Shown here in pieces: positions 1 through 34,944 of a stretch of DNA of 34,944 nt. Source of the stretch: Candidatus Nomurabacteria bacterium. Its GTDB lineage: Bacteria > Patescibacteriota > Saccharimonadia > Saccharimonadales > Saccharimonadaceae. The first letter of the stretch is position 1, and every line of letters begins with the position of its first letter. A model generated the notes under the pieces. The model was not told where the DNA came from and searched no databases. It saw nothing but the letters and a program-made list of their open reading frames with translations. A program made the position numbers and the translations under genes. The DNA is taken from the NCBI GenBank assembly GCA_031266275.1, contig JAISBI010000010.1:1-34944 (forward strand), written 5' to 3'.

Positions 1-149
1 AGGGTGAGGAGGAGGAGGGCGAAGATAGTGAGGATTAGTTTAGGAGTGTTTTGGGGGCGAGCGAGAAGGTGGTGGATGACTGTTTGTTTTTGATAGGTGT
101 AGCCATCTTTAAGACCTTGAGTGAAAGTCTGCGTTTTATTATCGTTCAT
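1..149 (-). CDS. Partial membrane protein downstream of the PilB-like ATPase (C-terminus off window)
   Basis: Only the first 49 codons are present; the frame is open to the window edge. The ATG at 149 overlaps the TGA of the upstream ATPase gene by four bases (ATGA), and a GAGGAGG Shine-Dalgarno lies about 12 nt before it, so translation is probably coupled. The visible N-terminus is polar, with many Gln and Thr (MNDNKTQTFTQGL...), and turns hydrophobic at the edge (ILTIFALLLLT), as at the first membrane segment of an integral protein. Position right after a PilB-type ATPase suggests another type IV pilus or type II secretion component, but the visible residues match no family I recognise. 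Confidence 0.7.
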   Translation of the reverse strand, partial: MNDNKTQTFTQGLKDGYTYQKQTVIHHLLARPQNTPKLILTIFALLLLT

Positions 150-1780
150 AATACTTTATTAACCTCCTCTATAGTTGTTTTTCCCTCTAGTGCGGACAAG
201 ACACCACGCTGGAGCATTGTTACCATACCGTTTTTACGGGCTGCTTTTTCGATTTCTGATGAGTTGACGTCTTCAATGGTGCCGCGCAGGAAGGCTTGGA
301 CGTTTTCTTCGACGACCATTTGTTCCATCAGGACTAGGCGGCCGTTGAAGCCGAATGGATTGGCATCGCTCTGGCCCGGCTTCCATAGTTTGATATTATC
401 GAGGTCTGGCTTCGGCTCCTGCTCTGGCAGGTCGGCCAAAACATCACGAATCCAGTTTTTCGTGGCGTCGTCCGGTTCATATTCTTGCTTCGTTTCGTCG
501 TCGAGGCGGCGTACTAGGCGCTGGCCGATGACTAATCGCACTGCTGTGGCGAAAATTGGATTGACGCCAATCATGTCGACGAGCCGCGCGAAAGCGGTCG
601 AGGCTGAATTAGCGTGAAAGGTCGCGAGGACTAGGTGGCCAGTGATGGAAGCTTGAATGGCTGTGCGGGCGGTATCGTTGTCGCGGATTTCGCCGACCAT
701 GATGATGTCTGGGTCGAGGCGCAAGACGGCGCGCAGTTCGTCGGCGAAGCTGTGGCCTTTGTCAGTGTTGACTGGAATTTGTGATACGCCGGGCAATGAG
801 TATTCGACGGGGTCTTCCAGCGTCAAAATCTTGCGTGACGTATCATTCAGGGCGTTCAAAATCGAGTACAGAGTCGTCGATTTGCCGGAGCCGGTCGGAC
901 CGACCGTCAATACCATGCCGCGCGGGTGGGAAATGATTTCTTGGAGAGTGGATTTTTCTTCGTCCGAGATGCCGAGCACGTCCAGTTGCAACATTTCGGT
1001 GTCGAAATTGAACAGACGCAAGACCGCGTCCATGCCGAAATTAGTCGGCACGGTCTCGACGCGCATGTTCAAACTGTGTTCTGGCGCGCCGTCTTGGGCT
1101 GGAATGTCCATCAAGATATGACCAGATTGGGCATTTTCGTCGGCGGATGAAAGATTGGAGCGCGAAGCGATGATGGCCATCAAAATGCGATATTTATCTT
1201 TCGTCAAATGAGCAATCGGGTGCAATGTGCCGTCGATACGCATGCGGATGCGAACATTTTCACGCTGATTTTCGAAATGGATATCGCTGGCGCCCAAGCG
1301 ATCGGCTTGATCGACGATATAATCGAGCACGTCGTCCGGCAAGACTTCATCTAAGTTTTTCGAAACGGATTCTAGTGTCGCGCTATCGCCTTCGCTAGCG
1401 ATTTTGACATCGTCGTAGACGACTTCTTTGGGCGGATTGTAGCGGTTCATAAAAGCGCGATAACCAGAATTGGAAATCAAAACAAATTGGGCGCTTTCGG
1501 CTCTTTCCGAATAGCGCTTGGTTATTTCTTGAATTTTGCTCTGAGGCGTATCGATTGTGACGCCGAAAATCGCTGGGGCTTCCTCGCCGCCGTTTTTGAG
1601 CGGCACTATCTTCGCTTTGTACATTTCATCGAGCGTCAAAACTCCCTCGACCAGCGGTAAAGTGTCCTCGATGCCGCGCGTATCGAAATATTCGAGATGC
1701 AACAAAGTCGCCCGATGCGCCGTCCCCAGCTCATCTTGTTCACGCGTGCGTTTCTGACGTCGAGCCTCTTCTTCGTCCAT
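146..1780 (-). CDS. PilB/GspE-type type IV pilus assembly ATPase
   Basis: A 544-residue secretion/pilus ATPase that would power pilin polymerisation at the inner face of the membrane. Visible motifs are Walker A GPTGSGKST at about 294-302, the Asp box LEDPVEY near 321-327, Walker B DIIMVGEIRD at about 358-367, and the His box GHLVLATFHAN at about 381-391. The N-terminal 150 residues resemble the N-domain of GspE/PilB, and ASDIHFE at about 164-170 is the usual start of the ATPase core. The tetracysteine zinc motif normally found after the His box is absent; the region reads RRLDDETKQEYEPDD instead. The start at 1780 has no Shine-Dalgarno but has a -10 element 7 nt upstream, consistent with a leaderless transcript. 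The next gene overlaps its stop by 4 nt. It could serve a pilus or a competence system; the window does not decide. Confidence 0.92.
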   Translation of the reverse strand: MDEEEARRQKRTREQDELGTAHRATLLHLEYFDTRGIEDTLPLVEGVLTLDEMYKAKIVPLKNGGEEAPAIFGVTIDTPQSKIQEITKRYSERAESAQFVLISNSGYRAFMNRYNPPKEVVYDDVKIASEGDSATLESVSKNLDEVLPDDVLDYIVDQADRLGASDIHFENQRENVRIRMRIDGTLHPIAHLTKDKYRILMAIIASRSNLSSADENAQSGHILMDIPAQDGAPEHSLNMRVETVPTNFGMDAVLRLFNFDTEMLQLDVLGISDEEKSTLQEIISHPRGMVLTVGPTGSGKSTTLYSILNALNDTSRKILTLEDPVEYSLPGVSQIPVNTDKGHSFADELRAVLRLDPDIIMVGEIRDNDTARTAIQASITGHLVLATFHANSASTAFARLVDMIGVNPIFATAVRLVIGQRLVRRLDDETKQEYEPDDATKNWIRDVLADLPEQEPKPDLDNIKLWKPGQSDANPFGFNGRLVLMEQMVVEENVQAFLRGTIEDVNSSEIEKAARKNGMVTMLQRGVLSALEGKTTIEEVNKVL

Positions 1781-1787
1781 GCTTTAA

Positions 1788-1796
1788 ACTATAACA
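1788..1796 (-). promoter_or_regulatory. Extended -10 promoter of the PilB-like gene
   Basis: On the minus strand the sequence reads TGTTATAGT, an extended -10 (TGn followed by TATAGT), and the ATG follows after 7 nt. No Shine-Dalgarno lies between, so transcription probably starts at or next to the start codon. Confidence 0.5.
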
Positions 1797-1825
1797 AAAA
1801 CGTGAGCGTTTAGCAAATCGCATTT

Positions 1826-1944
1826 AACAAATCGTTCCGGCGAAGTTTTTTTCAGCGCACTTAAATCGTAAAAAGCTAACGAGTGGATCTTTTTGCGATT
1901 TAAATGTAGCAATGCTTCAAAAAACTTTGCCGGAACGATTTGTT
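1826..1944. repeat. Long imperfect inverted repeat between genes
   Basis: The ends AACAAATCGTTCCGGC (from 1826) and its complement (ending at 1944) pair almost perfectly over about 26 bp, with one G:U-type difference. The pairing continues inward through TTAAATCG(T/C)AAAAAG to a loop of about 13 nt near 1876-1888. The whole 119-bp unit fills the gap between the YtxH-like gene's stop and the PilB-like gene's promoter. It could be a long hairpin terminator for the minus-strand pair upstream, or a small non-autonomous (MITE-like) element. An overlapping minus-strand reading frame across it looks accidental. Confidence 0.65.
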
Positions 1945-1949
1945 GCTTA

Positions 1950-2333
1950 TTATTCTTTGATAACTGCTTTGGCCGACTTTTTAGCAGTCTTGCTGACTCT
2001 ATTGGCTGATTTCTTGGCAGCCGCGCCAACTTTGGCAGCGGACTTTTTGGCGGCCGTAGCGACGTTTTTCACTTCTTCGGTGGTCGAATCAGCGCCTTTT
2101 TTGACGACTTTTTTGACAGATTCGACTTCTTTTTTGGCCGCGTCGGCAACCTTCCCTACTTCTTCCTGCACGATTTCGGCTTCTTTGATACCAGCTTGCT
2201 TTGCTTTATCAGCAGTGTTTTTGATGTCTTTAACGGAATCTTTGCCAGCTTTCGGTGCGGTCAAAACGCCAACTACGGCGCCAGCTGCTGCGCCCAAAAC
2301 CGCTCCTAATAAAAACTTACTTTTTTTTGCCAT
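1950..2333 (-). CDS. YtxH-like small membrane protein with Lys/Ala-rich tail
   Basis: 127 residues. An N-terminal basic stretch (MAKKSKF) leads into a Gly/Ala-rich membrane segment at about 7-25 and then APKAGKD, the pattern of the YtxH/gas-vesicle-GvpP-like family. The rest is a long Lys/Ala/Val-rich amphipathic helix or coiled coil ending in repeated AAKKSA motifs, somewhat histone-H1-like. I chose the ATG at 2333 over an upstream in-frame start at 2390 because GGAGGA sits 5-10 nt before it and the family begins there. The gene overlaps the 3' end of the preceding membrane protein gene by 17 nt, so the two are one operon. The role is probably cell-envelope stress or structure; no catalytic residues are visible. 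Confidence 0.8.
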   Translation of the reverse strand: MAKKSKFLLGAVLGAAAGAVVGVLTAPKAGKDSVKDIKNTADKAKQAGIKEAEIVQEEVGKVADAAKKEVESVKKVVKKGADSTTEEVKNVATAAKKSAAKVGAAAKKSANRVSKTAKKSAKAVIKE

Positions 2334-2589
2334 CTTTTTCCTCCTTTTTCTCGTTAGCAAAATTCGAAATTTTCGTGAACAAAGCTTCAAACAGCGCCGG
2401 TGTGACCCATTTTTTGACGCTTTCTACAACACCGTGCGCACTATCGACGGTTTTCTCAACCGAATCAGTGACTCTTTTGACTTGCTTGACAATTTTGATT
2501 AGCAGAGCGATTAAAACGATGCCCATGATCAGCGCGATGAACAGCGTGATTGATAATATGATGACTAAGATTTGAAATGATATATCCAT
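2317..2589 (-). CDS. DUF948-like single-pass membrane protein
   Basis: 90 residues. An N-terminal membrane segment (about 5-33, rich in Ile, Leu and Val) is followed by a charged amphipathic helix (KIVKQVKRVTDSVEKTVDSA) and a Lys/Glu-rich tail. This layout fits the DUF948 family, which often sits beside YtxH-like genes, as here, where the downstream YtxH-like frame overlaps by 17 nt. No Shine-Dalgarno precedes the ATG, but a TTGCCT/TAATAT promoter ends 9 nt before it, so the message is probably leaderless. The function is unknown; the pair likely acts together at the membrane. Confidence 0.78.
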   Translation of the reverse strand: MDISFQILVIILSITLFIALIMGIVLIALLIKIVKQVKRVTDSVEKTVDSAHGVVESVKKWVTPALFEALFTKISNFANEKKEEKDGKKK

Positions 2590-2598
2590 GATATTTCT

Positions 2599-2627
2599 AT
2601 ATTAACATATGGGCGATGGAAAGGCAA
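2599..2627 (-). promoter_or_regulatory. Promoter of the DUF948/YtxH pair
   Basis: On the minus strand: -35 TTGCCT (2622-2627), a 17-nt spacer, and -10 TAATAT (2599-2604) preceded by TGT (extended -10). The ATG at 2589 is 9 nt downstream of the -10, leaving a leader of only about 3 nt. Confidence 0.6.
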
Positions 2628-2646
2628 ATGTTTTATATTTGTCATC

Positions 2647-2663
2647 CGCCGACTCGATCGGCG
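2647..2663 (-). terminator. Weak hairpin after the FISUMP-type gene
   Basis: CGCCGA and TCGGCG pair around a 5-nt loop, starting about 12 nt past the stop codon of the upstream minus-strand gene. There is no T-run after it, so intrinsic termination is uncertain. Confidence 0.3.
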
Positions 2664-2674
2664 AATCTATAACA

Positions 2675-4178
2675 CTAGCTCACCAAACAACGAACCGCAA
2701 GTCCGTAGTACCGTGAGATGATGTTTGTACCAGTAACGACGCTGCTACCACTGAAGTACATATGGTAAGCGGCGGTCGATCCATAGATGGATGAAGGCCA
2801 ATAATAACCTACTTGTCCTTGAAAAACCCCGTAGGCTTCAAGCTCGTAGCGGCCACCCATTGCGCCTCGCCAAGCACCTGCAGACGGCCATAGCATTTGG
2901 GCGTCAGGACTATCGAGATTATGACTACTGCCCGTGCCTGGAGGGTAAGCCGCATCTAATACACCAAAGTCTCCATTACTGGTTTGTCCACTTGGCAGCT
3001 TCCAGCTCGATGGGCAAATACTGCCACTAGCCGTCCCGCTGCTAACTCCAGCCGCTGTGCTAGCGGTTGCTGTATAAAAATTGTAAAGGTAGCCACATCC
3101 AGTTTTACTGTTGGGGTCGTAAACTCTGTTGCTACCGTTGTGTCTGCAATTAACATTGTTTGACCAATTTAACATACTAGGATCGACTTGGCGCCAAGCA
3201 TTGTTGTTGGCGCCATCACCGATAGAACCGCTTACCGTCAAATAACCTTGTGTGACAAAATTATTGTTGTGGGTGTGATTAACATGGGTCGATGTGAAGC
3301 TGTCCCAGTCAAAGCCTACTGTTTTATCTTCAGAGACATTAGTGGTTGCAGGCGTCAGGATCACACCTTCTGTTAGCTCTAGTTTTAGGTTGTCCAACAT
3401 CCATACTTTGTTGTCTTTTAGTTTTCCTATACAGTATTCTTGATTGTTTCGGGTGTCTATGGCTATGCCAGTGTCGCCCACGTTCCAAGTTGATGTATCT
3501 ATATTTTGCATGTTACCAACGTCACCTTTAAATTGAGGACCGTAAACACAAGGAACTATGTTTTCACTAATGATATAGGCTATCTCAGTATTGTAGTTGC
3601 CATCTGCTATATTGTCACTTGCGCAAGCTTTATAGGTAGTGGTTTTCTTGTCATTGCTGGCTATGGTTGTGGTGCTTATTATTTCAGTTGGCGTATTTGG
3701 GTCAGTAGAAATCTCTGTGTCGTCTTGTTTCTTGATGGCTATGTTATTGTCGGTTGTTTTGCCGTAAGCTTTGATATTATAGCCAGCTACATCATCAGTT
3801 GTAGTTATAGTGTCTAGAGCAAAGGCAACACAGCTGTTTTTAGGCACAGTTATTGTCTTGCCGCCAGTAGCAAGGCCTCCGTTGATGGTTAAGGTGATGG
3901 AGGTGTCGGCGTGGGTGAGGCTATAGTTTAGGAAAAATAAGGAAATAAAGACTAATACGATAGCAGCTAGGATTAACGGGCGAGGATGAGACTTGACCAA
4001 GTTTGGGAGTTTGGTTATGGATTGCTTCGCTGCGCTCGCAATGACCGAGAGGGGTTTTGTAGATTTGCCTAGTAAATCGGCGAATGACAGGGTATGGGTG
4101 ACTATCGAAGATTTTTTATTCTTGGAATGAGACCCCCCCCCCCAGTGGGGTTTGATTGATAGAATTGTTGCCTTTCAT
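2675..4178 (-). CDS. FISUMP-type membrane-anchored surface protein, phase-variable, out of frame here
   Basis: The conserved part (4000 to 2675, 441 residues) has a membrane segment at once (LILAAIVLVFISLFFLNY), a Thr/Asp-rich extracellular region, and a C-terminal Fibrobacter-major-paralogous-type domain. Markers are DNKVWMLDNLKLEL, CGYLYNFYTA, CPSSWKLPS, and a YYWPSS...YYGLAVRCLVS ending. Its frame stays open upstream to the poly-G tract with no ATG and no Shine-Dalgarno. A proper ATG lies at 4178, 10 nt after an extended -10 promoter, but is joined to the frame through 11 consecutive Gs and is one base out. With 10 or 13 Gs the ATG would read straight through, adding 59 residues (MKGNNSINQTPL-Gly run-...KLPN) before the membrane segment, about 500 residues in all. 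As given, reading from 4178 stops within about 20 codons. A TTG at 4000 is the only other start and looks poor. A homopolymer sequencing error is the main alternative. Confidence 0.8.
4019..4054. repeat. Dispersed palindromic repeat copy inside a reading frame
   Basis: GATTGCTTCGCTGCGCTCGC followed by AATGAC and a G-rich tail. The same unit recurs at 20396-20428, and variants lie at 20455-20540. This is the widespread palindromic repeat known from many bacterial genomes. Here it lies inside the N-terminal extension of the phase-variable gene and is translated, on the minus strand, as SVIASAAKQSI without breaking the frame. Confidence 0.8.
4133..4143. repeat. Poly-G/C tract (11 bases), putative phase-variation switch
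   Basis: Eleven Cs on the plus strand are eleven Gs on the coding strand, located 12 codons after the ATG at 4178 and before the main frame of the FISUMP-type gene. It is the only homopolymer of this length that I saw in the window. Removing one G, or adding two, connects the ATG to the long frame with no intervening stop. Confidence 0.9.
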
Positions 4179-4188
4179 GATGTTCTTT

Positions 4189-4217
4189 AGTTTAGCATAT
4201 GGGTTTTATAAAATCAA
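4189..4217 (-). promoter_or_regulatory. Promoter of the phase-variable FISUMP-type gene
   Basis: Minus strand: -35 TTGATT (4212-4217), a 17-nt spacer, and -10 TAAACT (4189-4194) with TGC before it. The ATG at 4178 follows after 10 nt with no clear Shine-Dalgarno. The layout matches the other operon heads of the window and supports 4178 as the true start. Confidence 0.6.
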
Positions 4218-4223
4218 CTGCCG

Positions 4224-5105
4224 TCACTTACTCAAATACAATTTCATGAAGTTTTTGACATCATCGGCATAATCTTCGTGGTCGAGGACGTATTTCAGGT
4301 GGGTGATGAAATAATTTTTCGGGTCGCCGGTGGTCATCCATTGGCCTTTGGTTTTTTCAACGTAGTACTTGCCTTTTTTGGCCAGCTTCGTCACGCCGTC
4401 GACCTGCCACAGCTCGCCGTCCAAGCCGATTTCGTCGAAACAATCAAAAATCTCTGGCGTGTGCAGGAACCGACCATAGCTAGCGAGAGTTGATGGCGCT
4501 TTGTCGATTTCCGGCTTTTCGACGATGTGGTCGAGCAAATTACCGTCTTTCAGCACGATGATTCCGTAGCGATTCACTTCGCTGGGGTCGACTTCTTGCG
4601 CAATCATAATTCCCTGAGCATCGCTGTGCTCTTCGAAAGAATCTATCAAAGTTTTCGCGTCACCGCGACCGAAAACTACGTCATCGGCTTGCATGGTGAT
4701 AAAGGCTTCGTCACCTGCAATATAATCCCGCGCGCTAAGTATGGGTGCTGCCGTGCCATAGGGCAGAGCCGGATCTTGCGTAATCACCCTGATTTTCGGG
4801 AAGTCTAGGACGTGCCGCACGTCGTCGTAGCGTTCTTCTTTGCCCTGCGCAATTAACTGTTTGCGAATGTGATTGACTGCGTTGTTGAAATAATCTTCAT
4901 AAATCGGCTTGCCCTCTGGCGTTGCTACGATGATTATTTCTGTGATACCGGCTTCTACGCATTCTTCAACCAGTAATTGCATGACCGGCCGATTGCCGAT
5001 CGGCAACATTGACTTCGGGATAGTCTTGGCGATCGGCAGATAGCGGCTGGCAAATCCAGCGTCGGCGATGATGGCTTTGGTCGGTGATTTATATTGTTTT
5101 GACAT
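4224..5105 (-). CDS. galU: GalU-like UTP-glucose-1-phosphate uridylyltransferase family protein
   Basis: A nucleotidyltransferase of 293 residues that would make an NDP-sugar (UDP-glucose in classical GalU) for surface polysaccharides. Visible are the N-terminal nucleotide-binding loop AGFASRYLPIAKTIPKSMLP (classical GalU: GLGTRFLP...KAIPKEMLP), QDPALPYGTAAPILSA for the sugar/nucleotide pocket, QADDVVFG with the metal-binding Asp pair, and VEKP near the sugar site. The loop differs from textbook GalU, so the substrate could be another sugar phosphate. I start it at 5105 because GGAGGA is spaced well before that ATG; the earlier in-frame start at 5156 lies inside gatB and adds only a Lys-rich tail. 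It is the last gene of the gat operon, 28 nt after gatB. Confidence 0.82.
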   Translation of the reverse strand: MSKQYKSPTKAIIADAGFASRYLPIAKTIPKSMLPIGNRPVMQLLVEECVEAGITEIIIVATPEGKPIYEDYFNNAVNHIRKQLIAQGKEERYDDVRHVLDFPKIRVITQDPALPYGTAAPILSARDYIAGDEAFITMQADDVVFGRGDAKTLIDSFEEHSDAQGIMIAQEVDPSEVNRYGIIVLKDGNLLDHIVEKPEIDKAPSTLASYGRFLHTPEIFDCFDEIGLDGELWQVDGVTKLAKKGKYYVEKTKGQWMTTGDPKNYFITHLKYVLDHEDYADDVKNFMKLYLSK

Positions 5106-5133
5106 ATTTTTCCTCCTTTTGTTATACTTCTTG

Positions 5134-6537
5134 CTACTTTTGGTTGATTTTTTCAATGATAGTTTTACGGGCTATCGCCGGATTGGCTTTGCCTCTGGAT
5201 TCTTTCATAACGAGGCCGACGAGGAAGCCGATGGCTTTGTCGTTACCGGATGTGATGTCGGCGGCGGCTTTAGCGCCAGCTGGGCTGGCCAGTACTTCTT
5301 CAACGATTTTTTGAATGCGGGCGCTGTCGCTGACTTGGAGCAAGTTTTTGCGCTGGGCGATGATCATCGGGTCTTCGTCGTTTTTCATGATGTCGATAAA
5401 GATTTCTTTGGCGGCGGTCGAGCTCAGTTTTTCTTGGCCGGTCAATTGCGATAGGGCGATGAGGTTGGCCGTCGACGGCAGGTCGGTTTCGTCATTTTCA
5501 GTAATTACAGTTGCGAACCAATTGGCGATGCGCTTGGCTATGTCGGTGGACGATTCTTCGATAACTTTATAAAGTTTTTCGGCGATTTTTTGATTGGCCA
5601 ACAATGCATTGATGACCGAATCATCAACGTGCAACTCGGAAAATCGCGCGCGATATTCTTTTGGCATTCTCGGGAAGTCTGCTTGCATTTCTTTGACGTC
5701 GGCTTCGTCCAAAACGATGGGCGGGATGTCTGGGTCAGGCATGTAGCGATAATCTTGGGCGTTTTCTTTGCTGCGCTGCGATACGGTTTTGTTTTCGTCG
5801 TCCAACCAGCCGCGCGTTTCTTGTGTTATCTTTTCGCCGGATTCCAAGACTTCGATTTGGCGGCCGATTTCATATTCAACGGCCGCTTCGACCGAGCGAA
5901 AACTGTTGAGATTTTTCACTTCAGTGCGGGTGCCGAGTGCGTCGGTGTCGGAGACTGAAACATTGACATCGAAACGCATATTACCATGATACAGGTCGCC
6001 ATTGGTTACGCCAGCATAAGTCATAATTTTATGCAATTCTTCGGCGTAAGCGCGGGCATCGGCGGCAGAATGGATGTCTGGCTCTGAGACAATTTCGATT
6101 AGCGGTGTGCCGGCGCGATTCAAATCTACCAGCGAATAACCATCGTGATGGGTCAACTTTCCGGCGTCTTCTTCGAGGTGGGCATGCTCGACGCGCACCG
6201 TCGTGCCGTTTGGCAAATCGACGTGGCCGGCCAAAATTATCGGCTGGTACATCTGGGAAATTTGATAGCCTTTGGGCAAGTCCGGATAAAAATAATGTTT
6301 GCGATCGAACCGACTGACGCGAGCCACCTCTGCGTTCAAAGCCTGCGCGGCTCGAACGGCCAAGCGAACGGCTTCATGATTCAAATATGGCAGCATGCCG
6401 GGCAGGGCGAAATCGATTTCCGAAACTTTGGCGTTCGGCTCGGCATCACGCGCATCGTTGTCGGTCGCGGAAAAAAGCTTCGTTCTCGTCGCCAATTGGA
6501 CGTGGCATTCGATGCCGATGGTCGGCTGATATGTCAT
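5134..6537 (-). CDS. gatB: Aspartyl/glutamyl-tRNA amidotransferase subunit B
   Basis: 467 residues, the usual GatB length. It binds mischarged Glu-tRNA(Gln) (and Asp-tRNA(Asn)), phosphorylates the acyl group and accepts ammonia from GatA. Family markers are the N-terminal TIGIECHVQLAT (normally G-L-E-x-H-V-Q-L), FDRKHYFYPDLPKGYQISQ, EHAHLEEDAGKL, VDLNRAGTPLIEIVSEPD, and YRYMPDPDIPP. A YqeY-like tail domain ends in GKANPAIARKTIIEKI. Its ATG overlaps the preceding gene's stop by 4 nt. Together with gatC and gatA it forms a full GatCAB, implying that the organism lacks GlnRS and/or AsnRS; that implication is from family knowledge, not seen here. Confidence 0.97.
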   Translation of the reverse strand: MTYQPTIGIECHVQLATRTKLFSATDNDARDAEPNAKVSEIDFALPGMLPYLNHEAVRLAVRAAQALNAEVARVSRFDRKHYFYPDLPKGYQISQMYQPIILAGHVDLPNGTTVRVEHAHLEEDAGKLTHHDGYSLVDLNRAGTPLIEIVSEPDIHSAADARAYAEELHKIMTYAGVTNGDLYHGNMRFDVNVSVSDTDALGTRTEVKNLNSFRSVEAAVEYEIGRQIEVLESGEKITQETRGWLDDENKTVSQRSKENAQDYRYMPDPDIPPIVLDEADVKEMQADFPRMPKEYRARFSELHVDDSVINALLANQKIAEKLYKVIEESSTDIAKRIANWFATVITENDETDLPSTANLIALSQLTGQEKLSSTAAKEIFIDIMKNDEDPMIIAQRKNLLQVSDSARIQKIVEEVLASPAGAKAAADITSGNDKAIGFLVGLVMKESRGKANPAIARKTIIEKINQK

Positions 6538-6953
6538 ATCGCTCCCAATTCACGCAAAGCGCGTTTGAAAATTGTCAGGGCGCGGCGGGCGTTGGTTATT
6601 TTTAATCGATGGTCGCTTTCGTGGGCGATTCTGTTGCGCAAAGCGTGGGCGGCCCAAATGTGTTTGGGTTGACTGAAACGGCTTTGGGCGGATTTGATGC
6701 GTTCGGCCATCGTCGCACCGGGAATGCCCAGCTCGCGCATGGCTTTGTCGAATAATTTGTCGGCGTTGATGATGGCTAATTCAAACGTTTCAACTCTGCC
6801 GTTTTCGGTCGAATTGGTTATTTTCAGCCATTCAGTTTGATATTCTTCGACGTTCAAATTACCGGAACGACGGCGTGTGGTTGCTAAAATAAACAACATC
6901 AACAAACCTAGTAGCGCTACTGTTACCAACATAATTAATGTCATCGAATTCAT
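6534..6953 (-). CDS. Membrane-anchored small protein with HEPN-like RNRIAH motif, between gatA and gatB
   Basis: 139 residues. A membrane segment at about 4-24 ends in RRR, which would place the rest in the cytoplasm. The soluble part is helical, with AAHALRNRIAHESDHRL at about 101-117. R-N-R-I-A-H fits the Rx4-6H signature of HEPN domains, many of which are RNases or tRNA/RNA-binding partners. The gene overlaps gatA upstream and gatB downstream by 4 nt each, so it is translated with them and at matched levels. No family name comes to mind with certainty. A membrane partner of the amidotransferase or an RNA-binding helper is possible, but this is inference. A plain helical bundle without nuclease activity would look the same. 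Confidence 0.8.
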   Translation of the reverse strand: MNSMTLIMLVTVALLGLLMLFILATTRRRSGNLNVEEYQTEWLKITNSTENGRVETFELAIINADKLFDKAMRELGIPGATMAERIKSAQSRFSQPKHIWAAHALRNRIAHESDHRLKITNARRALTIFKRALRELGAI

Positions 6954-8353
6954 TTTTTCTCCTCCTTTATGGTTTTTGCAAAAGCTAACATCTCAGAATC
7001 TTTTTTATATGGTGCAATGATTTGCAGGCCGATGGGCAATTTATTTTTGGTCGTGGCAACTGGCACAGAAATCGCTGGCAAGCCGGCCAAGCTAGCTGGC
7101 ACGGTCATGATGTCGGAAAGATACATTTGAATCGGATCGTGCGATTTTTCGCCGATTTTGAAAGCTGGCGTCGGCGCGACTGGACCGATTAGAAAATCAA
7201 CATCCGCAAAGGCTTTGTCGAAGTCCGCGATGAGCAAAGTGCGGGCTTTTTCCGCCTGCAAATAGTAAGCATCGAAAAATCCGCTCGATAGCACGAATGC
7301 GCCAATCATGATGCGGCGTTTGTTTTCGTCGACGAAGCCTTCGTCGCGGCTCAGGCCGTAAATTTCAGCTAGCGTCTTGGCGTCTTGACTGCGCTGGCCG
7401 TAGCGGATACCATCGTAGCGCGCCAAATTTGACGACAATTCCGCCGGCACCACGATGTAATAAATCGAGATAGCGTATTTGACCATGGGCAAGGAAACTT
7501 CTCTGACGATGTAGCCCTCTTTGGTCAGATTTTCAACCTGCTGTTTGACGGCCGCTTTGACGTCCGCGTACACGCCGTCGCCCATAAATTCTTTGATGAC
7601 GCCGATGCATTTTGGCTTTTTGCCGTCGGCTTTTCGATAACCGTCTGCCCAAACCGTCATGTCTTTGCCATCTTTGCCAGCCATGATTTCGGTCACGATT
7701 TCGGCATCTTCGACCGTGCGCGCAATCGGTCCGACTACGTCAGTCGAACTGGCCATCGCGACCACGCCGAAGCGGCTAATCAATCCATAACTCGACTTCA
7801 AACCGACCACGCCGTTAAACGAAGCTGGTTGGCGGATTGAACCGCCAGTGTCTGTCCCGAGTGCAAACGGTACCACACCGCGCGCCACTACCACCGCCGA
7901 ACCGCCTGACGAGCCGCCAGCCACTCTATCCGAGTCAACCGCATTATGCGTCACGCCAAAAGCCGAATTTTCCGTCGAGCCACCATGTGCGAACGAATCT
8001 AAGTTTGCTTTGCCGATGCAAATCGCGCCTTCGGCTTCTAATTTTTCAATCACAGTAGCCTGCAGTGGCGCTTGAAAATTCTGCAAAATCTTCGAAGCGG
8101 CGGTGGTTTTCGAGCCAAATGTCAAAAAATTATCTTTGGCCACAAACGGCACACCGGCCAGCCGGCCAATTTTGCCGTCGGCAATGTCTTTGTCGACTTG
8201 CTCGGCGCGCTTGATGGCATATTCTTCTGTAATTTCCAAAATCGCATTGGTGTCCGCGATGTTTTTGGCGCGCTCAACCGCCGCCATGACTTCAGCCACT
8301 GCCATCGTTTGACCAGTTCTGATTTTGTCGACGATTTTTTTGATTTCGCTCAT
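6950..8353 (-). CDS. gatA: Aspartyl/glutamyl-tRNA amidotransferase subunit A
   Basis: 467 residues; the glutaminase subunit of GatCAB, which releases ammonia from glutamine and channels it to GatB. The amidase-signature triad is intact: Lys73 in VAKDN, cis-Ser148 in GGSSGGSA, and nucleophile Ser172 in DTGGSIRQPA. The spacing (99 and 24 residues) matches the well-studied S. aureus enzyme. The substrate-loop region SYGLISRFGVVAMASSTDVV and the GLPAISVP segment are also standard. The start overlaps gatC's stop by 4 nt, and GGTGCACC-type sequence before it gives some Shine-Dalgarno pairing. Nothing looks damaged. Confidence 0.97.
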   Translation of the reverse strand: MSEIKKIVDKIRTGQTMAVAEVMAAVERAKNIADTNAILEITEEYAIKRAEQVDKDIADGKIGRLAGVPFVAKDNFLTFGSKTTAASKILQNFQAPLQATVIEKLEAEGAICIGKANLDSFAHGGSTENSAFGVTHNAVDSDRVAGGSSGGSAVVVARGVVPFALGTDTGGSIRQPASFNGVVGLKSSYGLISRFGVVAMASSTDVVGPIARTVEDAEIVTEIMAGKDGKDMTVWADGYRKADGKKPKCIGVIKEFMGDGVYADVKAAVKQQVENLTKEGYIVREVSLPMVKYAISIYYIVVPAELSSNLARYDGIRYGQRSQDAKTLAEIYGLSRDEGFVDENKRRIMIGAFVLSSGFFDAYYLQAEKARTLLIADFDKAFADVDFLIGPVAPTPAFKIGEKSHDPIQMYLSDIMTVPASLAGLPAISVPVATTKNKLPIGLQIIAPYKKDSEMLAFAKTIKEEKK

Positions 8354-8634
8354 AATACTTGGTGCACCTCCACCGAATTACCACGCACCGCCGGCGCTAA
8401 TTCCAATAATTCTTCGCGCGACAGGTGCTGGCCAACCGTGTCTTCGCGCCAAACGTTCTCTAGCCCCGTCACTTGATAAGTCGGATCGACACCGGCCGTG
8501 TCTAACTCGCCCAATTCACCGATGTATTCGACGATTTTCTCGAGGTCGACCGCCATACCGCGCTGTTCGTCGACAGTTAAACTCAAGCCCGTCAATTCAG
8601 CCAAATGACGTATTTCTTTTTCTGTAATCTTCAT
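8350..8634 (-). CDS. gatC: Aspartyl/glutamyl-tRNA amidotransferase subunit C
   Basis: 94 residues, normal for GatC, the small subunit that wraps around GatA and stabilises the GatA-GatB interface. It begins MKITEKEIRHLAELTGLSL, the usual first helix, and has the RED segment (VWREDTVGQHLSREE) followed by an APAVRGNSVEVHQVL tail typical of GatC. It is the first gene of the five-gene operon gatC-gatA-ORF-gatB-galU-like. It lies 13 nt after uvrB, and a -10 element ends 7 nt before its ATG, so it may be translated from a leaderless message. Confidence 0.95.
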   Translation of the reverse strand: MKITEKEIRHLAELTGLSLTVDEQRGMAVDLEKIVEYIGELGELDTAGVDPTYQVTGLENVWREDTVGQHLSREELLELAPAVRGNSVEVHQVL

Positions 8635-8641
8635 ACCGTCT

Positions 8642-8650
8642 ATAATATCA
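8642..8650 (-). promoter_or_regulatory. Extended -10 promoter of the gat operon
   Basis: Minus strand TGATATTAT: TGn plus TATTAT, 7 nt before the gatC ATG. The TG of the extended element is the first two bases of the uvrB stop codon (TGA). Confidence 0.5.
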
Positions 8651-10612
8651 CATTTTGGCGCGAATGTCTGTAATTGCGTCGCGGAGGTCCGCCGCGCGCT
8701 CGAATTCGAGATTAGCCGCCGCTAATTCCATTTGCGAGGTGAGGTCGGCCACCAAGTTTTTATATTCATCTTTCGGAATCTTGCGCAGGTCGATTTTATT
8801 TTTCTCATCTTTCATCGGAATCAGCGCTCGCAGGCCTTCGTCAATCTTCTTTTTTATCCCCGTTGGCGTAATGCCGTGTTCTTTATTATACTTCTCTTGG
8901 ATTTCCCGCCGGCGATTAGTTTCATCAATCGCCCGTTTCATCGAGCCGGTCACCACGTCGGCGTACATTATCACCGTACCGTCGACGTGGCGGGCGGCGC
9001 GGCCGATGGTTTGGGTCAGCGATTGTTCGGAGCGGAGGAAGCCTTCTTTGTCCGCGTCGATTATTGCCACCAGTGACACTTCCGGCAAGTCTAGCCCCTC
9101 GCGCAGTAAGTTAATTCCGACCAGCACGTCGTAGACGCCGGTGCGCAGGTCTTTTAAAATATCGCCGCGCTCAAGCGTATCGATTTCCGAATGGATATAA
9201 GCCGTTTTCACCCCGAGCTCCGTCAAGTGCGTCGAGAGGTCCTCCGCCATTCTTTTTGTCAAAGTCGTCACTAAAATGCGCTCTTTTTTACTCACGCGCT
9301 TACCGATTTCCGAAATTAAATCATCAATTTGGCCAGTGCTCGACCGCACTTCGACTTTCGGATCAAGTAACCCAGTCGGCCGAATAACTTGTTCGACCGG
9401 CTTCGGCGAATGCTGCAACTCATAGTCGCTTGGCGTGGCCGAAACGTAAATTACTTGGTTAATATGTTCAGTAAACTCATCAAACCGCAGCGGGCGATTG
9501 TCGAGCGCGCTGGGCAAGCGAAAACCGTATTCGACGAGGATTTCTTTGCGCGCGCGGTCGCCGTTATACATGCCGCGCACTTGGGGCAGCGTCATATGAC
9601 TTTCGTCAATGAACATCAAAAAATCGTCCGGAAAATAATCCAGCAAAGTCGCCGGCTGCTCGCCCACCGCGCGATTTGTTAGGTAGCGCGAATAATTTTC
9701 AATTCCATTGACAAAACCGGTTTGCTCTAACATTTCGACATCAAATTTAATGCGCTGGGTCAGCCGTTGCTCTTCAAGCAGCAGGTTGTTTTTCAAGAAA
9801 AAATCGCGCCGCGTTTCGTACTCTTTTTTAATATTTTCGACCACGTCCGGAATGCGATCCTGCGGCGTGGCGTAGTGGCTAGTCGGGAAAACTTGGACAA
9901 GTTTCGGCTCGGCCAAAATCTCGCCGGTCAATGGATTTATCTTGGTAATCCGCTCAATCTCGTCGCCGTAAAATTCCACCCGCACCGCTTCCTCGCCGCT
10001 GGCTGGATAAATGTCCACCACGTCGCCGCGCACCCGAAAACAGCCGCGCGTGAAGTCCACGTCGTTGCGATTGTATTGAATGTCGTTGAGGTAGCGGATG
10101 AATTTATCTTGCTTGTACTTGCGGCCTTTTTCAATCGACAAGCTAAGTTCGTGATAATCGGCCGGTGAACCGATACCGTAAATGCACGACACGCTGGCCA
10201 CGATGATGACGTCGTCTTTCGTCAGCAGCGCGTCGGTCGCGGCGTGGCGCAAGCGGTCGATTTCTTCGTTAATTTTGCTATCTTTTTCGATGTAAGTGTC
10301 CGAGCTTGCGATGTAAGCTTCCGGCTGGTAATAATCGAAATAGCTAACGAAATAATGTACTTCATTTTCGGGAAAAAACTGCTTGAACTCGGAAAATAAC
10401 TGCGCGGCCAGAGTTTTATTATGCGCCAAAATCAGCGTCGGCTTACCGGTGCCGGCGATGATGTTGGCCATTGTAAAAGTCTTACCCGAGCCCGTCACAC
10501 CGAGCAAAGTTTGCTCCTTTTCGCCGCTTTTCAACCCGTCGAGCAATTGCGTAATCGCCGTCGGTTGATCGCCGGTCGGCTTGAATTCGGTGTGTAATTT
10601 GAATTTCGCCAT
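8648..10612 (-). CDS. uvrB: Excinuclease ABC subunit B
   Basis: 654 residues from the ATG at 10612. UvrB is the damage-verifying helicase-like subunit of nucleotide excision repair that hands DNA from UvrA to UvrC. Seen here: Walker A GVTGSGKTFTMAN, the beta-hairpin region YYQPEAYIASSDTYIEKDS, DESH in MFIDESHMTLPQ, helicase motif V/VI segments (GINLLREGLDLPEVSLVAI and QTIGRAARH), and a C-terminal UVR motif (AAANLEFERAADLRDAI) that contacts UvrC. An ATG 18 nt further up (10630) is possible, but the promoter -10 overlaps that region, so the message would start at 10612. No partner uvr genes are in the window. Confidence 0.97.
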   Translation of the reverse strand: MAKFKLHTEFKPTGDQPTAITQLLDGLKSGEKEQTLLGVTGSGKTFTMANIIAGTGKPTLILAHNKTLAAQLFSEFKQFFPENEVHYFVSYFDYYQPEAYIASSDTYIEKDSKINEEIDRLRHAATDALLTKDDVIIVASVSCIYGIGSPADYHELSLSIEKGRKYKQDKFIRYLNDIQYNRNDVDFTRGCFRVRGDVVDIYPASGEEAVRVEFYGDEIERITKINPLTGEILAEPKLVQVFPTSHYATPQDRIPDVVENIKKEYETRRDFFLKNNLLLEEQRLTQRIKFDVEMLEQTGFVNGIENYSRYLTNRAVGEQPATLLDYFPDDFLMFIDESHMTLPQVRGMYNGDRARKEILVEYGFRLPSALDNRPLRFDEFTEHINQVIYVSATPSDYELQHSPKPVEQVIRPTGLLDPKVEVRSSTGQIDDLISEIGKRVSKKERILVTTLTKRMAEDLSTHLTELGVKTAYIHSEIDTLERGDILKDLRTGVYDVLVGINLLREGLDLPEVSLVAIIDADKEGFLRSEQSLTQTIGRAARHVDGTVIMYADVVTGSMKRAIDETNRRREIQEKYNKEHGITPTGIKKKIDEGLRALIPMKDEKNKIDLRKIPKDEYKNLVADLTSQMELAAANLEFERAADLRDAITDIRAKM

Positions 10613-10618
10613 GTCTTT

Positions 10619-10647
10619 ATTGTATGGCACCTGACTTTTTACGTCAA
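10619..10647 (-). promoter_or_regulatory. uvrB promoter
   Basis: Minus strand: -35 TTGACG (10642-10647), 17-nt spacer, -10 TACAAT (10619-10624). Only 6 nt separate the -10 from the uvrB ATG, so transcription should start on the start codon itself. It interleaves with a plus-strand promoter. Confidence 0.7.
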
Positions 10648-10659
10648 GTTTGCTATAAT
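10631..10659 (+). promoter_or_regulatory. Promoter of the small-membrane-protein/mscL unit
   Basis: -35 CTGACT (10631-10636), 17-nt spacer, -10 TATAAT (10654-10659) preceded by TGC. The ATG at 10666 is 6 nt downstream, predicting a leaderless message. It shares bases 10631-10647 with the divergent uvrB promoter. Confidence 0.7.
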
Positions 10660-10665
10660 AACCAT

Positions 10666-10836
10666 ATGAAAAAGATTGAGAACCGGCATACTGAAACTAG
10701 TTTCGCGATTTTCATCGGCATCATCGTGGTGGTGTCGCTGATATTTTGCTTGGTTGGAATTTATCTTTATCAGAACAATGGCACGGTCAATCTCGATCGG
10801 TCACTGCCGCGTTATTTAACCAGTGAGGAGGAATGA
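10666..10836 (+). CDS. Small single-pass membrane protein, upstream of mscL
   Basis: 56 residues: a short charged N-terminus ([12 protein letters not shown]), one membrane segment at about 13-37 ([21 protein letters not shown]), and an acidic tail ending YLTSEEE. An upstream in-frame start at 10624 would lie before the promoter -10, so 10666 is the better choice. The stop overlaps the mscL start by 4 nt (ATGA), and its tail GAGGAGGA doubles as the mscL ribosome binding site. I do not recognise a family. Co-translation with the channel makes a role in envelope or osmotic homeostasis plausible, but nothing in the sequence proves it. Confidence 0.72.
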
Positions 10837-11267
10837 TGTCAACGATAGATAAAGGCTTGGACAAAGCGAGAGGCTTCGGCAAAGAGTTCAAAAAATTCGT
10901 CGGCAAAGGCAATGTCATCGATTTAGCGGTCGGCGTCATCATCGGCGGGGCGTTTGGCAAGATTGTTTCGTCGTTAGTGGATGACATTTTGATGCCGGCC
11001 ATTGGGGTTTTGCTGGGCGGGCTGGATTTTTCCACTTTGTCCGTCACGGTTGGCAAAGCCACTTTTGAATACGGCGTCTTCATTCAAAGCGTCATCGACT
11101 TTTTGATTATCGCGCTGAGCATTTTCGTGTTTGTGAAGTTGATCAGCAGGCTCGTTGACCGCAAAGATTCAGATGAAAAAGTCAAAGATAAGAAACTGGA
11201 AAAATTATCGGCCGAACAATTGGAAATCTTGAAAGATATTCACGCTACTTTGAAAAAGAAAAAATAG
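10833..11267 (+). CDS. mscL: Large-conductance mechanosensitive channel
   Basis: 144 residues. MscL forms a homopentameric pore that opens under membrane tension and dumps solutes on osmotic downshock. The N-terminal amphipathic helix [20 protein letters not shown], the first membrane helix ([22 protein letters not shown]), the DDILMP turn, a periplasmic loop with LGGLDFS, the second helix ([19 protein letters not shown]) and a C-terminal charged helical bundle ending in KKKK are all as expected. Translation can begin at either of two adjacent ATGs, with GAGGAGGA just before. It is convergent with recA, with only 5 nt between the stops and no obvious terminator. Confidence 0.96.
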
Positions 11268-11272
11268 TCCGA

Positions 11273-12319
11273 TTAATCTTCTTCGGATTTTATTTTTTCG
11301 CGGATTTGTTTTTCGATTGATTTCAACAATTTCGGGTCGGAGCGCAAATATTCTTTGGCAGCTTCGCGGCCTTGACCAAGTTTTTGCTGTTTTTCGCCCT
11401 CGCCATAGTCAAACCAAGCACCAGCCTTATTGACGATACCGTGTTCGACACCGAGATCGAGGATGTCGCCGACGGCGCTGATGCCCTCATTGAACATGAT
11501 GTCGAATTCGGCCGTGCGGAACGGCGGCGCGACTTTGTTTTTGACAATTTTGACTTTGGTGCGGTTGCCGATGACTTCGTCGCCCTCTTTAATTTGGCCG
11601 ATGCGGCGAATGTCCATGCGCAATGACGCATAAAATTTCAGAGCGTTGCCGCCGGTCGTGGTTTCTGGATTGCCGAACATGACACCAATTTTCATGCGAA
11701 TTTGGTTGATGAAAATCACGGTTGCTTTGGATTTGTTGATGATACCGGTCAATTTGCGCAGGGCTTGGCTCATCAAACGAGCTTGCAGGCCGGGCAGGCT
11801 GTCGCCCATGTCGCCGTCGATTTCTGCTTGCGGCACTAACGCCGCCACCGAGTCCAAAACTATCAAATCAACCGCGTTGGATCGGACGAGCGTTTCGAGA
11901 ATTTCCAATGCCTGTTCGCCGCTGTCTGGTTGGCTGACCAATAAATTAGCCGTGTCTACGCCGATGCGTTTGGCGTAAACTGGATCGAGTGCATGCTCGG
12001 CGTCGATGAAAGCCGCCGTGCCGCCTTGTTTCTGCATTTCAGCGATAGCGTGCAAAGTCAGAGTCGTTTTGCCAGAGCTTTCCGGTCCGTAAATCTCAAC
12101 GATGCGGCCTTTTGGATAACCGCCGCCCATCGCCAAATCCAAACTCAGCGCACCTGATGGATAAGTTTCGATGTCAATATTATAAGCGTCGCCCAATTTC
12201 ATAATCGAACCAGAACCGAACTGTTTGGTAATCTGATCGACCGCCAGACCCAACGCCGCCGCTTTTCCGTCAGCGTCCGTCGATTTCTCGGACATCGTTT
12301 TTGTTGCTTTTTTCGCCAT
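11273..12319 (-). CDS. recA: Recombinase RecA
   Basis: 348 residues, the canonical RecA length; an ATP-dependent strand-exchange protein for homologous recombination and SOS signalling. Visible are [11 protein letters not shown] in the N-terminal part, Walker [11 protein letters not shown], the [15 protein letters not shown] segment, Walker B-type [12 protein letters not shown], loop L1 around [19 protein letters not shown], loop L2 with [18 protein letters not shown], and a C-terminal acidic tail. A good Shine-Dalgarno (AAGGAG at 12326-12331) precedes the ATG, and an extended -10 lies 44 nt up. Unlike most first genes here, recA therefore has a real leader. No LexA-like box was recognised. 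Confidence 0.98.
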
Positions 12320-12362
12320 TTCTAACTCCTTTTTATCTCCACCCCTTAGTGTTAATGATTAG

Positions 12363-12370
12363 ATGATAGC
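12363..12370 (-). promoter_or_regulatory. Extended -10 promoter of recA
   Basis: The minus strand reads TGC then TATCAT (12363-12368), preceded by TTTG, as in several other promoters of the window. The predicted leader is about 37 nt and contains AAGGAG 7 nt before the ATG. Confidence 0.45.
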
Positions 12371-12397
12371 ACAAACATGAGCTTCATGCAACTGATA

Positions 12398-13465
12398 TCA
12401 GCGAACTTGGTCGTTTATTTCTTTGATTATCAAGTCCGATGCCAAAAGAAATCGACGTAATTTGACGGCTGGGTCGTCGCCTTTTTGCCTCGCCAAAGAC
12501 GCTAGAGTCAGATTGGGCGCGAAAATATAGAGATAATTATCTACCATTTCCATATCCAAGTGTGATGCGTAATCAATCATGTCAGCCATGACATCTGGAG
12601 TTAGGATTTTCAGCGCATCGACGTGCTTGTCTTTTTCGACAAACGTCGAGAAGTGTTCGTTGAAGTTTCCCTCTAGCGCCAATCGTTCGAGGCTTTTATC
12701 AATAGCAAAAGAATTTTCATTATTGTATGCTTCAAGAGCTATATGTGGCACTTGTTTTGAAAACGCAAAACGTAAGTAACATCCACTGTAAGTGATAGCG
12801 TTATCACCGCTTCCGACGATAAATAAATATTCTGCTAAGCGCAAATTTTGTGACAGCTCAAACACACCGCGAATTGCCTCACGCACAAAGGTACTATTTT
12901 CTTTTAACGCTTCTATATTATTTGCACCTGAGATATACGCGAAACCATTGCTATGTGCGAACATTTTATTACGCATTTCACGTCTGCGTTCTTCGGCGCT
13001 GCTTCCATACATTACGTAAATAATCGTGAACACAACAACCACCGCGGCAATGGAAAAAGTAATAATACCTGTGTATGAAATAAATTTCAAGTCGAATACA
13101 AATGCATATGTTACGCAAAGTACTATGACTACGGGCAATATTATCATCATAATTTTCACTATTTGCTTTATCGATGATTTGACATTGCTGTTAAACATCG
13201 CCTGCCCGTCTGGCATTGGGACATCGTTGAAAAGTGGCGCGAAGTCAATGGCAGCAACGTTAATGATTCCTCCGGTTTTTATTGGTTCTGTCGTGTTGAC
13301 GTTTTCGTTCAACGAATCCAATTGCGCCACATTAGTATGAGTTTTAGCTAAATTTTCAGAGCTTTTGCCTCTGCGTCTAGCCCTAGAAAATTGCATCGCA
13401 AATACTACAACCATGCCAATCATTGTTACGATGAATATAATTAAAGTTGGCCAGTCCACAAACAT
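12398..13465 (-). CDS. DUF3137-like membrane protein, downstream of glyS
   Basis: 355 residues. One membrane segment at the N-terminus (about 7-24, LIIFIVTMIGMVVVFAM) is followed by a basic stretch, a polar region, and two further membrane segments near 103-125 and 130-152. The last 200 residues are soluble and include FNEHFSTFVEKDKHVDALKI and LTPDVMADMIDYA, which resemble the DUF3137 family. Function is unknown in that family. The ATG shares one base with the glyS stop (TAATG), so the two genes are co-transcribed. Nothing suggests a link to tRNA charging; position after glyS may be only operon packing. A clear family assignment would need a profile search. Confidence 0.8.
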   Translation of the reverse strand: MFVDWPTLIIFIVTMIGMVVVFAMQFSRARRRGKSSENLAKTHTNVAQLDSLNENVNTTEPIKTGGIINVAAIDFAPLFNDVPMPDGQAMFNSNVKSSIKQIVKIMMIILPVVIVLCVTYAFVFDLKFISYTGIITFSIAAVVVVFTIIYVMYGSSAEERRREMRNKMFAHSNGFAYISGANNIEALKENSTFVREAIRGVFELSQNLRLAEYLFIVGSGDNAITYSGCYLRFAFSKQVPHIALEAYNNENSFAIDKSLERLALEGNFNEHFSTFVEKDKHVDALKILTPDVMADMIDYASHLDMEMVDNYLYIFAPNLTLASLARQKGDDPAVKLRRFLLASDLIIKEINDQVR

Positions 13466-14808
13466 TACTCCAGTTTTTCAACCTTGATGCGTTTTTGCTT
13501 CGTCGTATCGCGATCACGCACAGTCACAGTACCATCTTCCAGTGTTGTAAAATCTACAACAACACAATATGGGGTGCCAATTTCATCTTGGCGGCGGTAG
13601 CGTTTGCCGATATTGCCGTTGTCGTCGAATTCGCACATGTATTTTTCGCTTAATTTTGCGTAGACTTCGCGGGCTTTGGCGACCAATTCCGGTTTGTTTT
13701 TGAGCAGTGGAAAAATGGCATATTTAATCGGTGCGAGGTCTTCGTGCAATTTCAAAAGCGTCCGGCTGTCGCCGTTTTCTAACTTTTCGACCGTATAGGC
13801 TTCTGACAGAAACGCTAGGAACATCCGGCCTAAACCGGCCGACGTTTCTAGAATCCAAGGGATGTATTTTTCGCCCGTCGTCGAGTCGGTATAATTCAAA
13901 TCAACGCCTGAGAATTTCATGTGTTGCGTCAAATCGTAGTCCGTCCTGTCATGAATTCCCTCGACTTCGTCGAAACCATAGCTGGGGAAATTATATTCGA
14001 TATCCCACGCATCATTAGCGTAAAAAACTAAGTTTTCGTGCTGTTTGAAGCGCAGGTTTTCTTCGCGCAAGCCGTATTTCAGATACCAATCCCAGCGCTC
14101 TTGTTTAATTTTCTCAAAAGCTTCCGCGTTTTCGTGCGGCTTGACGAAATATTGCGTGTCAGCTTGTTCAAACTCGCGGCAGCGAAATAGGAAATTGCGC
14201 GGGCTAATTTCGTTGCGAAAAGCTTTGCCGATTTGCGCCACGCCAAACGGAATTTTCAGGCGCGTGGTGTCGATGATGTTTTTATAATTCAGGTAAATTC
14301 CCTGACAGGCCTCGCCCGGCAAATAGACTGGCGTCTCGTTTTTATCAGTAAAATCGCCCAGATTAGACTTGACGAGCAGATTAAATTTCTTCGGCTCCGT
14401 CCACATGATTTTGCCGCAAACTGGACATTTGATTTGATTTTTATAGGTGTCAAAAACTTCGCCAATTTCTTTTTCGCTCATTTTTTCATCGGCTTTGACG
14501 CCGAGTTTTTCGAGTTCTTTGTCAACGCGAATGCGGGCGTGACAGTTTTTACACTCGCTCAATGGATCGGAAAAACCGCTGACGTGACCCGACGCCACCC
14601 AAGTCTCTGGCGCTTTGAACATCGCCGCATCGATGCCGACAAAATTCTCTTTCAGCTGCACGTTGGCTCGCCACCAAGCTTTTTTGATATTATTCAAAAG
14701 TTCCACGCCATATGGCCCGAAATCATATAGTCCAGCCATGCCGCCATAAATTTCCGAACCCTGATAAACGAAGCCGCGCCGTTTGCATAAGCTGATAATT
14801 TCTTCCAT
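13465..14808 (-). CDS. glyS: Glycyl-tRNA synthetase (dimeric, single-chain type)
   Basis: 447 residues; a class II synthetase charging tRNA-Gly, of the alpha2 type found in Gram-positives, archaea and eukaryotes rather than the alpha2beta2 type. Motifs: QGSEIYGGMAGLYDFGPYG at the N-terminus, motif 2 FRNEISPRNFLFRCREFEQ at about 197-215, and motif 3 ETSAGLGRMFLAFL near 350. The insert carries two CxxC pairs (Cys86/89 and Cys128/131) that could bind zinc. The C-terminal anticodon-binding domain contains YRRQDEIGTPYCVVVDF. There is no Shine-Dalgarno; TATACT with TGa before it ends 6 nt before the ATG, so the message is probably leaderless. The next gene overlaps by one base. Confidence 0.97.
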   Translation of the reverse strand: MEEIISLCKRRGFVYQGSEIYGGMAGLYDFGPYGVELLNNIKKAWWRANVQLKENFVGIDAAMFKAPETWVASGHVSGFSDPLSECKNCHARIRVDKELEKLGVKADEKMSEKEIGEVFDTYKNQIKCPVCGKIMWTEPKKFNLLVKSNLGDFTDKNETPVYLPGEACQGIYLNYKNIIDTTRLKIPFGVAQIGKAFRNEISPRNFLFRCREFEQADTQYFVKPHENAEAFEKIKQERWDWYLKYGLREENLRFKQHENLVFYANDAWDIEYNFPSYGFDEVEGIHDRTDYDLTQHMKFSGVDLNYTDSTTGEKYIPWILETSAGLGRMFLAFLSEAYTVEKLENGDSRTLLKLHEDLAPIKYAIFPLLKNKPELVAKAREVYAKLSEKYMCEFDDNGNIGKRYRRQDEIGTPYCVVVDFTTLEDGTVTVRDRDTTKQKRIKVEKLE

Positions 14809-14814
14809 GACATA

Positions 14815-14823
14815 AGTATATCA
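14815..14823 (-). promoter_or_regulatory. Extended -10 promoter of glyS
   Basis: Minus strand TTTTGTGATATACT: TGa plus TATACT (14815-14820), 6 nt before the ATG. Near-identical to the aspS and NYN promoters. Confidence 0.55.
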
Positions 14824-14859
14824 CAAAACGCCGCGTTTTTCTCGGTCTGAACTATTTCA

Positions 14860-14889
14860 TTGATTTTATCGGGCCAACTGGTGTAAAAT
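14860..14889 (+). promoter_or_regulatory. Promoter of the HNH nuclease gene
   Basis: -35 TTGATT (14860-14865), 18-nt spacer, -10 TAAAAT (14884-14889), then 6 nt to the ATG at 14896. No Shine-Dalgarno, so leaderless translation is likely. Confidence 0.6.
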
Positions 14890-14895
14890 TTATGT

Positions 14896-15666
14896 ATGGA
14901 TAAGGTTTTACGACGTCGGCGCAATACTGTTTTGGGGGTGGTTTTAATCGTTTGTTTGGCGTTTTTACTTTATCTCGCGGGGCAGAAATTACCCGTCGAC
15001 GATACGATGGCCGAAATCGATCCGGTGACGGTCGTCGAATATGATGCGGAAACTGACGAGTTTACAGATTATCTCGGCGAAACGGTTTCGGCGAGTCCGT
15101 TGGCGCTGGACGAGTTGCATAAATTACTCGTCAAAGATTGGGCCGCCCATGACGGCTATAGTCGCGACAAGTTTTTGAGTTCTGGCAATTGGAATAAATG
15201 GAATGATTGCAACACGCGCGAGAAAATTCTGGGCCGCGACTTAGACGAAATCATTTACGATGGCAATGGTTGCACGGTTCTGTCTGGAATTTTGCACGAT
15301 CCATACACCGGCAAGACTATCAATTTCACACGCGGCAGCAGCACATCCAGCGCCGTGCAAATCGATCACGTGGTGGCGCTGAGCAATGCTTGGGCGACCG
15401 GCGCGCAAGATTTGGATTCCGCTACGCGCAATCGTTTCGCCAATGACGATTTGAATTTACTGGCAGTGGACGGACCGGCCAATATGCAAAAATCCGACAA
15501 TGACGCGTCCGCATGGCTGCCGTCGAACAAAGGTTTCCGTTGCGAATACGTCGCGCGGCAAATCGCCGTCAAAGTCAAATATGCGCTGTGGCTCCGGCTG
15601 GCTGAATTTGAAGCGATGAACAATGTGCTGTCGAGCTGTCCCGAGCAGCCCATGCCTACGCCGTAG
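14896..15666 (+). CDS. Membrane-anchored or secreted HNH (DUF1524-type) nuclease
   Basis: 256 residues. A basic N-terminus (MDKVLRRRRN) and one hydrophobic segment (about 11-29, TVLGVVLIVCLAFLLYLAG) form a signal anchor or uncleaved signal peptide. The rest would face outside. The HNH core is VQIDHVVALSNAWATGA (Asp157-His158) followed by LNLLAVDGPANMQKSDNDAS (Asn/Lys/Asp ligands) and WLP. This is the arrangement of DUF1524 secreted nucleases common in Actinobacteria and Saccharibacteria. Four cysteines (105, 126, 216, 248) could form two disulfides, fitting an extracytoplasmic enzyme. A likely job is to degrade DNA from the host or surroundings to feed a nucleotide auxotroph; that is inference. 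Its 3' end overlaps the aspS 3' end by 11 bp in convergent orientation. Confidence 0.9.
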   Translation: MDKVLRRRRNTVLGVVLIVCLAFLLYLAGQKLPVDDTMAEIDPVTVVEYDAETDEFTDYLGETVSASPLALDELHKLLVKDWAAHDGYSRDKFLSSGNWNKWNDCNTREKILGRDLDEIIYDGNGCTVLSGILHDPYTGKTINFTRGSSTSSAVQIDHVVALSNAWATGAQDLDSATRNRFANDDLNLLAVDGPANMQKSDNDASAWLPSNKGFRCEYVARQIAVKVKYALWLRLAEFEAMNNVLSSCPEQPMPTP

Positions 15667-17407
15667 TTTTAATGGATAATTCTTTCAGCTGTTCTGGTTC
15701 GGCGGCGGCCGGACTATTCATCATCACGTCGACGCCACTGCCGTTTTTCGGGAAAGCCACGATGTCGCGGATATTTTCGGTATCGTTCAATATCATGAAA
15801 ATTCTATCCAGTCCCATCGCACAGCCAGCGTGCGGCGGCGCACCAAATTTGAAAGCACTGAGCATGGCGCCGAATTTTTCCTCGACGTAGTCGCGGTCAT
15901 AACCGAGCAGGCCGAATACTTGATACATGACCTCTGGATTGTGATTGCGCACTGCGCCCGAACCCATTTCATAACCGTTCATCACGAGGTCGTATTGATC
16001 GGCCACGATTGCCAATTTTTCGGCATCGGTTTTGGCGTTTAACAGCGCGTCAACGCCGCCTTTTGGCATCGAAAACGGGTTGTGGCCGAAGTCGACGCGT
16101 TTAGCGGTTTCGTCCCATTCGTAAAACGGAAAATCGACGACCCATGCCATCGCGACGACGTTTGGGTCTTTTAGTTTGTAAAAATTCGCAAATTCAGTGC
16201 GCAATTTGCCGAGAACTTTATTAACTTTGGCGCGACCATCGGCGCCGAAAAATACTGCATCGCCATCACTCGCACCGGTTAATTTAGCGATTTCGCTCAG
16301 TTCAGTTTCGGATAAAAATTTGGCGATTGGCGACTTGATTTCACCGTCTTGATAAGTCAAATAGGCTAAGCCGCCCGCACCCTCACGCCGCGCGGTTTCG
16401 GTGAAACCATCAATTTGCGAGCGCGACAAACCGGCGCCACCTTTCACGCAAATTACTTTGACGCATTCAGTTTGAAAAACTTTAAACTGAGAATTTTTCA
16501 ATGTTTCGGTTAAATCAATCAACTCCATACCGTAGCGCAAATCTGGCTTGTCGCTGCCATATTTTTCCATCGCTTCGCGGTGAGTAATATGCGGAATATC
16601 TTCGAATAATAGTTTTTTGCCAGCGAAGTCCTTGACCAAACTCTTGAACAACGGCTCGATGGTTTGACGCACGGTTTCGCCATCGTCGACAAAAGCCATC
16701 TCCATATCCAGCTGATAAAATTCGCCGTATAATCTATCAGCGCGCGGGTCTTCGTCGCGAAAACAAGGCGCGATTTGGTAATAGCGCGGCACGCCACCAA
16801 CCATCAGCAGCTGCTTGAATTGCTGTGGTGCTTGCGGCAAAGCATAAAATTTACCAGCGTGCACGCGGCTAGGAATCAAGAAATCACGCGCGCCCTCCGG
16901 CGAAGAGTTAGCCAAAATCGGCGTCGCCACCTCCATAAACTCGGCTTCTTCCATATATTGTCGAATCAATTTATTAAACTCAGCCCGACGGCGCAAAACC
17001 TGCTGTATCGACGGTCGCCGCAAATCGAGATAGCGATATTTCAATCGCAAATCTTCGCCCGCCAGCTCGCCATCATCGTGCGTCGTCACGACCGGCGTCT
17101 CAGACTTATTCAAAACTGCTAATTTCGACACCACGACCTCAATCGTTCCGGTCGGAATATTCGTATTTTCCAGCTCCACACCACGCTCGCGCACAGTGCC
17201 AACAGCCGAAATCACAAATTCATCACGCAAACCCTCAGCCACCGCAAAGTCCGGCGATTCCGGATTAAAAACCAACTGCACGATGCCGCTATGATCGCGC
17301 AAATCGATGAAAATAATCCCGCCGTGATCGCGCCGGCTATTCACCCAGCCAGTCAGCGAAATCTCACCGCCAATATGTTTAATCGAATCGATCGCAAGTG
17401 TTCTCAT
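15656..17407 (-). CDS. aspS: Aspartyl-tRNA synthetase (bacterial type)
   Basis: 583 residues, the bacterial AspRS size with the inserted GAD domain. An N-terminal OB-fold anticodon-binding domain (MRTLAIDSIKHIGGEISLTG, SRRDHGGIIFIDLRDHSG) precedes the class II core. Core markers are LPQAPQQFKQLLMVGG, motif 2 CFRDEDPRADRLYGEFYQLD, and motif 3 GCAMGLDRIFMIL. I start it at 17407 because the homologous N-terminus begins there and an extended -10 lies 7 nt upstream; a start at 17434 would precede the promoter. With a complete GatCAB nearby it may be non-discriminating and also charge tRNA-Asn, but the sequence alone does not tell me. The stop lies inside the 3' end of the convergent HNH nuclease gene. 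Confidence 0.97.
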   Translation of the reverse strand: MRTLAIDSIKHIGGEISLTGWVNSRRDHGGIIFIDLRDHSGIVQLVFNPESPDFAVAEGLRDEFVISAVGTVRERGVELENTNIPTGTIEVVVSKLAVLNKSETPVVTTHDDGELAGEDLRLKYRYLDLRRPSIQQVLRRRAEFNKLIRQYMEEAEFMEVATPILANSSPEGARDFLIPSRVHAGKFYALPQAPQQFKQLLMVGGVPRYYQIAPCFRDEDPRADRLYGEFYQLDMEMAFVDDGETVRQTIEPLFKSLVKDFAGKKLLFEDIPHITHREAMEKYGSDKPDLRYGMELIDLTETLKNSQFKVFQTECVKVICVKGGAGLSRSQIDGFTETARREGAGGLAYLTYQDGEIKSPIAKFLSETELSEIAKLTGASDGDAVFFGADGRAKVNKVLGKLRTEFANFYKLKDPNVVAMAWVVDFPFYEWDETAKRVDFGHNPFSMPKGGVDALLNAKTDAEKLAIVADQYDLVMNGYEMGSGAVRNHNPEVMYQVFGLLGYDRDYVEEKFGAMLSAFKFGAPPHAGCAMGLDRIFMILNDTENIRDIVAFPKNGSGVDVMMNSPAAAEPEQLKELSIKTTA

Positions 17408-17414
17408 ATGAATA

Positions 17415-17423
17415 ATTATATCA
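17415..17423 (-). promoter_or_regulatory. Extended -10 promoter of aspS
   Basis: Minus strand GATTTGTGATATAAT: TGa plus TATAAT (17415-17420), then 7 nt to the ATG. The 15-base string is identical to the one before the NYN gene. Confidence 0.65.
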
Positions 17424-17465
17424 CAAATCTTCAAGTTAACCGCCGGAACAAATAAATCGCGGCGG

Positions 17466-17494
17466 TTGACTTTTCGATAAAAGTCTGCTACAAT
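17466..17494 (+). promoter_or_regulatory. Strong plus-strand promoter upstream of a 32-codon ORF
   Basis: -35 TTGACT (17466-17471), 17-nt spacer, -10 TACAAT (17489-17494) with TGC before it. This is one of the best sigma70-type matches of the window. It points into the 3' end of the NYN gene, where no standard gene follows. Confidence 0.65.
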
Positions 17495-17524
17495 GGCAAT
17501 AAATCACTACGAAGAAGGATCCGT

Positions 17525-17623
17525 ATGGAGCAATACCTGAGGACGCCTTTTTCTTTTCTATTTCAATTTGAGATACTTGCGAACTTCGCGAGTATACAAG
17601 CGAACCTTAAATCTGTCGTTTAA
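17525..17623 (+). CDS. Possible small ORF (32 codons), antisense to the NYN gene's 3' end
   Basis: The ATG is preceded at about 6 nt by AGAAGGA, and a consensus-like promoter lies 30 nt further up. The frame encodes MEQYLRTPFSFLFQFEIL and ends ...ANLKSVV. It has no recognisable domain; its second half is antisense to the last 66 bases of the NYN gene, so the amino-acid sequence there may be incidental. The alternative is a short regulatory or antisense RNA starting near 17501; a T-rich stretch at 17538-17557 could help to end it. I list it because promoter and ribosome site are both good, which is rare for a chance ORF. Confidence 0.4.
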   Translation: MEQYLRTPFSFLFQFEILANFASIQANLKSVV

Positions 17624-18055
17624 TTTGTTATATAGTGCGGACCAACGCTTATTCGGAAACATAATCGCTCGAAATTTCCGTTCAATGATCAATCGGTTTA
17701 CCATTTTATAATAATCACCATCCCCAGAGACCAGGACTATTTTGCCTTTCTCATTCTTGCGAAATACTTCGTCCATAATTGTGAATACAATATCGGTATC
17801 AACATTGCCCTTTTTCTTGCTAATACCTTTTGAATCATGTTCGCGGAATACTAATTTAAAACCTGCCTTTTCAATAAACTTGTACATTTTGTCAAATTTT
17901 GGCTCTTTTACACCAATAAAATAATAAGCGTGTTTGACTTGGTACTTTTCTTTTAAAAATATTCTAAATTTGATTAAATCAATCCGCCATGGTTTTGTGT
18001 CATTAGTCGTACCCTTAATTAAGTTCTGGCCGTCGATGAATGCTTGATTGTTCAT
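17558..18055 (-). CDS. NYN-domain (LabA/PIN-like) putative RNase
   Basis: 165 residues. The NYN fold belongs to the PIN-like nuclease group and cleaves RNA with metal-bound acidic residues. Seen: Asp8 in AFIDGQNLI, the central acidic motif GNVDTDIVFTIMDEVF, and VLVSGDGDYYKMV carrying two further Asp residues, then a basic C-terminus. The protein is small and rich in Lys and Ile, and the DNA is visibly more AT-rich than the housekeeping genes around it, suggesting recent acquisition. The start has no Shine-Dalgarno but has an extended -10 6 nt upstream. It lies next to the DGR, and a scrap of a second copy of its 3' end lies between it and the DGR promoter. Confidence 0.88.
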   Translation of the reverse strand: MNNQAFIDGQNLIKGTTNDTKPWRIDLIKFRIFLKEKYQVKHAYYFIGVKEPKFDKMYKFIEKAGFKLVFREHDSKGISKKKGNVDTDIVFTIMDEVFRKNEKGKIVLVSGDGDYYKMVNRLIIERKFRAIMFPNKRWSALYNKLNDRFKVRLYTREVRKYLKLK

Positions 18056-18061
18056 GTGTGT

Positions 18062-18070
18062 ATTATATCA
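18062..18070 (-). promoter_or_regulatory. Extended -10 promoter of the NYN gene
   Basis: Minus strand GATTTGTGATATAAT, TGa plus TATAAT at 18062-18067, 6 nt before the ATG at 18055. Identical 15-base string to that at aspS. Confidence 0.65.
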
Positions 18071-18096
18071 CAAATCTCTACCAAGCTATAAAGGGA

Positions 18097-18288
18097 TCAT
18101 TTTAATGGTTCGGTGAATAGTTTAGCAGTATTTGCTAATTTGACGAAGTTTGATTGCTTATCATTGGCTTTTTTCGCCACATAAGTCAAAACTACTCTCA
18201 TTTCATCTTTGCTAGCATCGGAAATGAGACGGGAGAAATCTCCGTCGTATTTTTTAATAATTCTCTTAACCCTAAATCGTTCAATCAT
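18097..18288 (-). CDS. Small hypothetical protein (63 residues)
   Basis: A short, basic, helical-looking protein (MIERFRVKRIIKKYDGDFS..., tail LANTAKLFTEPLK). Its ATG overlaps by 4 nt (ATGA) the stop of an upstream 22-codon frame that has the same character, so either the two are translationally coupled or they are one gene split by a frameshift. No family recognised. It lies in the AT-rich stretch beside the NYN gene and on the same strand. The amino-acid composition (Lys, Arg, Leu, Ile with few repeats) is protein-like, but a chance ORF cannot be excluded. Confidence 0.45.
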   Translation of the reverse strand: MIERFRVKRIIKKYDGDFSRLISDASKDEMRVVLTYVAKKANDKQSNFVKLANTAKLFTEPLK

Positions 18289-18353
18289 TTTAAAAGTTTA
18301 CTTAACTCTTCTCTACTATACACTTTTTTAATAACATTTTCAACCTTTTTCAT
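18285..18353 (-). CDS. 22-codon ORF overlapping the 63-residue frame
   Basis: Encodes MKKVENVIKKVYSREELSK plus three residues and ends in TGA overlapping the next ATG. The frame is rich in charged helix-formers like the protein that follows, which suggests an original single frame of about 85 residues with one frameshift, or a coupled leader peptide. No -10 element is evident just before the ATG. Evidence is weak. Confidence 0.25.
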   Translation of the reverse strand: MKKVENVIKKVYSREELSKLLK

Positions 18354-18390
18354 GTGTGTGGGATGTGTGGGAACTGTCCCTGACCCATCT

Positions 18391-18437
18391 ACAAACTTCG
18401 CGAGCATAGGGTATATAAACGAACTTTAAATCTACCA
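18391..18437 (-). pseudogene. Remnant of a second NYN-gene 3' end
   Basis: The plus strand here (AACTTCGCGAG...AACGAACTTTAAATCT) closely matches the last coding bases of the intact NYN gene (17582-17613). Read on the minus strand it gives GRFKVRLYT and then, after a frame change, YAREV, against DRFKVRLYTREVRKY in the intact protein. The rest of the copy is missing; on its upstream side the sequence turns directly into the DGR promoter. Confidence 0.6.
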
Positions 18438-18456
18438 CGTATACTTACCGTAAACG

Positions 18457-18465
18457 TGATATAAT
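18457..18465 (+). promoter_or_regulatory. Promoter of the DGR template RNA and cassette
   Basis: TGATATAAT: extended -10 (TGa plus TATAAT, 18460-18465) with no good -35. Transcription should begin near 18472, about 47 nt before the template repeat. Confidence 0.6.
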
Positions 18466-18518
18466 ACAATATCAGCAGTATAAGTAATTTACTGCTGCGG
18501 ACTTAGGCGCTAAGTGAC

Positions 18519-18697
18519 AGCTGTCTCCAGCAACACTCAGTCTTGGGGGTCAGACAACTCTAACTTCGTGAACTCCAGCAACCCGTGGTTCATTCGGGGT
18601 GGCAACAGCAACAATGGCTCCAACGCAGGGCTGTGGAACTCCAACAACAATTCGGGCAATAGCAACAACAACATCGGGTTTCGGGTTGTTCTCGGTA
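18519..18697 (+). repeat. DGR template repeat (TR)
   Basis: 179 nt aligned, on the opposite strand, to the last coding bases of the giant gene (20597-20778). All 16 substitutions between the two are at TR adenines: seven A to T, seven A to G, two A to C. Read in the VR frame the template holds 17 AAC/AAT codons, 13 of which are changed in VR (to Tyr, Asp, Ala, Ser, His, Gly), plus ATC to TTC. The final 24 nt up to GTTCTCGGTA are identical in TR and VR and would be the initiation-of-mutagenic-homology segment. The stretch is open in that frame, but it is a template, not a gene. Confidence 0.96.
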
Positions 18698-18813
18698 CAA
18701 AAATAACACGCAGCTGAAAGTAGGATCTCTCTCAAAAGAAAGACCGAAAGGCTAGAAAATTATACGCGCGCTTAAGCACCTTTCGCTCTTCAAACAGCGA
18801 TAAAAAATATATA

Positions 18814-18871
18814 CGCCCTGTATTTTGACTAGATTATGAAATATCATTTCATAGGCTCAACCTCTAGGGCG
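18814..18871 (+). other. Nested stem-loop in the TR-avd spacer
   Basis: An outer stem CGCCCT (18814-18819) with AGGGCG (18866-18871) encloses a perfect 8-bp hairpin, TATGAAAT with ATTTCATA (18835-18853), with loop ATC. It is followed directly by the terminator-like stem. This looks like the structured spacer that DGR reverse transcriptases need for priming. Confidence 0.5.
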
Positions 18872-18877
18872 CCACCT

Positions 18878-18912
18878 AAAGTAGCACCTCTTTCAAAGGT
18901 GCTACTTTTTAT
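18878..18912 (+). terminator. Intrinsic terminator or attenuator between TR and avd
   Basis: AAAGTAGCACCT and AGGTGCTACTTT form a perfect 12-bp stem with a 7-nt loop, ending in a run of Ts. It lies 22 nt before the avd ATG, so most transcripts may stop here as TR RNA, with read-through giving avd-RT. Confidence 0.7.
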
Positions 18913-18933
18913 ATCAATTAACAATGGAGAAAT

Positions 18934-19281
18934 ATGGAACTTACTAATAGCCTCAACCAACTAATTAACTATTTGGTTTGCCAAATCGTACCCAAAATGT
19001 CACGCTCTGGGCGTCGCATATTGGATATTTTGACGACACAGCTTTTCACGGCCCAAGAGATAACTGTGACTATCCAATTGGAACACAGTAATAATGCGCG
19101 TCTGAAAGAACAGCTACTCGAATTATGCGTCAAATTACAAATGGCTTACAATTTGACTAAAAGCTTATATAATGCCCGCGTCATCACCAAAAAACAGCTC
19201 GACAGCATCTATAAACGTCTAGCCGCAACGCAAACTATCGCTCACGGCTGGCGCAATAAACTAAACAAGGAGAACAAATGA
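18934..19281 (+). CDS. avd: DGR accessory variability determinant (Avd)
   Basis: 115 residues, the size of Avd, which forms a pentameric, positively charged four-helix-bundle barrel that binds the reverse transcriptase and template RNA. The protein is all-helical in appearance, with basic helices (KMSRSGRRILDILTTQLF, KSLYNARVITKKQLDSIYKR) and a C-terminal HGWRNKLNKENK. Identity rests on size, composition and place: it is directly upstream of a DGR-type RT, overlapping its start by 4 nt (ATGA). GGAGA lies 5 nt before the ATG at 18934. It is downstream of TR, unlike the Bordetella phage order (avd before TR), an order also seen in other DGRs. Confidence 0.88.
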   Translation: MELTNSLNQLINYLVCQIVPKMSRSGRRILDILTTQLFTAQEITVTIQLEHSNNARLKEQLLELCVKLQMAYNLTKSLYNARVITKKQLDSIYKRLAATQTIAHGWRNKLNKENK

Positions 19282-20387
19282 AACATCAATTAAATAACAA
19301 ATTTAACCTCGCTTTGAATTACCAAAACTTAGAAGGTGCTTATCGACGAGCCAAGCGTAATAAATTAGGCAACGAAAAAATCGCCGCTTTTGAAAAAGAT
19401 TTGGAATATAATCTAACAACGCTATTGAAAGAATTGACCAATCAAACCTACAGACCGGGTGCTTACTACAAGTTCATGATTCATGAACCAAAAGAACGTC
19501 TGATTTGGGCCTTACCTTTCCGTGACCGTGTAGTCCAACAATGGTTTGTTGAGGAGCTAATCATCCCTCACTTTGTGCCAAAGTTTTCGTATGACAGTCA
19601 CGCTTGCGTGCGCGAGCACGGAACACACCTCGCTTACAAACGCTTGCAAAGATTTTTGCATTACGGAGAATATGCCATCAAAATGGACATTTCTAAGTTT
19701 TTCCCCAGCATCAACAAAGACATCTTGTGGAAGGTTTTGCAGCGCGAGATAAAAGATGGCCAAGTTTTATGGTTAGCCCGAACTTTCGTCTATGACACGC
19801 CAAATACCAAAGGCATTCCAATTGGCAACTATACCAGCCAATATTTTGCCAATATTTACTTAAATGAACTCGACCAATATATTAAGCGCGAGCTCAAAGT
19901 CCGGAACTATATCAGGTATATGGACGACTTCGTTCTGATTTGCGGCAGCAAAGACGAAGCTTTGAAGCTTTTCGAGCAATGTCGGGAATTTTTGCAGCAA
20001 AAATTAGACCTGCAATTAAATGGCAAATCACGCATCATCAAAATCAGTCGAGGCGTGCCATTTTGTGGCTTTACTATCTTCCCGACTCATATCAAACTGA
20101 GCCAAAACAATAAACGCTCTGTCAAACATATGGTGAGAAAGTTTCGAGTTGATCATGACAGAGAAGCTTTTTTGGCTAGTTTGACGGGCTGGCGGGCTCA
20201 TGTGTCGCATGCGAACAGTTATAATTACCAAACTAAAATTTATCGAGAGATTTGCGCCGAATTTTTTGATTTGGCGATAAGCTGTCCGCATCACGAAGAG
20301 TTCCAGCCGGATTGCATGGATTGCTATGCGGCAGAAATGGACAGACGACATATTTGGGAGATTTTGCGGGAGTTTTTGGCTGAATGA
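19278..20387 (+). CDS. DGR reverse transcriptase
   Basis: 369 residues. It copies the TR RNA into cDNA and misincorporates opposite adenines, which then replaces VR (retrohoming). Fingers/palm markers are PKERLIWALPFRDRVVQQW (RT motif 1/2 region), the first catalytic Asp137 in IKMDISKFFPSI, IPIGNYTSQYFANIYL (residues 180-195), and YMDD with Asp216 and Asp217. The S-Q in the IGNYTSQ segment, in place of the QGxxxSP of group II intron and retroviral enzymes, is the DGR signature. There is no maturase or endonuclease domain. The C-terminus carries CPHH (336-339) and CMDC (346-349), a possible small zinc site. AAGGAGA lies about 5 nt before the ATG. It is convergent with its target gene. Confidence 0.95.
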   Translation: MKHQLNNKFNLALNYQNLEGAYRRAKRNKLGNEKIAAFEKDLEYNLTTLLKELTNQTYRPGAYYKFMIHEPKERLIWALPFRDRVVQQWFVEELIIPHFVPKFSYDSHACVREHGTHLAYKRLQRFLHYGEYAIKMDISKFFPSINKDILWKVLQREIKDGQVLWLARTFVYDTPNTKGIPIGNYTSQYFANIYLNELDQYIKRELKVRNYIRYMDDFVLICGSKDEALKLFEQCREFLQQKLDLQLNGKSRIIKISRGVPFCGFTIFPTHIKLSQNNKRSVKHMVRKFRVDHDREAFLASLTGWRAHVSHANSYNYQTKIYREICAEFFDLAISCPHHEEFQPDCMDCYAAEMDRRHIWEILREFLAE

Positions 20388-20395
20388 TGGATTGA

Positions 20396-20540
20396 GATTG
20401 CTTCGCTGCGCTCGCAATGACGAGGGGGAGGGTCGCAATGACATATTCCCATCACGTCTTTGCGAGGCAACTTTGTTGCCGAAGCAATCTGTAGTCGTGG
20501 ATTGCTTCGCCGACAAGTCGGCTCGCAATGACGGGAGGGG
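20396..20540. repeat. Cluster of palindromic repeats between RT and target gene
   Basis: Three related units: GATTGCTTCGCTGCGCTCGC plus AATGACGAGGGGG (from 20396), an inverted one with the perfect stem GGCAAC-TTT-GTTGCC (20455-20490), and a third with CCGAC-AA-GTCGG between GATTGCTTCG and CTCGCAATGACGGGAGGGG (20499-20540). A further GTCGCAATGAC fragment lies at 20432-20442. The same family occurs at 4019-4054. It fills the 3' end of the DGR cassette. Confidence 0.8.
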
Positions 20541-20544
20541 TACT

Positions 20545-20576
20545 ACGCGGAATCGTAGATTCCGCGTTGGTTTTTT
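20545..20576 (+). terminator. Terminator of the DGR operon, hairpin flanking VR
   Basis: ACGCGGAATC and GATTCCGCGT pair perfectly (10 bp, loop GTA), followed on the plus strand by TGGTTTTTT, a good intrinsic terminator for avd-RT. On the minus strand the hairpin begins 30 nt past the end of VR and may also play the part of the hairpin found downstream of VR in some DGRs. Confidence 0.75.
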
Positions 20577-20588
20577 AGTGTTTAGTAT

Positions 20589-23500
20589 TTAAAACTTACC
20601 GAGAACAACCCGAAACCCGAAGTTGTAGTTGCTATTGCCCGAATCGCCGTTGGAGTGCCACAGCCCTGCGTAGGAGCCATAGTCGCTGTAGCCACCCCGA
20701 ATGAACCACGGGTCGCTGGAGTACACGAAGCTAGAGAGGGCGTCTGACCCCCAAGACTGAGTGTAGCTGGAGACAGCTTGGCGAGTGCGCATTTCATGCA
20801 ACGAGTGGCCACCACAGGTCTCGAATAGACAATTGTCGAAGTTATAGTAGTATTCCGTGGTAGAGCTGCTCCAAGTGGCCTGAGCGCCGAATGGGGGCAC
20901 ATCATAGCGATTGAAGTTGGCGGGTTGCGACATAGTCGCCATATAGGTCGTAGATGAGATACCGCCACGATTAGCTTGGGTGTATTCCCATGCGCCACCG
21001 GCCAGGTCGTAAATACCATAAACATTACCAGTGGTGGAGGCTTCTTGGCCCGTAGTGGTTTCGTAGGTGTTGCAGGTCGCTTCGTAAGTGTCGGATTTGC
21101 TGGAGATTGGGCCACAACCAGTAGTGTATCGGTAGTTGGTGTTGCTGTTACTACTAGCACCATTATTATAGTAGCCATTGTTATAGACTTTGCGCTGATT
21201 TTTATCCCAGCCAGACATGACATTATTGTTGCCGTAGACGCCATAGCCAGAGGCGGACAAGACAGTGGCAGCACCCCAGTCGGAGTTTTTGGCTTGACGG
21301 GTCAAGGCGTCGTTTGAGAGGTTCATGGTGTTAGTATTGATGCCATCGGTATTAGTGACGGCATTTCCACCAGCCACGAGAGCAGCATTGGGCGACATGT
21401 TTTTAGCTATAGTAAACTGGGCGCCGATGTATTTATAAGTGATTGGGGCTTTATTGGGCTTGATGAAGATATTGGTCGGTTGAACATTCTGGCCACAGGA
21501 CACTGGGCTAGTAACTGTGTTGCCGACGCAATAGAAATCAGTACCAGTTTCAAACTTGCCCATCCACAGACCATTGAGCTCTTTGCCATCGTAAGTGAAG
21601 GCTGGGTGGGTAGCCCACGACGAATTATCATGGTCGGAAGCACCATCACCAGACGGTTTGACATCACTGACGCAGTCAGCGTACTTTTGGAAGTTAGTCG
21701 AGGTCGAGCAAGTCGGTTGAGGCGAGTTGGTCGGCATCTCGGTGGTTTCAAAGGCGATGTCGTAGCGAACTTGAGTGCTATCGGAGCAAGTGCGCGCATT
21801 ACCGGTGCCGGAAGTCGTGCCTTCGTAGCAGGATGGCTGGTCGACAGCGTCGCGGCGCTGGACATTGTAGGCGTAGCGCGGGACATAGACCCAGTGAGCG
21901 ACCGCCAGGTCTTCCATAGGCATGGATGGAGTGCCATCATCGTGATTGCCGTTGTTTTCAACAAAAGTGACGAACTCGGTCGGAGTAGCTGCTGTTTGAC
22001 CGCTGACGTTAAATTTGGCAAGATTGTTCGCAGGGTCCGTAGCGCATTCGGTCAAGCCACTATTATACGCCCAATTACCGGTTTCAGTTATTGACACGTA
22101 TAGGCCAGACTGATAAGCCAGCATATATTCACACATACTGTAAGCATCATCATATGGTACCTTACTCCAGTCATCATATAGCGTCACTGTATTGGCCCAT
22201 TTTTGCTGCTGGTAATCGTACCAGCTGCCATCATGCTGATCGGTGTCGTCGTTGCTGAAATCAAGTTGTCGCCACGAATTCGCATCCGTGTCATAGACAA
22301 CCGGTATCATATTAGCATCGATGTCTATGGCACAAGTCGAGTCATCGGTTGGGTCAAGCGAATCGTTGGTGCCTGCGTTCTTGCAAGGCGCCATGGCGGC
22401 TTCGTAGATGAATATGTCGGTGCCAGAAACGGCTATGTCGCCAGTGATACTGGTTATAGCGATACGGACGGAGCCAGTGTCAGTGTGGGCCGGAATATCG
22501 GAGCTGAGAGTAAGTATACTATTAGAGGAGTGGCTGGCGGTCTCAACTGGAGTTTGACCGCTATTGCACGAAGAATCAGCTGGATCGGCGTAGCCATAGT
22601 TGGCACAGGGGTCGAAGATAACTTGATGCACTAAGTCAGTAGAAGAGTAAGTCATGAAGTTATCGCCAGCGATGTCAGCGGCACCTGCATCAGAGTCGCC
22701 AGTAATCGGCGCCGATGGCGGGTTTATGCTAATCACAGCCGGAGCAGACACGGTGATGAAATCTATGGTAGCTTCCCCGCCATAGGTCGTAACGACGAGT
22801 GTGTGATCGCCAGCTGGGAAGTTATCTGAGCCGTCGTTAGCCGGGATGACGATACCGGTAATGGAGTTGCAGTCGCCAGACAGAGCGTAAGAGTCAACGG
22901 ATACGTCGGGCTTATCGGCAGTTCGGATAGTAACTGATTTGATGATGCCAGTACTACCAACGCAGTAGTTAGCGCCAGTGACCGAAACGTCAGAGGTGGC
23001 GTGAGCGGAACCGAAGATGGTTGTGCTGACGTCGTTTAGTTTCATGTCGGTAATGGTCGGAGCTTGAGTTACCGTGTCGACGTAATAGACGGCGTCTGTA
23101 CCTAGTGCACCACTGCTAACAGTCGTCGATGAGCCAGTGCCCGGGACATCAGTCGTGACAGTGACATTTTGTAGTCCAGCAGCCGGACCGCTTGGTAAAA
23201 CAATAGAAATCTTGGTCGGACCGGTAATAGTGTAAGTGCCAACGGCTGTACCGCCCACTGTGACACCAGTAACGTATGATGTGCAGGTACTATCGCAATA
23301 TTCGAAGTTAGTGCCGGTAATTTCGAAACTGTCGCCAGCTTTGCCGTAGGCCTGACGATCAGTTTCAGGGCTCTCTGGGCAAGCGCCGGTGGATTGGCAA
23401 GTCTTGGTGACAGTGGCTGGATAGGTGTAGAGAATTTGCACACTAGCCGAACCAACCGGCGTATGGATTGTGACGGTGTGGTTGCCTGGTGTACTAGATG

Positions 23501-26500
23501 GTAAAGCCACGCCATTAGAATTGCAGTTTGGATCGGGAGTGGCATTATTACATAGTGTTGTGCTATCGAACATGACTTGGGTAATGACCCAATTTGGCGT
23601 AGCGGCGTGATCTTGGAGATTATCGCCAGTTAGACTGATCGGCCCTCCTGCAATCGTCATTGAAGTGACCGGCAAGCCGGAGACATTAACGACGAGATTA
23701 TCCGGCGCATAGAGATAATCAGCTTTGGTCGAGGCGCTACCACCAACCGTCGTGACGATGACATCTTGCAAGCCAACTGTATTTTCTAAATTTGGTGCTG
23801 TACAGATTATATTAGTGGGCACGATGGTCGGGCTAGTGCAAGCTTGTCCGGCGATAGTGATGGTCGTGCCACCGGTAACATCCAAGTTTTCGCCTGTTAT
23901 AGTGACTGTCTGTTCCTCGTCCGAATATGATGTGTAGGCCTTTAGATAGATATTATTATTGCTACGTGAGGTTACGATAGATGAAATAGTCGGGGCTGGG
24001 ATATAGAGCACAGCGTCTGTACCGACGGTTGCAGTTGAGGTCGATGAATAATCTGTGCTATTGATAGTCGTCGTGACAATGATGTTTTTGACTGGATTAC
24101 TCAAATTGCTCTGCGGTGGCAGAACAACACTAATAACAGTATCTGAAGTGACGGAATATGTATCGACCGGCAAATCTACATCGCCAATAGTAATCCCTTT
24201 GACGAGATTGGTCGCGCCAACTTTGAAACCAGTGCCGATAATCTCGAAACTGGTACCAGCTTTACCATAAGTGACGGAAGTTTCATCAGATTTGTAGGCC
24301 TGAGTAACGGTCGGAGCGGCGACGTAAGTGTAAGCATTTGTACCCGTGGTCTGACCGCCGTAGGTCGTGATGACGACGTCTTTGCTGCCGGCCGTACTGG
24401 CTGGAGCATTGCAAGTCAATTGCGTACCGCTGGTCACATTTATACTAGTGCAGGCCGCGCCGCCAATAGTTACAGCGGAAACTACGCTGCTGCCACCAAC
24501 ATTTCTGAGATTGCTGGCGGTGATGGTCACTGAGCTACCAGTCGTGATGCCATAGGTCGGTGATATACTCGAGTATACGGGAGCACTCAGCGATTCAACG
24601 GTTTTATCCACATTGGACGTGCCGCCGGCGTTGGTGACTTGAATATAATAGACTCCGGCGGTGGTCAAATTGGGAGCAGTGCATGTTATTATAGTGCTGC
24701 TAGTATCAGTAGGCAACGAGCAGTTCAGGGCTGCTGAGAAATCGGACGAATTGCTGCTGATTTTCACTTCATTATCACCGTAGGTCGAACCAGTTACGAA
24801 ATTAGCACCGTTGATAGTCAGTTGGGTAGTAGCATCGCTAGACTTGATGTAATTAGGAGAAACTGAATCTATGGTCGGGGCAGCAAGATAGGTATACCTG
24901 GTATTAGTATTAGTAGTAGAGGTACCGTAGTTCGTCACAGTGACGTGGACTGTACCGGTGCCAGTCGGAACTGTGGCGGTGATTTGAGTATCGCTATTAA
25001 CCGTATAAGACGTCGCGTTAACAGTACCGAATTTGACCGCATCGGCGCCGGTCGTACCATCAAAGTGCGCTCCAGTGATGACGACCGTGTCACCAGTTTT
25101 GCCGTAATTCTTGGTCAATGATGTAACGGTCGTGGAAGCATAAGTGTAAATCGCATTGTTGCTAGTACCGGTGCCAGCCGGGTTAGTGACACTGATTTTG
25201 ACCGCACCAGCATCGTGGCCTGTGGTCGTACAGGTCAAGCGGTGGTTGCCGGAATCGTCTGTCGTGACGGCTGGCGAAGTACAATTAGCCGCTGTGCCAC
25301 CACTATCCAATACCACACTACTGACGACGAAGGTACCGGCGGCATTCTTGAAATTAGTACCCGTCACGGTGATGAGAGTCTGACCAGTCGGTGCGCCATA
25401 AGTCGGCGAAACCTCAGTGATAGTCGGGACGTCAATGGTATAAAATGTGAAAGTGCCAGATGTGCCACCATAAGTCTCGACTGCGACAGTATGAGATCCA
25501 GCCGCCAAGCCACTACCGACCGGTATAGTGATACCAGTGATACTACCATCGGTCGCTGTCGTCCAAGCCGTTGCATTGATTGAACCATCAACTTTGACTC
25601 CCTTTACGATATCGACACTATTAACTTTGAAGTTGGTACCGGTCAGGCTAGCGCCGGTGATATTAACGCCGCTGGCTGAGCTGTAAGTGATATTAGCGCC
25701 ATTGGTTTGACCATTCATGGCTGTGACAGTTGGAGCCGGAGCGTACCAGACCGCGCTGGTGCCGAGAGTCGACGTATCGCCGCTGTCAGAAACGAGGCTG
25801 TCTTTGGTCGTATAAACTTTGACTAACTGTTGGCCGTCGACAGCAGCAGGTAATGTGACCGTGATGCTATCAGTGGCAGTGACTGTATAGTTTGCACTTG
25901 AGACCTCTACTCCGCCGACTTCAACCTTGCTGACAATGGAACTACCGCCGAAGAAGAAGTTAGAGCCTTGAACCGTGAACGTGTCACCAGCTTTGCCGTA
26001 TGGCACGTTGATATTTGAACTCTGTCCGACTTTAGTGACTGTCGGCGCATCGACATAGTTTAGAGTAGTAGTGACTGGGCCGCCGCCATAAGTCGACAGC
26101 GAAACTGTATAGCTACCGGCCGACAATTCTGGAACGAGGAAGTATAGTCTACCCTCGCCAGCTTCGTCTGTCAAGACAGTCATGTCTCCAGTGGAAATCA
26201 AGTCATCACCAACTTTCAATTGGCTGACGACTGAACTGCCGCTGGAATTTTTGAGGACGGCATTGCCTTCATATAGCGTGAGATAGAGCCCGGACGAGCT
26301 GGCCGAAATACTGTATGAGCCTGAGCCGTCAAAGCTGATCGTACCAGGCGCGGCCAGATATTCGGCTGTTCCGTTAACGGTCGATGAGCCGCTGATGTTG
26401 GTGGCGACGACGCTTTGTGCGCCAGCCGGCAATTGTGGCGCATTGCAAGTTATAGTCGTGTTATCCGTCACTAGCGCGCCAGAGCAAGCTGAGCCGCCGA

Positions 26501-29500
26501 TTGAAACAGTGGTGTCACCAATCGATGCGGCAGCAAAATTCGTACCCTTAATTATCATTGGGACGTTACTCTCGCTGGTTTTAATATAATCTGTGCCGCC
26601 GTTTCTCGTCACACGTTCTGCTCCGGTCACGGTTGGCGTTGGTACGTAAGTAAATGCGTCATTCTTGGTGGCGCTGCCTCCGGCAGTTTGAATCTCGAGG
26701 CCAACAGTAGTGATAGCGCTGGCTGACGAAGCTGGCACTGTGCAATCTAAAGTTGTTGCGCTAAAGCCATTGGCGTAGTCTACAACACAGGCATTGCCGC
26801 CGAGCAGAATTGTGGTGCCGCCGAACGCAGCGGTTTGGAAATTGGTGCCGGTAACCGTGACTTTCTTGCCGCCGGCGGTCTTGTCGTAGTTTTCGTTGAT
26901 AGTTGTGATGGTCGGTGCCGGCAAGTAGGTATAAGCACCGGTGAGAGTAGTGATTGATACGCCCGCCACCGCCAAAGTGACATTTTTAACGCCGACCGAG
27001 TTGCCTGCTGGCACAGTACAGGTTATTTGGGTAGTAGTGACGCCGGAAATTACGCACGAATTACCATCGATTTGCAAGTTATAAGCATCGGTAATTTCCG
27101 CCGTAGCGTCAAATCCAGTACCATCTATCGTTATAACGTTACCGCCAGTCAATGGGCCGTAGGCGGCAGTTGAAGCATCGATCTCGACAGGATTTATAGA
27201 CCCTGTATCAACATAATAAAATCCGCTGGTACTAGATTCAGGATAACTGCCGGCTGGGGTGGTAACTATAACTTCTTTCCAACCCACCGTGGTATTGGCT
27301 GGAGTCGTAAATACAACTTCGTTCGCACTGTTAACTGTAACACCTGTGGCGCTTATTCCGTCAATAGTGACCGTCGTGTTACCAGCACTGGCTCCTATAT
27401 TACCAGTCAAAGTTACCGTCGTACCGCCAGTCAATGGGCCTTCGTTCGGGCTGATTGACCATGTCCCGGCAGTATCGACAAAGTCAAATGTGACTGTACC
27501 GGAGGCGTTGCCGGCGCTAGTTGATAATGTCACAGGCACACCGGCTGCTTTCGCGTGAGCACCGGTAACGCAAGCGGCTGATGTCGCAGTAATCGTGCTA
27601 CAAGTCAGAGTCGCGTCGTCAATTTTCACAACTGTAGAACCAGTAGTATCAAAATTGGTACCCGCAATCTCTACGTGAGTGTTGCCGTAAATTGAGCCGG
27701 AAGTTGGACTGATGCTAGTAATTGTTGGTGGAGCCAAATAAGTATAACCGTTAGGCTTGGTGATGGTGTCGGCTATAGTGCTGACCGAAACATTGACCAA
27801 TCCGGCAGTGTGCGATGGAGTTGTGACGGTTATAGTTGTATCCGTGACTCCAGTGACAGTAGCTGCCGTACCACCGAAAGTGACACTGGTGATAATAGAA
27901 ACATGAGTATCTAACCGCGTGAAATTAGTTCCAGTGATAGTGACGGTTTGTCCGCCAGCAGACGGCCCAGAAATCGGGCTAATGGTACTAATAGTTGGAT
28001 CGTCAATATAATAGAAGCCTCCACCCGGTTGCGTTACCGCATAGTAGTTATTCGTACCGCCCAAAGTTTCCACGCGAACAGTTTGTTCGCCAGCAGCCAA
28101 TATACTAGTCGGGGCATTGCAGGTCACGGTCGCGCTGTCCACCACTGTTGGGTTGATGCATTCGCCGGTACCGATTGTGACGGTAGTCCAGTTAGGCACA
28201 AAGTTACTACCGGTAATGGTAATTACTGTACCACTGCCCACACTGCCGGCGATTGGAGAAACATCAGTAATAGTCGGCGGATCCACGACGATGACCGGCG
28301 TATTGGTAGTACTGACTTGGCCGCCATAAGCGTTAACCACGATGTCGTAATCGCCAGCTGTCAGACCAAGCGGCAATTTGAAGCTAAGGTTGGTGCCGCC
28401 GCCAGTGACGCTGACATCTGTTGCGTTCAAGCTATTGATGATAACTGTCGCGCCGTTCAAATTAGAGCCACTCACCGTGACTTCGTCAGCCGTATTGACC
28501 TGGTGGTAATTTCTGGTCACCGGGTTCAAGACTGGCGCATCGGCATAAGTAAATTCTTGTATTGAAGTGGCCATTGTAGCGACGGAATTTTTGGTACGCA
28601 CAAATATGATATGATAAGGCTCGTTAAGGAAAATGCCAATGTTGTCAACTGTCGGCATCTTAATGCGGATTTGCGTGTCACTATCAACGGTATAAGTGCC
28701 GTTGGGACTGGTAATCGGATCGAAGTCTTCTTTTTCCACAAAAACCAATGTGGCATTGGCAACATATGCTGGAACTCCTGTTGAGGGCGGGCCACTAGGC
28801 TCATTGATCGGGTACCCTAAGGCAGCATCTGAAATATTATTAAAATTACTTCCAGTAACAGTTAAAATGTCGCCTGCCTTGCCGGCAATCGCAGACAGTC
28901 CGTTCAAATTGATGACTGGTGGGGCAATATATGTCAAATCGGTTGTCGATGGGCCGCCGCCGTAGGTTTCGAGCGAAACCGTGACATTGATATCAGTTGT
29001 GATACTAAGATCTGTTGGTACTGTAAACGTCAAGGTACCTGCGCTAGTTACATCGAAAGTCGTATTTTCTGCATTGTTTACTTTAAATTCTTTAACGACG
29101 TTATTACCGACTGAATCTTGTAGAGAATTGGCCGCGTCGGTTAAAGTAATAAATATGGTTGCATCATTATATCTCACGCTGCTCGGGTTTAGCGACAGAG
29201 TGCCCGGCGCTACTAGTGACTCAACGATTGTATCTGTGTTTGACCCTCCGCCAGCATTAGTAACCTGAACGTAATAGGTTCCAGCAGCCAACGATTGTTG
29301 AACTGTGCAGGTTATAGAGGTAGTGGTCACGTCGGCGCTCGCATTAGCAATCGAACAGTTCGTAGCAAGTGAAAAGTCAGACGAATTGCTGCTAAGTTTG
29401 ACGACATTACCGCCATAGCCAGAAGCCTCTTCAACGAAGTTAGTACCTATAATAGTTAGCTGAGTAGAAGAATCGCTGACTTTAATATAATTATCATTAG

Positions 29501-32500
29501 CTGTTTCGACCGAAGTCACAGTTGGCGCCGGTAGATAAGTAAAATACGCGCTGGCACTGGTGCCGATTGAAGTTGTGACGGAAATAGCAACTGTACCGCT
29601 GCCAGATGGCATATTAGTCACAGTGACCTTGCCGTTTTCCACAACATAGCCTGTCGTGTAATCCGTGCCATCAATGGTGATTTTTGTGACAATACTGCTG
29701 CTATTAAACATGAAATTGGCGCCGTTGATTTCGACTTGATCGCCAGTTTTACCATGACTAGGGCTCAGGCTGGTGATAGTCGGGTCGTCGACATAACTAT
29801 AAGACGCATTCCCGCCACTGCCGCTGTCACCACCCGGGCTGGAAAGCACGACGTTGGCCGGATTAGCTTCGCTGGTGGCATAGGCTGGAACTGTCACGCC
29901 AACCGTGCCCGCACCGCAATCGACCGGAATTGAAATGGAAGCCGCATGACCGTTGATGGCCGCTGAAATCACGCTCGTGCCTGCTGCGTCGCAGAAGCCG
30001 GTACCAGTAATAGTGGCTTGATTGCCGCCGAGCATGGTGCCGTAATTGGCGCTGATGCTAGTAAATGTCGGTGCCGCCAGGTACTCGATTGCACTCCCCA
30101 AAAACGCTGATCCACTAACAGGCACAGCACCTATATTATTAACCGTTTGAACTGTTGCGTCGACCAGGCCTGCCTCATGTGTACCAATCGAGCACTGCAG
30201 ACTGACATCACTGAAATTAGTCGCATAATCAACCGTACAAGTATTACCGCCGACCAGGACCGTCGTACCGCCCAAAGCCGTGCCAACAAAGCCGCTCCCC
30301 GCCACAGTGACGACGGTCGAACCGTCGCTAACTTTGAGATAACCGCTGTTGCCGCCGTCAGTTCGTGCGACTGATGAAATAGTCGGGCTATCAATATATT
30401 GATAGGACTTGGTCGCGCTGCCAGTACTAGTCGTGATTACAACATTTTGCATACCGGTGCCAGCCGGCACATTATATATGGTAATTTGATCGTTTGGTGT
30501 GGTCGGGAGATCGGGCACGCCAGCACTGGCGGTAATAGCGTAGTACGGGCTGGTTCCAGAAGTGCCGACCGGAATCGTTACGTTATTGAAAACCACAGAA
30601 GTAACTATAGAAGCATGTGTCGAGCCATTCGTGAAACTGGCGCCGGTGCCGTTTGCCACGACTGAATTGCCGCCAATAGCCGGTCCGTAATTTGGTGATA
30701 ATGTCACATCGGCACTCTTCAATGCGTCCTGATAAGTGAACTTCTTAGCATTGTCGCTGCCGGAATCCTCACTGTCAACATAAGTATTGACAACCACCAT
30801 CTGTGCGCCGGCTGCTAAACCAGTTGGTGTGGTACAGCTCAAGCTCGTCGCAGTTATGCTACCAAGATCACATCCAGTAGTCGCGCCACCGATAGTAACC
30901 GACGTCACCAAAACATTCCCGTTGTCATCAATAAAACCAGACCCGGTGATGGCAACCGTCGTGCCAGCTACGCCAACATTCGGCGTGATGCTAGTATAAA
31001 CTAATGCGGGCAAATTCGGATTGAGGTCTTGATCAACGTCTATCGTGCCGCCGCCGATTGGCATATACATATCTTCGCCATTCGGGAAAATCACTGTGCC
31101 GCTCGAAGCTCCGCCAGCGTCGCCGAATGTAATTTCCCCGCCGCCGTTTGGCAATGGCAGGCTCGGAGAAATAGTTACCGATCCGCCACTAGCCGGACAA
31201 TATTGCGTGCCATCAGCGCTAGTCACACAACCGTCTTTAATAGTGACAGTACCGTCATCATTAAATTTGATGTTCGATCCGTCTTCAATTTCAATCGGGC
31301 CAACCGTACCGCCGTCTGGCAAAGTGAAGCTGCCATCATCCTCTATCTGTACATTGCCACCAGGTCCAATCGTGATTTCGTTATCGCCGTTCGTCAAGGT
31401 GCCACCGTCCGGCAAGGTAACCGACGAACCGTCATCATCAATATCCATGACTGTGTCAGTGCTGATCGTACCGTCTGGCGTGACGAAGTCCAAGCCTTGA
31501 CCTTGGCTATCAGTTGAGATGCTGCAGTTGGTCGGGATGGTTTGTGCCGCGATGATGGTTTCGTTCGGCAAGTTCACAGTGCCGACAACTGTCGTCACAT
31601 CGTTGTCAGTACGAGTGACGGTCATCGTGCCGCCGTTTGGAAATTCTAACGTACCGTCGGCTTTGACGATAACTTTTGGCGCAATGATGTAACCATTTTC
31701 GCACGGGAAACTAACCTTGGCGTTATCGCCAGGCTTCGGCGTGATAATGACGTCGCCGTTCGGATCAGTCTCGATCGTGCCATCTTTCGGTACGTCAACT
31801 TCTGTGCCGTTATCAAATATTATCTTACAACCGTCTTCATCGACACATTTAATGACACCGTCGTCTTCTTCGATGTCACCTTCGATGTCCTTAAAGTCAA
31901 CATATATAATATTTTTACTACTAGTTTGACCACCACTGGTTGTGACGATGACCTGCTTGGCACCCAAATCACCCTGTGTCGTCGTAATCTGACAAACTAT
32001 GGTATACGCATTGCTGGTTTCGGAATCTTTGACGATGCTAGTACCTGGGAAGCTAGACCCGTATTCACAAACCGGATCAGTGCCCGGGCTACCGGCACCA
32101 ATTGTCACGCGCGTAGTATTGGGACTACCAATGATATCGAAATTCGTGCCATGGATTGTGACGAAATGAGCTTGGCCGTCGGCGTTAACCGTCGGCGGAC
32201 TGACACTAGTTAAAGTCGGTGTCACGAGATAAGTATAACCGTTACTGATCACGGTCGTGCCGGAATCATTGTGAATCATGACGTCAACTGAAGAATTGTC
32301 GCCAGCCGGATTGGCAGGTGCTGTACATTCCAATTCCGTATCAGAAATGAAATTCATACTACCACAAGCTACTCCACCGATAGCTACATCCGTATCTGAC
32401 GTTAAATTCGCGCCAGTGATAGTTACTATATTGCCGCCGGCAGTCGGTCCGACGTTCGGCGTGATAGCGCCAACCGTCGGAAATGTGTCGTTTTCCGCAT

Positions 32501-33851
32501 AATAAACTAGCGACGCGTGATAAACACCGCTCGGCATGCTGTCGTTAACGTTGACCGCGACATAGACCGTCGTGACGTCGCCCGACACAATAGTACTATA
32601 ATGTTTTATTTGCATTTGGCCGTCAGACGACTCGATGCCGGCATATCGACCGGTCGTGGCCGTGTCGGTCCCGACGCTGTAGTCACTGTCGAAGCCGTTG
32701 GCAATGGTGGTGTCACCAGACTTTAGCGCGAAGCCCCAAGAATTAGCATCCAGCACAGACGGGAAAGTCATCGTGCCGATAGTGCGATTTATATCATTGC
32801 CAGATTCGGCTTCAATCCATAAATTATAACCGCTAGTAGCGCCAGAGTTGACCGTTACTTGTGAAGCGGTCGTCGATTGCTTAGTACTAGCCTCGCCTTT
32901 ACGTACATTGACCGTGATGTTTTGTTGAGCTAGCGAGATGCTCAATTCATTGCTGGCAGCGTACGACGGTGGAAAAACCGTATGAATGATACCGGCTGCC
33001 ACCAACGGCACCAAAATAGCCGGCGTGATTTGAAAGGCCACGCGGCGCAGTTTGTGCTTTTTGATGACTTTATCCACGTCGAGAATTTCAGTGTGCTTAT
33101 TGTCCAAATCACGCTTGATACGCTCTTCGGCTAATTTATTAACATCGAGAATTTCCGTCCTATCATCACCTTCGTGTTTCTTGAACATAGCGAAATCGAA
33201 ATTCTTGCCATGTTTCTGGTACTTATCGTTACTTTTAATAATCGCTCGGCGCAAGCCGTGATTTTTGATGCGACGGCGGATCAACCAAATGAAAATGCAA
33301 ATTAGCAAAAGCCCGACCAAGCCGATTGACAACAAAGCATAAATGGGCACTGATCGCCCGATAAAATCAACTTTATGAGTGAAAAATTCTAAAATGCCGG
33401 TGTTCGGCGTCAGTGGTGTTGGTGCTGGCGTCGGCTTGGCGACGACTCGGAATTTCCATATCTCTTCATGGCCACTAGTTTGGCCGGTGAATTTCATGAT
33501 ATATTCTCCAGGAGGAGCATCACCCGGTATCTTCCAATAAAAATCAATACAGCCAGCATCATCGGCCTTGATCATAGTATCAACGCCAAATTCGGTTTGT
33601 GTGACTCGGACATCTTCATCGTTGTCAAAATTACAATAATAAAGATGTACCTCTTCGTCATCTTCGACAGTTTTCGGATTCAAATCACCATCGGCATCGA
33701 GGACGTTGACTGTGATATTTTGCGTTTCGCTTTCAGTAGCAGCTGAAACCGGCAAAGAAATAGCGGTGTTTGAAACCGCTAAAAGCCCGACGGCCAACAG
33801 TGGTACTATTACTATTTTTTTTAGCATATCTCTTACATCATATTTCTTCAT
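20589..33851 (-). CDS. Giant IPT/TIG-repeat surface protein, DGR target with C-terminal lectin-like variable domain
   Basis: 4420 residues. Layout: signal peptide (1-38, ending SAA); a small Ig-like domain; TPNTG at 148-152 followed by a membrane helix (168-191) and RRRIK; a basic linker with two TEILDV motifs (232-259); a second membrane segment (273-293); then the outside part. About 31 IPT/TIG-like modules of roughly 85-110 residues run from 460 to 3810 (pattern APTITSVSP-YG-GG-VTITGTNF), broken by a Gly/Asp-rich segment (about 650-950). The C-terminal 600 residues match the formylglycine-enzyme/C-type-lectin fold (NVYGIYDLAGGAWEYT, PWFIRGG, FRVVL). Residues 4358-4418 are the VR. AGAGGA precedes the ATG by about 13 nt, inside the end of the upstream gene 6 nt away. 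It is probably a long adhesin for host attachment whose tip is diversified. Confidence 0.95.
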   Translation of the reverse strand: MKKYDVRDMLKKIVIVPLLAVGLLAVSNTAISLPVSAATESETQNITVNVLDADGDLNPKTVEDDEEVHLYYCNFDNDEDVRVTQTEFGVDTMIKADDAGCIDFYWKIPGDAPPGEYIMKFTGQTSGHEEIWKFRVVAKPTPAPTPLTPNTGILEFFTHKVDFIGRSVPIYALLSIGLVGLLLICIFIWLIRRRIKNHGLRRAIIKSNDKYQKHGKNFDFAMFKKHEGDDRTEILDVNKLAEERIKRDLDNKHTEILDVDKVIKKHKLRRVAFQITPAILVPLVAAGIIHTVFPPSYAASNELSISLAQQNITVNVRKGEASTKQSTTASQVTVNSGATSGYNLWIEAESGNDINRTIGTMTFPSVLDANSWGFALKSGDTTIANGFDSDYSVGTDTATTGRYAGIESSDGQMQIKHYSTIVSGDVTTVYVAVNVNDSMPSGVYHASLVYYAENDTFPTVGAITPNVGPTAGGNIVTITGANLTSDTDVAIGGVACGSMNFISDTELECTAPANPAGDNSSVDVMIHNDSGTTVISNGYTYLVTPTLTSVSPPTVNADGQAHFVTIHGTNFDIIGSPNTTRVTIGAGSPGTDPVCEYGSSFPGTSIVKDSETSNAYTIVCQITTTQGDLGAKQVIVTTSGGQTSSKNIIYVDFKDIEGDIEEDDGVIKCVDEDGCKIIFDNGTEVDVPKDGTIETDPNGDVIITPKPGDNAKVSFPCENGYIIAPKVIVKADGTLEFPNGGTMTVTRTDNDVTTVVGTVNLPNETIIAAQTIPTNCSISTDSQGQGLDFVTPDGTISTDTVMDIDDDGSSVTLPDGGTLTNGDNEITIGPGGNVQIEDDGSFTLPDGGTVGPIEIEDGSNIKFNDDGTVTIKDGCVTSADGTQYCPASGGSVTISPSLPLPNGGGEITFGDAGGASSGTVIFPNGEDMYMPIGGGTIDVDQDLNPNLPALVYTSITPNVGVAGTTVAITGSGFIDDNGNVLVTSVTIGGATTGCDLGSITATSLSCTTPTGLAAGAQMVVVNTYVDSEDSGSDNAKKFTYQDALKSADVTLSPNYGPAIGGNSVVANGTGASFTNGSTHASIVTSVVFNNVTIPVGTSGTSPYYAITASAGVPDLPTTPNDQITIYNVPAGTGMQNVVITTSTGSATKSYQYIDSPTISSVARTDGGNSGYLKVSDGSTVVTVAGSGFVGTALGGTTVLVGGNTCTVDYATNFSDVSLQCSIGTHEAGLVDATVQTVNNIGAVPVSGSAFLGSAIEYLAAPTFTSISANYGTMLGGNQATITGTGFCDAAGTSVISAAINGHAASISIPVDCGAGTVGVTVPAYATSEANPANVVLSSPGGDSGSGGNASYSYVDDPTITSLSPSHGKTGDQVEINGANFMFNSSSIVTKITIDGTDYTTGYVVENGKVTVTNMPSGSGTVAISVTTSIGTSASAYFTYLPAPTVTSVETANDNYIKVSDSSTQLTIIGTNFVEEASGYGGNVVKLSSNSSDFSLATNCSIANASADVTTTSITCTVQQSLAAGTYYVQVTNAGGGSNTDTIVESLVAPGTLSLNPSSVRYNDATIFITLTDAANSLQDSVGNNVVKEFKVNNAENTTFDVTSAGTLTFTVPTDLSITTDINVTVSLETYGGGPSTTDLTYIAPPVINLNGLSAIAGKAGDILTVTGSNFNNISDAALGYPINEPSGPPSTGVPAYVANATLVFVEKEDFDPITSPNGTYTVDSDTQIRIKMPTVDNIGIFLNEPYHIIFVRTKNSVATMATSIQEFTYADAPVLNPVTRNYHQVNTADEVTVSGSNLNGATVIINSLNATDVSVTGGGTNLSFKLPLGLTAGDYDIVVNAYGGQVSTTNTPVIVVDPPTITDVSPIAGSVGSGTVITITGSNFVPNWTTVTIGTGECINPTVVDSATVTCNAPTSILAAGEQTVRVETLGGTNNYYAVTQPGGGFYYIDDPTISTISPISGPSAGGQTVTITGTNFTRLDTHVSIITSVTFGGTAATVTGVTDTTITVTTPSHTAGLVNVSVSTIADTITKPNGYTYLAPPTITSISPTSGSIYGNTHVEIAGTNFDTTGSTVVKIDDATLTCSTITATSAACVTGAHAKAAGVPVTLSTSAGNASGTVTFDFVDTAGTWSISPNEGPLTGGTTVTLTGNIGASAGNTTVTIDGISATGVTVNSANEVVFTTPANTTVGWKEVIVTTPAGSYPESSTSGFYYVDTGSINPVEIDASTAAYGPLTGGNVITIDGTGFDATAEITDAYNLQIDGNSCVISGVTTTQITCTVPAGNSVGVKNVTLAVAGVSITTLTGAYTYLPAPTITTINENYDKTAGGKKVTVTGTNFQTAAFGGTTILLGGNACVVDYANGFSATTLDCTVPASSASAITTVGLEIQTAGGSATKNDAFTYVPTPTVTGAERVTRNGGTDYIKTSESNVPMIIKGTNFAAASIGDTTVSIGGSACSGALVTDNTTITCNAPQLPAGAQSVVATNISGSSTVNGTAEYLAAPGTISFDGSGSYSISASSSGLYLTLYEGNAVLKNSSGSSVVSQLKVGDDLISTGDMTVLTDEAGEGRLYFLVPELSAGSYTVSLSTYGGGPVTTTLNYVDAPTVTKVGQSSNINVPYGKAGDTFTVQGSNFFFGGSSIVSKVEVGGVEVSSANYTVTATDSITVTLPAAVDGQQLVKVYTTKDSLVSDSGDTSTLGTSAVWYAPAPTVTAMNGQTNGANITYSSASGVNITGASLTGTNFKVNSVDIVKGVKVDGSINATAWTTATDGSITGITIPVGSGLAAGSHTVAVETYGGTSGTFTFYTIDVPTITEVSPTYGAPTGQTLITVTGTNFKNAAGTFVVSSVVLDSGGTAANCTSPAVTTDDSGNHRLTCTTTGHDAGAVKISVTNPAGTGTSNNAIYTYASTTVTSLTKNYGKTGDTVVITGAHFDGTTGADAVKFGTVNATSYTVNSDTQITATVPTGTGTVHVTVTNYGTSTTNTNTRYTYLAAPTIDSVSPNYIKSSDATTQLTINGANFVTGSTYGDNEVKISSNSSDFSAALNCSLPTDTSSTIITCTAPNLTTAGVYYIQVTNAGGTSNVDKTVESLSAPVYSSISPTYGITTGSSVTITASNLRNVGGSSVVSAVTIGGAACTSINVTSGTQLTCNAPASTAGSKDVVITTYGGQTTGTNAYTYVAAPTVTQAYKSDETSVTYGKAGTSFEIIGTGFKVGATNLVKGITIGDVDLPVDTYSVTSDTVISVVLPPQSNLSNPVKNIIVTTTINSTDYSSTSTATVGTDAVLYIPAPTISSIVTSRSNNNIYLKAYTSYSDEEQTVTITGENLDVTGGTTITIAGQACTSPTIVPTNIICTAPNLENTVGLQDVIVTTVGGSASTKADYLYAPDNLVVNVSGLPVTSMTIAGGPISLTGDNLQDHAATPNWVITQVMFDSTTLCNNATPDPNCNSNGVALPSSTPGNHTVTIHTPVGSASVQILYTYPATVTKTCQSTGACPESPETDRQAYGKAGDSFEITGTNFEYCDSTCTSYVTGVTVGGTAVGTYTITGPTKISIVLPSGPAAGLQNVTVTTDVPGTGSSTTVSSGALGTDAVYYVDTVTQAPTITDMKLNDVSTTIFGSAHATSDVSVTGANYCVGSTGIIKSVTIRTADKPDVSVDSYALSGDCNSITGIVIPANDGSDNFPAGDHTLVVTTYGGEATIDFITVSAPAVISINPPSAPITGDSDAGAADIAGDNFMTYSSTDLVHQVIFDPCANYGYADPADSSCNSGQTPVETASHSSNSILTLSSDIPAHTDTGSVRIAITSITGDIAVSGTDIFIYEAAMAPCKNAGTNDSLDPTDDSTCAIDIDANMIPVVYDTDANSWRQLDFSNDDTDQHDGSWYDYQQQKWANTVTLYDDWSKVPYDDAYSMCEYMLAYQSGLYVSITETGNWAYNSGLTECATDPANNLAKFNVSGQTAATPTEFVTFVENNGNHDDGTPSMPMEDLAVAHWVYVPRYAYNVQRRDAVDQPSCYEGTTSGTGNARTCSDSTQVRYDIAFETTEMPTNSPQPTCSTSTNFQKYADCVSDVKPSGDGASDHDNSSWATHPAFTYDGKELNGLWMGKFETGTDFYCVGNTVTSPVSCGQNVQPTNIFIKPNKAPITYKYIGAQFTIAKNMSPNAALVAGGNAVTNTDGINTNTMNLSNDALTRQAKNSDWGAATVLSASGYGVYGNNNVMSGWDKNQRKVYNNGYYNNGASSNSNTNYRYTTGCGPISSKSDTYEATCNTYETTTGQEASTTGNVYGIYDLAGGAWEYTQANRGGISSTTYMATMSQPANFNRYDVPPFGAQATWSSSTTEYYYNFDNCLFETCGGHSLHEMRTRQAVSSYTQSWGSDALSSFVYSSDPWFIRGGYSDYGSYAGLWHSNGDSGNSNYNFGFRVVLGKF
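20597..20778 (-). repeat. DGR variable repeat (VR)
   Basis: 182 nt at the very end of the giant gene, ending 5 nt before the stop codon begins. It matches TR over its length except at 16 TR adenines and one extra codon (CTC at about 20736-20738) after the second template AAC. Changed residues include Tyr, Asp, His, Gly, Ser and Ala, the set expected from AAC randomisation and typical of ligand-binding surfaces on DGR lectin folds. It lies in inverted orientation to TR, 1.9 kb away. Confidence 0.96.
23710..29530 (-). repeat. Higher-order repeats of four IPT/TIG modules within the giant gene
   Basis: Three blocks of about 1.2 kb (roughly 28285-29530, 25435-26640 and 23710-24885) each have the same order of module subtypes. 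First comes a module with YIKVSD, YIKTSE or YIKSSD, then an APGT-type one (YGGGP endings in two of the three), then a GKAGD/GKAGT one, then a fourth. Shared strings include SSNSSDFS (first and third block), APGT with SL(E/S)TYGGGP (first and second), and GTSAV/GTDAV before the fourth. This points to segmental duplication. Boundaries are approximate. Confidence 0.6.
31000..31900 (-). other. Gly/Asp-rich segment interrupting the IPT/TIG array
   Basis: About 300 residues (roughly 650-950) with repeated short LPDGGT, FPNGGT and PNGG turns, interspersed with DDDGS and DGT, and a few Cys (KCVDEDGCK, FPCENG). It is unlike the modules on either side and resembles short beta-solenoid or calcium-binding type repeats by composition only. 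Confidence 0.55.
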
Positions 33852-33857
33852 TGCCTT

Positions 33858-34298
33858 TTATTCCTCTGTCGTCGGTGCCTTCACCATGTTTATGAAATAG
33901 CTTTTTATTTTATCATTTTGAATGGTGAACTGTGCGCCGAAATCTTGGCTGTCGCAATCAATTATGCCATCAATTACAGTAATATCATCATATTTGAGGG
34001 AATCTGTTTTGGAGAAACTGCAATTATCAAAATTCGCTTCGCCAAAATGAGCCGAGAAATTTTCGTAGCTATTAGCCAACTTCAACTCGTCACTAAACAT
34101 TTCGTCGTAAACTTGGCTGTAATTTTTATCATTTAGACCATTGACGAAATTTTCTATTTGCTGCGAATCAGTTTTACGGCAAGTCACCACCACGATGGCA
34201 ATTATAATTACTATAACGAGCGCAATAATCAGCGCCACAATAGCAGTGTTTTTCGGATCAGCTTTGCGAACCGTTTCTCTGGATTTTTCCTTTGTCAT
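33858..34298 (-). CDS. Single-pass membrane protein co-transcribed with the giant adhesin
   Basis: 146 residues: a charged cytoplasmic N-terminus (MTKEKSRETVRKADPKN), one membrane helix at about 18-39, and an outside domain of about 100 residues with acidic and aromatic residues and two late cysteines (102, 124) that could pair. The C-terminal part (QIENFVNGLNDKNYSQVYDE, then a strand-rich end) resembles the small NTF2/DUF4878-like domains of lipoproteins and anchors, but this is a guess from shape. The Shine-Dalgarno AAGGAGGG is excellent. It ends 6 nt before the giant gene and shares its promoter, so a role in export, folding or anchoring of the adhesin is plausible. Confidence 0.8.
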   Translation of the reverse strand: MTKEKSRETVRKADPKNTAIVALIIALVIVIIIAIVVVTCRKTDSQQIENFVNGLNDKNYSQVYDEMFSDELKLANSYENFSAHFGEANFDNCSFSKTDSLKYDDITVIDGIIDCDSQDFGAQFTIQNDKIKSYFINMVKAPTTEE

Positions 34299-34327
34299 AT
34301 CCCTCCTTTTACATAACAGTTGTGTTT

Positions 34328-34355
34328 ATTATAGCACGATTTTTTCAGAAAACAA
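34328..34355 (-). promoter_or_regulatory. Promoter of the adhesin operon
   Basis: Minus strand: -35 TTGTTT (34350-34355), 16-nt spacer, -10 TATAAT (34328-34333) preceded by TGC. The leader is about 23 nt and carries AAGGAGGG, so this operon head is not leaderless. Confidence 0.65.
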
Positions 34356-34745
34356 GCTTTTTCTTTGATTATTTGCCGACCCAAACTTCGTTATCACGCC
34401 GTAACAATTGGAAAGCCGCCGTAAGTCATATAGACTGTCAACTAGTCTTTCAAACTCTGTGACGTTCTGGATTTCGTCGAAAAAAACATAATTTTTGGCT
34501 TTTGGATCAGCTAACCGCATCACATAGTCGTGTAAAACATGACGTTCGAGCAGCGACTCATTTTCCATTTCTTCCAGGTTGAGCGTAATAATATTGGTCT
34601 TTTTAACTCCACTGTCACGTAGCTCCCGCTGAAATTGTCGAAGCAGAGTAGATTTACCGCTACGGCGAATGCCAGTGATTACCTTGATGACGTTTTGGTC
34701 ACGCAAGCTGTGCAGTTGACGCAAATATTGTTCTCGTTTTACCAT
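34329..34745 (-). pseudogene. Decayed AAA_14/DUF4143-type ATPase
   Basis: The first 100 residues are a normal AAA_14 N-terminus: VITGIRRSGKSTLLRQF (Walker A), LNLEEMENESL, and VFFDEIQNVTEFERLVDSLY (Walker B and following). Family members run to about 400 residues, but this frame ends after 138. Soon after VDSLY another frame reads YMTYGGFPIVTA (about 34395-34432) and then two stops. YMTYGGFP belongs much later in these proteins, so a large internal deletion has joined distant parts out of frame. These ATPases are often patchily distributed and prone to loss. The promoter of the adhesin operon lies in its degraded tail. Confidence 0.8.
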
Positions 34746-34823
34746 ATCACTAATATCAAAACCTTGATTATAGCTCTTTCTGTATCACGCCATTGCCAAC
34801 TCGACCCGGCTGGTTTATTATGT

Positions 34824-34944
34824 TTAGACGTTTAGGACACAGCGGACGGATTGACCGAATGTCGCGTCTGCGGACGCTTGCGTTGCTGAAGATGAAGTAG
34901 TGGCTTGGACTGCGTAACTGTAATTGCCAGTGCTTCCTGAAGAA
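34824..34944 (-). CDS. C-terminus of another FISUMP-type surface protein (truncated by window)
   Basis: 40 codons up to a TAA, open at the window edge. The sequence SSGSTGNYSYAVQATTSSSA continues to a FGQSVRCVLNV ending. The S-V-R-C-V ending parallels YYGLAVRCLVS of the FISUMP-type gene at 2675 and fits the same fold's last strand. Its start, length and switching elements lie outside the window. It is unrelated to TR by eye, so it is not a second DGR target on present evidence. Confidence 0.6.
   Translation of the reverse strand, partial: SSGSTGNYSYAVQATTSSSATQASADATFGQSVRCVLNV

Follow-up and report, generated by a model that had tools for sequence, protein, structure and literature searches.

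The stretch of DNA analysed here, a 34,944-nucleotide window from a Candidatus Nomurabacteria genome, carries a diversity-generating retroelement (DGR) that is complete by all features examined and that, judging from its mutation spectrum, appears to have been used recently. Its template repeat (TR), avd, reverse transcriptase (RT), and target gene are all present, which bears out the complete DGR with adenine-only mutagenesis proposed in a preliminary description of the sequence. As a whole, the likely account is that this element rewrites a head borne on a very long, membrane-held stalk and so alters what the tip binds. The type of DGR is already known, and its union with a stalk of 31 modules appears to be new.

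The template, its target sequence, and the retrohoming genes

Local alignment of the TR (18519-18697, forward strand) with the variable region (VR), read on the reverse strand from 20778 to 20597, covers 179 bases and contains 16 mismatches, all of which are TR adenines (eight A>T, six A>G, and two A>C). The coordinates and the count given in the preliminary description are thereby reproduced. Adenines make up 47 of the 179 TR bases, and the probability that 16 of 16 mismatches would fall on them if positions were random is 5.6e-11. The changes lie at codon position 1 (13 cases) or 2 (three cases), and they affect 13 of the 17 AAY codons that the TR holds in the target frame without creating a single stop. 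Among the new VR residues are six Tyr, one Phe, three Asp, one Gly, and one His. The VR (20597..20778, reverse strand), which makes up the final ~60 codons of the target gene, has one codon (3 bp) more than the TR, a point absent from the earlier description; an earlier TR with a second AAC at this place could explain it. At their 3' ends the two repeats share 24 identical bp in which the sole A is the last base, so that the TR closes with an almost A-free segment, TCGGGTTTCGGGTTGTTCTCGGTA, predicted to be IMH*-like, with its VR counterpart predicted to be IMH-like. The DNA on either side of the TR is unrelated to that flanking the VR. As a control, two templates were compared: the TR of this locus and that of the relative G011 differed at 39 of 166 positions, split between 9 of 44 A and 30 of 122 other bases with no adenine excess. 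Adenine is therefore not favoured when templates are compared with each other, whereas the changes from template to target fall on A only. The genus is represented by a single genome among those compared, and a search of viral contigs for population variants of the VR returned none.

Both avd and the RT gene lie between the TR and VR on the TR strand, with the target gene convergent to them. The accessory variability determinant gene, avd (18934..19281, forward), encodes 115 residues predicted to form a four-helix bundle. Its identity is weak from its own sequence, which matches Pfam bAvd at E=1e-3, under the cut-off, and clear from its homologues and modelled fold. Of eight aligned Avd homologues, taken from loci of the same RT clade, seven match bAvd (best 3e-16), and the top PDB match of the AF2 model (pLDDT 89) is the Bordetella phage Avd, 4dwl, with TM-scores of 0.82/0.88. 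The 369-residue RT (19278..20387, forward) matches PF00078 (E=4e-18) and phrog_1423 Reverse transcriptase (E=2e-109) and contains YMDD together with IGNYTSQ, an instance of the DGR-type (I/L/V)GxxxSQ found in place of QGxxxSP. Both genes are intact open frames. That avd and an RT with these two motifs separate TR from VR had been read from the sequence beforehand, and the reading agrees with the open reading frames, the Pfam and PHROG matches, and the Avd fold.

Several candidate signals accompany these genes. An extended -10 box (TGATATAAT, 18460..18465, forward) was picked out by eye for the TR transcript, and it is a weak candidate because a consensus promoter scan gives no promoter there. 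Directly before avd, a 12-bp hairpin followed by a short T-rich stretch (18878..18908, forward) possibly marks the end of the TR RNA. More distinctive is an unstranded inverted repeat located 29 nt past the VR (20545..20567), with a perfect 10-bp stem and a 3-nt loop; such a stem arose in 0 of 500 shuffles of the stretch. For phage DGRs, hairpins 4 to 34 bp past the VR are reported to have stems of 7 to 10 bp that vary in sequence and loops that are conserved (Guo et al. 2011, PMC3240598), and the spacing seen here falls inside this range. The 4-nt GRNA loop of the BPP-1 type is absent from the sense strand; the loop is TAC, as it is in G011. In that relative the same core (AATCGTAGATT) is part of an 11-bp hairpin that has another outer stem and sits between the RT remnant and the target gene, and the 11-bp core occurs once in the genome under study and once in G011, each time at the DGR element. 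Hairpins with 7-12-bp stems follow the VR in six of the seven other RT-clade members examined, G011 among them, while their occurrence in the other DGR clades of the family is inconsistent. The inverted repeat thus fits a putative homing hairpin or cruciform of a new loop type. Alternatively or in addition, it may act as a terminator for avd and RT, since a run of T's comes after it in the RT direction. A repeat of the type GATTGCTTCG...CGCAATGACG recurs in the adjoining spacer between RT and target gene (20400-20540) and is probably a palindromic element of the dispersed kind.

Head, stalk, and base of the target protein

The target gene (33851-20589, reverse strand) encodes the variable protein. 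The preliminary description called it a 4420-residue adhesin: the length is that of the open reading frame, and the adhesin function is suggested only indirectly, from the architecture of the protein and from the DGR-mutated pilins described below.

The head takes up residues 3831-4420 (20589..22361, reverse). Compared with all PDB chains, its AF2 model (590 residues, 47 aligned sequences, pLDDT 75.9, pTM 0.85) is most similar to TaqVP, then to Mtd and TvpA, all three of them solved DGR variable proteins, and then to formylglycine-generating enzymes (FGE). The TM-scores against TaqVP, 0.27 of query and 0.40 of target, are modest and therefore back the fold class of the head and not its details; low scores to the solved variable proteins are due in part to the larger size of the head. 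The modelled end of the protein thus supports the C-type-lectin/FGE-type fold that had been expected, with the VR inside it at the C-terminus. By sequence, the head has no match to Pfam FGE-sulfatase (PF03781) up to E=1, and a search of PDB sequences with the head alone likewise returned none; a paralogue from the same genome reaches E=0.009 against PF03781, under the cut-off. Across 393 genomes of the order, the head family was seen solely within the bacterium's own family.

Head paralogues occur on other contigs of the same genome (C12, C16, C18, C25, C33, and C34; L012-L017). There the head is followed by a second domain that resembles, by eye, the Fibrobacter succinogenes major paralogous domain, and most of the contigs end inside sequence common to the head-paralogue genes. 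These paralogues were rejected as current extra VRs on account of mismatches at all four bases; a partial A excess suggests that they may be former targets of the TR.

Between head and base extends the stalk (residues 458-3816; 22404..32480, reverse), in which 31 IPT/TIG modules were counted with an HMM built iteratively from the TIG modules of this same protein, in line with the approximate count reported previously for the span leading to the head. The Pfam model PF01833 alone scores 487 bits over 19 stretches, over its cut-off. A repetitive non-TIG stretch breaks the array at about residues 652-949. A collapsed assembly repeat is unlikely, as even the closest two modules share just 61% DNA identity. 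Ig-type modules are about 4 nm long, and the reach of the stalk is estimated from this at roughly 120 nm.

The base (32481..33851, reverse) is made up of a signal-peptide-like N-terminus, an NTG motif, two predicted membrane segments, and a short domain. The membrane segments, at residues about 172-192 and 271-293, are read from sequence and agree with the N-terminal membrane segments already proposed. Proteins of G014, G109, and G059 have a similar base, and matches across the family are weak. A base module common to window positions 32981-33851 and to L065, L129, and L212 runs from the NTG motif through a membrane segment and a short cytosolic stretch to the second membrane segment, and it looks like two surface-protein starts fused.

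Relatives and further retroelements in the family

In a tree of 56 RTs, built by a quick method only and with G052 as a long branch, the RT falls in a fully supported group of nine. Of the other eight, five are from further genomes of this family and three from Bacilli MAGs of the rabbit gut. Adenine-dominated TR/VR pairs are present at six of these eight loci, and the targets at the related loci are 519-789 aa long, carry related heads, and lack a TIG array; the stalk is therefore a feature special to the 4420-aa locus. The relative G011 holds a decayed copy of the element (L211 2191-5487, contig C30) that keeps the order of TR, RT remnant, and convergent gene with related head. Its RT remnant corresponds to codons 294-369 and is 62% identical, avd and most of the RT having been deleted, and its TR still contains Asn codons. 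The G011 genome has at least 10 further head copies; considered as targets of its decayed TR, they were rejected since their A excess is just partial.

TIG matches occur in 39 of 295 genomes of the family, in frames of up to 6781 aa. The other giant TIG proteins examined were discarded as equivalents, as they have no head match and carry other end domains; the 6781-aa frame itself (L201/L202, G056 contig C2) combines TIG and RCC1-like repeats with an end that looks, by eye, like a histidine kinase. Proteins of 1367-1386 aa in G106 and G052 unite TIG modules with a related head, and no matching TR for them was found in the stretches examined.

The same 0.79 Mb genome contains a second, unrelated DGR (contig C41, L018 9142-11446) with an RT of another clade (9142-10122), a target gene (10142-11125), a VR (10998-11109), and a TR (11335-11446). 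Adenines account for 19 of its 21 mismatches, its target is a 327-aa frame without a recognisable domain, and it looks like the CPR clade 2 type. A third RT frame, 336 aa long and unlike both DGR RTs, lies close to the end of contig C41 (L003 1441-2451).

Other DGR lineages of the family place the mutated domain on a different carrier. In G202 (L072 7322-10841) and G063 (L073 7163-10238), the targets begin like type IV pilins, with the methylation motif at the N-terminus, and carry an FGE domain; the pilin and FGE matches both exceed the Pfam cut-offs, and the VR is at the C-terminal end. At L065, L066, L072, L073, L075, and L076, the RT gene lies on the strand opposite the template (A) strand of the TR, and the TR RNA would therefore need a separate promoter. 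The DGR of G014 is adjoined by a sortase-like frame (L065 8603-9193, TLYTC motif, by eye), and its target has an LANTG motif near the N-terminus. Within the window, a frame with a GmrSD C-terminal nuclease-type domain (PF07510, E=1e-15) is situated at 14896-15666, between aspS and glyS.

Proposed function and comparison with known systems

The proposed mechanism begins with a complex of RT and Avd, which would copy the TR RNA into cDNA, placing random bases at the adenine positions. This cDNA would then replace the VR in the 3'-terminal part of the convergent gene, and retrohoming could alter as many as about 17 head residues, most of them specified by Asn codons. The stalk, membrane-held near the N-terminus, would show the head at its free end, where each rewrite would change tip binding; the most likely ligand is the surface of another cell. 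Present-day retrohoming, surface display, this ligand, host binding, and episymbiosis are steps that we infer. A role in surface contact is supported by the FGE heads that other DGR lineages in the family mutate on type IV pilins. A Saccharibacteria-like origin within Patescibacteria would fit the 0.79 Mb genome size and the gene content. Host binding by one cultured Saccharibacterium is driven or aided by a type IV pilus, and adhesins acting at close range are presumed (PMC12206443).

A different use of the same element would be escape, in which the DGR is real and the mutated tip alters a surface site used by phages, a partner, or a predator. A virus-host arms race may diversify surface targets (Roux et al. 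2021, PMC8144416), and the stalk would carry the tip far outside the cell. However, the heads keep ligand-binding-type folds on stalk or pilins, an arrangement more natural for a binder, and the mutated VR is rich in Tyr, as is typical of binding surfaces, which makes escape rather unlikely. It is a little less likely again that the element is a recent fossil, now dead after a last retrohoming in the recent past. The VR codon missing from the TR implies a change after or during the last exchange, and G011 illustrates how a close relative can possess the same element minus avd and most of the RT; against this stand the intact frames of RT and avd, the 0 mismatches outside adenines, and the intact homing-type hairpin. 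Although related RTs occur in IMG/VR contigs, membership in a prophage is very improbable given the housekeeping neighbours aspS, glyS, recA, and uvrB and the position of the viral RTs outside the supported nine-member clade. That the TR is a decayed copy of the target-gene end with an adenine pattern due to chance or mutational bias can be dismissed almost entirely: several head paralogues in the genome do make gene fragments conceivable, but the chance value calculated above is minute, RT and Avd adjoin the TR, and the paralogues differ from it at all four bases with a partial A excess.

Under the favoured reading, a mutable tip that changes what the cell binds, the architecture suggests a way for a dependent microbe to keep altering what it adheres to. 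The rewritten tip would be a concrete candidate for partner-cell recognition in tiny host-dependent bacteria, with 17 predefined mutable codons traceable in metagenome reads. DGR targets in genomes of this kind often lack recognisable domains, and this one offers a readable architecture for them. The interest of the element lies in the stalk and in the repeated appearance, within one bacterial family, of mutated heads on three carriers: the stalk, pilins, and short anchors. It is possible, and we put this forward tentatively, that FGE heads mutated by DGRs serve as a portable module for recognition that recurs in the family, set on the giant TIG stalk, on type IV pilins (G202, G063), or on short membrane anchors (G014, G109). 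Together these would make up a system of targeted evolution for recognising partners, the stalk lineage having its own conserved-loop homing hairpin.

The preliminary description held that the giant stalk with such a head had not been described. A search of mainly open-access literature found no DGR with a TIG stalk, and the claim of novelty is limited to that extent. It stands with one caveat, a 4623-aa LapA-type adhesin of Pseudomonas costantinii that has been named as a DGR target, in which a single repetitive protein contains 21 VRs and A-to-N substitutions are few; the few substitutions and many repeats mean that it is perhaps not a true DGR (PMC6642488). Both proteins are giant, but here there is a single C-terminal VR with A-only changes. 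CPR clade 2 DGRs are abundant in small Patescibacteria-type genomes such as this one, and their targets are usually without transmembrane or other recognisable domains (Roux et al. 2021, PMC8144416), whereas the 4420-aa target has TIG modules and membrane segments read from its sequence. The cellular targets TaqVP of Thermus aquaticus and TvpA of Treponema are among the top fold matches of the modelled head, yet they have no giant TIG stalk, and sequence similarity is near noise (E=0.06). Within the family, the DGRs of G014 and G109 share the RT clade, a related head, and a base with two membrane segments, and they differ in having 680-681-aa targets without TIG and an RT on the strand opposite the TR. 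The BPP-1 DGR (Mtd, Avd, bRT) has in common with the present element the A-specific transfer from TR to VR, the Avd fold, the RT motif type, a C-type-lectin head, and an inverted repeat past the VR. Unlike it, the present element is cellular, its target is convergent to TR-avd-RT, its hairpin loop is TAC in place of GRNA, and its head is carried on a stalk of 31 modules.
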